Below, piece after piece: positions 1 to 64,000 of a stretch of DNA of 64,000 bases. Source of the stretch: Bacteroidota bacterium (GTDB lineage Bacteria; Bacteroidota; Bacteroidia; Chitinophagales; Saprospiraceae). The stretch lies in assembly GCA_030147525.1 (NCBI GenBank), contig JASBVF010000002.1:186001-250000 (forward strand), written 5' to 3'. Both the position numbers and the translations under genes were made by a program. The number at the start of each line of letters is the position of its first letter. Within the stretch, counting starts at the first letter, position 1. The notes beneath the pieces were generated by a model that was not told the DNA's origin, did not search any database, and saw only the letters and a program-made list of their open reading frames with translations.

Positions 1-836
1 TGAAGGGCATCGACGCCAACCAGACTACCCTCGAAATTCCCACGCAGGCGCTCCGGGAGAGCACGGCAGCCATGCCCGTCATTATCGGTAAAAACATGGC
101 AGACGCCGCCAAATTGGAAACAGGCGACGAGGTCTTGCTCCGCTGGCGGGACAAGGACGGCACCTTCGATGCCTCCAGCGCCACCATCGTTCAGGTTTTT
201 GAAACCAACGTGCCGACCGTGGACAACGGGCAGCTCTGGATTTCCATCGAAAAACTGTGGGAAATGACGGGCCTGCAAGGTCATGCGACCCTGTTCGTGG
301 CCAATGAAAAATACCAACCCGAACAAATTCCGGGCTGGAAATATGAGAGCCAGACGGAACTGCTGAGCGATATCACGGACATCATCGCCACAAAAAAAGT
401 CAGTGGTTCCATCATGTATTTGTTGCTGCTGGCCATCGCCCTGCTGGCTATTTTCGACACGCAAGTGCTCTCCGTTTTCAGGAGGCAAAAAGAAATTGGA
501 ACCTATATTTCACTGGGCATGACGAGGGCACAAGTCGTCGGGCTGTTCACCGTGGAGGGCAGCATGTACAGCATTTTTGCTATGACGGTGGGCAGTATCA
601 TCGGCATCCCATTGTTTACTTACCTGGCCACCAAGGGCATTGCGTTCCCGACCGCCTCAGCATCGAGGGACATGGGCGTGGCGATGGCGGAACGGATATT
701 TCCCGTCTTCGGGATTCAACTGATTTTGGGCACTATTCTCCTCGTGGTCATTGCGGCCACCATCGTGAGTTTTTTGCCGGCCCGGAAAATTTCCAAAATG
801 GACCCGGTTCAGGCACTTAAAGGAAAATTGCAATGA
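1..836 (+). CDS. ABC transporter permease, FtsX/MacB type (5' end outside window)
   Basis: The reading frame is open from base 3 to the TGA at 834-836, so the gene begins upstream of the window; the ATG at 72 is only an internal Met. The visible part has an extracytoplasmic MacB-like core domain, then three hydrophobic segments (starting near bases 405, 540 and 705) and the typical FtsX ending with a PARKISKMDPVQALK-like coupling motif. FtsX permeases pair with a cytoplasmic ATPase to export or extract lipids, lipoproteins or peptides. The stop overlaps the next permease start as ATGA, so the two are translationally coupled and probably form a heterodimer. No ATPase is visible; it presumably lies upstream. 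The substrate cannot be told from the sequence, but the LolA-like protein downstream hints at a lipoprotein or lipid. Confidence 0.88.
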   Translation, partial: KGIDANQTTLEIPTQALRESTAAMPVIIGKNMADAAKLETGDEVLLRWRDKDGTFDASSATIVQVFETNVPTVDNGQLWISIEKLWEMTGLQGHATLFVANEKYQPEQIPGWKYESQTELLSDITDIIATKKVSGSIMYLLLLAIALLAIFDTQVLSVFRRQKEIGTYISLGMTRAQVVGLFTVEGSMYSIFAMTVGSIIGIPLFTYLATKGIAFPTASASRDMGVAMAERIFPVFGIQLILGTILLVVIAATIVSFLPARKISKMDPVQALKGKLQ

Positions 837-2107
837 TAAAATTTCTCTTAAAAGGCATCCTCCGTGATAAAACCCGCAGCCTGCTGCCCATCGTCGTGGT
901 GAGCATCGGCGTAATGCTTACCATTGCGCTGAGCGCCTACATGAAGGGGGCTTTCGGCGACATGATTGACCAAAATGCCCGCTTCGATACCGGGCATGTG
1001 AAAGTCATGACGAGGGCTTACCTCGAAAACAAAAACCAGATGCCCAACGACCTGGCCCTGCTGGGCGTGGATTCGCTTGCGCAATCACTGCGGCAGGATT
1101 TCCCCGATTATCAGTGGGTGCAGCGCATACGCTTTGGCGGGCTGATTGACGTGCCGGACGAGAACGGCGAATCGAAAGGCCAGGGTCCGGCTTCGGGCAT
1201 GGCCATCGACCTGCTGAACGAAAGCAGCGGTGAAGCCAAACGCCTGAACATCGAGACTTCGCTGGTGAGCGGCGCACTGCCCACGCAGAGCGGGGAGGCC
1301 ATCATCGGCCATGATTTTGCGGAAAAGTTGGGCTTGAAAGTGGGCGATGAAATCACCTATTTCGGCTCGACGATGAACGGCAGCATGACTTTCCAGAATT
1401 TTAAAATCAGCGGCACCATCCGCTTCGGTGCAGCGGTCATGGACCGGGGCGCTGTGGTGGTGGACATCACCGACGCACAGCAAATGCTGGACATGCAGGA
1501 CGGCGCCGGTGAAATACTCGGTTTCTCCAAACTCAATGTGTACGACGATGAACAGGCGGGCAGGATGGCCGAAAAATTCAATGCAAAATATGCCGGGGAC
1601 AGCGACGAGTTCGCCCCGGTCATGCTGCCCCTGAAACAGCAGAACAACCTCGGCGAATGGTTGGACTACGCCGATATGATGTCCGGCATTTTTGTGTTCA
1701 TTTTCATTCTGGCCATGTCCATTGTGCTGTGGAACACAGGCTTGCTCGGCGGGCTGCGTCGCTACCAGGAGTTTGGCATCCGGCTGGCGCTGGGCGAGCC
1801 GAAGGGCCGGATTTACCGCAATTTGATTTTGGAGGCGGTACTCATCGGCGCCATTGGTTCGGTGGTGGGTACCATCCTCGGGATGGCGATTTCGTATTAC
1901 GTGCAGGTGGTTGGCATCGACATCAGCGGTTTTTTGAAAAACTCCACGATGCTGATGCCCTCGGTGCTGCGGGCGAAGGTGACGCCGGAACTGTTTTACA
2001 TCGGCTTCATCCCCGGCGTGCTGGCCATGGTTTTTGGGAACATGCTGTCGGGCATCGGCATTTACAAGCGGGAGACGGCGAGGTTGTTTAAGGAGCTGGA
2101 GGTGTGA
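833..2107 (+). CDS. ABC transporter permease, FtsX/LolC-E type
   Basis: A 424-aa integral membrane protein with the classic four-segment FtsX layout: one N-terminal membrane segment (about residues 13-37), a large periplasmic domain (about 40-280), then three membrane segments (about 285-305, 330-360, 385-410). The cytoplasmic turn after the second segment reads RRYQEFGIRLALGEPKGRI, the coupling-helix type seen in LolC/LolE/MacB relatives. It starts inside the stop of the preceding permease (ATGA overlap at 833-836), so both are made from one message, probably in equal amounts. It has no attached ATPase domain. Lipoprotein or lipid handling is inferred from the next gene; export of another substrate is possible. 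Confidence 0.88.
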   Translation: MIKFLLKGILRDKTRSLLPIVVVSIGVMLTIALSAYMKGAFGDMIDQNARFDTGHVKVMTRAYLENKNQMPNDLALLGVDSLAQSLRQDFPDYQWVQRIRFGGLIDVPDENGESKGQGPASGMAIDLLNESSGEAKRLNIETSLVSGALPTQSGEAIIGHDFAEKLGLKVGDEITYFGSTMNGSMTFQNFKISGTIRFGAAVMDRGAVVVDITDAQQMLDMQDGAGEILGFSKLNVYDDEQAGRMAEKFNAKYAGDSDEFAPVMLPLKQQNNLGEWLDYADMMSGIFVFIFILAMSIVLWNTGLLGGLRRYQEFGIRLALGEPKGRIYRNLILEAVLIGAIGSVVGTILGMAISYYVQVVGIDISGFLKNSTMLMPSVLRAKVTPELFYIGFIPGVLAMVFGNMLSGIGIYKRETARLFKELEV

Positions 2108-2113
2108 ATGTAC

Positions 2114-2151
2114 CGCCGAACTCCGTTCGGCGACTAAGCACTATCGCTTAG
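2114..2151 (+). other. Two tandem hairpins after the permease operon
   Basis: Seven bases past the permease stop there is a perfect 8-bp stem (2114-2121 with 2125-2132, 3-nt loop) and directly after it a 6-bp stem (2134-2139 with 2146-2151). Neither is followed by a T-run, so they look more like mRNA 3'-end-stabilising or processing structures than intrinsic terminators. Confidence 0.45.
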
Positions 2152-2193
2152 CTGTTTGAATTTCAGAAATTACCTCATTGATTTTGCGCCGCC

Positions 2194-2291
2194 TTGTCAT
2201 CGCCGAAGGCGACCTGCTACATCACGAGGGACGCTAAAAGTGCCATCTAAACAGCCCTCATGACGTAGCAGGTCGCCTTCGGCGATGACAA
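2194..2291. repeat. Long imperfect inverted repeat, 37-bp arms
   Basis: Arms 2194-2230 and 2255-2291 match in 35 of 37 positions as reverse complements, around a 24-nt loop. The outer 27 bp are identical. The arms contain the motif CGCCGAAGGCG, itself a short palindrome. There is no ORF, no T-run and no target-site duplication that I can see. This is a large foldable intergenic element of the REP/MITE kind between the permease operon and the LolA-like gene; the remaining sequence in the 2108-2486 gap shows nothing else recognisable. Confidence 0.8.
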
Positions 2292-2486
2292 CCGGGAAAA
2301 CCGCAAACAACAAGCTGTTTTCAGAAAGCCGATGAGTCCTGCGGGGTAAAACCCAACATCCATGCGGTTTTTTAACAAAATCTTTCAACCATTTTACGAT
2401 AAAACCAGATTCAATTTTTCTGAAAAAAACCTCTTTTTTATAGTGGCTTATAAAAGTGAACGCCACTCCTAATTCAAAATTCAACC

Positions 2487-3221
2487 ATGAAAAAAATATT
2501 CGCACTCCTTGTTTTTTCCACTTTTACCCTCGTCGCCCAGGCGCAGGATGCCAATGCCATTCTCGATAAAGTGGACATAAACCTGTCCTCCAAAAACCGG
2601 GTCATCAAATCCGAAATGGTCATTCACGGCCGCCGCAACAGCCGCACCGTCACCTCGCAGGGCTGGTCGGAGGGCGACGACCGCTCCATGACCGAATACC
2701 TTGCCCCCGCCCGTGAAAAGGGCACAAAAATGCTCAAGCTCGACGACCGCCTCTGGATTTACTCGCCCTCCTCCGACCGCATCGTGCAGATTTCCGGGCA
2801 CATGCTCCGGCAATCTGTCATGGGCAGCGACCTCTCGTACGAAGACATGATGGAAGACCGGAAATTGCAGGAAATGTACACCGCCAAAGTCACGGGAGAA
2901 GAGAACCTCAATGGCCGCAAATGCTGGGTGCTGAAACTGGATGGCAAGGTGGAAGACATCGCCTACCAAAGCCGGAAAATCTGGGTGGACCAGGAGCGCT
3001 ACGTGCCGCTGAAGGAGGAACTTTTCGCCAAGAGCGGTCAATTGCTCAAAAAAACGGAGATGAAGGACGTGAAAAAAGTGGACGGCCGATGGTTCCCGAT
3101 GACGATGATTTACAAGGACATGCTGAAGGACGGGAAGGGCACGGAGTTCCGCCTGCTGGAAATCAAGTTTGACCAGCAGATTCCGGAGTATGTGTTTTCG
3201 AAGGGGGCGTTAAAAAAGTAG
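2487..3221 (+). CDS. Outer membrane lipoprotein-sorting protein (LolA-like fold)
   Basis: A 244-aa protein with a clear signal peptide (Met-Lys-Lys start, hydrophobic core, cleavage after AQA near residue 20). The rest matches the COG2834-type outer membrane lipoprotein-sorting family: an early IxSEMxIHGRRNSRT strand, a KGTKMLKLDDRLWIYSP strand and a C-terminal MxYKDMLKDGKGTEF region, forming the open beta-barrel half-pipe that carries a lipid or acyl chain across the periplasm. Such proteins often accompany FtsX-type ABC permeases, and here one lies upstream on the same strand, though 379 bp away, so separate transcription is possible. Classical LolA is shorter and differs in sequence; this is the broader family and the cargo is unknown. 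Confidence 0.82.
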   Translation: MKKIFALLVFSTFTLVAQAQDANAILDKVDINLSSKNRVIKSEMVIHGRRNSRTVTSQGWSEGDDRSMTEYLAPAREKGTKMLKLDDRLWIYSPSSDRIVQISGHMLRQSVMGSDLSYEDMMEDRKLQEMYTAKVTGEENLNGRKCWVLKLDGKVEDIAYQSRKIWVDQERYVPLKEELFAKSGQLLKKTEMKDVKKVDGRWFPMTMIYKDMLKDGKGTEFRLLEIKFDQQIPEYVFSKGALKK

Positions 3222-3265
3222 ACTTGAGTTAAGCAGTATCTGAATTCTTCTGTGTCCGCCTGTAT

Positions 3266-4156
3266 TTAGTTGTTCGGCACACCTCCTGCCTGGTAGCCTC
3301 CGGGTTTTTCACCCGAAAAAAAATTATACTGCCACAGGCCTTTTTTCCAGGCTTTGTACTGGTAGTAGGTGCTCCAGGTATTGGCGGTTTGCAAAGGACT
3401 TCTTTTACCCAAAAGCTGGGAAATGGCGGTGATAACGATGCCCGGAAAAAAGTAGTAGTACAGCCGTTTGATGCTGGGCAGCACCTGCTCTGTCACGTCT
3501 TTCACGGTAGCATCCCGAAAGCCTGCCTCCCGCATTTTCTGATGAAATACTTCCGTTACTTCATAACTTTTGATGGCCCAGGTATTCGTCCACTTGTCCA
3601 TCAGCCGGGCCTCCGGGCTTCCTTTCTTCAATGGCACACTAAAAAAATCAGCCACGACGAGCCGCCCTCCGGGGCGCAATATCCGGTAGGCTTCCCGCAG
3701 AAAGTCCATTTTTTCAGAAGCATAACATGCGCTATTGATGGCCCATACCACGTCGAAAGAATGATCGGGAAAACCCGTGCAGAGATAGTTCCGCCGGTCA
3801 AATTCCGTGAGGTTATCGACGCCCTGGAACCGGGCATTACGACGGCAGGAGTGCACCTGTTTTTCGCTGAGCGTAATGCCATGCACCCGGCAGCCGAAGT
3901 TTTTAGCCAGGTAAATGGCCGCCCCCCCTACGCCGCAACCGGCGTCGAGCACCTTGTCAACCGGGGAAATTTTAGCTAATTCTGCAAGCTTACGGTTCAT
4001 CAGGTTGAGGGCCTGACGCAGGCGCCGGGTGCCTTTTTCCCAGTAGCCGTAGTGCATGCTGTGGTGGGTTTTCAAATGCCAGACGATGCGGAAATCCACT
4101 TCGCAATTGTCGTAGTAAGCGACGATCTCGTTTTCATTGATTGATGGAAAAGTCAT
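3266..4156 (-). CDS. Class I SAM-dependent methyltransferase (UbiE / sterol or tocopherol C-methyltransferase-like)
   Basis: A 296-aa cytoplasmic enzyme. Motif I, VLDAGCGVGGAAIYLA (about residues 64-79), is the SAM-binding glycine loop; motif II GITLSEKQV follows and the post-motif RILRPGGRLVVADFF (about 145-160) is typical of the UbiE/Coq5 and gamma-tocopherol/sterol methyltransferase branch. The N-terminal YYDNCEVDFRIVWHLKTHHSMHYGYW region is the substrate lid often found in small-molecule C-methyltransferases of this group. It stands alone on the minus strand and converges with the LolA-like gene. The substrate cannot be assigned; a quinone, a lipid or a secondary metabolite is possible. 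Confidence 0.85.
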   Translation of the reverse strand: MTFPSINENEIVAYYDNCEVDFRIVWHLKTHHSMHYGYWEKGTRRLRQALNLMNRKLAELAKISPVDKVLDAGCGVGGAAIYLAKNFGCRVHGITLSEKQVHSCRRNARFQGVDNLTEFDRRNYLCTGFPDHSFDVVWAINSACYASEKMDFLREAYRILRPGGRLVVADFFSVPLKKGSPEARLMDKWTNTWAIKSYEVTEVFHQKMREAGFRDATVKDVTEQVLPSIKRLYYYFFPGIVITAISQLLGKRSPLQTANTWSTYYQYKAWKKGLWQYNFFSGEKPGGYQAGGVPNN

Positions 4157-4394
4157 GCCGGAGTCTTAGTTCAATTTGGAAAAATGGCATGGTTTGAGGT
4201 TTGTACGCTAAAATTAAAAATTTTTGAGGTAAAACAATGAATAGTGCACGCAGGATTCTTTCAGCGGATTCTTTTGACCTGAAAAAGTAACTGAGGCCTG
4301 AAAATGATCTCAATGAACAGCGAGCCGTCAAAAACCAGGGATAGCGTCAAAAATTTTAATGTTCCCCGAATCAAAGGGGGTGAAATTTTCAACA

Positions 4395-4426
4395 ATTGAT
4401 ATTTTCTTTGTGAGCGCTTATTTTTG
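4395..4426 (+). promoter_or_regulatory. Candidate Bacteroidota promoter for the LytTR regulator
   Basis: TATTTTTG at 4419-4426 fits the Bacteroidota -7 consensus TAnnTTTG, and ATTG at 4395-4398 sits 20 nt upstream, close to the usual -33 TTTG spacing. Transcription would start about 20 nt before the ATG at 4452. Upstream, 4347-4390, there are TGAAATTTT- and CCCCGAAT-like words that weakly resemble the 21-bp array units found further on. The 4157-4451 gap holds nothing else recognisable. Confidence 0.4.
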
Positions 4427-4451
4427 AAAGTATCCAAACAAACATACACTG

Positions 4452-5231
4452 ATGAAAGCCACTTTCGACACCCCGGACGCTTCCTCTCCTTTCGATAAAA
4501 TTTCCATTCTGATCGTTGAGGATGAACCCATTATCGCCGCCGACCTGCAAGACAGGCTCCTGGAAGCGGGATACAACGTGTTGGGCCCTGTCGCAGCAGG
4601 CGAAGAAGCGCTCGGTTTTTTTGACCAAAACCCGCCCGACCTCGTCATCATGGATATACAGCTGGAAGGTGAATGGGACGGCATCGAAACCACCCGCCGC
4701 ATCCGGCAAAAAAAAGACCTGCCCATTATTTTCCTGACCAGCAATTCTGACGACGCAACTTTTCGTACGGCCCGCCAGCTCAGCCCGCAAGCGTTTTTAT
4801 CAAAACCTTTCCGGGGACGAGACCTCATCCACGCCATTGAAATTGCCATCCGCCAGTTCACGAAAACATCAGATCCTCAGAATTCTTCCATAGAGGAAAA
4901 TGATGCTTATTTACTGAGCGACCGGCTTTTTATCAAAGTAAAAGACCGGATGAAACGACTGTTTTTCAAAGATATCCTCTGGCTGGAGGCCGACGATTAT
5001 TACTGCAAGGTAGTGACCCCTGACAGCGAATTCCTCGTGACCAAAACCCTCAAGAAATTCAGCGAAGCTTTCCTTTCCAGGCCTGAATTCATGCGGGTTC
5101 ACCGCTCCTACATTATCAACCTTCAACACGTGGAGGAGATTGGGGAGGTGCACCTCTTTATTGGTAAAAAACAAATTCCCGTCAGCCGGAATTTCCGGGA
5201 AGAACTGCTCGGAAAACTTAAAAATTACTGA
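4452..5231 (+). CDS. LytTR-family response regulator
   Basis: A 259-aa transcription factor. Residues about 17-135 are a CheY-like receiver with all key residues: acidic pair E23/D24, phospho-acceptor D68 in LVIMDIQL, T96 and K118 in SKPF. After a linker, residues about 150-259 form a LytTR DNA-binding domain, with the EADDYYCKVVT strand, LKKFSEAF helix and the FMRVHRSYIINL signature. LytTR proteins bind pairs of short direct repeats spaced by two helical turns. The gene is 56 bp upstream of a histidine kinase in the same direction, which is its probable partner. Repeats with 21-bp period downstream (7215, 7691, 8563) are its likely targets by inference. Confidence 0.93.
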   Translation: MKATFDTPDASSPFDKISILIVEDEPIIAADLQDRLLEAGYNVLGPVAAGEEALGFFDQNPPDLVIMDIQLEGEWDGIETTRRIRQKKDLPIIFLTSNSDDATFRTARQLSPQAFLSKPFRGRDLIHAIEIAIRQFTKTSDPQNSSIEENDAYLLSDRLFIKVKDRMKRLFFKDILWLEADDYYCKVVTPDSEFLVTKTLKKFSEAFLSRPEFMRVHRSYIINLQHVEEIGEVHLFIGKKQIPVSRNFREELLGKLKNY

Positions 5232-5287
5232 ATGAAACAAACCACAGCGAATCTCATTTTTTTATCAAACAACAGAACTAGGCCAAT

Positions 5288-7168
5288 ATGAAAATCTCTC
5301 TTTCCATCTCCCTGATCGCATTCCTGATCATACCGGCAATGAGCCAGAACAGCCAGCCCGACAGCCTTGCCGCCGTTATCGAAAAACTGCCTGACGATAC
5401 TGTCAAAGTCAGAAAACTGCACGAACTGGCAGATATCTACTACCGCCTTGACCTCCAAAAGGAAAGACAGTACCTGGACAAAGGCTATCAACTTGCCCGG
5501 CAACTGAAAGCGCAGGATTGGTTCCCCCTGTTCCATACCCGCATCGGCGCCAACTTTGCCAACACCGGCGTGCCCGATTCTGCTTTGCATTATTTCAACC
5601 TGGCTGAACAGGGTTTTCAAAAATCCGGCGACAAGAAAAACCTGGCCAAAGTGCTGACCAAAAAACGTTGGGTTTACAACTACCTCGGCAACCTCGAAAA
5701 AGCGCTCGAATATGCCTTCGATGCCCTCGCTATCTACGAAGAACTCAGGGACGAGCCCGGCACCGCCATCGCCTACAGCTACATCGGTGAAATCCTGTAC
5801 CACCAACAGAAATACCAGGAGGCCGCATCGTACGCCCAAAAAGGCTACGACATCCAGAAGCGCCTCGGCATGAAGGACGATCTGGCCTATTCCTGCCAGA
5901 ACCTCGGCGACGCCTGGCTGCAGATCGGCGACTACGACAAGGCGCTGGCTTTTCAAAACGAAGGACTCGCCCTGCGCCGGGAGCTCCAGCTCGACCTGGA
6001 AGCCGGCCTTTCGCTCAACAGCCGGGGCAACGCGCTTAAATACATGAAACGCTACCCGGAAGCACTGACCAGCTACCTGGAAAGCCTCGAACTTGCCCGC
6101 CGGGCCAACTTTCAGTCGCTGTTGCAGGCCAGCACGAGCAATGTCGGCCACCTTTACAGCCTCATGGGTAAATATGAGGAAGCCCTGCCCTACCACCTCA
6201 AAAGCCGTGACCTGATCCATGCCTCCGGCGATATGACAAAAGTGCCCGAAAATTACCGGCTTATTGCTGAAGCCTACAGCGGCATCGGCCGGTACGACTC
6301 GGCCTATCATTTTCAAAAATTGCATGCCGAGGCTAAAGACAGCCTGCTGACGGAGCAGACCAGCGCCCGCATGTCGGAGTTGCAAACCAAATATGAAACG
6401 GCCCAGCGGGAAGCAAAAATCACCGTTCAGGAACAGCAACTCAGGAAGCAGCAAACCGTGATCTGGGCGGTAGCATCCGTCCTCGCCATAGCCCTCATAG
6501 CCGGGGGGCTGCTCTGGCGTTTATCGCAGAAATTGCGCAAGCGCAACCGGGAAAAGGAATTTTTGATCAAAGAAATCCACCACCGTGTAAAAAATAACCT
6601 GCAAGTACTCTCCAGCCTGCTGCATTTGCAGTCGAGGCACATCCGGGACGATGCAGCCCTCGACGCCGTACGGGAGGGCCAGAGCCGGGTGGAAGCGATG
6701 GGCCTCATCCACCAGAAACTCTACATGGGCGGCAACCTCGCCTCCGTCGACATGCAGGACTACCTCCACAACCTCGGCGACACCCTGCTCGATGCCTACA
6801 AGCTGCAGGAAGGTCAGGTAAAAATCATCTACCACCTCGACCCGCTGCACCTCGACGTCGATACCGCCATCCCGCTGGGCCTCATCATCAACGAGCTGGT
6901 GACCAACTCCCTGAAATACGCCTTCCCCGGCGGCCGGAAAGGCCTGCTGGAAATCACCCTGCGGAAGGATGAAAAAGGCAGGCTTTGCCTGAAAGTCGCC
7001 GACGACGGCGTGGGTAAGAACGGCGCTCCCGTACTGAAAAGCAGCACCTCCTTCGGTACCAGCCTGGTGGATATTTTAAGTAAAAAACTGAAGGGTACGC
7101 CACAGATCTCGAATGGAGACGGGTATGCGACGGTGATTGAGTTTGAGAATTTCAAGGAAGCAAAATAA
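5288..7168 (+). CDS. TPR-containing sensor histidine kinase, HisKA_2 type
   Basis: A 626-aa membrane kinase. A signal peptide (about 1-20) is followed by about seven tetratricopeptide repeats (about 25-340; e.g. the A-x-Y-x-G-E-I-L-Y-H-Q-Q-K-Y-Q-E-A unit), a short coiled coil (345-385), one membrane helix (about 390-411) and a cytoplasmic kinase. The phospho-acceptor is H432 in EIHHRVKNNLQ, the HisKA_2 form, and the ATPase domain has an N-box GLIINELVTNSLKYAF (about 530-545) and a DDGVGK G1 box. So the TPR array is periplasmic and probably senses a protein or peptide. It sits between the LytTR regulator and a degenerate receiver, presumably one operon. HisKA_2 kinases form dimers that phosphorylate separate receivers. 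Confidence 0.92.
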   Translation: MKISLSISLIAFLIIPAMSQNSQPDSLAAVIEKLPDDTVKVRKLHELADIYYRLDLQKERQYLDKGYQLARQLKAQDWFPLFHTRIGANFANTGVPDSALHYFNLAEQGFQKSGDKKNLAKVLTKKRWVYNYLGNLEKALEYAFDALAIYEELRDEPGTAIAYSYIGEILYHQQKYQEAASYAQKGYDIQKRLGMKDDLAYSCQNLGDAWLQIGDYDKALAFQNEGLALRRELQLDLEAGLSLNSRGNALKYMKRYPEALTSYLESLELARRANFQSLLQASTSNVGHLYSLMGKYEEALPYHLKSRDLIHASGDMTKVPENYRLIAEAYSGIGRYDSAYHFQKLHAEAKDSLLTEQTSARMSELQTKYETAQREAKITVQEQQLRKQQTVIWAVASVLAIALIAGGLLWRLSQKLRKRNREKEFLIKEIHHRVKNNLQVLSSLLHLQSRHIRDDAALDAVREGQSRVEAMGLIHQKLYMGGNLASVDMQDYLHNLGDTLLDAYKLQEGQVKIIYHLDPLHLDVDTAIPLGLIINELVTNSLKYAFPGGRKGLLEITLRKDEKGRLCLKVADDGVGKNGAPVLKSSTSFGTSLVDILSKKLKGTPQISNGDGYATVIEFENFKEAK

Positions 7169-7214
7169 CGTCTTCCTGAAGGGAAGGCTTTCCGCAGGAA
7201 GCAAACCTCAGTAC

Positions 7215-7272
7215 CCTTCCTTGAAAAATTACCGGCCTTCCCTGAAAAACGCTCCCTTGCCTGATGAAGGGC
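7215..7272 (+). promoter_or_regulatory. 21-bp-phased direct repeats before the receiver gene (array 1)
   Basis: Units CCTTCCTTGAAAAA and CCTTCCCTGAAAAA have their TGA at 7222 and 7243, exactly 21 bp apart, with a weaker third CCTTGCCTGATGAA at 7262. Two-turn direct repeats are the known binding geometry of LytTR regulators, and a LytTR gene lies 2 kb upstream. Binding itself is inferred. Confidence 0.45.
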
Positions 7273-7289
7273 GCTCATCTTGCACCCCC

Positions 7290-7658
7290 ATGAAGCCAAC
7301 TTTCATTCTCCTCGTCGAAGACGAACCCGTCGTCGCCTGCGACCTCCGGATCGAGCTGGAACTTGCAGGCTGCCGGGTTCTCACTGCACATGATGCTGCC
7401 ACCGCCCTTGCCCTGTGCAGCCGTCACCTGCCTGATGCTGCTATCCTGAATTTTCATTTTAAAACCCAGTTGGACGGGATGGAGCTGGCCCGTCTCCTGC
7501 GCATCCATTACCTGATGCCTGTGCTTTTTATCACCGGAGCCCGTCGGGAAGACCTCGAAGCGTCCGGATATTTCTACGCCGGGGTGGAGGTGTTGCACAA
7601 GCCTTTCACCCGCCATCAACTGAAGGATTTCCTGCTGACATTACGAGGAAATGAATAA
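7290..7658 (+). CDS. Stand-alone receiver domain lacking the phospho-acceptor Asp
   Basis: A 122-aa single receiver domain. I chose the ATG at 7290 because the CheY-like fold starts there (MKPTFILLVEDEPVV); the longer frame from 7137 overlaps the kinase and adds only low-complexity residues. The acidic pair E10/D11, T82 and K104 (HKPF) are kept, but the position of the phosphorylated Asp is Asn54 in AAILNFHF, so ordinary phosphorylation is not expected. It could be a pseudo-receiver that works by binding the kinase, or a decaying gene. The 3' half and downstream repeats were copied again at about 8382-8640. No output domain is present. Confidence 0.82.
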   Translation: MKPTFILLVEDEPVVACDLRIELELAGCRVLTAHDAATALALCSRHLPDAAILNFHFKTQLDGMELARLLRIHYLMPVLFITGARREDLEASGYFYAGVEVLHKPFTRHQLKDFLLTLRGNE

Positions 7659-7678
7659 AGGCCCAGCTTCCCGCCGCC

Positions 7679-7755
7679 TTTTGTTTGAAAAACGTTCCCT
7701 GAAAATTTGACGCCCTTCCCTGAGAATTGGCTGCTGTTGGCTGAAAAAATGGTAC
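7679..7755 (+). promoter_or_regulatory. 21-bp-phased direct repeats before the TonB-domain gene (array 2)
   Basis: Three units with CTGAAAATTT, CTGAGAATTG and CTGAAAAAAT have their TGA at 7700, 7721 and 7742: perfect 21-bp phasing. A further TGAAAAA lies 14 bp before the first. The first two units carry TTCCCTGA, shared with array 1. Position (120-185 bp before the next start) suits an activator site. Confidence 0.5.
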
Positions 7756-7863
7756 ATCCCTTTTTTGACGACTGTAGATTCGTCGCATCAAAACACCAGA
7801 CGAGCACTCCACCCTGAAAAATCAAGCACTTCATTATTCCTCGTTTTCAAAAAGCAAACACCA

Positions 7864-8340
7864 ATGAAAAAGCCAATCTTTTCATCAACCGCCTTACTCG
7901 CCGGCTTCTTAGGCCTGACCCTCAACATCGTTGCCGTTGCCCAACAACCGGATCAGCTGGCAGTCTTCGTCAGTCAGCATGCACCAAAACCGGAGGTCTG
8001 CGCCACCCAGGCGGCAAGTTCCATATCCACTTTACTTCCCGGTTTCAAAGCAGACCGGCAGGCGGCGGCTTTCGAAGAGTTGGAAAAATACGTTGCCGCC
8101 AACCTGAGCTACCCTGAAAAAGCAAGGGAAAACGGCATCGAAGGAACGGTAAAAGTTCTGGTTGAAATATCAGCCGAGGGCAAAGTCAGCCCCATCCGCT
8201 TCATCGAATCACCCGGCTTTGGCTGCGACGAGGCGGTACTCGATTTGATCGAAAAAATGCCAGCCTGGCAGCCCGGCAAAAAGTGCGGACTCCCGGTAAA
8301 AACAAAGCAAGTACTCGAATTCACGTTCAATCTGAAATAA
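7864..8340 (+). CDS. Secreted TonB C-terminal-domain protein
   Basis: A 158-aa protein starting at the ATG at 7864 (MKKPIF...), because a good signal peptide begins there (core LLAGFLGLTLNIVAVA, cleavage near residue 27); an upstream in-frame ATG at 7765 adds 33 residues without a function. Residues about 70-158 are a TonB C-terminal domain: YPEKARENGIEGTVKVLVEISAEGKV, then the S-P-G-F-G-C-D-E-A-V-L region and the closing strand. Unlike TonB it has no lasting membrane anchor and no proline-rich spacer, so it is more likely a free periplasmic or surface protein of the energy-transducer family than a true TonB. It follows the kinase/receiver operon and carries a 21-bp repeat array upstream. Confidence 0.82.
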   Translation: MKKPIFSSTALLAGFLGLTLNIVAVAQQPDQLAVFVSQHAPKPEVCATQAASSISTLLPGFKADRQAAAFEELEKYVAANLSYPEKARENGIEGTVKVLVEISAEGKVSPIRFIESPGFGCDEAVLDLIEKMPAWQPGKKCGLPVKTKQVLEFTFNLK

Positions 8341-8353
8341 GCGGAATTCGAAA

Positions 8354-8396
8354 GGGAGGCGGTAATAAGCTGGTTTTTAGTCTGCCTCCCGCTTTT
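8354..8396 (+). terminator. Possible intrinsic terminator after the TonB-domain gene
   Basis: GGGAGGC (8354-8360) pairs with GCCTCCC (8384-8390) across a 23-nt loop and is followed by GCTTTT. The stem is GC-rich but the loop long and T-run short, so efficiency is uncertain. Confidence 0.45.
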
Positions 8397-8530
8397 ATGT
8401 TCGCTGGTCTGCCTTACTCACATCTCCGGGCATCCGGACATTTCTACTCAGGCATGAAGGTGTTTTACAAACCTTTCACCTGCCATCAATTAAGCCCCGC
8501 CCCCCTACCGGCATTGTAGGAAAATGAATG
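8382..8530 (+). pseudogene. Decayed copy of the receiver-domain 3' end
   Basis: The translation around 8422-8490 reads LRASGHFYSGMKVFYKPFTCHQL, which aligns with LEASGYFYAGVEVLHKPFTRHQL at the end of the receiver gene at 7290. Similarity continues past the stop: GAGGAAATGAATAAAG at 7645 corresponds to GTAGGAAAATGAATGAAG at 8516, and then into the 21-bp array. The N-terminal two thirds are absent and the frame runs from an unrelated start, so no functional receiver can be made. Confidence 0.7.
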
Positions 8531-8562
8531 AAGACTTCGGGTTCCCGTTACCTGTTTTTCAG

Positions 8563-8630
8563 TGAAAATCATGCGCTGAAAATTTAGGGGTATACACTGA
8601 GAGCTTCCCGGTACTTCCATGAAAGTTTTC
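8563..8630 (+). promoter_or_regulatory. Degenerate copy of the 21-bp repeat array before the lectin adhesin (array 3)
   Basis: TGAAAATC, CTGAAAATTT, CTGAGA and ATGAAAG have their TGA at 8563, 8577, 8598 and 8620, i.e. spacings 14, 21 and 22 bp. The 14 then 21 pattern is the same as in array 2 (7686, 7700, 7721), which shows that this stretch was copied with the receiver 3' end. It ends 67 bp before the adhesin start. Confidence 0.45.
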
Positions 8631-8696
8631 TTGCATGGCTTACCGCCGCAATAGCTTTTGTTCCAATTTCTTTCATTTTTAACAAAATCAAGCAAA

Positions 8697-11600
8697 ATGA
8701 ACTATTTAAACAACCTATTATCGACCAAGCCCCGTTCTGTGGGCTTACCATCCAGCGTCACCTTTGCGCTGACATTAATTTTATACCTGTGGGGTACCTC
8801 TTTGTCGCTTTCGGCGCAGGAGCCTTTTATAAAGTCAAATCCCGGGGTAGAAACTATCAGCCCTAATTGCTACAAGCTCACTATACCTATTACTTATGGC
8901 GGCATCTGGTACATCAACAAAGTCAATCTGAATTTCAACTTTAACATTCAGGGCACTTTGAATTTCGGCACAAATGATTCAAACGGAGCGGATGGTATGG
9001 GTTTCGTCTTTCAGCCGCTGAGTAATATCATAGGGAATACCGGCATGGGTTTAGGATTCGGCGGCATCAGCCCTTCGCTGGCAGTCGAATTTGATACCTA
9101 TCAGAATTTTGAATTAAATGACCCGGTAAACGACCACATGGGGTTGATCAAAAATGGCGACCTGCACCACAACGGTCCCGGTAACCTGATCCCGCCGGTT
9201 GATCTTGGCAATATAGAAGATGGACAGGACCACCCTTTTATCATTGACTGGAATGCAACATCGAAAACGCTGCAAGTAACATTGGACGGCATCGTTCGCA
9301 TAAACCATACAATCGATATCGTAGCTGATGTTTTCAACGGTGAAAATAAAGTCTTCTGGGGCTTCACGGCTTCTACCGGTGCGTTCTTCAACCCGCATAC
9401 GGTCTGTTTTACGAGTTCGCAATTCGTGGAACACACCGCAATCACCTGGACAGACTACAGTGTAAACAATGACTGGAACGACCCCAACAACTGGTATGGG
9501 GGAAATCTGCCCTCTCAAAATGACGAAGTCGTTTTTAACGGCGCAACTCCAAGAGATGCCAATATTACGGCTCCGGTCGTGGTGAAAAAAGTGGAAATCA
9601 ACGAGGACTATAACGGAACTGTAAAGCTGCTAAATCAAAGTACCCTGACGACTAAAGGCGGCTTCATCGTTAAAAAAGCATCAGCTTTCGACGCCGGAAC
9701 AGGGAAAGTAAAGCTCGCAGACGGGCAGGAGGTCAAAGTTGCATCTGAACTCCATGATGTTGAAATGGAGGCCAGCGACAAAGATCGATTTGATTTACTC
9801 CAGAATTTAAAAATAAAAAACAACCTGAAAATCAATAACCAGGTCGCTTTAAAATCACCCGGTGGAGCTGTCGTACAGGTAAATGGCGATGTGACGATCG
9901 AACAGGACATGTTGCCCAGCACGAATACCGTCCTCAGCATGAGAGGAACAGGAACCCAAATGCTCAAGTCCACCGAGAATTCCATTATAGAAATTGAAAA
10001 AACAAGCGGGCAGGTGAAATTGCAAGCCAACAGCCGGGCCCGAAATGTTAGACTTAACTCCGGCACCCTCGACCTCAACAACAGAAGGATAAGGTCTCAG
10101 GAGACAGTTTCAGCCAAAACAAATTCCAAACTAAGAGGCAGGGGAAGAGTCACTGCCCCCAGGGTCAAAATGCAAAGGAAGAGCCGGATTGCCCCCGGCA
10201 ATTCTCCGGGCCTTTTGGTCATCGAAGGTGACTTCGAGATGGAAGACGAGGCCGAGCTTGAGTTTGAAATTGAATCAAATGCACACGATACGCTGGAAGT
10301 ACAGGGAACTGTGACCCTGGCCGGCGATTTGATCATCCTTGCCACAGGAACGCCCGCCGGCGACATTACCGTCATCTACAATGACGGAACGGACGCAGTC
10401 ACCGGTACTTTCGCCGGCCTGCCGGAAGGCAAAGAAATCCTTATCCTCGGAAAATACTACTTCATCACTTATGCAGGCGGCGACGGAAACGACGTCGTGC
10501 TGTCCCCATGTCCGCCGGGTAACGTCCTCTATGTTCGGGAAAACGCATCGGGTTTGAACAACGGCTCATCCTGGACGCATGCTTTCACCAGCCTGCAGAA
10601 TGCCCTCGCACTGGCCGGGCAGTGTTCTTCCGTTACAGAAATATGGGTAGCCGCAGGCACCTACAAGCCCGACCAGGGAGCAGGCTACACGCCCGGCAAC
10701 CGGAATCATTCATTTGTAATGAAAAACAACCTTGCCATCTACGGCGGCTTTAACGGCACGGAGACGCAGCTTTCGCAAAGGAACTGGGCGGCGAATGTGA
10801 CTACGCTCAGTGGGGATATCGGCACGCCGAATAACAACAGCGACAATAGCTATAACGTAATTTTCAATAACCACAACGGGCTGGACAATACAGCCGTGCT
10901 GGATGGGTTTAAAATAACCGGAGGTAATGCTGATGGGTTTTATCCAAAATACGAGGGCGGCGGGATGTACAACCGTTCCTCCTCTCCAACGGTAATCAAC
11001 TGCTCCTTCTCTGGTAATTCGGCCTACTTCGGCGGCGGGATATACAACCATTCCTCCTCCCCAACAGTGACCAACTGCACATTCTCAGGTAATTCGGCCT
11101 CCTACGGCGGCGGGACTTATAATAGTGCTTCCGCTTTCCCAAGTTTTACCAACTGCACCTTTGCCGGTAATTCGCCAGACGAGTTTCGTTATGTCGGCGG
11201 CTGGCCCACCATCACCAATAGTATCATATGGGGAAATTTAATTTTATTAAATGGTAATATTTCCAACTCCATTATCAAAGGCGGCTACAACAACTGCAAC
11301 AACTGCCCCGGCGGCAACGGCAACGTGGACCCGCTCTTCATCAGCACCACCAACCTCCGTCTGCAAGCCTGTTCCCCCGCCATCAACGCCGGCAGCAACA
11401 CCGCAGTCCCCTCCGGCATCACCACCGACCTGGACGGTAACCCTCGCTTTTATAACGGCGGTACCGTGGATATGGGGGCGTATGAATTTCAGAGCGCTCC
11501 TACACCAGTTGTCGCTTCCTGTCAAAACCCAACCGTCATCCTGAACTCCGGCGGCACAGCCAACCTTGATGTTTTAACACTCAACAACGGCTCCACCGGT

Positions 11601-14600
11601 TGCGGAACGTTGTCTTATGCGGTGGATGGTCAGTCAAACCTGGATTTTACCTGTACTGACGTGGGTGAAAATACCTACACTCTCACCGTAACGGACAGCC
11701 GGGGCCTGACCGCTACCTGCTCTTCCACCGTTACGGTTGAAGACAACGAACACCCGGAAATCACCCCCGGCGCTATTGCTGCCTGTTACCCAACCGTACA
11801 AGAAGCCGAAGCTGCGGCGCTGGCCGCCACAACCGCCACGGACAACTGTACCGTCACCCTTTCAGCCAGTACCGTTGGCGCTTGCAATGCGCAAATCACC
11901 GTTACAGCCACAGATGAAGACGACAACAGCGTTTTCACCGTTTATCAAACCAATATCGGCGTTACAGCCCCGGTATTGGCCAACCTGCCAACCGGCAGCG
12001 ACCTGAGTTGCAATCCAACATTGCCAGTTTGTGATGAAAACGTGACCGCTTCCAACGAGTGCGGCAATGTGGACGTCTCCTGCTCCGCAGGCAATGTGCT
12101 GGAAGACGGTTGCTTCCGCTCCCAGACTTTCACGTACACAGCATTCGACGAATGCAGCGGACTTTCAACTTCCAGCGAGGTAACATACACCTGGACCGTC
12201 GTGACCGCCCCAGTTTTGGCAAACTTGCCAACCGGCAGCGACCTGGGTTGCAATCCAACATTGCCAGTTTGTGATGAAAACGTGACTGCTTCCAACGAGT
12301 GCGGCAATGTGGACGTCTCCTGCTCCACAGGCAATGTGCTGGAAGACGGTTGCTTCCGCTCCCAGACTTTCACGTACACAGCATTCGACGAATGCAGCGG
12401 ACTTTCAACTTCCAGCGAGGTAACATACACCTGGACCGTCGTGACCGCCCCAGTTTTGGCCAACCTGCCAACCGGCAGCGACCTGGGCTGCAATCCAACA
12501 TTGCCAGTTTGTGATGAAAACGTGACCGCTTCCAATGAGTGCGGCAATGTGGACGTCTCCTGCTCCGCAGGCAACATACTGGAAGACGGTTGCAATCGCT
12601 CCCAGACTTTCACCTACACAGCGACCGACGAATGCAGCGGACTTTCAACTTCCAGCGAGGTAACATACACCTGGAACGTGGTGACCGCCCCAGTTTTGGC
12701 CAACCTGCCAACCGGCAGCAACCTGGGTAACAATCCAACATTACCCGTATGTGATGAAAACGTGACCGCTTCCAACGAATGCGGCAGCGTGGACGTGTCC
12801 TGCTCCGCAGGTAACATACTGGAAGATGGTTGCAATCGCTCCCAGACTTTCACCTACACAGCACTCGACGAATGCAGCGGATTGTCCGCTTCCAGCGAAG
12901 TAACCTACACCTGGCAGGTATTGACCGCTGTGGCAATCAGCAATTGTCCGGGTAACATCACGGTTTACAGCAACGAAGGCAATCCGGCCTCCTGTGCGCA
13001 AACGGCAACCTGGACCGTTCCCGCAGCTGTTGACGATTGTGGAACCGCCTTGTCTCCTTCCAGCCAGAGTCATGCTCCGGGTGCAACATTCAATATCGGA
13101 ACGACGCCGGTAACTTACACTTTCACCGATGCGGTGGGCAATACCGCTACCTGCTCCTTTAACGTTACGATCATTGACAACACGCTGCCAACCATCACCT
13201 GCCCCGCCCCCGTCACCGTCAACAACGACCCGGGCCAGTGCAGCGCAGTAGTCAGCTACACCGTGACCGGCAGCGACAATTGTTCTTACACGCTGGCGCA
13301 AACTGGCGGCATCGCCTCCGGTAGCGTCTTCCCCTTCGGAACAACCACCAACTCCTGGAAAGTGACCGATGCCAGCAACAACATCGCCACCTGCACTTTC
13401 ACTGTCACCGTCAACAAATCCGGTGATCCAGGCCTGCTCTGGGCCTACACCGCCATCGGACTCGATGAAGTGAAAATGAAACAGAACACTGTGCAGAGCG
13501 GCGGCGTCGGCGTGGTCAATGCCGGCAAAAAAGCCAAACTGGAATCCGGCACGATGGTCACCGCTGCGAACACTTTTGTCAAAGCACCCGTGCTCGAACT
13601 CAACGGCGGTAGCCAGGTAACGGCCTACCATGCAGGTCCCGTGAATATCAATCTGCTGCCAGCTTTCATCGCTTACAACGGCACGTGCAGCAACAACCTG
13701 AACCTTCCGGACAACAGCGGCCCGGTGACGCTCAATCTCGCCTGCTACCGGGATATCACGGTGGGTAAAAACGTCAGCGTCACTTTCAGCGGACATGGCA
13801 CCGTCAACGTCAGGGAACTGAAACTGAAGGAAGGCGCATCGGTCAGCTTTGCGCAGAACACCAATGTTTTGATTGACAAAAAACTGGACGCCGACAAGTC
13901 GGTCACCGTTTCCAATGGTGGCCAACAGGTCTGGATTTTCACAGGCGACCACGTCAAAGTGGACGACGGCAGCAGCATTACCGCCAACATTTATTCGCAG
14001 AAGCACATCAAAGTGGAAAAAACCTCGTCGGGCAACCCGACCTGGATGACCGGTCTTTTTATCGCTGAAAAGATCGACTCGAAGGACAACGTCTTCTGGA
14101 ATTGGGACGCCAACACCTGCCCATTCTCCCCGCCAATGCTGATGCAGGCCGGTATTTTACAGTTCAACGCTGTCGGGCAGACGAAGGGCGGTATCGCACG
14201 GGTGGACCTCAGCTGGGTCACCAACGAGGATACTCAAAACGAATTTTACGAAGTGGAAAAAACACTGGACGGCGTGACTTTCCAACCGGTGCTGGAACAA
14301 AACAGCCGCTACAACGACGATCAGGTTCGTGGTTACCAAAACCTCGACCCGAACCCCGCCGAAGGCGACTGGCGCTACCGCCTGAAAGTCACCCGCAGGG
14401 ACGGCACGACGGCTTACTCCGAACTGAGAAGGGTCATCCTCGATCTGCCCGGTGACTTTACCGTCTTCCCGAACCCAGCCAGCGACCGGTTAAACGTGGC
14501 GCTGCGGGGATTCGAAGGCAAACAGGCCCTGTTGCAAATCGTCAATGGCCAGGGCGTGGTGCTCGAACAGCAGGAGTTTGACTCGCTGCCGGAGGAACCC

Positions 14601-14729
14601 GTCAGCTTCGACCTGCACGATTACCGGGATGGAATGTACTTTATTCATGTCCAGGTGGAAGGAAAGCGAAGCAGGGTGCTGAAGTTTGTGGTGGCGAAGT
14701 CATCAGGCACGCAGCTACCCAGACACTGA
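8697..14729 (+). CDS. Giant T9SS-secreted adhesin: L-type lectin, beta-helix, 80-aa repeats, HYR
   Basis: About 2010 aa from the ATG at 8697, chosen because it directly precedes the signal peptide (core LTLILYLWGTSLSLSA). In order: L-type (legume-like) lectin domain, about 45-245, with SNGADGMGFVFQ and LAVEFDTYQ strands; a beta-rich region (250-600); a right-handed beta-helix ending in the choice-of-anchor-Q motif DLDGNPRFYNGGTVDMGAYEF (about 605-935); a linker; four exact-length 80-aa tandem repeats (1089-1408) rich in Cys; two HYR domains (to about 1575); a 350-aa module shared with the adhesin at 19579; and a T9SS type-A sorting domain (FTVFPNPASDRLNV ... YRDGMYFIHV). It should be exported by Sec, moved over the outer membrane by T9SS and anchored on the surface, where the lectin domain could bind glycans. 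Confidence 0.9.
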   Translation: MNYLNNLLSTKPRSVGLPSSVTFALTLILYLWGTSLSLSAQEPFIKSNPGVETISPNCYKLTIPITYGGIWYINKVNLNFNFNIQGTLNFGTNDSNGADGMGFVFQPLSNIIGNTGMGLGFGGISPSLAVEFDTYQNFELNDPVNDHMGLIKNGDLHHNGPGNLIPPVDLGNIEDGQDHPFIIDWNATSKTLQVTLDGIVRINHTIDIVADVFNGENKVFWGFTASTGAFFNPHTVCFTSSQFVEHTAITWTDYSVNNDWNDPNNWYGGNLPSQNDEVVFNGATPRDANITAPVVVKKVEINEDYNGTVKLLNQSTLTTKGGFIVKKASAFDAGTGKVKLADGQEVKVASELHDVEMEASDKDRFDLLQNLKIKNNLKINNQVALKSPGGAVVQVNGDVTIEQDMLPSTNTVLSMRGTGTQMLKSTENSIIEIEKTSGQVKLQANSRARNVRLNSGTLDLNNRRIRSQETVSAKTNSKLRGRGRVTAPRVKMQRKSRIAPGNSPGLLVIEGDFEMEDEAELEFEIESNAHDTLEVQGTVTLAGDLIILATGTPAGDITVIYNDGTDAVTGTFAGLPEGKEILILGKYYFITYAGGDGNDVVLSPCPPGNVLYVRENASGLNNGSSWTHAFTSLQNALALAGQCSSVTEIWVAAGTYKPDQGAGYTPGNRNHSFVMKNNLAIYGGFNGTETQLSQRNWAANVTTLSGDIGTPNNNSDNSYNVIFNNHNGLDNTAVLDGFKITGGNADGFYPKYEGGGMYNRSSSPTVINCSFSGNSAYFGGGIYNHSSSPTVTNCTFSGNSASYGGGTYNSASAFPSFTNCTFAGNSPDEFRYVGGWPTITNSIIWGNLILLNGNISNSIIKGGYNNCNNCPGGNGNVDPLFISTTNLRLQACSPAINAGSNTAVPSGITTDLDGNPRFYNGGTVDMGAYEFQSAPTPVVASCQNPTVILNSGGTANLDVLTLNNGSTGCGTLSYAVDGQSNLDFTCTDVGENTYTLTVTDSRGLTATCSSTVTVEDNEHPEITPGAIAACYPTVQEAEAAALAATTATDNCTVTLSASTVGACNAQITVTATDEDDNSVFTVYQTNIGVTAPVLANLPTGSDLSCNPTLPVCDENVTASNECGNVDVSCSAGNVLEDGCFRSQTFTYTAFDECSGLSTSSEVTYTWTVVTAPVLANLPTGSDLGCNPTLPVCDENVTASNECGNVDVSCSTGNVLEDGCFRSQTFTYTAFDECSGLSTSSEVTYTWTVVTAPVLANLPTGSDLGCNPTLPVCDENVTASNECGNVDVSCSAGNILEDGCNRSQTFTYTATDECSGLSTSSEVTYTWNVVTAPVLANLPTGSNLGNNPTLPVCDENVTASNECGSVDVSCSAGNILEDGCNRSQTFTYTALDECSGLSASSEVTYTWQVLTAVAISNCPGNITVYSNEGNPASCAQTATWTVPAAVDDCGTALSPSSQSHAPGATFNIGTTPVTYTFTDAVGNTATCSFNVTIIDNTLPTITCPAPVTVNNDPGQCSAVVSYTVTGSDNCSYTLAQTGGIASGSVFPFGTTTNSWKVTDASNNIATCTFTVTVNKSGDPGLLWAYTAIGLDEVKMKQNTVQSGGVGVVNAGKKAKLESGTMVTAANTFVKAPVLELNGGSQVTAYHAGPVNINLLPAFIAYNGTCSNNLNLPDNSGPVTLNLACYRDITVGKNVSVTFSGHGTVNVRELKLKEGASVSFAQNTNVLIDKKLDADKSVTVSNGGQQVWIFTGDHVKVDDGSSITANIYSQKHIKVEKTSSGNPTWMTGLFIAEKIDSKDNVFWNWDANTCPFSPPMLMQAGILQFNAVGQTKGGIARVDLSWVTNEDTQNEFYEVEKTLDGVTFQPVLEQNSRYNDDQVRGYQNLDPNPAEGDWRYRLKVTRRDGTTAYSELRRVILDLPGDFTVFPNPASDRLNVALRGFEGKQALLQIVNGQGVVLEQQEFDSLPEEPVSFDLHDYRDGMYFIHVQVEGKRSRVLKFVVAKSSGTQLPRH
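11961..12920 (+). repeat. Four 240-bp tandem coding repeats
   Basis: Units start at 11961, 12201, 12441 and 12681, each exactly 240 bp (80 codons). Long stretches of units 1-3 are identical at the DNA level, including synonymous positions, so the amplification is recent or kept similar by recombination. Unit 4 has diverged most. Confidence 0.92.
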
Positions 14730-14810
14730 CGGCCTTTCAGAAAGGCTCATTGCTACGCAAAACTGAGTGCGTAGCAAATTAGCGGAATAATTTACACTCC
14801 TCGCTTTTCA

Positions 14811-14855
14811 AATATGCCTGCTTGCATGCTGATGCAAGCGGGCATATTTTTTTCT
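14811..14855 (+). terminator. Strong intrinsic terminator after the lectin adhesin
   Basis: A 17-bp stem (14811-14827 with 14832-14848, one G-T wobble) with a 4-nt loop, followed by a T-rich tail. This is a textbook rho-independent terminator 82 bp after the stop codon. Confidence 0.88.
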
Positions 14856-14883
14856 TTCAATAAAACCGGAAAAATCTGAGAAT

Positions 14884-14915
14884 TCTGTCGGCCCGACGGC
14901 TGGCAGATTTTTTTT
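14884..14915 (+). terminator. Second terminator-like hairpin before the HTCS gene
   Basis: A 9-bp stem with two G-T wobbles (14884-14892 with 14899-14907), 6-nt loop, followed by eight T. It lies 40 bp before the hybrid kinase, so it may be a backup terminator or, if transcription starts upstream of it, an attenuator. Confidence 0.55.
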
Positions 14916-14954
14916 CTTATTTTCAAAAACGCTTAATTTGCATGCTCAGGTACC

Positions 14955-17900
14955 TTGACTACTATGATGAAAACCTTTCCTTTCTCTACATCCATTTGGT
15001 GCACAAGGCTTTATATCCGGGCCAAAAGCGCAACGGTAAAGCTTTCAGTCAAAGGAAAAGATCATCCTTTGAACCCGTATTTTAATATCAACCGGAGACG
15101 CATTTTTGGGGTTTTTATCCTGCTGTTTTTTTTATCCCTGCCTTCCGGCATCAATGCCCAGCTTGCAAAAACTGACTTCCAGCAACTGTCCATCGAGCAT
15201 GGACTTTCCAACCTCAGCGTGTATTGTCTTTTACAGGATAAAGAAGGGTTCATCTGGGCAGGTACGCAGGCAGGGCTGAACCGCTACGACGGTTACACCT
15301 TCGTTTCCTATGACCGTAAACCGGGCGACTCCAGCGCTTTGAGCGACAATTTTATTAACTGCCTGCTGGAAGACCGGGCCGGCAGGATATGGGCCGGCAC
15401 CCGGAAAGGATTAAGCCGCTTCGACAAAGCTACCGGAACCTTCACCAGTTTTTTCTTCGACCCCGCTGATCCTGAGCAACTGCTTTTCAATCATATTTTA
15501 GCTCTTGCGGAAGATAAAACAGGCAACATTTGGGTGGCCTCTCCTGGTGGGTTGAGCTTTTTGAAACCCGGCCAGCGGCAAATTCAAAAAGCACCCCTGA
15601 ATATCGCAGGTGAAAATGACAATAATTTACTGAAAATCAACACCTTACTACTGGATAAAGCAGGCTTGATCTGGATGGGCACCACCGCCGGTCTGCTCCG
15701 TTTTGACCCCGAATCCGGGCAATGCAACCATTTTTTCGGTGTTGACGGCAAACCCCTGCCGCTGGTACAGGCCATTTGTGAAGATGACCGGCAGGGTTTA
15801 TGGGTCGGCACGCTGGCCGGTGTTTATCATGTCAATAAATTGACGGGGGAGTCGAAGTTGTTCAAAACCCCGGGGGACGTTTTGGAAGAGGTGGCGACTA
15901 TCATCAAAGACAGCAAAGGGCAGTTGTTGGTCGGAAATGCCAGAGGGGTTGATATTTTAGATCCGAAAACGGGCCGCTATACCCCGCTCTTTTCCTACAT
16001 CAATCCGAATGACTGGTACAGGCCGGGCCGCCCGCAGGCCCTGTTGGAAGACCGGAGCAAAACTTATTGGATCGCTTCCCTCTGGGAAGGAATTTACCAT
16101 ATCAACCCCTTGTCCAGGCGGTTTCAGCATTTTAAAAGAAAGCCCGCAGCCGGCAATCCTGCGCCCGACAATTATGTTACCGGGATCTTTGAAGATAGCC
16201 GGGGGCAAGCATGGGTCGGAACGGGAACGGATATCAACCTGTTCGACCCGGTGACCGGGCAGTTCTCCACCGTTTTTACCCAACCGGACGCATTGTTTAA
16301 AACGGCTTTCGAAGACCGGGAAGGGACGATCTGGATAGGTGCAAGGTTTGGGGTTATCAAACAGGCGCCCGGAAAGCCTCCCGTTTGGTTGCGGCAGCAA
16401 CCCAATGACCCTAAAGGGAGCAGTCCGGGAAATACGAAATCCATTTTCGAGGACAGCCGGGGCATACGCTGGTTTGGCGGTGCCAATGGTCTGTTCCGGC
16501 TTGAGCCGGGCAGTGAATTTTTTCAGCCGTTTGCCCTTGCCGGGAATGCTGTCGATACCAACATCATTTACCACATTACCGAAGATCATCGCTCCCGCTT
16601 ATGGATCAGCACCAACAATGGGTTGGTCAGGGTTGACAGCACCCGCAAAAACGTTCGTTACTTTCAACACGACCCAGCCGTCCCCGGCAGCCTTTGCGAT
16701 AACAATATTTCCTGCGTTTCAGCGACGAAAAACGGGCAAATCTGGATCGCCTCCTACGACGGCGGCCTCGACAGGTTCAACCCCGGCGAGGAAACTTTCA
16801 CCCATTATGGCCGTGAGGAGGGTTTGATTGATGAAAAGGTATGGGGCCTTGTGGAGGATGACCGGGGCTTTCTCTGGTTGAGCACCAGCAAGGGCCTTTC
16901 CCGCTTCGATCCGGCGACGGAAACTTTTCACGATTTTGATGTCAACGACGGCTTGCAGTCTTACGAGTTTAGCCTGGCCGCTTTCGACAAGGGCCAAAAA
17001 ACCGGTAAGTTGTATTTCGGAGGGATTAACGGTTTCAATTATTTTGACCCGGACAGCGTAGATTTAAATCAGGCGCCGCCCCCGGTGGTATTCACTTCTT
17101 TTCGCTACCATGAGGGCGGCTTGGAAGAAACCAGTTTCAAAAGCATACCCGGCATCTGTGTGCTGGATGAAGTAATCCTGCCGCATCAGGCCAAGGCCAT
17201 CGTCTGTGAATTTGCGGCGCTTGATTACCGCCAATCTTCCAAGAATCGCTACGCCTACCGCCTGGAAGGAGGTTCCAGCCAAAACTGGATTGACCTGGGC
17301 TCGAAACGGGAGGTCACTTTTGCCAACCTTCAGCCGGGCACCTATACCCTTCACGTAAAAGCATCCAACAACGACGGCATCTGGAATGAAGAAGGGGTAC
17401 GGCTCCGCATTGTCATCCGTCCGCCCTGGTGGGCTACCTGGTGGGCCTATCTGCTCTATGCGGGTTCGCTGGGGGCGGCGGTTTGGTTCATTTACAGGTA
17501 CCAGCTGCGGCGGCGATTGGAACAGCAGGAAACTCACCGGCTCAGAGAATTGGATGATTTTAAAAACCGGTTTTTCACCAATATCACCCACGAGTTCCGC
17601 ACGCCGCTTACGGTCATTTTGGGAACATCCAGGCAGGCAGAGGCTATGGCCGGCAAAGAACTGGAACCCAAAATCAGCCTGATCCGGCGCAACGGCGAAA
17701 ACCTACTCCGCCTTATCAATCAGATCCTCGACCTGGCCAAACTGGAATCCAACACCCTGAAAATCAATTACGTACAGGGAGATGTATTGACCTACCTCCG
17801 CTACATCAGCGAAAGCCTGCACTCCTTTGCCAATGCTCAAAATGTGATGCTGCGGGTGGAGAGCAAGGAACGGGAAATCGTAATGGACTATGACCCCGAG

Positions 17901-19199
17901 CGCTTGCTGCAAATCGTTTACAACCTTTTGTCAAATGCCATCAAATTCACGCCCTCCGGCGGCCGGGTAACCCTGCATGCAGGGATGAGGAATGAGGAAC
18001 AAGGAATGAAGAGTGGCACCGCTTCATCCATCATCCCTCATCCCTCATCCCTGTTTTTGACCGTCACCGACACCGGCGCCGGCATCCCCGCTGAAGACCT
18101 GCCCTACATCTTTGACCGTTTCCGGCAGGCCAGCAATCTTGAAAAGGCCAGAACAGGCGGCACGGGCATCGGGCTGGCCCTGACACGGGAACTGGTGCAG
18201 GCCCTGCACGGAGAAATCAGCGTAAAAAGCGAGGTGGGCAAAGGAACTACTTTCACGGTGAAATTACCCATCACCAACGACGCAGCCACAGCGCCGGATA
18301 TCCACGCAACGGCTGAGATGGCAAACATTCCCGCCCTGCCCGCAAACAATGGAACTTCGTCCCTGCCTCGCCACCATGCAGATGTCAACATCCTCCTCAT
18401 CGAAGACAACCCCGACGTGGTGGAATACCTCACCGCCTGCCTGCAGGATCACTACGCCCTCGACTTCGCTTACAACGGCCGGGCAGGCATCGAAAAGGCG
18501 TTGGAGACCGTGCCCGATCTCATCGTCAGCGATGTGATGATGCCGGAGAAGGACGGCTTCGAAGTTTGCGATTTTCTGAAAAACAACGAACGCACCAGCC
18601 ACATCCCCATCGTCCTGCTGACGGCAAAGGCCGATGCTGCCAGCCGCATTGCCGGGCTGAAACGGGGAGCCGACGCCTACCTATCCAAGCCATTTAACCA
18701 GGAAGAACTGTTGGTCGTACTGGAAAACCTGCTCGAACTGCGGCGGAAATTGCAGGCCCGGTATGCGAAAATGGAAATTGGAAACCCGGATGCCCGGGAA
18801 ACCACCGCAGCACCCCATTCATCCCTTCCCGATGCATCGGGACAAGCTATCCCTGATCCCTCACCCCTCATCCCTGCTCCCTCATCCCTCGAAGACGCCT
18901 TCCTCCAAAAAGTTCAGGCCGCTGTTCTGGAACACTTGTCCGACAGCAAATTTTCCGTGGACGACCTTTGCCGGGAACTGGCCATGAGCCAGTCGCAACT
19001 ACACCGCAAACTGACTGCCCTGACCGGCAAAAACGCCACCTTGTTTACCCGTTCCATCCGGCTCGCACAAGCCAAATCGCTCCTGCAGGGCAAAACAATG
19101 AACGTCAGCGAGGCCGCCTACCAGGTCGGTTTCGACGACCCGAAGTACTTCAGCCGGGTTTTTAAGGAAGAATTCGGTGTTCGGCCCAGCGAAGTTTAA
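14955..19199 (+). CDS. Hybrid two-component system regulator (HTCS): propeller sensor, kinase, receiver, AraC
   Basis: About 1411-1414 aa; the frame opens with TTG at 14955 but ATG at 14964 or 14967 is the likelier start. After an unusually long N-terminal stretch comes a signal/anchor (FGVFILLFFLSLPSG, about 52-68), some 14 Reg_prop propeller blades (GLSNLSVYCLLQDKEGFIWAGT type, about 75-700), a Y_Y_Y domain (to 815), a membrane helix (about 820-842), HisKA with H879 (NITHEFRTPL), HATPase, receiver with D1193 (IVSDVMMPEKDG) and a C-terminal AraC helix-turn-helix (about 1310-1414). HTCS proteins sense a ligand, often a glycan fragment, in the periplasm and regulate nearby genes. Two low-complexity insertions interrupt the kinase and the receiver-AraC linker. 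The adhesin at 19579 is the probable target. Confidence 0.94.
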   Translation: MTTMMKTFPFSTSIWCTRLYIRAKSATVKLSVKGKDHPLNPYFNINRRRIFGVFILLFFLSLPSGINAQLAKTDFQQLSIEHGLSNLSVYCLLQDKEGFIWAGTQAGLNRYDGYTFVSYDRKPGDSSALSDNFINCLLEDRAGRIWAGTRKGLSRFDKATGTFTSFFFDPADPEQLLFNHILALAEDKTGNIWVASPGGLSFLKPGQRQIQKAPLNIAGENDNNLLKINTLLLDKAGLIWMGTTAGLLRFDPESGQCNHFFGVDGKPLPLVQAICEDDRQGLWVGTLAGVYHVNKLTGESKLFKTPGDVLEEVATIIKDSKGQLLVGNARGVDILDPKTGRYTPLFSYINPNDWYRPGRPQALLEDRSKTYWIASLWEGIYHINPLSRRFQHFKRKPAAGNPAPDNYVTGIFEDSRGQAWVGTGTDINLFDPVTGQFSTVFTQPDALFKTAFEDREGTIWIGARFGVIKQAPGKPPVWLRQQPNDPKGSSPGNTKSIFEDSRGIRWFGGANGLFRLEPGSEFFQPFALAGNAVDTNIIYHITEDHRSRLWISTNNGLVRVDSTRKNVRYFQHDPAVPGSLCDNNISCVSATKNGQIWIASYDGGLDRFNPGEETFTHYGREEGLIDEKVWGLVEDDRGFLWLSTSKGLSRFDPATETFHDFDVNDGLQSYEFSLAAFDKGQKTGKLYFGGINGFNYFDPDSVDLNQAPPPVVFTSFRYHEGGLEETSFKSIPGICVLDEVILPHQAKAIVCEFAALDYRQSSKNRYAYRLEGGSSQNWIDLGSKREVTFANLQPGTYTLHVKASNNDGIWNEEGVRLRIVIRPPWWATWWAYLLYAGSLGAAVWFIYRYQLRRRLEQQETHRLRELDDFKNRFFTNITHEFRTPLTVILGTSRQAEAMAGKELEPKISLIRRNGENLLRLINQILDLAKLESNTLKINYVQGDVLTYLRYISESLHSFANAQNVMLRVESKEREIVMDYDPERLLQIVYNLLSNAIKFTPSGGRVTLHAGMRNEEQGMKSGTASSIIPHPSSLFLTVTDTGAGIPAEDLPYIFDRFRQASNLEKARTGGTGIGLALTRELVQALHGEISVKSEVGKGTTFTVKLPITNDAATAPDIHATAEMANIPALPANNGTSSLPRHHADVNILLIEDNPDVVEYLTACLQDHYALDFAYNGRAGIEKALETVPDLIVSDVMMPEKDGFEVCDFLKNNERTSHIPIVLLTAKADAASRIAGLKRGADAYLSKPFNQEELLVVLENLLELRRKLQARYAKMEIGNPDARETTAAPHSSLPDASGQAIPDPSPLIPAPSSLEDAFLQKVQAAVLEHLSDSKFSVDDLCRELAMSQSQLHRKLTALTGKNATLFTRSIRLAQAKSLLQGKTMNVSEAAYQVGFDDPKYFSRVFKEEFGVRPSEV
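17980..18053 (+). repeat. Foldable repeat inserted in frame in the HTCS ATPase domain
   Basis: CAGGGATGAGGAATGAGG (from 17980) and CCCTCATCCCTCATCCCTG (to 18053) are near-complementary arms. The insertion codes for about 25 low-complexity residues between two strands of the HATPase fold (VTLHA ... LTVTDTG), where related kinases have a short turn. The kinase frame is intact on both sides. Confidence 0.75.
18805..18895 (+). repeat. Second CATCCCT-type insertion in the HTCS linker
   Basis: A perfect 16-bp palindrome TCCCGATGCATCGGGA (18827-18842) is followed by six degenerate ATCCCTC/G units up to 18892. It codes for a Pro/Ser-rich linker between the receiver and AraC domains and shares its repeat words with the insertion at 17980. 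Confidence 0.65.
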
Positions 19200-19241
19200 A
19201 CGACTGTTTTTCAAACACTTACAAAGCCACCATATTTCACC

Positions 19242-19325
19242 TGCATGGAGAATCCACCTTTTTGCATGGAGATTCCACCTGTCTGAATGCTGCCTCCACC
19301 CATTTGCATGGAGAATGGGAATGAT
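19242..19325 (+). promoter_or_regulatory. Four 21-bp tandem units upstream of the beta-helix adhesin (array 4)
   Basis: Units start at 19242, 19263, 19284 and 19305. Consensus TGCATGGAGAATCCACCT: units 1 and 2 differ by one base in the first 18, unit 3 matches 12 of 18, unit 4 keeps the first 12. The 21-bp period places each unit on the same DNA face. The array begins 43 bp after the HTCS stop and ends about 250 bp before the next start; a role as HTCS/AraC binding sites is inferred. The rest of the 19200-19578 gap shows nothing else. Confidence 0.6.
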
Positions 19326-19578
19326 TCGCCTTCCTCCGCCTGCATATTTGTAGTGTGAAATACACAGAGCAAGCATAAAATCATCTCCGGGGGGCAGGCC
19401 AACTTTGTCCGTCATCGTCCCTGCCTCCATTTTTCGAAATGGCATCCCGGAGGTTTTTCCCAACCTGACTGATCAAGTTTCACAAAAAACAAACACCCGC
19501 AACTGTCAAAAGCGGCAGGCAGTTGCCCTGGGCAACTTATGTCTGATGCCGCCTTCATCAATTTAAAATCTTGTGGAG

Positions 19579-22500
19579 ATGAACAAACTACATTTTACTT
19601 CAAATGCAAAAAGAACCGCACCCGAAACAGCTTCCTCAGCTACAGGAGGATGGATGGCGGTCTTGATGGTTTTATCGGTATGCTTCGGCTGGCCACAGAT
19701 GGCTTTCAGTAATGGCAGCACAGGTGAGAATCCCCATATTCCCAACTCGAACCTGAGCAAAACAGGCACGACCGTTTGCCTGGACAATACTTTCACCTTG
19801 CCTTTCGCTGACCCTTGTCTTTCCACCAACCAACGCACCTGGACGGGCGCCCTCAGCACCGACTGGAACACTGACGGCAACTGGAACCCCGCCTGTGTGC
19901 CCACTTCCAATGAACACGTCCTCATTCCCGACGCTGCCAACGACCCCGTCATCGGTAGCACGGTGGCGGCTGTGGCCAAGTCCGTCTGGGTACAAACCAA
20001 TGGCTCGCTGACGATCCAGAGCGGGGGTAGTTTGGATATCGAGGGTTTTGCACCACCCAGCATGCAATCTGCCGACCAGAGCTATTCCCTGCTCAACAAG
20101 GGAAGTTTGCAGAACAATGGTGATTTGACCATTGGAGCGGTGAATGCTGTCGGGGCGTATGGCATTTATAACACTGCCAGCTTCGAAAACAATGGTACCG
20201 GGCAAATCAGCATTGACCGCACAAATACCAGGGCAGTTGTGAATCATGGCACCTTTACCAACGCTGCCAGCCTGACCATCGGAGCACTCGGGTCCGTAGG
20301 GTGGTATGGCATTGAAAACTTTGCTACTTTCCTGAACAACTCCGGTGGCAATATCAGCATCAACCGAACGTCAACCAGTGCCATTGAGAATAATTTACCC
20401 GGTACCTTTACCAACTTTGCCACCCTGAACATTGGGGATCTGGCGGCAGCAGGGCAAAGTGGTATTGTCAATAGAGCCACCTTCAACAACTTTGCCGGCG
20501 GTGATATCAGCATCGACAGAACAATTAGCTTTGCCATTCATAATGGCACCGGCATCTTCACGAACACTGCTATTATAACCATCGGGGCACAGCAGGCAGT
20601 AGGGAATTACGGCATTTATAATGGTGACACGTTCAATAACAACACTGGGGGTGACATCAGCATTGACAGAGTAGGAGGCCAAGGTATTTGGAACCAATCC
20701 GGCACCTTCACCAATGCGGCGGAACTCACCATCGGGGGCACTGTAGGTGTGGGTAATTTTGGCATTTTCAACCTGGGTACATTCAATAATCACAGTCCGG
20801 GCGGGGACATCCGCATCGACAACACGAATCTCTTGGGATTGAATAATTCCGGCATTTTTAACAATGCGGGGGATCTCACCATCGGGGGTACAGCGAGTGT
20901 AGGAGGTGTAGGCCTTGTGAACCAGGCCACTTTCAACAACAACCCGGACGGGAACATCCGCATTGATCGTTCTACCGAAATAGGTATTTCGAACTTTTCC
21001 GGTGCCTTCAACAATGCAGCGATACTTACCATCGGGGGCGTGGCAGATGTAGGCCAGTATGGCATTTCCAATGCAGCCACCTTTAATAACAATCCTGGCG
21101 GAAACGTAAGCATTGACAACGCCAGCCTTGCAGGGCTTAGAGCCTCTGCCGGCAACTTCACGAATGAGGCGACAATGACCATTGGCGCACTGGCGCCCGT
21201 GGGTAACCAAGGTATTTGGAATTTAAACAGTTCAACCTTTCAAAACGCTGGCTGCAACGCCCTCCTGAACATTGTAGCCGATGCCATCATTCTAAATAAC
21301 AGCACTTTCGAAAACAACGCTGGTACCATCATCGAAAACGCCAGCGGCAACAGCAGCATCAGCAGCAATACGGGCACCGTGCAGAACCTCAATGGCGGCA
21401 CTTTTACCGTAGGTAGCGGCAATGCGCCCATCAACGCCGCCGGCACCATCTGGTCGGGCTGCGTGAACAGCAACTGGAACACCGCCGCCAACTGGCACAA
21501 CGGGCAGGTGCCCACTGCCAATGACCACGTCCTCATCCCCGATGTGACCAACGACCCCGTCATCGGTAGCACGGTGGCGGCCGTGGCCAAGTCCGTCTGG
21601 GTGCAAACCAATGGCTCGCTGACGATCCAGAGCGGGGGTAGTTTGGATATTGAGGGTTTTGCGCCAGGCAATGTGGAGACTGGTAACGAGACTTTTTCCC
21701 TGCTTAATCTGGGTGCAGTAGAAAACAGCGGCGACCTGACCATCGGAGCAACAAATGATGCCGGATATCATGGTATTTTTTCCCGTTCTATTATCCAGAA
21801 CAACGCTGGCGGGCACATCCGCATCGACCGCTCGTCCTTTAGTGCCATCACCTCTTATGGAACCTTTACCAACTCAGCCACCCTATCCATCGGGGTGCAA
21901 GCGTCTGTGGGAACGTATGGCATTTCCAACGAGGATAATTTTCAGAACAACGCCGGCGGAAACATCACCATTGAGCGCTGTATCAGCGGTGTTGGTAATT
22001 TTAATGGAAGCGCCTTTACCAACTCAGCCACCCTAACTATCGGAGCGCAAACTGAAGTGCCTCAAGGCATTCAAAACAATGGCACTTTCCTGAATAACAT
22101 CGGTGGAAATATCAGTATTGATCGGAGTACTTATATAGCCGTATATAACGCCTCAGGCAGCTTCAACAACTTGTCCACCCTGAATATCGGGGCACAGGAG
22201 ACGGCAGGATTTCATGGCATTTACAACACTGCCACCTTCGAGAACAACACCGGTGGTAGTATCAGCATCGACCGCTCGTCGAACAGCGCCATTTATAACT
22301 ATACCGGCACCTTCACCAACTCGGCCAACCTGACCATTGGCGAACTGGCCAGTATAGGGCTCTATGGCATTGACAACCGAGCTAACTTCCAGAACAACAC
22401 CGGCGGCAACATCAGCATCGACCGCTCGTCAAACTACGCCATTTATAACTTTAATGGCACTTTCTCCAACTCCGCCACTTTGACCATTGGTTCACAGCAG

Positions 22501-25500
22501 GCTGTAGGGTGGTATGGGATTGATAACCGGGCTACCTTCCAGAACAATACCGGCGGTAACATCAGCATCGACCGCTCGTCAGATAGAGCCATTGGTAATA
22601 ACGGAAACTTCATCAATTCAGGTATCCTGACCTGCGGCGAATTGGCGCCCATAGGTTGGCGTGGGTTATGGAATGGTAATTACTTCCAGAACAGCTCCAC
22701 CGGCCAGATCCGCATCGACCGCTCCTCAGAATGGGCTCTCGCAAATACCTACTTAAGTTCCTTCATCAATGAAGGTTCTATAACCATCGGAGAACTGGCA
22801 AACGTGGGAATGTATGGGATTTATGATAGGGGGAACTTCCAAAACAAAGCCTGTGGTGAAATCACGATGTTTGCACCGCTTAGTCACACTGACCTATCTT
22901 TTTTCAATACCGGGCTGATTACAGCCATTACTACCGGTAGTCACAACGTCACCGTACCGATCATCAACAACGGCATCTTCGCCTACCCGTTGGGCAACCC
23001 CATACCCAATGTGACGAATAACGACCTCATCGTGGCGCCCGTCACCGGCTGTGCCAGCGGCTTCAATCCGGCTCTCACCATTGGCGGCAGCAACAGTTTC
23101 ACCGCTGGCAGCACCTGGTATTCGGATGCTGACCTGACCATGCCTGCCGGCGCTTACGACCAGGCGACGAACACATTCACGCCATCCGTCGGAGCGGGTA
23201 CGCATACGCTCTACTTTTCGGCCGACGGAATGCCTTCCTGTCCCCGCACGGTGGCCATTTCGGTCACGGTAGAAGCATTGCCGGTTGCTGATGCCGGGCC
23301 TGCTCAGACTATTTGCCCCGCCAGCACCACGCTCGCTGCCAACAACCCGGCGCCCGGCAACGGCGAATGGGCCATCGTCAGCGGCGACGGCAATGGCTAT
23401 TTCGACGGCAACCCTGCCAACACGACCTCCGGCAACCCACAGGCCAGCTTCCACGGTACGCTGGGACAAACCTACACCCTCAGCTGGACCGTCGATAACA
23501 ACAACAGTTGCCCGACGGCCACCGATGAAGTCGAGATTACTTTCATCTCTCCCGTACTATCCATTGAGGTATCTCCGGCTTCCGTATCGGAGAATGGCGG
23601 GCAGAGCCTGGATTTTACCTTCAGCCGGGAGTGTACGCTCAATGCCATCACGGTAAATTTCGACGTGAGCGGTTCGGCGGATTTCAGTACGGACTACACC
23701 CAGACGGGCGCCGCCACTTTCAGCGGCACGTCCGGTACGGTCAGCATGGACGCCGGGCAGTCTTCCGTAACGGTAACCATCGAGCCTACGCCCGACGCAA
23801 CGGTGGAACTGGATGAAACCGTCGTACTGACGCTCTCTGCCGGAAATGGATATACCCTCGGTGCCAACAATGAGTCCACCGGTACTATCCTGAACGATGA
23901 CGAAGCTGTACTTACCATCTCGAGCCCGTCCATCACCGAGGGCGATGCAGGGGCAGTCTCCCTTTCGTTTGAGATCAACATGAATAATCCAGCAGATGCC
24001 GCCGTGAGCTTCGATTTCAGCACCCTGGACGGAACGGCCACCACCGCTGATGGGGATTATGAAACGACAAACGGCACACATACCCTTTCGCCCGGCGAAA
24101 CCTCGAAAACGGTGGAAGTGACGGTTTACGGCGATTGCGCCATCGAGGCGAACGAGCAGTTTACCCTGCGCCTGTCCAACTTGTCCGGCAGCGGAAGGGC
24201 CGTGAGCTTCAGCGGCAGCGGTAGCACGCTGGACGGCCAGGGAACCATCGTCAACGATGATGCGCTGCCAGTCATTACCTGTCCGGGCGGTTTCAGCCAA
24301 AATACAGATGCCGGGGAGTGCAGCGCAGTAGTCACTATTCCGCTGCCCACGGTGGGCGCTACCTGTGGCGCTTCAAACCTAAATTTCCGCCACCGTGCAG
24401 TCGGAGGTAGTTGGAGTGCTTGGACCGTTTCGACCAGCAATGTGCAGACCTTTGCGGCCGGCACCCACGACGTAGAATGGAGACTGGAAGATGGCGCCGG
24501 CAGTGTATCGTGCAGTTTCAGCTTCAGCGTAACGGACAACGAAGCGCCAACAGTTACCTGCCCCACGCAGGCCGACATTTCGGTAAACAGCAACTGCCAG
24601 GCCGCTATTCCTGACTTCACCGGCGCTTCCGTGAGCGACAACTGCGGCATCTCCGGCGTGACCCAAAACCCGGCAGCCGGTACACTGGTTGGCGTCGGTC
24701 CGCAAACGGTCAGCCTCACCGTCACTGATGTAAATGGCAACCAAAACACGTCCTGCTCTGTCACGTTTAACGTCATCAAAACCGGCGATCCCGACCTGCT
24801 TTGGGCCTACACCGCCATCGGTTTTGAGGAAGTAAAAATGAAGCAGAATACCGTCCAGAGCGGCGGTGTGGGTGTGGTGAATGCCGGCAAGAAAGCCAAG
24901 CTGGAATCCGGCACGATGGTCACCGCAACCAACACTTTTGTTAAAGCTCCCGAACTGGATCTCAACGGCGGCAGTCAGGTGGGTACTTACCATCAAGGCC
25001 CGGTAGCGGCCAGCCTGTTGCCCACCTTCCAGGCTTACAGTGGTACGTGCAGCAACAACCTGAACATCCCCGACAACAGCGGTCCAATCGACCTCGACCT
25101 CGCTTGTTACCGGGATATCAAGGTGGGTAAAAACGTCAGCGTCACGTTTGTCGGCCATGGCACCGTCAACGTCAGGGACCTGAAACTGAAAGAAGGCGCT
25201 TCGGTCAGTTTTACGCAAAATACCAATGTTTTGATCGACCAAAAACTGGACGCCGACAAGAACGTCACCGTCTCCAATGGTGGCAACCAGGTCTGGATTT
25301 TCACAGGCGACCACGTCAAAGTGGACGATGGCAGCAGCGTCACCGCCAACATTTACAGCCAGAAGCATCTCAAAGTTGAAAAGACTTCTTCGGGCAACCC
25401 GACCTGGATGACCGGCCTTTTTATCGCTGAAAAAATTGACTCGAAGGACAACGTCTTCTGGAACTGGGACGCCAACACCTGCCCATTCTCGCCGCCAACG

Positions 25501-26091
25501 CTGATGCAGGCTGGTATTTTACAGTTCAATGCTGTCGGGCAGACGAAGGGCGGCATAGCACGGGTGGACCTCAGCTGGCTCACCAACGAGGACGCTCAAA
25601 ACGAATTTTACGAAGTGGAAAAAACACTGGACGGTGTGACTTTCCAACCGGTTTTGGAGCAAGTCAGCCGCTACAGCGACGATCAGGTTCGTGGGTACCA
25701 AATCCTCGACCCGAACCCCGCCGAAGGTGACTGGCACTACCGCCTGAAAGTGACCCGCAAGGACGGCACAACGGCTTACTCCGAAACGAAAAGGGTCATT
25801 ATAGAACTGCCCGGCGACTTCACGATCTTTCCGAACCCGGCCAGCGACCGACTGAACTTGGCGTTGCGTGGGCAGGAAGGTAAACCGGCTTTGATGCAAA
25901 TCATCAACAGTCAGGGCGTGGTACTCGAGCAGCGGGAAATCGAATCGCTGCCGGAGGACCCCGTCAGCTTTGACCTGCACGATTACCGGGATGGCATGTA
26001 CTTCCTGAACGTCCGGGTGGAAGGCAAACGCAGCAGGACGCTGAAGTTCGTGGTAGTGAAAAACGCACGTCAAGTGATAAACAAGCGATAA
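19579..26091 (+). CDS. Giant T9SS-secreted beta-helix adhesin with Calx-beta and HYR-like domains
   Basis: About 2170 aa from ATG 19579 (a GTG two codons earlier is possible). A long signal peptide (hydrophobic core about 26-43, cleavage after AFS) is followed by two homologous halves, each opened by a W-N-x-x-x-N-W cap and the sequence VLIPDxxNDPVIGSTVAAVAKSVW, then about ten and nine repeats of some 45 aa (GNISIDRSS ... GTFTNSATLTIG ... YGIYN) that should stack as a parallel beta-helix (about 170-1095). Next come two Calx-beta domains (about 1324-1562), an HYR-like domain (to about 1734), the C-terminal module shared with the 8697 adhesin, and a T9SS type-A sorting domain. It is expected on the cell surface. 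Its control by the adjacent HTCS is inferred from order and the 21-bp array. Confidence 0.9.
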   Translation: MNKLHFTSNAKRTAPETASSATGGWMAVLMVLSVCFGWPQMAFSNGSTGENPHIPNSNLSKTGTTVCLDNTFTLPFADPCLSTNQRTWTGALSTDWNTDGNWNPACVPTSNEHVLIPDAANDPVIGSTVAAVAKSVWVQTNGSLTIQSGGSLDIEGFAPPSMQSADQSYSLLNKGSLQNNGDLTIGAVNAVGAYGIYNTASFENNGTGQISIDRTNTRAVVNHGTFTNAASLTIGALGSVGWYGIENFATFLNNSGGNISINRTSTSAIENNLPGTFTNFATLNIGDLAAAGQSGIVNRATFNNFAGGDISIDRTISFAIHNGTGIFTNTAIITIGAQQAVGNYGIYNGDTFNNNTGGDISIDRVGGQGIWNQSGTFTNAAELTIGGTVGVGNFGIFNLGTFNNHSPGGDIRIDNTNLLGLNNSGIFNNAGDLTIGGTASVGGVGLVNQATFNNNPDGNIRIDRSTEIGISNFSGAFNNAAILTIGGVADVGQYGISNAATFNNNPGGNVSIDNASLAGLRASAGNFTNEATMTIGALAPVGNQGIWNLNSSTFQNAGCNALLNIVADAIILNNSTFENNAGTIIENASGNSSISSNTGTVQNLNGGTFTVGSGNAPINAAGTIWSGCVNSNWNTAANWHNGQVPTANDHVLIPDVTNDPVIGSTVAAVAKSVWVQTNGSLTIQSGGSLDIEGFAPGNVETGNETFSLLNLGAVENSGDLTIGATNDAGYHGIFSRSIIQNNAGGHIRIDRSSFSAITSYGTFTNSATLSIGVQASVGTYGISNEDNFQNNAGGNITIERCISGVGNFNGSAFTNSATLTIGAQTEVPQGIQNNGTFLNNIGGNISIDRSTYIAVYNASGSFNNLSTLNIGAQETAGFHGIYNTATFENNTGGSISIDRSSNSAIYNYTGTFTNSANLTIGELASIGLYGIDNRANFQNNTGGNISIDRSSNYAIYNFNGTFSNSATLTIGSQQAVGWYGIDNRATFQNNTGGNISIDRSSDRAIGNNGNFINSGILTCGELAPIGWRGLWNGNYFQNSSTGQIRIDRSSEWALANTYLSSFINEGSITIGELANVGMYGIYDRGNFQNKACGEITMFAPLSHTDLSFFNTGLITAITTGSHNVTVPIINNGIFAYPLGNPIPNVTNNDLIVAPVTGCASGFNPALTIGGSNSFTAGSTWYSDADLTMPAGAYDQATNTFTPSVGAGTHTLYFSADGMPSCPRTVAISVTVEALPVADAGPAQTICPASTTLAANNPAPGNGEWAIVSGDGNGYFDGNPANTTSGNPQASFHGTLGQTYTLSWTVDNNNSCPTATDEVEITFISPVLSIEVSPASVSENGGQSLDFTFSRECTLNAITVNFDVSGSADFSTDYTQTGAATFSGTSGTVSMDAGQSSVTVTIEPTPDATVELDETVVLTLSAGNGYTLGANNESTGTILNDDEAVLTISSPSITEGDAGAVSLSFEINMNNPADAAVSFDFSTLDGTATTADGDYETTNGTHTLSPGETSKTVEVTVYGDCAIEANEQFTLRLSNLSGSGRAVSFSGSGSTLDGQGTIVNDDALPVITCPGGFSQNTDAGECSAVVTIPLPTVGATCGASNLNFRHRAVGGSWSAWTVSTSNVQTFAAGTHDVEWRLEDGAGSVSCSFSFSVTDNEAPTVTCPTQADISVNSNCQAAIPDFTGASVSDNCGISGVTQNPAAGTLVGVGPQTVSLTVTDVNGNQNTSCSVTFNVIKTGDPDLLWAYTAIGFEEVKMKQNTVQSGGVGVVNAGKKAKLESGTMVTATNTFVKAPELDLNGGSQVGTYHQGPVAASLLPTFQAYSGTCSNNLNIPDNSGPIDLDLACYRDIKVGKNVSVTFVGHGTVNVRDLKLKEGASVSFTQNTNVLIDQKLDADKNVTVSNGGNQVWIFTGDHVKVDDGSSVTANIYSQKHLKVEKTSSGNPTWMTGLFIAEKIDSKDNVFWNWDANTCPFSPPTLMQAGILQFNAVGQTKGGIARVDLSWLTNEDAQNEFYEVEKTLDGVTFQPVLEQVSRYSDDQVRGYQILDPNPAEGDWHYRLKVTRKDGTTAYSETKRVIIELPGDFTIFPNPASDRLNLALRGQEGKPALMQIINSQGVVLEQREIESLPEDPVSFDLHDYRDGMYFLNVRVEGKRSRTLKFVVVKNARQVINKR

Positions 26092-26118
26092 ATAACAATT
26101 GAGTGAGAACAACATACG

Positions 26119-26151
26119 GCGGGCTTCCGGAAGCGGGGGTCCGCTTTTTTT
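26119..26151 (+). terminator. Probable intrinsic terminator after the beta-helix adhesin
   Basis: GCGGGC (26119-26124) pairs with GTCCGC (26139-26144), enclosing the palindrome CTTCCGGAAG, and is followed by seven T (26145-26151), 28 bp after the stop. The remaining gap to 26514 is AT-rich and holds no gene I can recognise. Confidence 0.65.
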
Positions 26152-26514
26152 ATTGAAATTGAGAAATTCAACGATAATACAATATTAATCAACAGGCTGA
26201 AAATCAATATTTTAGACAAAATTTCTAATTGCGGTAGATTTTTCAACTTCAATAAAAAAAGTTCCCCGGGAAAAGGAGGAAACAGCATTCATTCGGAAAG
26301 TCAGTGCCGGGGAGGGGCAAACTTTTGATACTCATTTCCGGGTTTCTAAACAGGCCGGAAAAGTTTGGATGCCGTAAATTTTTACAAACTGCATACATCC
26401 CGAATGCATCCTTTTAAAATGTAAGGCGTTTGCTCTTTGAAATTCACGGATGATTTTCACCTCATTTTCGTCATCATTTTTTACATTACGCTTCAAAGTT
26501 ATTTTTTGAAAAAT

Positions 26515-28359
26515 ATGAATACTCAAACGCTTGAAAAAGAAGCCGTCATCATCAAATTTGCCGGAGATTCCGGCGACGGGATGCAACTCACGGGCGGCTT
26601 GTTCACTGACGACACCGCCATTTCCGGCAGCGACCTGGCCACTTTCCCTGATTTTCCCGCTGAAATACGGGCTCCTGCCGGCACCCTGGCAGGCGTTTCC
26701 GGGTTCCAGCTCCATTTTGGCAGCCGGGAAATTTTCACACCCGGCGACCGCTTCGACGTGCTGGTAGCCATGAACGCTGCTGCGCTGAAAGTCAATCTCA
26801 GTCAGCTCCGCCCAAGTGCCGCCATCATTATCAACGAGGATGGTTTTGATTCTAAAAACCTGCGCCTCGCCAAATACGGTGACGGCGAAAATCCTCTCGA
26901 AGATGGCACGTTGAAGGATTACGAAGTGATCAAAATCCCGGTCACGAAAATGACCCGGGAAGCTTTGGCCGACTCGCCGCTGAGCACCAAGGAAAAAGAC
27001 CGCTGTAAAAATATGTACGTTCTGGGGCTGCTGCTCTGGCGCTACAACCGCACGCTGGATACCACCCAGAAATTCCTCCGGGCCAAATTCAAAAAGAAGC
27101 CGGACATCCTCGAAGCCAACGAAAAAGTGCTGATGGCCGGCTATCACCTCGGCGATACGATGCAGGAGTTTACTACCCGTTACACGGTGCATCCCGCCAA
27201 ATTGCCGAAAGGCACTTACCGCAGCATCATGGGCAACGATGCACTCGTGCTCGGCCTCGTGACAGCGGCCAAAAAGGCAGGCTTGCCAATATTCTACGGC
27301 TCCTACCCCATCACGCCGGCCTCCAGTATTCTGAATGGCTTGGCGAAATACAAAAACCTCGGCGTAAAAACCTTCCAGGCGGAAGATGAAATCGCCGCCG
27401 TCTGCTCCGCCATTGGCGCCTCCTACGGTGGCAACATCGGCATCACCGGCACTTCCGGTCCGGGTCTGGCACTGAAGGGTGAGGCGATGGGGTTGGCGGT
27501 CATGCTCGAACTTCCGCTCGTCATCTGCAACGTACAGCGTGGCGGCCCGTCAACAGGCTTACCCACCAAAACAGAGCAATCCGACCTGCTGCAAGCCCTC
27601 TACGGCCGTAACGGCGAATGCCCCATGCCGGTCGTTTCGGCCAGTTCTCCGGCGGATAGTTTCGACGCAGCCTACGAGGCTGTCCGCATTGCGCTGCAAC
27701 ATATGACACCGGTCATTCTACTCAGCGACGGCTACATTGCCAACGGGGCCGAGCCCTGGAAATTCCCGAAACTGGCAGACATTCCGGAGATCAAAGTCGA
27801 GTTTGCGAAGCAAAACCCGAACGGCGAACCGTTCATGCCCTACGCCCGTGACGAACGCAGGGTGCGGCAATGGGCGATTCCCGGCACGCCGGGCCTCATC
27901 CACCGGGTGGGAGGTTTGGAAAAAGAAGACGTGACCGGCAACGTGTCCTACGACCCTGCCAACCACGAACACATGGTAAAAACCCGGGAAGCCAAGGTGG
28001 AAATGATCGCCAATTTCATCCCGGAACAAACTGTGGAAGCCGGGCCTGACAATGGCGACCTCCTCATCCTCGGCTGGGGTTCGACCTTCGGCGTTTGTCA
28101 GTCCGTGACACGGGGTTTGGTTGAAATGGGTTACAAGGTAGGCCACGCACACCTGCGCTACATCAACCCTTTCCCCCGCAACCTCGGCGAATTGCTCAAG
28201 CGTTTTGACAAAGTTTTGATCCCTGAAATTAATAATGGCCAACTGGCCAAAGTCATCCGGGACAAATACCTCGTCCCCGTGAAGCAGTACAATAAAATTC
28301 AGGGGACACCGATTACGAACGAGGAATTGTATGAGGCGGCTATTGGGCTTTTAGTGTAA
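26515..28359 (+). CDS. korA: 2-oxoacid:ferredoxin oxidoreductase, fused gamma-alpha subunit
   Basis: About 614 aa from the ATG at 26515; the upstream in-frame Met at 26437 adds an unlikely 26 residues. The N-terminal gamma domain (about 5-190) starts with VIIKFAGDSGDGMQLTGG, the alpha domain (about 225-590) has GSYPITPASSIL, the FQAEDEIAAV region and GTSGPGLALKGEAMGLA, all typical of KorA. With KorB it oxidatively decarboxylates 2-oxoglutarate (or a related 2-oxoacid) with CoA, giving acyl-CoA and reduced ferredoxin. Two-subunit enzymes of this type are common in aerobic Bacteroidota, where they can stand in for the NAD-dependent dehydrogenase. korB follows after 72 bp. Exact 2-oxoacid preference cannot be read from the sequence. 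Confidence 0.92.
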   Translation: MNTQTLEKEAVIIKFAGDSGDGMQLTGGLFTDDTAISGSDLATFPDFPAEIRAPAGTLAGVSGFQLHFGSREIFTPGDRFDVLVAMNAAALKVNLSQLRPSAAIIINEDGFDSKNLRLAKYGDGENPLEDGTLKDYEVIKIPVTKMTREALADSPLSTKEKDRCKNMYVLGLLLWRYNRTLDTTQKFLRAKFKKKPDILEANEKVLMAGYHLGDTMQEFTTRYTVHPAKLPKGTYRSIMGNDALVLGLVTAAKKAGLPIFYGSYPITPASSILNGLAKYKNLGVKTFQAEDEIAAVCSAIGASYGGNIGITGTSGPGLALKGEAMGLAVMLELPLVICNVQRGGPSTGLPTKTEQSDLLQALYGRNGECPMPVVSASSPADSFDAAYEAVRIALQHMTPVILLSDGYIANGAEPWKFPKLADIPEIKVEFAKQNPNGEPFMPYARDERRVRQWAIPGTPGLIHRVGGLEKEDVTGNVSYDPANHEHMVKTREAKVEMIANFIPEQTVEAGPDNGDLLILGWGSTFGVCQSVTRGLVEMGYKVGHAHLRYINPFPRNLGELLKRFDKVLIPEINNGQLAKVIRDKYLVPVKQYNKIQGTPITNEELYEAAIGLLV

Positions 28360-28363
28360 AAAT

Positions 28364-28413
28364 GGTTGAACAGTTGAAGGGTGTAATCGCTTAAACCTTT
28401 CAACTGTTCAGCC
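28364..28413 (+). other. Hairpin between korA and korB
   Basis: Arms 28364-28381 and 28396-28413 pair in 16 of 18 positions (one mismatch can be a G-T wobble), 14-nt loop. There is no T-run after it, so it is more likely an mRNA processing or stability element within the operon. Its words (GTTGAA, CCTTTCAAC) resemble the repeat arms at 29491 and 30066. Confidence 0.6.
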
Positions 28414-28431
28414 TTCAAACTTCTTCAAAAA

Positions 28432-29487
28432 ATGTCTGTAGATCTTCAAAATATGAACGGCGGCGAGCCCGTCGTCCTGAAATCAAAAGATTTCGCCACC
28501 GACCAGGATGTACGCTGGTGCCCCGGTTGCGGCGATTATTCTATTTTAAAACAAGTGCAGACCGTACTGGCCGACCTGGGTAAAAAACCGCACGAAACGG
28601 TCTTCATTTCCGGCATCGGCTGTTCCTCCCGCTTTCCGTACTACATGGAAACTTACGGCATGCACAGCATTCACGGCCGGGCGCCCGGATTTGCGGTGGG
28701 CTTGAAAATGGCCAACCCCAACCTCGGCGTCTGGATGATCACCGGCGACGGCGATGGCCTGAGTATCGGCGGCAATCACCTGATGCACCTGTTCCGCCGC
28801 AATTTTGACCTGAATGTTATTTTGTTCAACAATCAAATTTACGGCCTGACCAAAGGGCAGTATTCCCCGACTTCGGAGGAGAACAAGCGCACGGCTTCAA
28901 CGCCCTACGGCTCCATCGATCACCCGGTGAACCCGATTGCCTTTGCGCTGGGTACTGACGCCACCTTCGTCGCCCGCTCGATGGATCGTGATACGAAGCA
29001 TTTGAAGGAAATGCTCGCTAAAGCAGACGAGCACAAAGGCACGTCGTTCCTGGAGGTGTACCAGAATTGCAATATTTTCAACGATGGCGCTTTTTTCGCT
29101 TTCACGGAAAAAGCAACCAAGCCCGACACCACCATTTTTCTCGAACACGGCCAGCCACTCGTCTTCGGCGCCAACAATGAAAAAGGCATCCGGCTCGATG
29201 GTTTCACACCAAAAATCGTGGATCTGAATGACAGTAATTTCTCCAAAGATGACCTTTGGATACACGATGAGACCGATCTGATCAAAGCGCAAATTCTCTC
29301 CCGCTTCTTCGACGATCCGACCACCACTGAAAATGCATTGCCTCGCCCGTTCGGTATTTTCTACCGCACGGAACGGGCCTGCTACGAAGATTTGCTGTTC
29401 AGCCAAATCGAATCCGCCACGGCCAGCCTGGGCGAAGGCGATCTGGATAAGATTATTGCGGGGTCGAATACGTGGGAAATTAAGTAA
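28432..29487 (+). CDS. korB: 2-oxoacid:ferredoxin oxidoreductase beta subunit
   Basis: A 351-aa thiamine-diphosphate-binding subunit. Near the N-terminus, [11 protein letters not shown] supplies cysteines for the [4Fe-4S] cluster along with the later Cys of [20 protein letters not shown] (about 104-115) with [11 protein letters not shown] forms the TPP-Mg site. The length and motifs fit KorB rather than the longer PorB forms with additional ferredoxin domains. It works with the fused gamma-alpha subunit just upstream, and passes electrons to a soluble ferredoxin not coded in this window. An oxidoreductase 637 bp downstream may take up those electrons. Confidence 0.93.
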
Positions 29488-29490
29488 GGG

Positions 29491-29520
29491 GTTGAAAGGT
29501 TTATGGGGTGAAAGGTTTAA
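29491..29520 (+). repeat. Left inverted-repeat arm flanking the four-helix-bundle gene
   Basis: This 30-bp stretch begins four bases after the korB stop and is the reverse complement of 30066-30095 with one mismatch. It consists of GTTGAAAGG/GTGAAAGG-like words. Together the arms bracket about 600 bp containing one small gene. Confidence 0.85.
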
Positions 29521-29595
29521 ACTCCCTCTCACCTAACCTATTCAATTTTTCAGTCTTCAAACAGTTCAATCTAGAAACGCTTACCTCTCTGCACA

Positions 29596-29967
29596 ATGCC
29601 CTACGAGTATTCTTTTGAAAAACTGGATGCCTGGAAAAAAGCCAAGGAGCTGGTGGTTCTGACTTATAAAATAACTGCCGGATATCCACCGGAAGAACGA
29701 TTTGGACTTACATTGCAAATGAGGAAAGCTGCCGTTTCCACCGCTTCAAATTTATCTGAGGGAAGCGGACGAACTACATCTGCAGACAAAGCAAGACTTT
29801 CGGAGATAGCTTTCGGAAGCCTGTTGGAGTTACTCAATCAGTACATCCTTTCAAAAGAGTTAGGCTACATTACTGAACAAGCGCTGAGCGAAATAAGGCC
29901 ATTGGTTGATGATACCGCTATCAGGATTAATAATTTGCGAAAATCCCAATTGAAAGGAGGGAGGTAA
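29596..29967 (+). CDS. Four-helix-bundle protein, 23S rRNA intervening-sequence (IVP/S23) family
   Basis: A 123-aa, all-helical protein. FEKLDAWKKAKELVVLTYKIT opens helix 1, FGLTLQMRKAAVSTASNLSEGSGR is the family signature, and the last two helices carry SLLELLNQYILSKELGYI and the C-terminal Arg-Ile-Asn-Asn-Leu. Proteins of this family were first seen in intervening sequences inside 23S rRNA genes and also occur freely in Bacteroidota genomes; they resemble the Avd accessory protein of diversity-generating retroelements. Their cellular role is not settled, and no reverse transcriptase or variable repeat is visible here. It is bracketed by inverted repeats and splits an otherwise metabolic gene set, so it may be a recently inserted cassette. 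Confidence 0.88.
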   Translation: MPYEYSFEKLDAWKKAKELVVLTYKITAGYPPEERFGLTLQMRKAAVSTASNLSEGSGRTTSADKARLSEIAFGSLLELLNQYILSKELGYITEQALSEIRPLVDDTAIRINNLRKSQLKGGR

Positions 29968-30065
29968 AAGTTGAAGGATTTATTTGTTTCATTGGGATTG
30001 CTTTTGAAGCATTTGCTTCTGCCTGACAGATGGCTCCAAAAGTATCGATTTCACTCAGCCCCCCC

Positions 30066-30095
30066 TTAAACCTTTCACCCCATAAACCCTTCAAC
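30066..30095 (-). repeat. Right inverted-repeat arm flanking the four-helix-bundle gene
   Basis: Reverse complement of 29491-29520 with a single mismatch (29 of 30). It ends 30 bp before the start of the next oxidoreductase gene. The 29968-30065 stretch between the small gene and this arm shows no further feature. Confidence 0.85.
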
Positions 30096-30124
30096 TTCTG
30101 AATTCAACCCATAAACTTTCAATC

Positions 30125-31477
30125 ATGAATCCTCACCTTGTCGCCATTTTCGGAGGCGCCGTTTCGGGCGCCGAAGCAGCTTTCCAGCTTGCACTGCGGG
30201 GTATTCGCTCCGTGGTTTTTGAACAAAATGCATTGCCTTACGGGAAAATTGAGGACGGCCTGCCCAAGTGGCATGCCAGGCTGCGGGACAAGGAAGAAGG
30301 TAACATCAACGAAAAACTGAGTAACCCGCTGGTTACCTTCGTACCCAAGGTGAGGCTCGGCCAGGAGATTGATTTTCAGGACATTACAACAAACTGGGGG
30401 TTCTCCGCCGTCTTCCTTGCCACCGGCGCCTGGCGTGACCGGCCCCTGCCCGTCGAAGGGGTGGATGAGTACATCGGCAAGGGATTGTATTACCAAAATC
30501 CTTTCATCAACTGGTACAATCATTTTCACGAACCCGGTTTTTCGGGCGAGCAGATGGAAGTTTCCGAGGGTGCATTGATCATCGGCGGCGGCCTCGCCTC
30601 CATCGACGTAGCCAAGGCCCTGATGATGGAAACCGTGGAAAAAGCACTGGCCAAACGAGGCATCAAAGTCAACATGTTCGACCTGGAGCGGAGCATCGTC
30701 AAGGTCCTCGAAGCTAACGGCCTCTCCCTCGACGATCTCGGCGTGAAACCCTGCTCGCTCGTGTACCGGCGAAGGGTGAAGGACATGCCGCTCTTTCCCG
30801 GCGACACCGACACCCCGGAGCAAATCGCCAAAGCAGAAACGGTACGGGAAAAAGTGCTGATGAACGCTCAATCCAAGTTTCTGTTTAACATGCTTCCCTG
30901 CCACGTGCCGGTGGGTAAAATCGTGGAAAACGGCCAGCTCGCCGGGCTGATTTTAAGAGAAACAAAAGTTGAAAACGGCCGGGTCGTCGAGCTACCGGGC
31001 ACCGACAAGGAATTCAGATCGCCGCTCGTCATTTCCTCCATCGGCAGCATCCCGGAACTGATTCCCGGCATCCCGATGAAAGGCCAAACTTTTGAAGTGG
31101 AAAACGATGAATGCTGCCGCCTCAAAGGTTATGAAAATGTGTTCGCCCTTGGCAACGCCGTCACCGGTCGGGGCAATATCAAGGAAAGCATGGAGCACGG
31201 ACGAAGCATCTCTGAATCCATTGCGGAGCACTACCTCGTCGATGCGGAAGGCAGCGTTTCAGGGCATTTCCGGGAAAAAGAAGCCGTCGTGTCCGCTCAT
31301 ATCACCTCTCTGCTCAACCGGCTGGAATCCCTGACACCTCCGACACCGGAACGGGTAGATTCCATTTTTCAAAAAATAAAATCACTTCAGGTGCAGGTAG
31401 GGTATTCCGGCCAATACCACGAATGGATCAAAGCGCACCTTCCGGTTCGACTGGAGGAACTGGTGGAGGGACATTGA
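30125..31477 (+). CDS. FAD/NAD(P)-dependent oxidoreductase, ferredoxin-NADP reductase (adrenodoxin-reductase) or GltD-like
   Basis: A 450-aa cytoplasmic flavoprotein. The N-terminal FAD site is IFGGAVSGAEAA with the following acidic strand end VVFEQNALPYGKI; a second nucleotide site, ALIIGGGLASIDVAKAL (about 157-173), binds NAD(P); the C-terminal VFALGNAVTGRGNIKES strand closes the FAD site. Length and layout fit the adrenodoxin-reductase/FprA and glutamate-synthase-small-subunit group, without the N-terminal FeS domain of GltD. The place after korAB suggests it exchanges electrons between ferredoxin and NAD(P); this is inference from context. The first glycine motif is atypical (GGAVSG rather than GxGxxG). 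Confidence 0.78.
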   Translation: MNPHLVAIFGGAVSGAEAAFQLALRGIRSVVFEQNALPYGKIEDGLPKWHARLRDKEEGNINEKLSNPLVTFVPKVRLGQEIDFQDITTNWGFSAVFLATGAWRDRPLPVEGVDEYIGKGLYYQNPFINWYNHFHEPGFSGEQMEVSEGALIIGGGLASIDVAKALMMETVEKALAKRGIKVNMFDLERSIVKVLEANGLSLDDLGVKPCSLVYRRRVKDMPLFPGDTDTPEQIAKAETVREKVLMNAQSKFLFNMLPCHVPVGKIVENGQLAGLILRETKVENGRVVELPGTDKEFRSPLVISSIGSIPELIPGIPMKGQTFEVENDECCRLKGYENVFALGNAVTGRGNIKESMEHGRSISESIAEHYLVDAEGSVSGHFREKEAVVSAHITSLLNRLESLTPPTPERVDSIFQKIKSLQVQVGYSGQYHEWIKAHLPVRLEELVEGH

Positions 31478-31515
31478 ATGCCCCTCCCTTCCAGTTTTAA
31501 TTTAATCTGTTTTCA

Positions 31516-31553
31516 CAAAAACGATCGGCGAGCTTTAAACTCGCAAACTCGCC
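31516..31553 (-). terminator. Candidate terminator of the minus-strand envelope operon
   Basis: Read on the minus strand, GGCGAG (31553-31548) pairs with CTCGCC (31532-31527) and is followed by GATCGTTTTTG, 15-50 bp after the stop of the giant adhesin. The inner bases can form an alternative GCGAG/CTCGC stem. Of moderate strength. Confidence 0.45.
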
Positions 31554-31567
31554 CGCTTTGAGTTAAC

Positions 31568-34500
31568 CTATTCATCCGACACCACAATTTTCACTGTGTG
31601 AACCTGGTTCACCGATCGCAGGTAGATAAAATACAAGCCCGGCGTCCGATCGGCAAAGTCCAGCTTCGTTTGGTAATGGTCGTCGCCTTCCAGTTCGCTT
31701 CGTTCGAGTATTTCACCTAAAACATTCACTACGTACAGCCTGACATTTTCCTCCCTGCTCAACTTCACATCGAGCGTCACCCAGCCTGACGTTGGGTTGG
31801 GGTAAGCCAGCACATCGGTGAAAGTCAGGTAAACCAACGAGTCTTCATCCGGGTTGGTGAGCCTGAAATTATTGGTGATCCAGATCTTTTTGGTCATGGT
31901 GTCCGTACAGAAAAGATTGGATGCCACAAGCGTCACGAGGTAGGAAGATTGCGGAGCTGACTCATCATTCGGGTAGCTGAAAACAGGATCTTCTTCCGTG
32001 CTCGTGGAGTTAGCCGGGTCGCCAAAAAACCACTCCCAGCTCTGCGCCGCAGGACGGGATACATCGATAAACTGTATGATGTCATCCGGTGTCACTTCGA
32101 CGGAATCCACATCGAACAAGCCTGAAGCCGCCAGGAAATGCGCCTCGAAAGTGCCGCCTGAGCCGGCCACGCCAAATGTTTGTGAAATTGTGCAGCCGTT
32201 ATCATCCGTAACTGTCACGCCGTAGGTGCCTACTGCAAGTTGTGAAATATCTTCCGTGGAGGCGCCGTTGCTCCAGCTGAAAACATAATCCGGAACACCG
32301 CCTGCCACGGTAATGTCGATACTGCCGTCATTTGGGTTTTTACACCCGGCCCGCTGCAGTTCAGACTCCATGGAAAAGAATTCGGGCTGTGTTATCTCAG
32401 TTTCCGCAGTCACGGTACAGCCATTGTTATCCGTAATCGTACCGGCGTAAGTCCCAACCGCAAGGCCGGTGATTTCCGGCGTTGTGGCGCCATTGTCCCA
32501 GTTGAAAGTGTACGGCGCATTGCCACCGCTGACTGTAAAAGCCACCGATCCGTCACCGCCATCATAGCAGCTGACATGGGTGACAACCTCCGTCACCAGC
32601 ATTTGATCCGGCTGTGCCACCGTCACCGTTTCCAAAATTTCACACCCGTTGACGTCCACGATGGTAACGGTGTAGTCGCCGGCTGCCAGCTGATTGATGT
32701 CTTCGTTAAACTGCCCGGTACTCCAGTTCGTGACGTAGGCAGGTATTCCCCCGGTAATCGTCAGGTCAATCGCACCGGAAAAATTATTGAAGCAGGTCAG
32801 GTCCGTCACTGCCGTTGTTGCCAGCAGTTCGTCCGGTTCAATGATCTGAACCGTTTCTGTAGCGGTACAACCGTTCGCATCCGTGATGGTGAGGCTGTAA
32901 GCTCCTGCGTCCAGATTTTCAATCAACGAATCCGTGGCGCCATTGTCCCATGCGTAAGTGTAAGGCATTATTCCGCCACTTGGCTGCACCTCAGCACTAC
33001 CGTTGGCATCGCCAAAGCAGGTGATTGCTGTTGTCGTTAAATTTCCCAGCAAAATTGCAGGCTGCGAAACAAAGTCATTGCTGACAGCAGTACATCCCGC
33101 CGCATCCGTGACGGTTACAAAATAATTGGCCGAAACGAGGCCGTCGATTGTAGCCGTGGTGTCGCCGTTGGTCCAAATGAACTCGTAGCCCGATGCGCCG
33201 GGCGTACCGCCGGAGACATTCGCCGTCAGGCTGCCATTGGCTTCGCCAAAACAATTGACGGCTGTATTGTCAAAACTGATGGCGATTTGTGGCGCTTGGC
33301 TCACGTCCACGGAAGCCGTGGTGGTACAACCCTGGAAATCTGTGATCGTGACCGTGTAAGTGCCGGCTGCCAAACCGCTGATGTCCTGCGTGGTAGCGCT
33401 GTTCGACCAATTGGCAAAATACGGCGCTGCACCACCCGACACGCTGATATCCACGGCGCCATTCAACTGCCCAAAGCAATCGTTGCCGGTAACGGCATTC
33501 ACCACAATCTGAACAGCCGAAGGCTCGCTGATCGTAACGGTTTTCTCATTGGTACAGCCATTTGCATCCGTCAGGGTGACAGTGTAGTCACCGGCTGCCA
33601 GTCCGCTGATGGCCTGCGTTGTTTCACCATTGCTCCAGGCAAAAGTGTAAGGCGAGGTTCCACCTGAGGGGACGATATTGGCAGTGCCGCTGTTCCCTCC
33701 GTTGCAGACGTTACCCGTCATTTGGGTGAAAGATTGCAACAGGGCAGGTTGGGTCAGATTAACACTTCCCGTCGTAGTATTGCCGTCCAAATCCGTCACC
33801 GTTACCTGGTAAGTGCCGGGTGACAGGTTTTCAATCACTGACAAGGTACTGCCCGTACTCCAGAGGATGGAATAAGGCATCGCTCCTCCGGAAATCACGG
33901 CCTCCACGCTGCCATCGTTGCTGCCGTTGCAGCTTATATTTTGTCCGGTCAAACTCACCGCCAGGGCACCCACTGCCGTGATGGTCGTGTTTTCAATAAT
34001 CGAACAACCGTTTGCATCGGTGATGGTTACGCTGTACGGCCCGACAAAAAGGTTGGAAATATCTTCCGAATTCAGACCATTGCTCCAGTTAAACTGGTAA
34101 GGCGGCTGACCGCCTGAAACAGTCAGATCAATGCTGCCGTCGTTTGTCGAAGGCGTGGAAGTCTGCGTAGTTGTCAAAACACCCACGATGGTAGACGGCT
34201 CTTCGATTTCGTAGATCGCCGTCACCATGCAGCCAAGGGCGTCGGTTATTTCCAGTTCGTACTGGCCTGCAGCCAATCCGGCGATGTTCTGCGTTGTTTC
34301 ACCATTCGACCAATTGAACGCGTAAGGGGTGCTGCCTCCTGTCACATCGACGGTGATGCTTCCGTCGGCATCCCCGGCACAATTTACATCCTCACTGCTG
34401 ATAAGGCTGACAACCGGAGCATCCGTATTGCCAACCACACCGATGGCGGAGAAAACGCAGCCTGCATCATCGGTCACGATGAGTTGGTAACTGCCCACAG

Positions 34501-37500
34501 GAATACCGGCGAGCATGTTCGTTGTGTCGGGATAACCATCCCATTCGTAAGTGTAGGGTGCCTGACCGCCTGAAACATCCGCTGTCAAAGCTCCATTCGT
34601 TCCGTTGCAGGACGCATTCGTTGGCGTAAATGTGACGGTCATCGTTGAAAGTTCAGACACACCCACACTGCCTGCGATGCTACAGCCATTGCCATCGGTC
34701 ACGGTCACAAAATAGGTTCCAGCCTCAGTTGCAAAGATGCCCTGGCCTGTTTCACTTCCCGATGGTGTCGTCCATTCATAATCAAAGACCCCATTGCCGC
34801 CGGAAGGCGTAGCGACCAGTTGAACATTGCCGCCCGGACAGAAAGTAGCCGGGGAAGGACTGAGGCTCAAGCTGAGCGACGGGTTGAGATCGATGGTCAC
34901 GGAAGCGGTATTCACGCATCCCGTGGCGCTTGTTATTGTCACTTCGTAAATGCCGGCATTCGCTGAAGTAGCGGCATTTACCACCGGGTTTTGTTCGGGT
35001 GAAACAAAGCCATTGGGGCCGGTCCAGGCCCATTCCACAGCTTCGCCACCGTTTTCAGTCAACTGCAAATCACCACCCTCACAAACGGGGCTGTTACTTT
35101 GTGCTGCGGCAATTGGCAGGTCAAAAACTTCGATTTCCTGTGTGGCTGTGTTTTCACAACCGTTGACATCGGTGTAGCTGTAGGTTAAAACATGCACCCC
35201 GACACCCGCCGCCACCGGATCAAATTCATTTCCTGAAACACCTGCGCCGGAGAAAGTCCCGCCGTTTGGCGAAGCCGAAAGCACCACTGACGAACCACCC
35301 GCACAAGCATCCGTCGGATCGTCAAACGTGAGTACCGGTAGCGGGTTGACTGTCAGCGTCACTGCTACCCGGCTGTCGCTGGTGCAGTTGTTGGCGATGA
35401 TTCGGGTTTCTGCGAAGTAAGTTCCCGCTGCTGTTGGCGTGTAGCTGGTATTTCCTGAAAGGAGCAAGTTGCCGCCGGTGGCTGCATCGTACCAATCAGC
35501 GGTTTCACCGGCATTCACGGAAACCGTGAGCGCCGGGATCGTGTCGCCTTCGCAAATCTCCTCGTCACCATTGCTCAACGGAGCATCCACAACCGGGCAA
35601 CCGCAGTTGGGTGCCAGAATGAGTTGTGTTACCTGGCATCCGGTCGCTGTATAAGAGACGATTATGGTAAGATTTTGCGCAGCAGGTATGTTGACTATCG
35701 TGTAAGAACCGCCGCCGTTATCGACGATCGTACCGGCACTGGCCGTCACTTCATCAGCATCGGTTGTGATATTCACATCGTAAGTCAATAAATCGGGCGA
35801 ACAGATGGGCACATCGATAGCCAGTGAAGGCAGTTCGCCCACCGTTACCAGCACTTCATCGGTTGCAATACAACCGGCACCGTCTGTCACCGTCAACGTG
35901 TAAGTGGTAGTGGCCGCAGGATTGGCGATTGGATTAACAATGTTCGGATCGCTCAAACCATCGGCAGGACTCCATTCATAAGTCAGGCCACCCGAGCCTG
36001 TACTTCCGCCGGCATCCAGCTCGACGCCTATACCGGAGCAAGTGATCGTATCTGCCCCTGCATTGGCCACCAGCCCTGAATTGATAGTCAGGGTAACGGG
36101 CGTCCGGGTCGTACTGGTGCAATTGCTGACCGGGTTCAGTGTTTCCACATAAAATGTACCGGCGCCGTTAGGGGTAAAGCTCGTCACCCCGGAGATCAAC
36201 ATCACACCGCCGGTCGGCGCATCAAACCAGGAGGCCGTTTCGCCTGAGTTAACCGTAACCGTAAGTGCCGGAATAGGCTGACCAAGGCAAATGGCCTGGT
36301 CGCCACCGCTGACCGGCGGGTTGATCGGCGGACAACTGCAATTCGGAGAATTAACGCCCTGCGGCCTGGCACAACCTGTGGATGAGAAAGTCGCCGTAAT
36401 CGTAATGTTCGTTCCGGTCGGCACCAGGTTGATGATCCATGAATTACCGCCGAGCGATGAAACCGTTCCTTCCGTGGAAGTTACCACGTCTGCGTTGGTG
36501 GTGATGATTACGTAGTAAGAAAGCAGGCCGGCGTCGCAAACCACATTGTTTACCGTAATAACCGGCAATGGATTTACAATGACCAACACCTGGTCCGTAG
36601 CCGTGCAGCCATTACCGTCCGTCACCATCACGGTGTAAGTAGTGGTGGCCAATGGGCTGGCGATCGGGTTGGCGATATTTGTCGCACTCAGACCCGTGCC
36701 CGGACTCCAGGCGTAGCTCAATGTTCCGCTGCCGCTGCTGCTACCGGCATTGAGTTGCGTGCTGCCACCGGAGCAAATGGGCACATCCGGCCCCGCATTG
36801 GCAACGGGCAATGGATTGATCGTCAAAACCACCGCCGTGCGGGTATTGCTGACGCAATTGTGAATCGTGTTTCGGGTTTCAGCGTAGTAAGTCCCTGCGG
36901 TGGTTGGTGTGTAACTGGTGTTTCCTGAAAGGAGTAAAGTACCGCCGACAGGCGCCGAATACCAGTCTGCTGTTTCGTCAGCACCCACCGTGACTGTCAA
37001 AGCCGGGATCGTGTTGCCGAAACAGATGGCCTGGTTACCACCGCTGACAGGTGCTGCCACGAACGGACAACTGCAATCCGGCGCCACCACCAACTGGGAA
37101 AACTGACATCCCGTTGCAGTGAAAAACGAAGTGACAGTTACGTTTTGACCGGCCGGTACGCCATTCACGGTGAAGGAACCGCCACCGTTGTTCGTTACAG
37201 TGCCGGCACTTGCCGTCACTGTATTGCCATCGGTTGACAAAGTGACACTGTACGTCAATAAATTAGGCGCACAAACAGCGCTGTTGATGATAATCCCCGG
37301 CAAAGGCTGCACGGTGACCGTAATCATATCGGTTGCTGTGCAACCGTTGCCATCCGTCACCTCCAGGGTGTAGGTGGTGGTGGATAACGGATCAGCAACC
37401 GGGTTGGGAATATTTGTCGCACTCAACCCGGTGGACGGACTCCAGGCGTAGGTGAGGAACCCGCTGCCGGTACTGCCACCGGCATTCAAGGTCGTACTGG

Positions 37501-40500
37501 CCTCTGAGCAAATGGCAACATCCGGCCCGGCATCTGCAAACGGCAGGTTGTTTACCTGCACTTCCACCTCATCGGTTGAAATACATCCGTTGCCATCCGT
37601 CACTTCCACGGTGTAAGTCACCGTGTTGATGGGATCAACCGTTGGGTTTGAAATAGTTGGATCACTCAAATTCGCAGCCGGACTCCACAGGAAACTCAGG
37701 GTTCCGCTTCCGCTGCTGCCACCGGCGTCGAGTACGGTGCTGCCGCCGGCACAGATTTCAACATCCAATCCTGCATTGGCAATTGGCAAATCATAAATGG
37801 TCAGGGTAGTCTCATCCGTTGCCGTACATCCGTTACCGTCCGTTACCGTTACCGTGTAAATAGTTGTGGACGATGGATTGGCAACCGGATTTGCAATATT
37901 CGGATCGCTCAAATCTGCGACCGGACTCCAGGCATAAACCAACACACCGTTGCCGGTACTGCCACCGGCATCCAGCATAGCGCTGGCGCCCAGACAGATG
38001 GCCGTGTCCAGTCCTGCATTTGCCAAAGGCAGATCATTAACTGAAACCACCACTGTATCGCTGGCACTACATCCGTTTTCATCGGTCACCATCACGGCGT
38101 AGGCCGTTGTGTCCGCCGGATTAGCGACAGGATTTACAATGGTCGTATCGCTCAGCCCCGCAGCCGGTGTCCACAGGTAAGTCAAAATACCTGCACCGGT
38201 GCTGCTGCCGGCATTCAGTGTGGTACTTGCGCCTGCGCAAATCGTGACATCCGAACCCGCATTGGCCACTGGTAAATCATGGATGGTCAAAACTACCGGC
38301 GTCCTCGTTCCGCTCACGCAATTATTCGTGATATCCCGTGCTTCCGCATAAAAAGACCCTGCCACCGACGGGAGATAGCTCGTATCTCCGGACAGCAGGA
38401 GAGTGCCGCCGGAAGGTGCATCGTACCAATCGGCAGTCTGGCCGGCAGCTACCGACACCGTGAGCGCCGGAATGGTATCGCTGACGCAAATTTCAACATC
38501 GCCGCCGCTGACGGGCGCATCGACAACAGGACAACTGCAATCCGGTGCGTTCACACCCTGCGTCCGCTGGCAACCGGTAGCTGTAATGAACGCAATAATC
38601 ACGATGTTTTGCCCTGCGGGAATACCGGTAACAGTGTACGAGCCACCGCCATTGTTGATCACGGTACCAAAGTTGGCCACCACAGAATCGCCGGTACTGG
38701 TCATTTCAACCTCATAGCTTAGCAAATCAGGGGCGCAAATGGCGTTGCTGACGGCGAGGGTCGGCAATGGGTTGACGGTCACGACAACGGTGTCCGTATT
38801 GGTACAACCATTCCCGTCAGTCACCAGCACCGTGTAGGTCCTCGTGATGGCAGGGCTGGCAACCGGGTTTGAGATATTCGGATTGCTCAAGCCGGTGGCT
38901 GGCGACCATAAAAATGACAATGGAGAAGCCCCCGTGCTGCCACCCGCATTGAGGGTAGTACTTGATCCTGAACAAATGGCCACATCCGGGCCAGCATTAG
39001 CAACCGGCAACGGGTTGATCGTCAAAACCAACGCTGTACGGGTGCTGCTGACGCATTCGTTGATGGTGTTGCGGGCTTCGGCGTAGTAAGTCCCGGCGGC
39101 CGTTGGCGTATAGCTGGTACTGCCTGCAAGGAGCAAAGTGTCTCCCGAGGCTGAAGTGTACCAGTCGACGGTATGATTGGCAGGTACCGTCACCGTCAGT
39201 GCCGGTATCGGACTGCTGACGCAAATGGTTTGATTGCCTCCGCTGACCGGTGCGTTCACGACCGGACAAGGGCACAGGGGTGAAATGACGGTTTGAACCC
39301 TTTGGCAACCAGTGGCTGCGAAGGTGGCAGTTATGGTAACGTTCTGCCCGGTTGGCACGCCGCTGATGGTGTAGGAATTGCCGCCATTGGCGGTCACTGT
39401 TCCGAGCGACGCCGTTACCGTTCCATTCGATGTAACTGAAACACTGTAACTCAAGAGGTTCGGTGCGCAGGTCGTGTTCAAAACCGTTAACACCGGCAAC
39501 GGATTCACCGTCACCACAATTTGATCGGTATTTACACAGCCGTTTCCATCCGTGACGGATACGGTATAAGTTGTGGTGGCCGAAGGTGTAGCCACCGGGT
39601 TGACGATGTTTGGATCACTTAAACTACCCGCAGGGGTCCACTGGAAAGTCAGCGTACCGGCGCCACTGCTGCCACCTGCATTCAGTGTCGTGCTGCTACC
39701 GGAACAAATGGCCACATCCGGGCCGGCATTGGCTAACGGCAAAGGATTGATCGTCAAAATCACCGCTGTTCTTTCATCGCTGACGCAATTATTGATGGTG
39801 TTGCGGGCTTCAGCGTAAAAAGTACCGGCAGCCGTTGGGGCGTAGCTGGTGCTGTTTTGCAACAGTAAATTACCGCCTGTCGGAGCGTCGTACCAGTCAG
39901 CTGTTTCGTCTGTACCAACTGTGACGATAAGAATATGGATCGGGCTACCCTCACAGATTTCCTGATTGCCCAGGCTAACGGGCGCTATCACCGTTGGGCA
40001 ACTACAATCCGGCGCTACCACCAATTGCGAAGACTGGCAACCCGTGGCAGTGAAGATGGCCGTCAGGACAACATTTTGACCGGCAGGTACGCCGCTAACG
40101 GTGAAAGATCCGCCGCCGTTGTTTGTAACGGTTCCGGCCGTGGCTGTTAAATTATCGCCGCTTGTTTCAACTAAAACACTGTAAGTCAGCAGGTTGGGCG
40201 CACAAAAAGTAGTATCGACCGTAAGAACCGGCAGTTCATTGACCGCAACTACCACTTCATCACTTTCAGAACAGTTATTGGCATCCGTTACTGTTACCGT
40301 GTAAATGGTCGTGTCCGTCGGATTGGCAATCGGGTTGACGATGTTTGGATTGCTCAGGCCAGTTGCCGGACTCCAAAGGTAAGTCAGCGTACCGCTGCCG
40401 GTGCTGCCGCTGGCGTCCAGTTGCGTACTTGCACCAATGCAAATAGCCACATCCGGTCCGGCGTTAGTCGTTGGCAACGGGTTGACCGTAAGGGTCAAAG

Positions 40501-43500
40501 CGGTGCGGGTACTGCTGACGCAATTGTTGATGGTGTTCCGGGCTTCAGCGTAAAATGTACCGGCACCTGTCGGGGCATAGCTGGTGCTTCCTGAAAGGAG
40601 CAAATTGCCACCCGTGGGGGCGTCGTACCAGTCGGCAGTTTCATTCGCATTCACCGTGACCGTCAAAGCGGGAATGGTTTCACCAAAACAAATGGACTCG
40701 TCGCCGTTGCTCACCGGAGGATCGACTACGGGGCATGCGCATACCGGCGCTGTTACAACCAGGATTTTCTGGCAGCCGGTGGAATTGAGGGTGGCTGTCA
40801 GGGTCACGTTCTGGCCGGTTGGCACGCCGTTGATGCTGAAAGTGCCGTTATTGTTGTTGATCACGCTTCCAAAATTTGCCGTCAGCATTTCGGCATTGGA
40901 AGTGACTGTCACGTCGTAGGTGAGTAAGTTGGGTGCGCAGAGCGTACTATTCAGCGTGAGAGTTGGCAACGGGTTGACCGTTACCACGACAGTATCACTT
41001 GCTGTACAGCTGTTTCCATCGGTCACTAAAACCGTGTAAGCGGTCGTACCCGAAGGGCTGGCGACCGGGTTGGCAATATTTGGATCGGTCAGACCTGAAG
41101 CCGGGCTCCAGGAGTAGCTCAACGTGCCGTTACCGGTGCTGCTGCCGGCGTCCAGTTGCGTGTTTGAGCCAGCGCAAATCGAAACATCTGCTCCGGCGTT
41201 TGCCACCGGTAAAGTATTGACAGTAACAACTACTTCATCGCTCGCCGAACAGGAATTTGCATCCGTTACCAAAACCGTGTAAGTGGTCGTAGTCGTTGGG
41301 TTGGCGATCGGGTTGACAATATTAGGATTGTTCAAGCTGTCGGCAGGGCTCCACAGGTAAGTCAATGGACCACTGCCACTGCTGGCGCTTGCATTCATCT
41401 GGGTGCTGGCGCCAATGCAAATAGCGATATCAGCGCCGGCATTGGCTATTGGCAATGGGTGAATCGTCAGCGTTACCGCTGTGCGGGTGTTGCTGACGCA
41501 ATTGTTGATGGTGTTGCGGGTTTCTACGTAAAATGTACCGGCTTCGGTTGGGGTGTAGCTGAGGCTGCTTTGCAACAATAAAGTACCACCGGTTGCGGCA
41601 TCATACCAATCGGCAGTTTCATTTGTGCCAACGTTGACGGACAGTGTGGGAATGGTTTCACCAAAGCAAATGGACTCGTCGCCGTTGCTGGCGGGAGGAT
41701 CGATTGTCGGACAAGCGCACACCGGAGCAGTTACCTCCTGGACATTTTCACAAAACGCATCAGTGGCTGTAATCGTAACATCCTGGCCAGCAGGCACTTC
41801 ACTGATGGTGAAAGTACCATTGTTGTTGTCGGTAACCACACCGAAATCTGCGGTAACGCTGGTGGCGTTTGAGGTAATTTCAACATCGTAGGTCAACAAA
41901 TCGGGCGAACAGGTGACACTGTTTACCGAAAATGTAGGCAATGGGTAAACGGTCAGTTCGAAGTCGTCGCTTTCCGTACAGCCGCCCGTACCGGTGATGG
42001 TCACGGTGTAAACAGCAGCAACGGAAACGGTGATGGTCTGAGTCGTTTCACCGGTGCTCCAACTGTAATCCGTGAACCCTGCACCGGCATCCAAAATACT
42101 GGTTTCTCCTTCGCAAATAAATGCATCGCCGGTAATTTCTACATTCTGCGACGGAGGCTGACCGACCGTGGCTGCCGTTGTGGCCATACAGCTGTTGTCA
42201 TCCGTTAGCGTGATATCGTAATTGCCTGCAAACAGGTTTGGAATATTCGTACCCGTACCGCTGCCTGTGGTGACGCCATTGTCCCAATTGTAAGCAAAGG
42301 GAGACGTACCGCCTGCAGGAGTCAATTCGATGCTGCCATCGCCGGCGCCGAAGCAGCTGGCATCTGAAGCTGCGCTGCTGACAGTCAGCAGGTCTGGTTC
42401 GGTGATTGTGTAGCCTGCTGAAAAAGTACAGCTGTTTTCGTCGGTAATGGTGACGGAATACGGGCCGGGGAAGAGGTTGATAATTTGATTCGAAACCTCC
42501 TGGTTGGACCAAAGATAGCTGAACGGGGAAGTTCCACCCGTTGGGCTGAGAGTGATGCTACCGTCGCCGGCGCCATTGCAGGTTACATTCACCTGGACTG
42601 CATTCGGAAGTATCGGGTCCGGTTCAAGCACGGTGAAAGTTTGCACTGCCGTTGCACCGTTGTCATCGGTCACGGTGAGGGTGTAAGCTCCGGCAAACAG
42701 ATCATTAATTTCAGCGGAAGTTTCACCGTTTGACCAGCTGTAAGTGTAGGGAGCAACACCCCCGGAACCAAAGGTTAAAATGGATCCGTCTGAGCCGCCG
42801 TTGCAGGAAACGTGGGTCAAATCTTCCAGTTCGATCGCCAATGCAGCGGGTTCGTTTACAGTAAACGTATCCAATTTTTCGCACCCACTGGCATCGGTTG
42901 CAGTCACGATGTAAGTCCCGCTGGTGAGTCCGGTGATATCCTCGGTTGTTTCACCATTTGACCAAAGAAAAGTAAAGGCGCCCGTGCCGCCTGAAACCGT
43001 CAGGTCGATGGCTCCGTCTGAGCCGCCGTTGATGCTTACGTCGGTTACAACGCCGGAAGTCAGTATTTCAGGAGGGCTGGTCAGTTCGATCATGACTTCA
43101 GCAGGCAAATTGTAACAACCGTTGGCGTCGTAAACCTCGATGGAATAATCGCCGGTTTGTGAAAGATTGCTGATGAATTGGGTGGTTGCTGTCGTTGTTA
43201 AATCCGGGTACGTCCAAAGGTAAGTGTAGGGTGGCGTGCCGCCGGAAGGGTTGGCGTTGATTTGGCCGTCGGTATCGCCAAAACATTCCAGAGGATTGGT
43301 AATGAGCGGATTAGCCGTCAACTGGGTTGGTTCCAGAATGGTGTAAGAATTTGTAAAAGGGGTACAGGAATTCGAATCGTTGATGGTCACCTCATAAACA
43401 CCGGGTTGCAATGAAGCGATATCTTCATCAGTGGAGGTGAAACCATTTGGCCCGGTCCAGGAAAAAGTATAGGCCGGATTGCCGCCTGTGGGTGTTAGGT

Positions 43501-46500
43501 TGATGCTGCCGTCTCCAAATCCTGTGCATGAAATATTTTGGACAACCGAAGTCGCACTCAATACTGCCGGTTCGACGACTTCAAAGGTTGCTGTTTTGGT
43601 GCAGTTATTTGCGTCGGTGACCGTTACGCTGTAAGACTGGGTTGGCCCGCCGAGATTTTCAAGGAAACTGGCGGTGCTGCTGCCACCTGCCCACTGCCAT
43701 TCGTAAGTGTAGCTACCGGTGCCGCCCACTACATTCAGGTAGATGCTTCCGTCGGTTGCTCCGTTGCAAGTGATATTGTTGACGGTTTCATTCAGCAATA
43801 TTTCATCCGGTTCTTCAATTGTAAAATATTCAACGATATAACATCCATTGGCATCAAAAAGAATGAGCTCGTGTGTTCCCGGCCCTAAGTTATTCTGGTT
43901 CGGCGTAGGGGGCAGGTCTTCGTCATCGGGGTCGAGCCAGGAGTAAGTGTAAGGCGGCCAACCGCCGGTTACCGTCGTGGTGATGGTGCCGTTGTGAGCG
44001 CCAAAGCAGGTGACATTTGTAACAACACCCGTAACACTCAGGGGAGCACCGGGTCCTGAAATGGTAATCGTAGCGGGCGTTAAGGTACAATCGTGAAGAT
44101 CTGTGATTGTCACATCATAATCACCAGCCTCCAGCGAACTGATATTTTGACTGGAAGAAGTAAAGCCGTTAGGCCCTGTCCAGTTGAAATTATAGGGTGG
44201 TGAACCGCCTGACGGAGTAAGTGAAATAGCCCCGTTCGAGCCACCAAAGCAGCTGATATTTTCCGGTGAAACCAATACACTCATTACATCGGGTTCCGGC
44301 ACTGTAAAACTGGTGGAATAGGTGCAGCCATTGTCATCCGTTACCGTCACCTGATAGGTCCCTCCATCCAGTCCGCTAATGTCTTCCGTAGTGGCAGTGA
44401 AGCCTCCAGGCCCTGTCCAGGAAAACATGAAAGGCAGCGTTCCACCCTCAATGTGCCAGTCGACTGCCCCGTCGCCGTCACCGTTACAATTCACCCCCGT
44501 GATGATTGGCGCAGGTGAGGAAGGAGGCGCCAACAGCGGTGGTTCTGCCACCGTGATGCTCGCCGTTGCAGTACAAAGGTTATCGTCTGTGACGGTTAAA
44601 TCATACGTTCCGGCTGGCAACCCTATCAAATCTTCGGTCGTTTCGCCGTTTGACCAGGCGTAGGTGTATGCCGGACTACCTCCGGTTACCATTATGTCGA
44701 TGGCGCCATTGGTTTGACCGTTGCACAAAACATCCGTGACCGTATTGCTCAGGGACAATGCAGTGGGTTGAGTCAGTGTGACGTTCAAGGTTTTGGTGCA
44801 ATACGGCTCACCCGAACACCCGAATGCTGCGTCCGTCACGGTAACGGTATAGGCGCCGGCAGGTACGCCGGTCAAATCTTCGGTGGTGGCGCCGTTTGAC
44901 CAGTTAAACTGGAGATTTTCAAAAGTGCCTGCCACAGTCAGATCAATGGCCCCGGTGGATTCGCCGAAGCAATCAATATTGGTATGTGTTTGACTCAAAA
45001 TCATGTTGCTGTAACACATGGGCATAAAGTCAGAGGTCGTACATCCACTGTCATCAGTCACCGTTACATAAAAAGTGGCATTTGCATTAGTCACTGTAAT
45101 CGTCTGGGTAGCGCCGCCGTTGCTCCAGTTAAAATCATAAGGCGGAGTGCCGCCGGAAGGGTTCGCATCCAGAACGGTAGTGCCCGGAGCACATTTGCGA
45201 AGCTGAAAAGGAAGGGAAGCAAACACCTGAGGGTGTACGGTAACAGTCATGGTGTCTTCGGCGAAGCAATACCCGTTGTCAACTTGAACCTCCACCGTAT
45301 GAGGCCCAAGCCCGTGAACATTTGCGTAAAATACATAGAACGGATCGGTAGAGCCGTTGCCATTCACAACCACTCCGTCAACGAGCCACAGAAAAAAACT
45401 GCCGTTGTTCGTGGTACAAAATAAGGTATCTGACAAACCCTGACAAATACCGATATCAGGCCCAAGGTCAGCGGTTAAAGTATCCTCATGGATGAGCGTA
45501 ACGATGTCTCTGTCATAGCATCCCAAAGAATCATAAGCGATAAACTCCAGCGTTTGGTTTGGCGTATTCTCAACGCCGGTGACCGTATAATGATTCTGGT
45601 TCAACCCGAGGGTATCCCCGTCCAGTATCCATTCGTAGGCAGCCGGCGGACCTCCGGTGTTGGCAGGCGTGATGTTATAAACAGTACCGTCACAAAGATG
45701 CATTTCAGGACTTTGGTAAAAAAAGACGTTGGGTGCATTTGTACATGGGAACGCCGTCCACCAGGTCGTGATATCCGCCACATCATTTTGTACGATGGTG
45801 TTGGCGCCGGTATTCAGATTCGCTGCCCGGGCGACCCAGTTAGTGCCATTGTCGTCGGATTTGAACATGGTCAGATTGGTTTCACTTACGCCATTTAATT
45901 CGGCATCGAAATAGTGAAACGTAAAGTCCATTCCTGAAGGAACAGGGACATCGGGGCTGGATTCAATGGTGTAGGTTCTTTCAATGGAGCCCATGTACAA
46001 TGGGTTCATCGGGTCACCGGTTTCAACGACGATGGAGTTTGAGTTATGGACCCTTTTGAGGGTGATTTGGCCTGCGCCAAAATGATTTTCCGGATCATAA
46101 ATTTCAGCGCCCATATTGCCCAAATTGACCGGACCATCAGCGAAAGGATTACCGGGGCTGGCAATTTCCTGGTTTTCTACCACTACCGCAGCAAAAATGC
46201 TGTTGCCATAAATTCTGTTGCTTTCTGTTTCATTTAATATTTTGGGGAAGGAATCTAAATTACCGGATTCCAGCGTGATGGGCACATTGCTGGAGTTCAC
46301 CAGGGTCAGATAGACTTTACTGGCCTGAAGGTTTAAACCTCCTGACATGAGTTCTATATTCCTGCGAATAGAAATATCATTGAACAATGTAATCTTACCT
46401 GCACTGCTTGATTTGTTAATTCGCAGTTTGTTGAAGTTATTTTTAATGTGGTCGCCCCCGTCAATAAGCTGGTCATCGGCGCCTTCAAAAATGAATTGAC

Positions 46501-47413
46501 TGATATCATTGTTCGGAAACAACCTGTTAGTCGGGTTGTCAATATACAAGTGACCGGTCAGGTGAATATCGGCGCTCAGTCCGGTCCCCGCCTGGCTGCG
46601 GATCTGACCATCATTTTCCACTTTGATGGCGCCATCCACATGAACGATGGGGTTTCCAAAAAAAGTTGGCGTGCCGCCCGTACCATTGATATACCAAATC
46701 ACATTAGAAGGATTTCCTCCCGCCACTGATTTCATGGGGTTAGCCTCCGAACTGACGGTGAGGGTGGCAGGATCGGAAGTAAGCGTTGCCGCCTCGCAGG
46801 CTTTCCCGGAAACAAGGCAGCGAAACTGGTAGCTATCCATTTTTTTTGTCAAATACGCTATGCTCAATATCGAGGTTTTGCAGCCTGAATAGGTGTCGTC
46901 ATCTATCATATTTGCGAAGCCGCTGCCGGTATTTATCTGCCATTGATAGGTCAGCCCTGCACCGGAAGCATAAATTTCCATGCTGTGATAATCGCCCACA
47001 TACCCCGTCCCGTTGGCGGGCTGCCAATTGATCATGGCATTTTTCAACTCCGCCATTGCGATTTCAGAATACAGCTCCTCTGTACCATTGCTTATTTTAC
47101 AGCGGTAAGAATATTGATTCATGGACTTTGAAAAGCTTGCAATATTCAGTTCGGGCGTATGGCTGCCGCTGTAACCACTGGTATCCTGCAAATCCTCAAA
47201 GTTCCCCCAACGCTTGAACACCTGCCACTGGTAGCTGAGGCCACTACCGCTGGCCTGTACCTTCAGGCTGGCGCTTTCTCCTGCGCAAACGGGTGCAAAA
47301 ACTGGCTGTTCCAGTATTTGAATACCCGAGATTTTAGTTTGTGTAAGCCCATTTAAACCGGGGAGTAAAAGGCAGATCAATGCCAAACAGGATATGGCTG
47401 TATTATTTTTCAT
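31568..47413 (-). CDS. 5281-aa SprB-like T9SS adhesin with about 50 repeat domains
   Basis: A giant surface protein. Signal peptide (1-24); two Ig-like domains with YQWQ cores (about 25-215); a beta-helix-like region (about 230-560); about 12 SprB repeats (about 808-1750; DGSIxLTPxGGxxPYxFxWSNG...GxYxVTVTDxNGC); a 2250-aa stretch built from three 75-85-aa modules in B-C-A order (about 1820-4075); a second set of about 11 SprB repeats (about 4260-5088); a PKD domain (about 5100-5178) and a T9SS type-A sorting domain (AYPNPTSGWVTL ... TPGLYFIYL). SprB itself is the mobile gliding adhesin of Flavobacterium johnsoniae, so a role in gliding or adhesion is plausible but unproven. It is last in a packed five-gene minus-strand set, 63 bp behind the S74 fibre gene. 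Confidence 0.92.
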   Translation of the reverse strand: MKNNTAISCLALICLLLPGLNGLTQTKISGIQILEQPVFAPVCAGESASLKVQASGSGLSYQWQVFKRWGNFEDLQDTSGYSGSHTPELNIASFSKSMNQYSYRCKISNGTEELYSEIAMAELKNAMINWQPANGTGYVGDYHSMEIYASGAGLTYQWQINTGSGFANMIDDDTYSGCKTSILSIAYLTKKMDSYQFRCLVSGKACEAATLTSDPATLTVSSEANPMKSVAGGNPSNVIWYINGTGGTPTFFGNPIVHVDGAIKVENDGQIRSQAGTGLSADIHLTGHLYIDNPTNRLFPNNDISQFIFEGADDQLIDGGDHIKNNFNKLRINKSSSAGKITLFNDISIRRNIELMSGGLNLQASKVYLTLVNSSNVPITLESGNLDSFPKILNETESNRIYGNSIFAAVVVENQEIASPGNPFADGPVNLGNMGAEIYDPENHFGAGQITLKRVHNSNSIVVETGDPMNPLYMGSIERTYTIESSPDVPVPSGMDFTFHYFDAELNGVSETNLTMFKSDDNGTNWVARAANLNTGANTIVQNDVADITTWWTAFPCTNAPNVFFYQSPEMHLCDGTVYNITPANTGGPPAAYEWILDGDTLGLNQNHYTVTGVENTPNQTLEFIAYDSLGCYDRDIVTLIHEDTLTADLGPDIGICQGLSDTLFCTTNNGSFFLWLVDGVVVNGNGSTDPFYVFYANVHGLGPHTVEVQVDNGYCFAEDTMTVTVHPQVFASLPFQLRKCAPGTTVLDANPSGGTPPYDFNWSNGGATQTITVTNANATFYVTVTDDSGCTTSDFMPMCYSNMILSQTHTNIDCFGESTGAIDLTVAGTFENLQFNWSNGATTEDLTGVPAGAYTVTVTDAAFGCSGEPYCTKTLNVTLTQPTALSLSNTVTDVLCNGQTNGAIDIMVTGGSPAYTYAWSNGETTEDLIGLPAGTYDLTVTDDNLCTATASITVAEPPLLAPPSSPAPIITGVNCNGDGDGAVDWHIEGGTLPFMFSWTGPGGFTATTEDISGLDGGTYQVTVTDDNGCTYSTSFTVPEPDVMSVLVSPENISCFGGSNGAISLTPSGGSPPYNFNWTGPNGFTSSSQNISSLEAGDYDVTITDLHDCTLTPATITISGPGAPLSVTGVVTNVTCFGAHNGTITTTVTGGWPPYTYSWLDPDDEDLPPTPNQNNLGPGTHELILFDANGCYIVEYFTIEEPDEILLNETVNNITCNGATDGSIYLNVVGGTGSYTYEWQWAGGSSTASFLENLGGPTQSYSVTVTDANNCTKTATFEVVEPAVLSATSVVQNISCTGFGDGSINLTPTGGNPAYTFSWTGPNGFTSTDEDIASLQPGVYEVTINDSNSCTPFTNSYTILEPTQLTANPLITNPLECFGDTDGQINANPSGGTPPYTYLWTYPDLTTTATTQFISNLSQTGDYSIEVYDANGCYNLPAEVMIELTSPPEILTSGVVTDVSINGGSDGAIDLTVSGGTGAFTFLWSNGETTEDITGLTSGTYIVTATDASGCEKLDTFTVNEPAALAIELEDLTHVSCNGGSDGSILTFGSGGVAPYTYSWSNGETSAEINDLFAGAYTLTVTDDNGATAVQTFTVLEPDPILPNAVQVNVTCNGAGDGSITLSPTGGTSPFSYLWSNQEVSNQIINLFPGPYSVTITDENSCTFSAGYTITEPDLLTVSSAASDASCFGAGDGSIELTPAGGTSPFAYNWDNGVTTGSGTGTNIPNLFAGNYDITLTDDNSCMATTAATVGQPPSQNVEITGDAFICEGETSILDAGAGFTDYSWSTGETTQTITVSVAAVYTVTITGTGGCTESDDFELTVYPLPTFSVNSVTCSPDLLTYDVEITSNATSVTADFGVVTDNNNGTFTISEVPAGQDVTITATDAFCENVQEVTAPVCACPTIDPPASNGDESICFGETIPTLSVNVGTNETADWYDAATGGTLLLQSSLSYTPTEAGTFYVETRNTINNCVSNTRTAVTLTIHPLPIANAGADIAICIGASTQMNASASSGSGPLTYLWSPADSLNNPNIVNPIANPTTTTTYTVLVTDANSCSASDEVVVTVNTLPVANAGADVSICAGSNTQLDAGSSTGNGTLSYSWSPASGLTDPNIANPVASPSGTTAYTVLVTDGNSCTASDTVVVTVNPLPTLTLNSTLCAPNLLTYDVTVTSNAEMLTANFGSVINNNNGTFSINGVPTGQNVTLTATLNSTGCQKILVVTAPVCACPVVDPPVSNGDESICFGETIPALTVTVNANETADWYDAPTGGNLLLSGSTSYAPTGAGTFYAEARNTINNCVSSTRTALTLTVNPLPTTNAGPDVAICIGASTQLDASGSTGSGTLTYLWSPATGLSNPNIVNPIANPTDTTIYTVTVTDANNCSESDEVVVAVNELPVLTVDTTFCAPNLLTYSVLVETSGDNLTATAGTVTNNGGGSFTVSGVPAGQNVVLTAIFTATGCQSSQLVVAPDCSCPTVIAPVSLGNQEICEGSPIHILIVTVGTDETADWYDAPTGGNLLLQNSTSYAPTAAGTFYAEARNTINNCVSDERTAVILTINPLPLANAGPDVAICSGSSTTLNAGGSSGAGTLTFQWTPAGSLSDPNIVNPVATPSATTTYTVSVTDGNGCVNTDQIVVTVNPLPVLTVLNTTCAPNLLSYSVSVTSNGTVTASLGTVTANGGNSYTISGVPTGQNVTITATFAATGCQRVQTVISPLCPCPVVNAPVSGGNQTICVSSPIPALTVTVPANHTVDWYTSASGDTLLLAGSTSYTPTAAGTYYAEARNTINECVSSTRTALVLTINPLPVANAGPDVAICSGSSTTLNAGGSTGASPLSFLWSPATGLSNPNISNPVASPAITRTYTVLVTDGNGCTNTDTVVVTVNPLPTLAVSNAICAPDLLSYEVEMTSTGDSVVANFGTVINNGGGSYTVTGIPAGQNIVIIAFITATGCQRTQGVNAPDCSCPVVDAPVSGGDVEICVSDTIPALTVSVAAGQTADWYDAPSGGTLLLSGDTSYLPSVAGSFYAEARDITNNCVSGTRTPVVLTIHDLPVANAGSDVTICAGASTTLNAGSSTGAGILTYLWTPAAGLSDTTIVNPVANPADTTAYAVMVTDENGCSASDTVVVSVNDLPLANAGLDTAICLGASAMLDAGGSTGNGVLVYAWSPVADLSDPNIANPVANPSSTTIYTVTVTDGNGCTATDETTLTIYDLPIANAGLDVEICAGGSTVLDAGGSSGSGTLSFLWSPAANLSDPTISNPTVDPINTVTYTVEVTDGNGCISTDEVEVQVNNLPFADAGPDVAICSEASTTLNAGGSTGSGFLTYAWSPSTGLSATNIPNPVADPLSTTTYTLEVTDGNGCTATDMITVTVQPLPGIIINSAVCAPNLLTYSVTLSTDGNTVTASAGTVTNNGGGSFTVNGVPAGQNVTVTSFFTATGCQFSQLVVAPDCSCPFVAAPVSGGNQAICFGNTIPALTVTVGADETADWYSAPVGGTLLLSGNTSYTPTTAGTYYAETRNTIHNCVSNTRTAVVLTINPLPVANAGPDVPICSGGSTQLNAGSSSGSGTLSYAWSPGTGLSATNIANPIASPLATTTYTVMVTDGNGCTATDQVLVIVNPLPVITVNNVVCDAGLLSYYVIITTNADVVTSTEGTVSSLGGNSWIINLVPTGTNITITATFSSTGCARPQGVNSPNCSCPPINPPVSGGDQAICLGQPIPALTVTVNSGETASWFDAPTGGVMLISGVTSFTPNGAGTFYVETLNPVSNCTSTTRTPVTLTINSGLVANAGADTITCSGIGVELDAGGSTGSGGLTYEWSPADGLSDPNIVNPIANPAATTTYTLTVTDGAGCIATDEVLVTVGELPSLAIDVPICSPDLLTYDVNITTDADEVTASAGTIVDNGGGSYTIVNIPAAQNLTIIVSYTATGCQVTQLILAPNCGCPVVDAPLSNGDEEICEGDTIPALTVSVNAGETADWYDAATGGNLLLSGNTSYTPTAAGTYFAETRIIANNCTSDSRVAVTLTVNPLPVLTFDDPTDACAGGSSVVLSASPNGGTFSGAGVSGNEFDPVAAGVGVHVLTYSYTDVNGCENTATQEIEVFDLPIAAAQSNSPVCEGGDLQLTENGGEAVEWAWTGPNGFVSPEQNPVVNAATSANAGIYEVTITSATGCVNTASVTIDLNPSLSLSLSPSPATFCPGGNVQLVATPSGGNGVFDYEWTTPSGSETGQGIFATEAGTYFVTVTDGNGCSIAGSVGVSELSTMTVTFTPTNASCNGTNGALTADVSGGQAPYTYEWDGYPDTTNMLAGIPVGSYQLIVTDDAGCVFSAIGVVGNTDAPVVSLISSEDVNCAGDADGSITVDVTGGSTPYAFNWSNGETTQNIAGLAAGQYELEITDALGCMVTAIYEIEEPSTIVGVLTTTQTSTPSTNDGSIDLTVSGGQPPYQFNWSNGLNSEDISNLFVGPYSVTITDANGCSIIENTTITAVGALAVSLTGQNISCNGSNDGSVEAVISGGAMPYSILWSTGSTLSVIENLSPGTYQVTVTDLDGNTTTGSVNLTQPALLQSFTQMTGNVCNGGNSGTANIVPSGGTSPYTFAWSNGETTQAISGLAAGDYTVTLTDANGCTNEKTVTISEPSAVQIVVNAVTGNDCFGQLNGAVDISVSGGAAPYFANWSNSATTQDISGLAAGTYTVTITDFQGCTTTASVDVSQAPQIAISFDNTAVNCFGEANGSLTANVSGGTPGASGYEFIWTNGDTTATIDGLVSANYFVTVTDAAGCTAVSNDFVSQPAILLGNLTTTAITCFGDANGSAEVQPSGGIMPYTYAWDNGATDSLIENLDAGAYSLTITDANGCTATETVQIIEPDELLATTAVTDLTCFNNFSGAIDLTITGGIPAYVTNWSTGQFNEDINQLAAGDYTVTIVDVNGCEILETVTVAQPDQMLVTEVVTHVSCYDGGDGSVAFTVSGGNAPYTFNWDNGATTPEITGLAVGTYAGTITDNNGCTVTAETEITQPEFFSMESELQRAGCKNPNDGSIDITVAGGVPDYVFSWSNGASTEDISQLAVGTYGVTVTDDNGCTISQTFGVAGSGGTFEAHFLAASGLFDVDSVEVTPDDIIQFIDVSRPAAQSWEWFFGDPANSTSTEEDPVFSYPNDESAPQSSYLVTLVASNLFCTDTMTKKIWITNNFRLTNPDEDSLVYLTFTDVLAYPNPTSGWVTLDVKLSREENVRLYVVNVLGEILERSELEGDDHYQTKLDFADRTPGLYFIYLRSVNQVHTVKIVVSDE
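35600..41950 (-). repeat. Three-module coding super-repeat inside the giant adhesin
   Basis: Eleven PKD-like A modules (ANAGPDVAICSGSSTTLNAG type), eight B modules (CAPNLLTYDVxxTS ... TATGCQ) and eight Ig-like C modules (PALTVTVxxxETADWYDAPTGG) alternate. The order is B-C-A throughout, with A doubled once and present four times in a row once. DNA similarity between units is high enough to make this region prone to recombination and mis-assembly. Confidence 0.85.
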
Positions 47414-47476
47414 AATTGCGGATTAAAGTGGTGCCAGATTGTTGAGAGAAAAGTGTTTGCCGGACAGTAAAGCGGG

Positions 47477-49009
47477 TTAATCAAGTTGAATACCAGCCTT
47501 TTCGAGGGCTTTTTTGATGGCGTCGATTTCGGCTTGTTGGGCCCCGATTTTTTTATTTTGTGATGCTATGATTTGCTCCTGCTTTTGTACAGTTTCATCA
47601 AGCTCCTGAACGGAATTTATCAACATATACAAAAATGCGTTTGGGTCAACGGACAGGTATTTTTCAACATTTTCCGTAGTACGTGACACAGAAACCATAT
47701 AAGGTGCAACCTTTTCCAACTCTTGTGCTATGATGCCAACATAACGTGGCTCTGTGGACAAACCATTTTTACCATTGTAGTGAAACCAAACGGGCCGTAC
47801 TTTCCGCAAAGCCCCAAGCCCCTCATTGAAGTCCTCCACATCCTTTTTTAAACGCAAGTCGGAATAACTGTTCCAAAACCCTCCGCCTGGTTTTTCAGCA
47901 TCTCCATTTTGAACGGTCAATGACCCCTCATTAATCCATAAGCCAGGGCTCCATGGACCATTCGAGTTCTTAATCCAGACAGTTGCAGCGCTGGAGCTAT
48001 TATTCCGGAAGATCCCTGCGTCATAATTGCCAACTACTTCACAATCCACCTGGGTTGCATCTACTAAATTTGTATACACATTACCACTGGTAGCATAGAG
48101 ATGCTGATTGGTTGTAATACTACCACTAGCATTCACTTCAACACCAGCCGTAATAGTACCGGAGGCATATATTCCTCCACCTTCAATGTGAAGTTTTTGG
48201 TTAGGCATATCGGTACCAATCCCCACATTTCCCTCCATGAAATAGGCTGGCCCGCCAAATGTGGCTGCATCGGAGTTCATGTTCAGCGTGAGGGGCCAGT
48301 AGCTGCCGTTCAATGCCCATGTGTTTGAGTTGGCCCCTGAACCACTGAGGAAATACATCAAATCCGAATTCTGATGAATCATGCCAGACTTGTTGTCTGT
48401 ATCCTGCAAATAAATGGTGGGATTATCATAATTGATTATTGCCCCTCCTTTTGTGCGTACAAAGCCATCGCCGTTAATCCTCATCAATTCCGTCCCGGTT
48501 CCATTTTTACCACCGGCGTAAAAGACATGCGCATTACCCGTGGGGACATCATAATTCAATTGGCCATTCGATACGCCAAAACCAAGGTGGACCGTTGAGT
48601 TTCCACCATCCCAAAGGGTGATTTTTGACTCGGCTGTGTTGGGCGAAATAGAAAGTTTGGAAAACGGATTATTGGTACCGATGCCGACGTTGTCTGCGTT
48701 GTAATAAGCCTTGTTGCCATTGAGTCTCCAAAGCCCCGTCGACCGCCAATCAGACCCGTCAAAATAATTGACATGACCACCGCCATAATAAATTAACCCT
48801 GCTTCGGGATTGACAGGAGCAGCTGTGGGTCTGGGAAGAAGGAGTCCCTTATCGTTGGAATATATGTCCAAAATAGCGGACGCATGCGGTGTTGTAGTTC
48901 CAACGCCCATGTTGTTGTTACTCTGGGCATGCAGCATTTGCAGGCTGCCCGATAGTATGAGTATATTGCAAAGCAAAAAACGGATAGGGTTTGAGAATAG
49001 ATTTTTCAT
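47477..49009 (-). CDS. Tail-fibre-like protein with S74 intramolecular chaperone domain
   Basis: A 510-aa secreted protein: signal peptide (to about 28), the Bacteroidota N-terminal motif NNNMGVGTTTPHASAILDI, low-complexity beta repeats with GIGTNNPFSKL/GIGTDMPNQKL words, and a C-terminal peptidase-S74 domain starting at YSDLRLKKDVEDF (about 390). S74 domains drive trimer formation of fibres and then cut themselves off at the Ser of SDxRxK; both Ser and Lys are present here. A coiled coil (about 470-505) closes the protein. There is no T9SS sorting domain, so its route to the surface is unclear. It lies 43 bp behind the fibronectin-type protein and 63 bp ahead of the giant adhesin. Confidence 0.85.
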   Translation of the reverse strand: MKNLFSNPIRFLLCNILILSGSLQMLHAQSNNNMGVGTTTPHASAILDIYSNDKGLLLPRPTAAPVNPEAGLIYYGGGHVNYFDGSDWRSTGLWRLNGNKAYYNADNVGIGTNNPFSKLSISPNTAESKITLWDGGNSTVHLGFGVSNGQLNYDVPTGNAHVFYAGGKNGTGTELMRINGDGFVRTKGGAIINYDNPTIYLQDTDNKSGMIHQNSDLMYFLSGSGANSNTWALNGSYWPLTLNMNSDAATFGGPAYFMEGNVGIGTDMPNQKLHIEGGGIYASGTITAGVEVNASGSITTNQHLYATSGNVYTNLVDATQVDCEVVGNYDAGIFRNNSSSAATVWIKNSNGPWSPGLWINEGSLTVQNGDAEKPGGGFWNSYSDLRLKKDVEDFNEGLGALRKVRPVWFHYNGKNGLSTEPRYVGIIAQELEKVAPYMVSVSRTTENVEKYLSVDPNAFLYMLINSVQELDETVQKQEQIIASQNKKIGAQQAEIDAIKKALEKAGIQLD

Positions 49010-49052
49010 GTTATTCTTAATTAAATTATGATCGAAGAAGGATGATTCAGCG

Positions 49053-51077
49053 TTATTTGGCTACCACTTCCACAGGCTCGGAAATGGTCATGTTTCCATC
49101 TTTGTAGTAGGTGCGTAATTGATACTTATAGCTCTTTTCCGTCTCTAAATTGGCGTCGGTATATTCTGATTGATCGATCAATAAACCGGTCATCGGTAAA
49201 AACCGGCCATTGTCCACTTTTCTGTACAGCATACTGCCTTCAAGCAGGGTCGCAGACTCCTGTCTCCAGGTGAGGGTAGCGGCTTTTTTGCGTTTGTTAT
49301 AAGCAGCCTTCAGCTTTCCGGCCACAAGGTCTTCGCCATGACTTGGGCTGGTACTTACGGTATAGCGGTTCGAAATTTCAGATATGTTACCGGTGTAATC
49401 TTCAGCGGTTAACTGATAGTAATAACTCATTCCAGCCTGAAGGCCAGTATCCATAAACTGTGTAATACCCGGCAACAGCAGTTCCCCGCCAATTGGCACC
49501 CACCTGGTAGTGTCCAGGTCAGAACTGCGGTAGAGGTGGTAGCCTTTCAGTTCATCATCAATGCTAGGCAGCCAGGTCAACCGGGCCGTATCGTTTTTAA
49601 TTTCGACGCTGATGAGGGTTGGGGCAATGGGAGCAATGACATCCGGCATGATGGCGCTGACGGTTTCGGAGCGTTCGCTCAGGTTGCCATACACATCGAT
49701 AGCAGCTACTTTGTAGAAATATTTGTTGCGGGCTTCCCGAGGCAAAGAATCCAAAAAAGAGTTGCCCATAATCGAGCCGCCGGAGGCAAATATGAAAGGA
49801 GCACCCGGATTATTTGCCACAGAGCGATAGACGACATAGCCAAACAAATCCGGTTCCGCCTGCTCATCCCAGCGGATTTCGATAGCGCCCTCATGCGGAA
49901 TGGCCACTACCCCGGCAGGCACAGCAGGCGGGATTACATCGTTGACGGTCAAGCCCATTTTTGTGGAAGCCGAACGAGAGCCACGAGTGTTGATTGCCTC
50001 AACGTAAAAGAAACGGTCGCCCCAGTTCTCATCCACTACTTTGTAATCAAAGGTGGTCTGGCTGGCAGACAGGGTGGCATCATTGGTTTTTTTGAAAACA
50101 CCTTCAATGGAGTCGCTGACAAAAACATCATAGCCGATGATGTTTTCACTATCGGATGCCGCCCAACTAACCAGCACATCACGGGGGCCGGTGCGCACGG
50201 TCTCCAAATCCGAAGGCGGAGACGGCGGAGTTCGGTCAATGATTTCGATCTCAAAAGGCCGGGAAGCCTGGCTCTCCCTTCCAAAAAAATCAATGCCTCT
50301 CAGTTCGTAGGTATATTTTTTTCCAATGACATGATCGCCCTTTTTATAAAAATATGCAGGATAAACCAGCTTCCCTTCCGCATTGGTACTCATCGAAGGA
50401 ATAGCAGGGTTGTCATTGATTTTTCGGCTTTGCTGCCCTTCTTCCTTTCTGTAAATATTGATGGCAAAGTAGCGGGTCTCCTCCGGTGTCCAGGACACGT
50501 TCACCATCGTATCTATTTTTTCATCTACAAACACCCTGGCTCCTTGAGGCGGAGCGATGGGTTCATGGGCAGTAGCTGTTGTCGCTGCCGAAATTCCGAC
50601 CAAAAGCTCCTTTCCCTTTTCCAATTTGGTTACTTTATAGCGGTAAGCCTGGCCACTCATCACCGTTCCATCCTGGTAGAAAAGCCCTAAATATTTGGCA
50701 AAATCATTCAGCTCAACCAGCTTCCTGCTCAATAGCAGCAGGGTGAACGGATCAGCTTCTGACAAGTCGTTGTTCCGGATATATTCTTCCAAAAAAAGGA
50801 TGGCGTCATCTCTGTCAGCCGGATTTACCTCCAAAGTGGCCATTTTTTTAACAGGCGCAGCGTTGAGTAATGTCCATGCAGTCTCGCCATCCAGCTGCCG
50901 ATAAACCTGGAAGCCTTCCCCGGCTCCGAATTCAGGAATTATCCATTTGAGTAAAATGGTGCTGCCTGACTCATCATTACCGGCAAATAACTGCCCGATA
51001 TTATTTTCCTGTGCGCCGGCGTTAAGCTGCAGAAGCATCAAGCACCCAACCCATATCGTCGATTTTATGCTATTCAT
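49053..51077 (-). CDS. Secreted fibronectin type III repeat protein
   Basis: A 674-aa protein with a signal peptide ending at NAGAQ (about 23). It then has about six fibronectin type III domains, visible as repeated W-x-x-P/SxxxxIxGYxVYR and YYYxVxAxDxxGNxSExS motifs (for example IIGYDVFVSD, LFGYVVYRS, LKGYHLYRS). No T9SS sorting domain and no lipobox is visible, and the last residues are VEVVAK, so it may stay in the periplasm or attach to a partner. It is 21 bp behind the TANFOR gene and 43 bp ahead of the S74 fibre gene; FN3 proteins beside TANFOR proteins are a pattern I recognise in Bacteroidota, and the pair may act together. Confidence 0.83.
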   Translation of the reverse strand: MNSIKSTIWVGCLMLLQLNAGAQENNIGQLFAGNDESGSTILLKWIIPEFGAGEGFQVYRQLDGETAWTLLNAAPVKKMATLEVNPADRDDAILFLEEYIRNNDLSEADPFTLLLLSRKLVELNDFAKYLGLFYQDGTVMSGQAYRYKVTKLEKGKELLVGISAATTATAHEPIAPPQGARVFVDEKIDTMVNVSWTPEETRYFAINIYRKEEGQQSRKINDNPAIPSMSTNAEGKLVYPAYFYKKGDHVIGKKYTYELRGIDFFGRESQASRPFEIEIIDRTPPSPPSDLETVRTGPRDVLVSWAASDSENIIGYDVFVSDSIEGVFKKTNDATLSASQTTFDYKVVDENWGDRFFYVEAINTRGSRSASTKMGLTVNDVIPPAVPAGVVAIPHEGAIEIRWDEQAEPDLFGYVVYRSVANNPGAPFIFASGGSIMGNSFLDSLPREARNKYFYKVAAIDVYGNLSERSETVSAIMPDVIAPIAPTLISVEIKNDTARLTWLPSIDDELKGYHLYRSSDLDTTRWVPIGGELLLPGITQFMDTGLQAGMSYYYQLTAEDYTGNISEISNRYTVSTSPSHGEDLVAGKLKAAYNKRKKAATLTWRQESATLLEGSMLYRKVDNGRFLPMTGLLIDQSEYTDANLETEKSYKYQLRTYYKDGNMTISEPVEVVAK

Positions 51078-51098
51078 ACTGTCTTTTTTTGAAAAACT

Positions 51099-54000
51099 TT
51101 AAATGATTTTTTCCTTAAAAGGAAAGGAAAATGCAGCCCTGATGACGCCAAACAAGACAGCCTCACCGCCCAGACTTCCGGCCAGTTCATTTCTTGGGAA
51201 AGTGGCTATGAGTTCACCCCCGAGGTATAAATGCAATGCGTTGATATTTCCAAAAGGACATAACATACCTGAGAAATTGACACCGATATCCACGCCTATC
51301 CCGACCAGGATGCCGGCCCGTGTCAGTTCCAGCTCAGGTTCAACCGTGACGTCGGCAATGGCGACCATAGCCGCATAGGCATTGACGTACCCGTAGAAAG
51401 TGCAGACTTCATTTCCATATCTATCCGTTTGAGCAAAGGCCGCCAGAACCAATCCCATTCCTGCTCCAAGTTTAAGCGAATTAGGGTCCTTTTGGTGCAA
51501 CTCAAACCAGCCGATACCGCCCCAGCCGGCCGGACAGGTAACCACGAAAATTGGGAATTTCTGATTTCCAATTTCCAGATCAACCTTGCCGGGTGATGCC
51601 TGAAAGTGGATCTTACCCTGCCCGCAAAGCCCCTTACGTGGCTTCGGCGGCGGGCCAATGGCAGCGATAGCCTGCGCCTGAAAATCAGCAATAAATGTCT
51701 TCGTCTTTTCCGTGTAGGTGATACAGCCTTTCCCTTTCACAAATGAGCCATCGATGGTCGGCGGGTGAGGCGCATTGCCCATACCCACATCCACCCGGAG
51801 CAGGAATTGCCCAAAACTGCCCTGCCCGCCATTCATTTCGAGGACACCTTTGAACATGGTGGCCATTCCATCCTTGGAATACAATACGGCAGCTGCCTCA
51901 GGTGACAATGGAGGATCTCCCGGAGCAGGCACCAATGTATTCTCTGCCCGCACCTTCAGCATCATTCCAAAATCTATGGAGTTGTCCACCCGGTAATTCG
52001 TGATTTCGGAAGGTGAAATCTTGTTGATCCAGTTGGGCACTGCCGGTGCTGCGTGGATATTGATTAATGAGTCCGGCCAATCAATTGGGAAGAAGTTGGG
52101 CAACGGCCACATACACTCAGGCCCCCAACAAACGCCTGGCAACTCCTTGATTATCTGACACCAATCCTTGTCAGGATAGGAGTTAAAAATGTAAACCCAA
52201 TTAATGGTGTCGGGCGGTATCAGGCCTGTAACCATCGTGTCCCATTCTGCAAGGGTGAGAATGTGCCGCTCGTCAACCACAAAGGGTTTGGTTGGTTTCT
52301 GGGCCTGGCTTTGTTTATCAATACGCTTCAGTAAGTCTCTTTGTGTCCCCTTCGACATTTTGCATGGATCAGGAGGGAGATTGGGAGGGAAAGAAGGCAG
52401 GTTGCACAACCTTTCCTCGTAGTGCTCTATCTGCTTCAACATTGCATTCACGATATGCGGGCACCATTCGTTCGGGAACAGCAGTTCCAGGTGTGCGAAG
52501 GTTTGGATACTATCGTGTTTCAGCCGGTTCCAGGTTGCCGCCGGGATTTGGGGAACTTCCCTTTTCATCAATTCCCAATCAGGCTCGGGCAGTGCCCGCA
52601 AAGAACTTTGGAACGCTTCTGGGTCCAATTCCCGCCATTGGCACAGGAATTCAGATAAGTTGTTGGATTCGGCAATCATTTTTAATTTCTGACAGGTCGT
52701 CAAAAATTTCCAAATCTTTTCCGGGTCGATGTTTTCGGGCGTGACGCCGCCCAGTTGGACGAGCGACTTCATGTCTTTTCCGCATTCCTTTTCGACATCG
52801 TGGCTCATATTCCAGTACACCCGGCCGCCAATTTCCACCACATTGAAATTTCCGAAGATAATCCGCTTTGTCGGTACGGTAGTGGGTGGCATAGCACCTG
52901 ATGTTTGTTTTGCCATCGAACTGCCACCGAGGGCCTCTTTCACAGTTCCTAATTTGTCAAAATCAGATTTATTGGCCTGGTAGGTCAACTCGAACAATCC
53001 ATAATGAACGTCATCCTTGGAGCCAATCACCATCTTTGTAGCAATGCCGTATCGTATCGGCCTCTTTATTTCCGCAGTTGCCATACCCATAAAAACATTG
53101 CCCCAAACCGGGTCGTCCGTCTTGTACAGCAATCCACCTTTCAGCACCCAGATGGCATTTGCTTCAGCTAATTTCAGGGCAGCAGCAGCTCCCACACTTG
53201 CACCGGTAGAAGCACCTATTCCTGCGCCTTCCTCTTCATTACCTGTTCCTTCCACTGACACCCCTTCATTCTCACCATAAGAAGCAACGTGTATTGTATC
53301 GGCAGCCAACAAGGCGCCAATTCCGGCTCCGGCTCCGGCGCCCACTCCGGCGCCCAACAATCCAAGCCCTGCACTTTTCGGCGTAATCGGATAGCTCATG
53401 TAAACCGGAATGAACAAGGCGATTTTGCCGCCTTTCAACTCCTTTTTCGCTCCTTCGCTATAGTTACCCCAATATTTATTGTGAACATATTTAGCAGTTG
53501 GCACCCAGGCCGGGTCGTTCTCTTCTCCTTTCGGAATACGCTTGTCATCTGTGTAAAATTGGGCCGTCGGAGCCGCTGCTGAAGTAGGGTCAACAATGGC
53601 CATTTTTTCATCGCCCAACACCATATGTGTGATAAAATTGACGGCATAGGTATCGCCAAAGAACCCGGCCGCAATTCCAAAAATTGTAATTTCAAACTGG
53701 TTGTCAAATTTGCCGACCACATTAGTCAAGCCCTTCGCTCCTCCCGGAGTTCTGAAGCCAATTTCCCTGCTGCCCCAGATCTTAAACTCGGTAACATTGG
53801 TGAGATGAATCCCTAATGCTTCCCACTGTATGTCGATGACCAAATCCAGCCTTTCATTGTCTTTGAAAACCGCTTGTTTTACCGTCAGTTCCAGCCTTAA
53901 CTCTCTGGAGCTTTGCCTGAGAACGACTTCTTTGTTAACCAGGTCGTCATCCAGAAAACTCGCCTGCAAACCATTGTTGTCAAACGGAACAGCATAGGTA

Positions 54001-56348
54001 AACTCTTCATCAGGGTTCAGGAATGGAATTAAAACGAAGCCTTTCACGTGACAGCCGGAAACATTATTGTCTTCCAGCTTAATCTTCATCTCCCGAATGT
54101 TACCTTCGAAAGTATTGAAAGCAGCGGCAGGCCCGGTTGATCCGGTGAATGCTTTCACAATATCCATATCCACCCCAAACCGGTCAATCCAGGCATAAAA
54201 ACTATTGCCGGCCAAAGCCTCGAAATTATAAGCTTGCGCCTGCGCCAAAACGATTTGGTTGCTGCCATCAAATGTCGTTGGAAAATGGACGTTGAAGTTG
54301 GTGAAATAAATTCCTTTCCATGCTGTGTCAGCTATTTTCTCGGGTGACTGATCTTCCGAAAGGTCGAAGATGGCAGCTGCGGCATCCAATTGTATCTGGG
54401 TATTATTCACCAGTTTTATATTCGGATCGGCCTCCATTCCGGTTTGCGTGAAATAAAAAGGATTATCTGCCCCGGTGAATTTGTAGGACATCCGATTGCC
54501 GCTCATGTCCTTGACTTCGGTAATCGTATACACCTCGCCATCGAGCGTAAGGCTCAGTATGCTATTGAAAACACTGAAATTGGAAGCGGAATTCACACTG
54601 GACGCATACTCAATTCTAAAGCCATACGGGTCCAACAGATCAAAACTTGCCGCCTCGACGCCTATTTCATAATCAATGATTTTCAGCCGGTTGTACAGTA
54701 CGTCATCTTCCACGGATTCGACCACTGGCGAACCTCCTCCGGTTGCATGAGGAAATTGCCAGCGCAGTTTTCCCCGCAATTTCAAGTCATCTTTTTCTAC
54801 TATGACATGCGTCGCATGAAAATTTGCAACTCCATAATTATCCATATTGTCCACATCGCCGGCCGGGTTCCCACTGTTGTCAAGATGTACCAGGAAGTTA
54901 TTCAGCGGTTCGGTAATACTGCCTGACATCAGTTGCCAGAAATCATCCAATGGTCCGACGATGATGTCCGTAAAATGCAGGGTCACTTCCTCGCCGTTCT
55001 CCCTGATTTTCATGGTGCCGATGCCTGATATTTTCTTCTGATTGTTGGCCACATCTTCGTGGCTGGTCAACGTAATGACTGTGATGATATTCCAGTCAGG
55101 ATTACCGGCTTTGAAGCGCTCCACCGCTGGCGCCGACTTGAAAAATCGCTTTTCACTGACGGCGATTTCCTGCTCCGTACCGCTGTTGTCGGAGTATGCT
55201 TTCACCTCCCAGGCATAATGTCTCTCCGGAGGCAACGGGAATAAGTAGTTTGGCAAAACAAGCGCAGCATTCCCAGGTATGACGGGTGTCGTAACTTCGT
55301 ACCAAACCGGATTGAACTCGAGTGCAACTTCCCGGTCCTGGCCATCTAACATGAGGACGGCCTTGAGTTTGTAGTATACCTGCTGACCGGGAATGGCATT
55401 TTCGGGGCGGTTCCAGCGGAAAGTTAATTGCTGCACCGTACTCACCCGCTCGTCAAATGCCGGGCTAACGAGTGGCACGATTCCATCGGCATCCACGCCA
55501 TAGTAAAAAGTACAAACCGGTGTCAATCCATTGTTCTCAAATGTGGTGTTTCCCTGCAGATCCAGCACTTTGATCCGGTAGGCGTATTTTTTACCAATTT
55601 CCAATGGAAGTTGATCCGGACCATACAGAAAATTGGTGCCCATCACGGGTTCCGAATCCAGTATTTTGGTGGCCGTGCCGTTCATGGCATCGTTGGGGTT
55701 CATCCCCGGCGGCACCTCCACGATGCTTAATTCGTATAAAGTCTGGATCGTGAAATCGGCATTAACCTGCCATTGAAACAAAATATCCTGATTACCTGCA
55801 AAGACGGGAACTGTTGAACCACAGGCTGGAAACACCAGGTTTGGCGGGTAATTTTTGCGCAGCAATTTTGCACTGCACTGGTTGAAAGAGAGCGCTTTAT
55901 CCGGGCGCAGATAGTCGTACACCTGCACGCAAAAAGTATAAATCCCTTCCGGCAACCCCGACCCGCCTTCCTGCAAAGCCAGGGCAGATATTCCGCTCAC
56001 TAGCATATTGTTCGTATTGAGGTAGTTAGCCAGATCGCTGCCTGAAAACAGGTTGGCGCCGGGGGACAAAGTGATCAGTGGCGGCACGTAGCCGGGGTGC
56101 GTTACCAGGGAAATCCCATTGCCTGTGATGGAGATTTTCAGCCGGACATCGTAAACCGGCTCGTTGAAATCGTTCAGAAACAGATTCACCGACAACTGGT
56201 TGGAGCCCAATGCTGTGAAATCCGTCAGGTAGGTCGTAGCAGGCGGGTTGATTTGAACGGTGGCTGTGACCGGGAAGATCTGCGCCTTCGCAACAGTCCC
56301 CAACAAAAATAACACAGCCATCAATGTGAGTATGCGTTCGATCTTCAT
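51099..56348 (-). CDS. TANFOR-domain giant envelope protein
   Basis: A 1749-aa protein with signal peptide (cleavage after AKAQ, about 23). Residues about 24-175 match the TANFOR domain of Bacteroidota: FPVTATVQINPPATTYLTDF, then SVNLFLNDFNEPVYDVRLKI, GNGISLVTHPGY, SGSDLANYL and LPEGIYTFCVQVYDY. FN3-like strands follow (180-410), then a long unassigned beta-rich body. At about 1000-1065 two Gly/Ala-rich hydrophobic stretches form a glycine-zipper-like hairpin with an acidic turn. The C-terminus is beta-rich and ends in FSFPFKEKII; no T9SS sorting domain is seen. TANFOR proteins have no settled function. Here it lies between an outer-membrane barrel and an FN3 protein. Confidence 0.85.
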   Translation of the reverse strand: MKIERILTLMAVLFLLGTVAKAQIFPVTATVQINPPATTYLTDFTALGSNQLSVNLFLNDFNEPVYDVRLKISITGNGISLVTHPGYVPPLITLSPGANLFSGSDLANYLNTNNMLVSGISALALQEGGSGLPEGIYTFCVQVYDYLRPDKALSFNQCSAKLLRKNYPPNLVFPACGSTVPVFAGNQDILFQWQVNADFTIQTLYELSIVEVPPGMNPNDAMNGTATKILDSEPVMGTNFLYGPDQLPLEIGKKYAYRIKVLDLQGNTTFENNGLTPVCTFYYGVDADGIVPLVSPAFDERVSTVQQLTFRWNRPENAIPGQQVYYKLKAVLMLDGQDREVALEFNPVWYEVTTPVIPGNAALVLPNYLFPLPPERHYAWEVKAYSDNSGTEQEIAVSEKRFFKSAPAVERFKAGNPDWNIITVITLTSHEDVANNQKKISGIGTMKIRENGEEVTLHFTDIIVGPLDDFWQLMSGSITEPLNNFLVHLDNSGNPAGDVDNMDNYGVANFHATHVIVEKDDLKLRGKLRWQFPHATGGGSPVVESVEDDVLYNRLKIIDYEIGVEAASFDLLDPYGFRIEYASSVNSASNFSVFNSILSLTLDGEVYTITEVKDMSGNRMSYKFTGADNPFYFTQTGMEADPNIKLVNNTQIQLDAAAAIFDLSEDQSPEKIADTAWKGIYFTNFNVHFPTTFDGSNQIVLAQAQAYNFEALAGNSFYAWIDRFGVDMDIVKAFTGSTGPAAAFNTFEGNIREMKIKLEDNNVSGCHVKGFVLIPFLNPDEEFTYAVPFDNNGLQASFLDDDLVNKEVVLRQSSRELRLELTVKQAVFKDNERLDLVIDIQWEALGIHLTNVTEFKIWGSREIGFRTPGGAKGLTNVVGKFDNQFEITIFGIAAGFFGDTYAVNFITHMVLGDEKMAIVDPTSAAAPTAQFYTDDKRIPKGEENDPAWVPTAKYVHNKYWGNYSEGAKKELKGGKIALFIPVYMSYPITPKSAGLGLLGAGVGAGAGAGIGALLAADTIHVASYGENEGVSVEGTGNEEEGAGIGASTGASVGAAAALKLAEANAIWVLKGGLLYKTDDPVWGNVFMGMATAEIKRPIRYGIATKMVIGSKDDVHYGLFELTYQANKSDFDKLGTVKEALGGSSMAKQTSGAMPPTTVPTKRIIFGNFNVVEIGGRVYWNMSHDVEKECGKDMKSLVQLGGVTPENIDPEKIWKFLTTCQKLKMIAESNNLSEFLCQWRELDPEAFQSSLRALPEPDWELMKREVPQIPAATWNRLKHDSIQTFAHLELLFPNEWCPHIVNAMLKQIEHYEERLCNLPSFPPNLPPDPCKMSKGTQRDLLKRIDKQSQAQKPTKPFVVDERHILTLAEWDTMVTGLIPPDTINWVYIFNSYPDKDWCQIIKELPGVCWGPECMWPLPNFFPIDWPDSLINIHAAPAVPNWINKISPSEITNYRVDNSIDFGMMLKVRAENTLVPAPGDPPLSPEAAAVLYSKDGMATMFKGVLEMNGGQGSFGQFLLRVDVGMGNAPHPPTIDGSFVKGKGCITYTEKTKTFIADFQAQAIAAIGPPPKPRKGLCGQGKIHFQASPGKVDLEIGNQKFPIFVVTCPAGWGGIGWFELHQKDPNSLKLGAGMGLVLAAFAQTDRYGNEVCTFYGYVNAYAAMVAIADVTVEPELELTRAGILVGIGVDIGVNFSGMLCPFGNINALHLYLGGELIATFPRNELAGSLGGEAVLFGVIRAAFSFPFKEKII

Positions 56349-56375
56349 AGGTAATTTTCTTTTTAAAACAGTTGC

Positions 56376-58178
56376 TTAAAAACTGAACTGATACCCCATC
56401 AGCCCCTGGATTTCGGAGTAGGATTTATCACTATTGATGTAGTCCGCTTTGTATAAATGACTGAGGGTGAAATTGATGCGGTGATGTTTCATGACCTGGT
56501 AGTTCAGCGAAAAACGGTTTTGCAACACGCCGAAACTGCCCGACCCATTCAACAAACTGTTGCGGTAGGTGATGAAATACCGGGCCCGAAGTTTCTTCTC
56601 CAAAAACGACCGGTTCACGCCGATGCCTGGCCCTACGACGGTGGTTTCGTTGCCCTCCGAGATGCTGTGCGTGACGTTCAGCGAGCCGTTCAGGCCGGTA
56701 TTGACTTCCTTCAGAAAAATGTTGTAAAACACCCCTGCATTGTAAAAATCCGTGTTCTGGTCCGTGATGTTATACTCGTCACGGGCGTTGGCGTTCTGAT
56801 AGCTCAGGTTCAGGGAAAGGGATTGTTTTTTTTCGGCTGCGCCAAAACTGTAGTTCGTCACGACGCTGTAGCTGGTGGAAACCTGAAACAAATTCAGTGA
56901 ATCCGACAGCTCCTCTTTCGTCACCAAAAGGGAAGAGGAGTAGTTCGAATAGCTGGCGTTGACGTTCAACTGGTCGGTGATGCTCTGGCTGTAATTCAGC
57001 GAGCCGATGACCCGCCTCGAGCGGTTGTTGAGTTTGTCGTCGAGGTTGTTGCGTTGAAAACCGACGCTGCCGCCGACCATAATTTTGCCTTCTTTCAGGC
57101 TGGCATTGGTGTTGAAGGTGATGTCTTCCAGGTCATTTTGAAAATAGTAGGAACCCAGCGAGATGTAATCCGGCGCAATGCGATTGTACTTCAGGCCGAT
57201 GTTGTAGTTGGAAAACTGATACTCCAAAGTCGTTTGGATGCTCTGGTTCATTTGGGTGGAAATTTTGGGGGTAAACAAACCGCCGAGCCGGCCATAAATC
57301 CCGGTGTTTTCATCATTGGCCGTTTCACTCCTGCGGTCACGGGTAAAGGCGCTGCTGGCCCAGTCGGCTTTCAAAGTCAGAGATTCCCACAATTTATATT
57401 GGCCTGAAATGCCGAGTACCAGGTTGTCAACCGGCTTCACCGGATCATCGCCGAAAGGCACTTCGATACTGCTCTGCACGTCGTAGCCCCGGAACAGGAT
57501 GAAATCGAGGTAATTCGCCGCCTGTTTTTTACCAACCACGCCCAATTTCAAACCGTAACCCATGCGGCGGAAAGAGGGTATTGCCTCCCGGTCGATCACA
57601 TCGACAGGTTCGACGGCTCGCCGAAGCCGGCCGTACATGGCACTCACCCGGAGGTCAAAAAAGCGGGATTTGGTGGGCGGCGTCAGTTCGATACCGGCGC
57701 CGAGGAAGGTGTGGCTGTTGAGCGTCAGCGGAGAGAAAAACATGTTGCGGTAGCCGAGATGGCCCTTCGCCCATTTGTACTGTGGGCTGACGCCAAACTG
57801 GTTGAAAGGCTGTAAAAAATTAGCTTCAAGCTGACTGAAATTTCCGTTGATGGGGCAGTCGATGCCGAAAAGGCGGGGATTCAGATTGCCGTTCAGCAGG
57901 TAAGAATATTGGTCCCGGCGATTGGCGATTCCGAAAGCATCGTAGTAGCCAAGGGTAAGGCCGAAGGAGCCGGATACTTGAATGGGGTTTTTGATCCGTG
58001 CCTCGATGTCTTCACCCAATTCTTCGATGGTTTGGCCATGCAAAACGAAAACGGCAAGCCCTAACATCACGGTTAAAACGATTCGGTACCGGAACGGGAA
58101 AGATGGCGAAAAGAGTCCCTCGATTGGCAGTAGCAATAGGATATGCTTCTGCAGAGCTTTGCAGTTTCGTCGTTTCAT
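56376..58178 (-). CDS. Outer-membrane beta-barrel protein, unassigned family
   Basis: A 600-aa protein. The predicted start gives a 48-residue leader; the hydrophobic signal core (IVLTVMLGLAVFVLHG, cleavage before QTIEEL) is internal to it, so the true start may be a little later. From about residue 60 it consists of alternating amphipathic strands with aromatic ends (LGISGQYKLWESLTLKADW, TTLEYQFSNYNIGLKYN, VNASYSNYSSSLL), and the last residue is Phe in LMGYQFSF, the usual recognition signal for outer-membrane barrel insertion. I do not recognise a named family. As the first gene of the packed minus-strand set (27 bp before the TANFOR gene), it may be the outer-membrane platform for the others. 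Confidence 0.75.
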   Translation of the reverse strand: MKRRNCKALQKHILLLLPIEGLFSPSFPFRYRIVLTVMLGLAVFVLHGQTIEELGEDIEARIKNPIQVSGSFGLTLGYYDAFGIANRRDQYSYLLNGNLNPRLFGIDCPINGNFSQLEANFLQPFNQFGVSPQYKWAKGHLGYRNMFFSPLTLNSHTFLGAGIELTPPTKSRFFDLRVSAMYGRLRRAVEPVDVIDREAIPSFRRMGYGLKLGVVGKKQAANYLDFILFRGYDVQSSIEVPFGDDPVKPVDNLVLGISGQYKLWESLTLKADWASSAFTRDRRSETANDENTGIYGRLGGLFTPKISTQMNQSIQTTLEYQFSNYNIGLKYNRIAPDYISLGSYYFQNDLEDITFNTNASLKEGKIMVGGSVGFQRNNLDDKLNNRSRRVIGSLNYSQSITDQLNVNASYSNYSSSLLVTKEELSDSLNLFQVSTSYSVVTNYSFGAAEKKQSLSLNLSYQNANARDEYNITDQNTDFYNAGVFYNIFLKEVNTGLNGSLNVTHSISEGNETTVVGPGIGVNRSFLEKKLRARYFITYRNSLLNGSGSFGVLQNRFSLNYQVMKHHRINFTLSHLYKADYINSDKSYSEIQGLMGYQFSF

Positions 58179-58609
58179 GAAAAAGAGTTTTACAATAACT
58201 ATTACCTAAAAGGGGGCGTCAGATAGTTAGAAAAAAGCGGTGTATCTAAGATTTTGCGTGGAGCGTACATTGTTGAAAGGCTGACAAGTGGAGCGTTAAT
58301 GGTTGATCTTCAGCAACTTAAGCTGAACCAAGGCTAAAAAAGCACCATGAATAATGCTATGAATTTACGATAAATCCTGTTAAGGTTCGCTTTTTTTACA
58401 ATACCGTAAAATCTTCTTTGTCGAATTAGTCGTTTCCCAAAAGGAAAAGTCGCCGAATATTCTATTTTTTTAAAAAAAAATTCCTCTCTCCGTTCGTAAG
58501 GCATTGGAATTTTTATGAAAATTGCCTGCAGGGCATAAGTACCCCCATTTTTACGCAGGCAATAGATTCAACCGGTCCGGTGAATGGCATTTCCGGCGCA
58601 TCAGGAAAC
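58179..58609. other. Divergent intergenic region with leader hairpin
   Basis: This 431-bp AT-rich gap separates the minus-strand envelope set from the plus-strand CHAT gene, so promoters for both must lie here; I see no clear TAnnTTTG box. An 8-bp stem TTGCCTGC (58522-58529) with GCAGGCAA (58555-58562), 25-nt loop, sits 48 bp before the CHAT start and may be part of its 5' leader. Confidence 0.4.
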
Positions 58610-59986
58610 ATGATCAAAATCCAAAGAAACGGGACAATCTTTTTGATCCTTTTTTGCCACCTCGTGGCAAGCGGGCAAACCTTGATGCGGGACACTGCCG
58701 AAGCCCGGCAATATTTTGAAAAGGGTAAAAAACTGCTGAGCACCTCCCGGTACGACAGTGCGTTTTTCTACCTGAATCAATGTGAAAAACTACTCGAAAA
58801 GCACCTCAGGGCCAACGATCCTTTCCGGCTGCAATCCCGGATAACACTGGCTGCCAGCCGGCAATACCTGGGCGACTTCAATCAGGCACTAAAAATCTAC
58901 CGGTCCATTCTGGAAGACATCGACGAGCAGAAAAATGAAGACGATTATGTGAAGGTGCAAAATAATATCGCCTCGATTTACAAAGACCTTTTCGACACGC
59001 AGAATGCCCAGATCACCTTTGAATGGATCCTGCAAAACCGGATAAAAAAATACGGCGAAAAGCACCCTGAGGTGGTGAGTGCCTACGTCAAACTGGGCGC
59101 TAACTGCAACGATTTTAAAGACAGTCTGCATTACGAGAAGGGCCTGGCCTACTTTTCCAAAGCATTGGCAATTCAAAGACAACTCGAACCCTCTGAAGGC
59201 TTCGAGCATTACCGTATTCTGGAAGAGATCTCGGAAATCTACCGCTCGCAGGGTCATTACCAAAAGGCCATTCCGATTTTGAAAAAAGTCTTGGCCTACC
59301 GGCAAAAACACCTTTCGCCTAATGATCCTTACATCGGCGACGCACATTTCTACCTGGCTAAAAATTATATCCTTGCCGAAAACTGGGAAAAAGCATTCCT
59401 GCACCTGGATGCAGATTTGAGGATTCTCCGGGAAACTTACGGGGCCAACCACCCCTACTTCGCTGATGACTTATTAGACAAGGCAAAGATTTTCCGCAAG
59501 CAGGGAAATTTCAAAAAGGCGCTGGAACTGATAGCCGAAATTACCCACCTGCTGATTCCCGGATTTTCACCTGACGGCAATGAGAGCCCAAAGGAAGCAC
59601 TGCTGAACGCCGGCTATTTTCAACAAAAAAAACTCATTGGCGTATTTGAAGAAAAAGCCAACATTCTGACCTCCGGGCCCGCTGGTTTTAACGATAAAAA
59701 AACAGCTCTGGAGTCACTCGATATGGCCATTCAACTCATCGAAGAGACCCGGCAGGTTTACCAGGAGCAGGGGTCAAAGATTACGCTGTACGCCACCTAT
59801 CGTCCTGTTTTTGAACATGCGCTAAAGCTTTCGCTCGAATTGTGGGAACAAACCCACGACCCCAGCTACAGTGGACAGGCTTTCACCATCATGGAAAAGA
59901 GTAAAGTGGCTACTTTACGAGATGCCATCCATGCAAAATCCGCCATTGAGTTTTCCAACATCCCCAGCCGTTTTTCCGAAAAATAG
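58610..59986 (+). CDS. TPR part of a TPR-CHAT protease (N-terminal fragment, frameshifted)
   Basis: 458 aa from the ATG at 58610, chosen because the signal peptide starts there (IFLILFCHLVASGQ); the ATG at 58580 adds ten residues. About seven tetratricopeptide repeats follow (about 30-330; e.g. YQKAIPILKKVLAYRQKHL), then the helical linker typical of TPR-CHAT proteins (AFTIMEKSKVATLRDAIHAKSAIEFSNIP). The frame stops at TAG 59984-59986 in mid-linker. One more A in the A5 run (59979-59983) would join it to the CHAT part through FSEKIALLKRQIGN, giving a protein of about 925 aa. So this is half of one gene broken by a frameshift, by a sequence error, or joined by slippage. TPRs would face the periplasm. 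Confidence 0.85.
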   Translation: MIKIQRNGTIFLILFCHLVASGQTLMRDTAEARQYFEKGKKLLSTSRYDSAFFYLNQCEKLLEKHLRANDPFRLQSRITLAASRQYLGDFNQALKIYRSILEDIDEQKNEDDYVKVQNNIASIYKDLFDTQNAQITFEWILQNRIKKYGEKHPEVVSAYVKLGANCNDFKDSLHYEKGLAYFSKALAIQRQLEPSEGFEHYRILEEISEIYRSQGHYQKAIPILKKVLAYRQKHLSPNDPYIGDAHFYLAKNYILAENWEKAFLHLDADLRILRETYGANHPYFADDLLDKAKIFRKQGNFKKALELIAEITHLLIPGFSPDGNESPKEALLNAGYFQQKKLIGVFEEKANILTSGPAGFNDKKTALESLDMAIQLIEETRQVYQEQGSKITLYATYRPVFEHALKLSLELWEQTHDPSYSGQAFTIMEKSKVATLRDAIHAKSAIEFSNIPSRFSEK

Positions 59987-59988
59987 CC

Positions 59989-61389
59989 TTGCTGAAAAGG
60001 CAAATCGGTAACATCTCCAGCCAGATTTATCAACTGGAAAAAGATAGCACCGGCAACCGTCAAAGTCTGATCAAGGCAAAAAATGAACTGTTTGAATGCC
60101 GGAAATCCTACGAAAAACTCATCGATACGCTTGAAAAGACCTACCCGGATTATTATGACCTGAAATACAACACTTCGATCATTTCATTCCAGCAGGCACA
60201 GGCATTGCTGGGAGCGATGGATGCCCATTTGCTGGAATATTTTGCAGGTGATCAGCAGCTGTTCGTGATCCATCTTTCAAAAACCGGCTTTGAATACCGA
60301 ATGACGCCGCTTCCTTCCGGTTTTGAAAAATACACTTCCGGTTTTATTCAGCTGCTGAAAAATACACAACTGGCAAATGAAGAAGGCAACAGCAAGGCTC
60401 TGTTCAAACAATTCTGCAGCCAATCCTATCAACTCCACCAATGGCTGATCGCCGGTATTTCACTGCCGGAAGGTCAGCCCGTCATTTTCATTCCGGATGG
60501 GGTTTTGAATTTATTACCATTCGGTGTGCTCATCAACTCCCTGCCCGGCGACATAAGCGAGGTGGATTATGCCGGCCTGTCATACTTGCTTAAACGCCAC
60601 CCCATCAGTTACGAAAATGCTTTTACCCTTTACCTCCAGAAACGAAAAAAAACGAAAACTACAGCTGTCCGGCTCGCCGCATTTGCCCCCTCCTACCCCT
60701 CCAACAATGATAAAATGAGGGCGTCAGCATCAGTTTTCTCTTCACTGAAACATACAGAGCAGGAAGCCAGGACCATTGCCCGGTTATTTCATGGAGTCAC
60801 TTTCTTGCGGCAAACCGCAACGGCTGACCAATTCAAAAAAGCAGCCCCTGAATATAACATTCTCCACCTGGCTTTACACGCTTTCACCGACGATGAAGAC
60901 CCTACTTATTCGGGATTGATTTTCTCCGAAAACACAACAGACACAGGCAGCAATACCCTCCACGCTTACGAGCTGAGCAACATGAGTTTGAATGCCGATC
61001 TCGTCGTACTGAGCGCCTGCAACACTGGCGGCGGAAAACTGGCAAAAGGCGAGGGAGTCATGAGTTTGGCCCGGGCTTTCAGACATGCAAATTGTCCGAA
61101 CATCGTCATGAGCCTCTGGCAGGCCGACGATGAAGCCACCGGAAAAATCATGGCAGATTTCTACCGGGAATTAAAAAACGGGCTTCGCAAGGATGTCGCT
61201 TTACAACAGGCAAAACTGAATTACCTGGCTACGAACCGCAAATGCTTCCCTTATTACTGGTCAGAATTCGTATTGCTGGGTGGTAGCGACCCAATTTCCC
61301 GGCCATCCTCCGGCCTGTGGTTGAAATGGGTGATGGGCTTGCTGGTTTTAACGGGTGTTCTTTGGTGGCTGAAAATCAGATTTTTTTAA
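59989..61389 (+). CDS. CHAT (caspase-like) protease domain, C-terminal part, with membrane anchor
   Basis: Continues the TPR fragment in another frame; its only start here is a TTG with no ribosome-binding site, which supports a split gene. Helical linker first (about 1-60), then the CHAT domain (about 75-420). The catalytic dyad is complete: H297 in HLALHAF and C344 in SACNTGGG, with EGVMSLARAFRHANCPNIVMSLW after it. The protein ends in one membrane helix (about 445-463). With the signal peptide of the N-terminal part, the protease would be periplasmic and anchored in the inner membrane. It ends 7 bp from the convergent anti-sigma-like gene. CHAT proteases cut specific partner proteins; the anti-sigma-like neighbour is the obvious candidate, by inference. 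Confidence 0.85.
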   Translation: MLKRQIGNISSQIYQLEKDSTGNRQSLIKAKNELFECRKSYEKLIDTLEKTYPDYYDLKYNTSIISFQQAQALLGAMDAHLLEYFAGDQQLFVIHLSKTGFEYRMTPLPSGFEKYTSGFIQLLKNTQLANEEGNSKALFKQFCSQSYQLHQWLIAGISLPEGQPVIFIPDGVLNLLPFGVLINSLPGDISEVDYAGLSYLLKRHPISYENAFTLYLQKRKKTKTTAVRLAAFAPSYPSNNDKMRASASVFSSLKHTEQEARTIARLFHGVTFLRQTATADQFKKAAPEYNILHLALHAFTDDEDPTYSGLIFSENTTDTGSNTLHAYELSNMSLNADLVVLSACNTGGGKLAKGEGVMSLARAFRHANCPNIVMSLWQADDEATGKIMADFYRELKNGLRKDVALQQAKLNYLATNRKCFPYYWSEFVLLGGSDPISRPSSGLWLKWVMGLLVLTGVLWWLKIRFF

Positions 61390-61396
61390 AAACCAG

Positions 61397-62140
61397 TCAA
61401 AGAGATTTCAAAATTTCCTGCGCCTCCCCGTGTTTAAAATGCCGCTGATCGCTGGCTATCTGTTCCAACATCGGCCGGGCTTCCGCCACGTTATTCATTT
61501 TTAGCAAAGCTAAAGCCCGGTACCATGCCGCATCCTGCTGGTAAGAACTTTCCTTGCTCATGTTTTCAAAAACAGCAATCGCCTGACCGCTCTCATTTTT
61601 CATCAGGTAGCTCAGCCCAAGGAATAACTTTCCACGTTCGGTGTACGGAAAACCAGGCTGCTCGACGGCAGGCGCAAGCAGTTCGATTGCTTTCGCAAAA
61701 TCCTTGTTTGAGTATGCCGCCATCGCCGACTGCCACAGTAACTCCTGCGGACTATTGCTGGCACTGCCGTCTCGTTCATTGACCGGAGCAGGCAATTCAA
61801 AGTAAGTAGCAAATAATTCTTCCCCCGAACGCTGAGCCCCGGTTTTCGAAAAGAAATACCAGGCGGCCGCCAGGATCAAAAAGGCAGCAGCTACCTGGAG
61901 CACACGTTTTATCGGGAAGATTTTCAGCCTTTTTTGTTCATGCTGCGCCAGCGCTTCGCCGGCTTTTTTCATCAATGCAGCTTTCCCCGCCGCCCGGATG
62001 AGCGTCATATCCTCCTGGTACAACTCAAACTCCCGCCGGAGTTCGGCATCACTTTCCAGGTGTTGCCGGAAATCCTCCCGGGATATTTCTCCCTGGTGGT
62101 ATTGGTCGATGAGGTCATGTACTTTACTATTAGAGTTCAT
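61397..62140 (-). CDS. Anti-sigma-factor-like membrane protein with periplasmic TPR
   Basis: A 247-aa protein of unnamed type. Residues 1-75 are a charged cytoplasmic helical region (VHDLIDQYHQGEISREDFRQHLESDAELRREFELYQ) like the N-terminus of Bacteroidota anti-sigma factors; residues about 80-98 are one membrane helix; residues about 135-247 carry two to three TPR-like repeats (AYSNKDFAKAIELLAPAV, YLMKNESGQAIAVFENM, ALLKMNNVAEARPMLEQI). It follows the sigma factor gene on the same strand after 161 bp. Holding the sigma factor at the membrane is inferred from layout and order; no zinc-finger (HxxxCxxC) motif is present. Confidence 0.72.
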   Translation of the reverse strand: MNSNSKVHDLIDQYHQGEISREDFRQHLESDAELRREFELYQEDMTLIRAAGKAALMKKAGEALAQHEQKRLKIFPIKRVLQVAAAFLILAAAWYFFSKTGAQRSGEELFATYFELPAPVNERDGSASNSPQELLWQSAMAAYSNKDFAKAIELLAPAVEQPGFPYTERGKLFLGLSYLMKNESGQAIAVFENMSKESSYQQDAAWYRALALLKMNNVAEARPMLEQIASDQRHFKHGEAQEILKSL

Positions 62141-62301
62141 TTTTTAAACACTTTAATTTTAATTAAAGCAGTGTGTTTATCGGGTTGGCGGCTCAGGCGC
62201 AAAGCAGGTTAACTACCCGCCGCTTTTTTATCTGAAAATGGCGAGATCTTCCTCAACTAAAAACCAGGCTACCTGCCCGGCTGCAAATTCGCTGACACCT
62301 T

Positions 62302-62871
62302 TCAGGATGACTTTCTCAGCTTGCGCAGCCGTTGCAAGCATTTATACTTGCGGTCTTTCACCTGAACACTCCCTCCCAGCCCTGTACGCTCTGCGATGTC
62401 AGCCATGCTGTAGCCCCAGAACCCCCAGTCCAGGAGGATTTGCCGGCAAGGTTCCCCCAGCTGATCGAGCAAATTGAGAAGCCCGGTGAAATCTTCGCCG
62501 GTTTCGATTTTCTTTTGGATATCAGATGCCTGGTCGGCAAGCTCAGGCAGGTCACTAGGATAGCTCAATGGCTTAGTCGTATTTTTCCTGGACAGGTCGA
62601 CACATTTGAAGTAAAAGATTTTATAAAGATAAGTTGAAAGCTTGCTTTCACCCCTGAAGATTCCCTGTTTCGCCTGTTCCATCAGATCCAGAATAGCATC
62701 CGTAAAAACATCCAGCGCAGCCTCTTTTACCAAGCCTGTTTTTTTTACCATGACCGGAACCAAATGGACGTAGGTGTCTATCAAATGCGAAGTCACCCGC
62801 TCCCTTGAATTTCCACCTTCGGATAACGCAGCGATAATCTGCTCGTCCGTCCAACAACTGGATGTTTTCAT
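62302..62871 (-). CDS. ECF-type RNA polymerase sigma factor
   Basis: A 189-aa sigma-70 family protein. Region 2 is recognisable in VKEAALDVFTDAILDLMEQ and FRGESKLSTYLYKIFYFKCVDLSRK (about 47-95), with the GxSxxxTYLYxIxxxxxxDxxR signature of region 2.3-2.4. Region 4 (about 125-185) has LGEPCRQILLDWGFWGYSMADIAERTG, the helix-turn-helix that reads the -35 element, then KCLQRLRKL. It is followed by an anti-sigma-like membrane gene. The start at 62871 gives a normal length; no other start is needed. It likely directs RNA polymerase to a small regulon, perhaps including its own operon. Confidence 0.88.
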   Translation of the reverse strand: MKTSSCWTDEQIIAALSEGGNSRERVTSHLIDTYVHLVPVMVKKTGLVKEAALDVFTDAILDLMEQAKQGIFRGESKLSTYLYKIFYFKCVDLSRKNTTKPLSYPSDLPELADQASDIQKKIETGEDFTGLLNLLDQLGEPCRQILLDWGFWGYSMADIAERTGLGGSVQVKDRKYKCLQRLRKLRKSS

Positions 62872-62940
62872 GCTTTTACTTTAAAAAATCAACCTAAAAA
62901 TAGCCGGTCATCTTTCGCCAGGCAGTAAAGAAATAGGCTA

Positions 62941-62969
62941 CAAATGTATTGGAAATATTCTTTTAGAAA
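62941..62969 (-). promoter_or_regulatory. Candidate promoter of the sigma/anti-sigma genes
   Basis: On the minus strand TACATTTG (62948-62941) fits the TAnnTTTG -7 box; TTTC at 62969-62966 is a weak -33 element at slightly short spacing. The transcript leader would be about 60 nt. Confidence 0.4.
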
Positions 62970-63480
62970 CTATCCACCATTTTTCAAAAATTCAAACCAA
63001 CCTAAAACTCACTCAATTGGTCGATTTTCATAAATATGCCATGAGTTTCTTACCATTGCCGCAAATTCTGAGATAATGAAACACTTGTTTTCTCTCTGCT
63101 TCGCAACCTGATCTTCTCCTGCTTTCAGCATATTCACAAAATGAAAAAAACGGCAGTAGCGCTCAAGCCCCAAAACAGCCGACACCCTTGGTATAGTCTG
63201 GATTTCCGCCGGCACTTTCACCATGGGTAGCAACAACGAACAGGCCGAAACCGACGAACCAGCCACTCGAAAACGGTCCATGCGGGACGGATATTGGGTC
63301 TCCCGCCGCATGCGCAGCAGCATGGATTCGGGTTTGAGCCATACCGGGTTCAGGTGTGTGAAAAGTTCGAAAAGCAACTTTGAGTAAAATCCGGTCGCAT
63401 ATTCCAATAAAAACACCTACACAGTCCGGACTGCCAACTCGCAAACTCTTTCCGCAAGTCATCAACCGTGCAAACTCAGT
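62970..63480. other. Gene-free stretch
   Basis: About 500 bp between the sigma factor promoter and the glucanotransferase promoter. Frames that are open here show no recognisable domain, no signal peptide and unlikely composition. I see no RNA gene or strong repeat. Confidence 0.5.
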
Positions 63481-63484
63481 TTTG

Positions 63485-63492
63485 TAGCTTTG
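63485..63492 (+). promoter_or_regulatory. Candidate -7 promoter element of the glucanotransferase gene
   Basis: TAGCTTTG matches TAnnTTTG exactly, 66 bp before the start codon. No convincing -33 TTTG stands at the right distance. Confidence 0.4.
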
Positions 63493-63557
63493 CCCTGCTT
63501 TTAAAACGATGGGTGAAATATTGCCCTCATCACTAAACCTCAGACGATAAAGCATCT

Positions 63558-64000
63558 ATGAAAATTTCCTTCCACATCAATTACCGAACAGCCTGGGGAC
63601 AGCGGCTCGTCGTGACCGGCTCCGCACCTGAACTGGGCAACTGGGACCTGTCCAATGCATTGCGCCTCGAGCACGTCGGCAATGGCAACTGGGTTCAAAC
63701 GCTGGAACTGGACGACTCCGTCACTCAATTTGAATACAAATACGTCCTCACGGACGAATGGCTGAACGCACTGGACGAAGACTGGGGAGCCAATCGCAAG
63801 GTGACTGTTCAGAAACAGCTTTCCCAACGGGTTATTTTGAAAGATGCATGGCGGGCAAAGCTGCATCCTGAAAATGCGCTTTACACTTCCGCCTTCGAAG
63901 AAGTCATTTTCAAACCAAAAAAATACAAAACCAAAGCGCCGGGCAGTGCGAAAGAAAAGGCGGTCGTACAGTTTCAGATGCATGCGCCACGGGTGGAGCC
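63558..64000 (+). CDS. malQ: 4-alpha-glucanotransferase (CBM20-containing), 5' part
   Basis: The frame runs off the window after 147 codons. Residues about 1-105 are a CBM20 starch-binding domain: MKISFHINYRTAWGQRLVVTG, SAPELGNWD (the tryptophan that stacks on glucose), a GNWVQTLEL strand and FEYKYVLTDEW. A second domain begins near residue 135 (KAVVQFQMHAP), matching the two N-terminal CBM20 copies of Bacteroidota MalQ, which transfer glucan chains between maltodextrins. The enzyme core is outside the window, so another CBM20 protein cannot be excluded. No signal peptide, so cytoplasmic, which suits MalQ. Confidence 0.72.
   Translation, partial: MKISFHINYRTAWGQRLVVTGSAPELGNWDLSNALRLEHVGNGNWVQTLELDDSVTQFEYKYVLTDEWLNALDEDWGANRKVTVQKQLSQRVILKDAWRAKLHPENALYTSAFEEVIFKPKKYKTKAPGSAKEKAVVQFQMHAPRVE

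What the first reader, a model, noticed from the sequence alone, without database searches (positions are those of the whole stretch)
58610..62871. TPR-CHAT protease facing a membrane anti-sigma-like protein and an ECF sigma factor
Seen: a CHAT domain with intact His/Cys dyad, signal peptide, TPRs and C-terminal membrane anchor; 7 bp away, convergent, a TM protein with a cytoplasmic helical head and periplasmic TPRs; then an ECF sigma factor. Known: in type III-E CRISPR a TPR-CHAT protease cleaves Csx30, which controls a sigma factor; and ECF sigma factors are commonly freed by anti-sigma proteolysis. Inference: this is a CRISPR-independent protease-controlled sigma switch in which both TPR regions meet in the periplasm.
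Basis: partly seen in the sequence, partly recalled or inferred. Interest (0 to 1): 0.75.

Follow-up and report, generated by a model that had tools for sequence, protein, structure and literature searches.

The report
Protease-controlled sigma switch, one gene broken
Bacteria of this phylum often carry, side by side, a transcription factor, the membrane protein that probably holds it captive, and a cutting enzyme related to the one that separates our chromosomes; sequence patterns suggest the enzyme cuts the captor at one particular spot, although in this genome the enzyme's gene is interrupted.

Summary
The trio is real and conserved, but the window's CHAT gene is not intact: its TPR and CHAT halves lie in different frames, joined only by a -1 shift near 59979-59983; its nearest relatives have one open frame. 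The module (ECF sigma, membrane anti-sigma-like protein, periplasmic TPR-CHAT protein) recurs in several orders of Bacteroidota. In a sample chosen by similarity, 35 of 70 complete CHAT genes have a sigma/anti-sigma pair within 5 kb; 22 pairs abut tail to tail where chance gives about 0.03. The cytoplasmic head resembles solved anti-sigma domains; one relative fuses sigma and anti-sigma. Nearest known kin: Myxococcus DdvA, an anti-sigma fused to TPR-CHAT. New: the anti-sigma's periplasmic loop keeps an Arg (R123; 80 of 101), a candidate cut site, and a CHAT residue expected to bind it co-varies: Arg goes with Asp in 85 of 85 rows, Glu/Ala occurs only where Arg is replaced (17 of 27). That rests on 3-5 independent changes, not significant alone. 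Best reading: CHAT is a private site-1 protease that frees the sigma factor. Cleavage is unproven; 'both TPR regions meet' is not supported.

The parts
58610..59983 (+). TPR half of the TPR-CHAT protein (458 aa), with signal-peptide-like start 58610-58678
   Evidence: (PF13424 E 4.4e-26); frame ends at TAG 59984-59986
59979..59983 (+). run of five A where the reading frame shifts by -1 between the two halves
   Evidence: relatives are continuous here
59983..61389 (+). CHAT half (468 aa) with C-terminal hydrophobic anchor 61309-61380
   Evidence: (PF12770 E 7e-55)
60877..60879 (+). predicted catalytic His (H299 of the CHAT half)
   Evidence: invariant in the 47 CHATs of A2; H in 170 of 171 non-redundant CHATs
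61018..61020 (+). predicted catalytic Cys (C346 of the CHAT half)
   Evidence: invariant in the 47 CHATs of A2; C in 170 of 171, one alignment gap
61129..61131 (+). acidic residue D383 (W+4 in SLWxxxD), proposed S1-pocket residue
   Evidence: co-varies with the anti-sigma loop residue; D in 193 of 206 CHATs
61397..62140 (-). membrane anti-sigma-like TPR protein (247 aa)
61913..62140 (-). cytoplasmic three-helix head (residues 1-76)
   Evidence: AlphaFold2 helices 3-15, 21-30, 32-69; head family matches solved anti-sigma domains
61838..61912 (-). transmembrane helix (residues 77-101)
61772..61774 (-). R123 in the periplasmic loop, candidate P1 residue of the cut
   Evidence: R 80, K 12, M 4 of 101 rows; coil in the model
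61403..61750 (-). periplasmic TPR domain (residues 131-246)
   Evidence: best fold match YbgF TPR 2xev
62302..62871 (-). ECF sigma factor (189 aa)
   Evidence: TIGR02937 47.6 bits, cut-off 42.9

Best explanation
A three-part envelope-to-gene switch. The ECF sigma factor is held at the inner membrane by the head of the TM-TPR protein (anti-sigma). The TPR-CHAT protein is exported, anchored by its C-terminal helix, and faces the anti-sigma in the periplasm. On a signal (unknown, perhaps read by its TPR superhelix) the CHAT Cys/His centre cuts the anti-sigma after R123 in the loop between membrane and TPRs; D383 binds the Arg. This would be site-1 cleavage; a site-2 (M50) protease and cytoplasmic proteases would then release the sigma factor. 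Shown by calls: the genes, their conservation as a module, head similarity to anti-sigma domains, dyad conservation, the conserved loop residue and its covariation with W+4. Inferred: topology, binding, cleavage, signal, release. In this genome the CHAT gene is frameshifted, so this copy may be off, unless the shift is an assembly error, is recoded, or another CHAT acts in trans.
For: Linkage: 35 of 70 complete CHATs (sample picked by similarity to the window's CHAT) have a sigma/anti-sigma pair within 5 kb; 22 tail-to-tail pairs against 0.027 expected, 19 with the sigma gene; 13 more tail-to-tail trios with sigma in 79 named loci, two of them records already counted. Linkage survives rearrangement: of 63 trios 27 convergent, 28 divergent, 8 co-directional. 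Anti-sigma identity: NCBIfam antisigma matches 24 of 66 heads; solved heads 3hug_B E 0.0013 and DdvA 8rlz_A E 0.004; a sigma/anti-sigma single frame in L246; head and sigma diverge together, r 0.58. Protease: dyad invariant in 47 of 47; fold like separase, Csx29 and DdvA. Cut site: R123 and covariation, R/D 85, R/other 0, non-R/D 10, non-R/other 17 of 112 rows (the window's gene is in twice). Of 25 pairs fetched after the pattern was seen, 13 of 13 Arg had Asp and 11 of 12 non-Arg did not. M50 protease present.
Against: No cleavage or binding data; no complex model possible. Covariation rests on 3 (supported branches) to 5 independent changes, all agreeing, sign test p 0.25; Fisher 1.6e-13 ignores kinship. 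10 of 27 non-Arg rows keep Asp, so the code is loose. P1 calls of 4 rows were corrected by eye (L009, L233, L282, L140) and 5 non-genuine anti-sigma rows dropped. Ten anti-sigmas without a CHAT near keep R (5), K (3) or M (2) too. About half of sampled CHATs have no sigma pair near (35 of 70). The window's own head reaches no anti-sigma model alone, and a Nif11 protein scores like DdvA (E 0.0035). The window's CHAT is frameshifted.
Confidence: 0.7

Rival explanations
1. Output, not input: the CHAT gene is a target of the sigma factor (a secreted or periplasmic effector), and the anti-sigma is cut by some other protease.
For: 28 of 63 trios are divergent, suiting co-regulation; some divergent modules hold a secreted protein between sigma and CHAT: Thiol_cytolysin family in L104 and L120, subtilase with T9SS tail in L163.
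Against: Does not predict that the CHAT W+4 residue follows the anti-sigma loop residue, nor that the anti-sigma's periplasmic part diverges with the CHAT catalytic half. No shared promoter element was found upstream of sigma and CHAT genes (a weak test on two or three genomes).
Confidence: 0.15
2. Contact without cutting: TPR-CHAT works as a sensor that pulls on or shields the anti-sigma's TPR domain.
For: DdvA, as I recall its published abstract, has an incomplete His-Cys site; TPRs on both proteins.
Against: His and Cys are kept in 60 of 61 module CHATs, the last an alignment gap; a conserved basic loop residue is not expected.
Confidence: 0.1
3. The window's trio is a decaying copy: the frameshift is real and this CHAT is dead.
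For: -1 shift with TAG stop; very long intact frames nearby (5281, 2172, 2023 aa) speak against a high indel error rate; nine short or interrupted CHAT frames away from contig ends exist in the fetched loci, at various places; a second, intact trio exists in this genome (L009).
Against: Both halves keep recognisable function-bearing residues; reads were not available; single-base assembly error cannot be excluded. This rival concerns this copy, not the module.
Confidence: 0.5

Closest known systems
DdvA-DdvS of Myxococcus xanthus (PDB 8rot, 8rw5, 8rlz)
   Same: ECF sigma factor held by a membrane anti-sigma whose periplasmic part is TPR-CHAT; fold match to the window's CHAT relative E 1.7e-12; head profile matches the DdvA head. 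That DdvA is the cognate anti-sigma of DdvS, signal unknown: passages of PMC4374960; that DdvS drives an antiphage island: passages of PMC12288465. Autoproteolysis in trans before RseP is a proposal I recall from the 2024 abstract; the paper is not held.
   Different: Here anti-sigma and CHAT are two proteins (0 of 181 CHAT frames of 850 aa or more has a DdvA-like inner TM); dyad complete; own CHAT anchor at the C-terminus; conserved candidate P1 residue.
Type III-E CRISPR Craspase (Csx29 / Csx30 / CASP-sigma)
   Same: TPR-CHAT protease, cut inhibitor, ECF-like sigma (passages of PMC10028731); fold match Csx29 8eey E 7.3e-17; weak NCBIfam Csx29 match E 3.9e-7, 29 of 300 bits.
   Different: Here exported, no RNA guide; no direct-repeat array in 50000-64000; no Csx30 hit in the genome, though the control rang nowhere. 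Craspase cut sites L|D, M|K, A|S are not conserved (passages of PMC11106740).
ECF54 sigma factors
   Same: CHAT, subtilase and carboxypeptidase genes in their context, proteolytic control proposed (passage of PMC8999054).
   Different: Described there as lacking an anti-sigma; example from Geodermatophilus. Group membership could not be tested.
RseA-DegS-RseP / RsiW regulated proteolysis
   Same: Membrane anti-sigma destroyed stepwise from the periplasm (passage in PMC10028731).
   Different: Site-1 protease here would be a dedicated separase-like CHAT encoded beside its substrate, not DegS.
Separase
   Same: Caspase-like fold (9hn4 E 7.0e-17); cuts after Arg held by acidic residues, one in a helix after the catalytic strand (model paper PMC4626109, passages).
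   Different: Exported bacterial protein; that W+4 equals that acidic residue is inference from sequence position, not a structural alignment.

Membership tests
CHAT domain proteins (PF12770) | score over the curated cut-off with His-Cys dyad | tested here: met
   186.9 bits against 24; His and Cys present
ECF sigma factors (TIGR02937) | score over the curated cut-off | tested here: met
   47.6 bits against 42.9
Membrane anti-sigma factors | head recognised by an anti-sigma model | tested here: inconclusive
   Whole protein: LIMLP_03685 E 2.1e-5 but 23.9 of 200 bits. Head of the window alone: none; 24 of 66 relatives match NCBIfam antisigma at E 0.05 or less, 12 match zf-HC2
Membrane anti-sigma factors | encoded with, or fused to, its sigma factor | tested here: met
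   82 sigma/anti pairs in the fetched loci; one fused frame, L246
Membrane anti-sigma factors | binds and inhibits the sigma factor | not testable with these tools
   needs complex modelling or binding assay
DdvA family | anti-sigma head, TM, TPR and CHAT in one chain | tested here: not met
   two genes in the window; 0 of 181 CHAT frames with an inner TM at residues 55-170
Type III-E CRISPR (Craspase) | Csx29 over cut-off | tested here: not met
   29.3 of 300 bits
Type III-E CRISPR (Craspase) | Csx30, Cas7-11 and CRISPR array | tested here: inconclusive
   no Csx30 hit in G000, but the control rang nowhere; no array in 50000-64000; Cas7-11 not searched
ECF54 | ECF group assignment | not testable with these tools
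   no ECF group models at hand; the classification paper is not held

The most novel reading that the evidence does not exclude
Bacteroidota use a large family of private, separase-like site-1 proteases: each ECF sigma module brings its own exported CHAT protease, whose S1 pocket (Asp, Glu or Ala at W+4) is matched to the P1 residue (Arg, Lys or Met) in the periplasmic loop of its own anti-sigma, so that many parallel switches in one cell are kept apart partly by a cut-site code.
Probability: 0.45. Interest if true: 0.85.

Novelty: new variant of a known kind. Interest (0 to 1): 0.72.

Why it matters
Anti-sigma factors cut by dedicated neighbours would explain how Bacteroidota with many ECF factors keep signals apart, give the many unexplained TPR-CHAT genes (up to 23 matches a genome) a substrate, and place separase-like proteolysis in ordinary envelope signalling, not only in CRISPR defence. 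The predicted cut (R123-D124) and the predicted pocket residue (D383) make it directly testable with relatives that have an intact gene. In the held library, 'CHAT domain' with 'anti-sigma' occurs in one paper, the Csx29 one; 'CHAT domain' with 'ECF sigma' and 'tetratricopeptide' in the same one. Most subscription papers are not held, so this is no proof that the module is unpublished.

Tried and rejected
Programmed -1 frameshifting: the A5 site is no X XXY YYZ heptamer in frame, the nearest relatives are continuous there, and other interrupted CHATs break elsewhere; judged unlikely. Shared promoter motif upstream of sigma and CHAT genes: upstream regions of the window, L102 and L103 are not conserved; one pair (window sigma versus window CHAT) just exceeded 100 shuffles, 26 against 25, and was not followed. 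DdvA-like fusions in the sample: none. Defence-system models: nothing beyond a weak TPR match. Type III-E membership: Csx29 far below cut-off. TPR-to-TPR contact: not favoured. Smaller-scale tests: nearest-neighbour agreement between partner trees is low (10 of 63 for anti-sigma periplasmic part and CHAT, 19 of 63 for head and sigma). Promoters of the modules, sigma regulons and signals remain unknown.
Full report
WHAT IS THERE. On the + strand 58610-61389 lies a TPR-CHAT gene, followed 7 bases later, on the - strand, by a 247-aa TM protein (61397-62140) and an ECF sigma factor (62302-62871). It is not: the TPR half (458 aa) runs into TAG at 59984-59986, and the CHAT half continues in the -1 frame from 59983. 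The closest relatives, L102 (1054 aa) and L103 (1069 aa), align across the junction without a gap. The window contains much longer intact frames (5281 aa and others), so a high indel rate is unlikely, but an assembly error at this one place cannot be excluded.

THE MODULE IS CONSERVED. CHAT matches occur in 42 of 60 relatives, up to 23 a genome. I took 100 stretches around the best CHAT matches listed plus five of this genome's own, so the sample favours CHATs like the window's. Among 70 complete CHATs with at least 3 kb on both sides, 35 have a sigma/anti-sigma-like pair within 5 kb and 35 do not. 22 CHAT/anti-sigma-like pairs abut tail to tail, 19 with the sigma gene; from the numbers of both genes about 0.027 would abut by chance (20 of the loci had been picked by the anti-sigma). 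A scan of named genomes gave 79 further loci; 14 show the tail-to-tail pair, 13 with sigma, of which L234 and L258 repeat records already seen. They include Agaribacillus aureus (L206, L233 nearby), Aquimarina sp. AU58 (L263), Flavobacteriaceae and Bacteroidales MAGs. Over 63 non-redundant trios the arrangement is convergent in 27, divergent in 28 and co-directional in 8: the order changes, the linkage stays. This genome has a second, intact convergent trio (L009).

THE TM PROTEIN IS PROBABLY THE ANTI-SIGMA. AlphaFold2 gives a three-helix head, a TM helix and a TPR domain (pLDDT 93; TPR best match YbgF 2xev). The head family (66 sequences) matches NCBIfam antisigma in 24 members and Pfam zf-HC2 in 12; the window's own head matches neither. 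Its profile finds, among solved structures, 3hug_B (E 0.0013; by recall the mycobacterial anti-sigma RslA) and the DdvA head 8rlz_A (E 0.004), but also a Nif11 protein (E 0.0035). In a Saprospiraceae MAG (L246) sigma and anti-sigma form one 453-aa frame. Head and sigma diverge together (r 0.58; 0 of 999 permutations as high, also within genomes).

THE CHAT PROTEIN IS PROBABLY AN ACTIVE, EXPORTED PROTEASE. His and Cys are invariant in the 47 CHATs of alignment A2 and kept in 60 of 61 module CHATs and 109 of 110 others (the exceptions are an alignment gap and one Gln). A crude hydropathy rule finds both an N-terminal signal-like stretch and a C-terminal anchor in 46 of 61 module CHATs and 86 of 110 others. 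The AlphaFold2 model of L102 (pLDDT 89, pTM 0.85) resembles separase, Csx29 and DdvA.

A CANDIDATE CUT SITE. In 103 periplasmic parts aligned, R123 of the window protein is R in 80, K in 12, M in 4 and Q in 2 of 101 (3.19 bits), followed mostly by S, G, N or T; most neighbours in the loop carry 0.5 to 1.3 bits. It is coil in the model (residues 114-130), about 20 residues after the TM helix. Separase also cuts after Arg; a model study places two acidic residues at it, one in a helix after the catalytic strand (PMC4626109, passages). By position I equate that with W+4 in the CHAT motif SLWxxxD (D383 here); this is inference.

COVARIATION. In a first set of 77 CHATs with a neighbouring anti-sigma, P1 Arg had Asp at W+4 in 63 of 63; non-Arg had Asp in 9 and Glu in 5 (Fisher 1.0e-4). 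I then fetched more anti-sigmas, on purpose from Met- and Lys-type families. In the 25 new pairs, 13 of 13 Arg had Asp and 11 of 12 non-Arg had Glu or Ala (one search lists them; one of the 13, L417, lies about 7 kb from its anti-sigma, beyond the 5 kb rule, and was read because the rest of its family is Lys/Met with Glu/Ala). All together: 112 rows, R/D 85, R/other 0, K or M with D 10, K or M with E or A 17 (Fisher 1.6e-13); the window's gene is counted twice, so 84 distinct R/D. Five rows whose 'anti-sigma' did not align were left out, and four P1 calls were corrected by eye. On the CHAT tree W+4 changes about 5 times (3 on supported branches); P1 goes the same way in 2.9 of 3 and never the other way, but the sign test gives p 0.25. 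So the pattern is strong in number, consistent in direction, and thin in independent events.

AGAINST. No cleavage or binding was tested. Anti-sigmas without a CHAT near also keep R (5), K (3) or M (2) of ten. Ten of 27 non-Arg rows keep Asp.

MECHANISM AND PLACE AMONG KNOWN SYSTEMS. Best reading: CHAT cuts the anti-sigma at R123-D124 in the periplasm, an M50 protease (present in this genome, E 2.8e-54) finishes, and sigma is freed. It works like DegS-RseA and like Craspase-Csx30, and its nearest kin is DdvA-DdvS, where anti-sigma and TPR-CHAT are one chain. ECF54 has CHAT genes in its context without an anti-sigma (PMC8999054, passage). Hence a new variant of a known kind. For this window the switch is compromised by the frameshift.

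Noticed in passing
L104:3847-5658, L120:3747-5570, L163:4117-5697: In some divergent modules a secreted protein lies between sigma and CHAT genes: Thiol_cytolysin family in two, a subtilase with T9SS sorting tail in one.
   Followed up: partly
L246:13819-15180: One open frame joins an ECF sigma factor to the whole anti-sigma-like protein (453 aa).
   Followed up: partly
window 31568-47413 (-): A 5281-aa frame with SprB repeats, Ig_7 and PKD domains (first 4900 residues scanned), a giant surface protein.
   Followed up: no
window 58610-59983 against L102: The window's TPR half is 21% identical to its nearest relative while the CHAT half is 43%, as if the sensor half had been exchanged or evolves faster.
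   Followed up: no
L393, L394, L397, L398, L400, L401: An anti-sigma family with the loop motif DPGLPxxM(S/G) (variants occur), in L393, L397 and L398 followed co-directionally by CHAT.
   Followed up: partly
L132, L135, L136, L138, L141, L144-L146, L155: A CHAT gene without sigma pair in a recurring neighbourhood of four genes of about 240-300 aa in genus-mates, perhaps a different CHAT function.
   Followed up: no
window 29596-29967 (+): A 23S_rRNA_IVP family protein (E 4.6e-27) outside a ribosomal RNA context in the frames seen.
   Followed up: no
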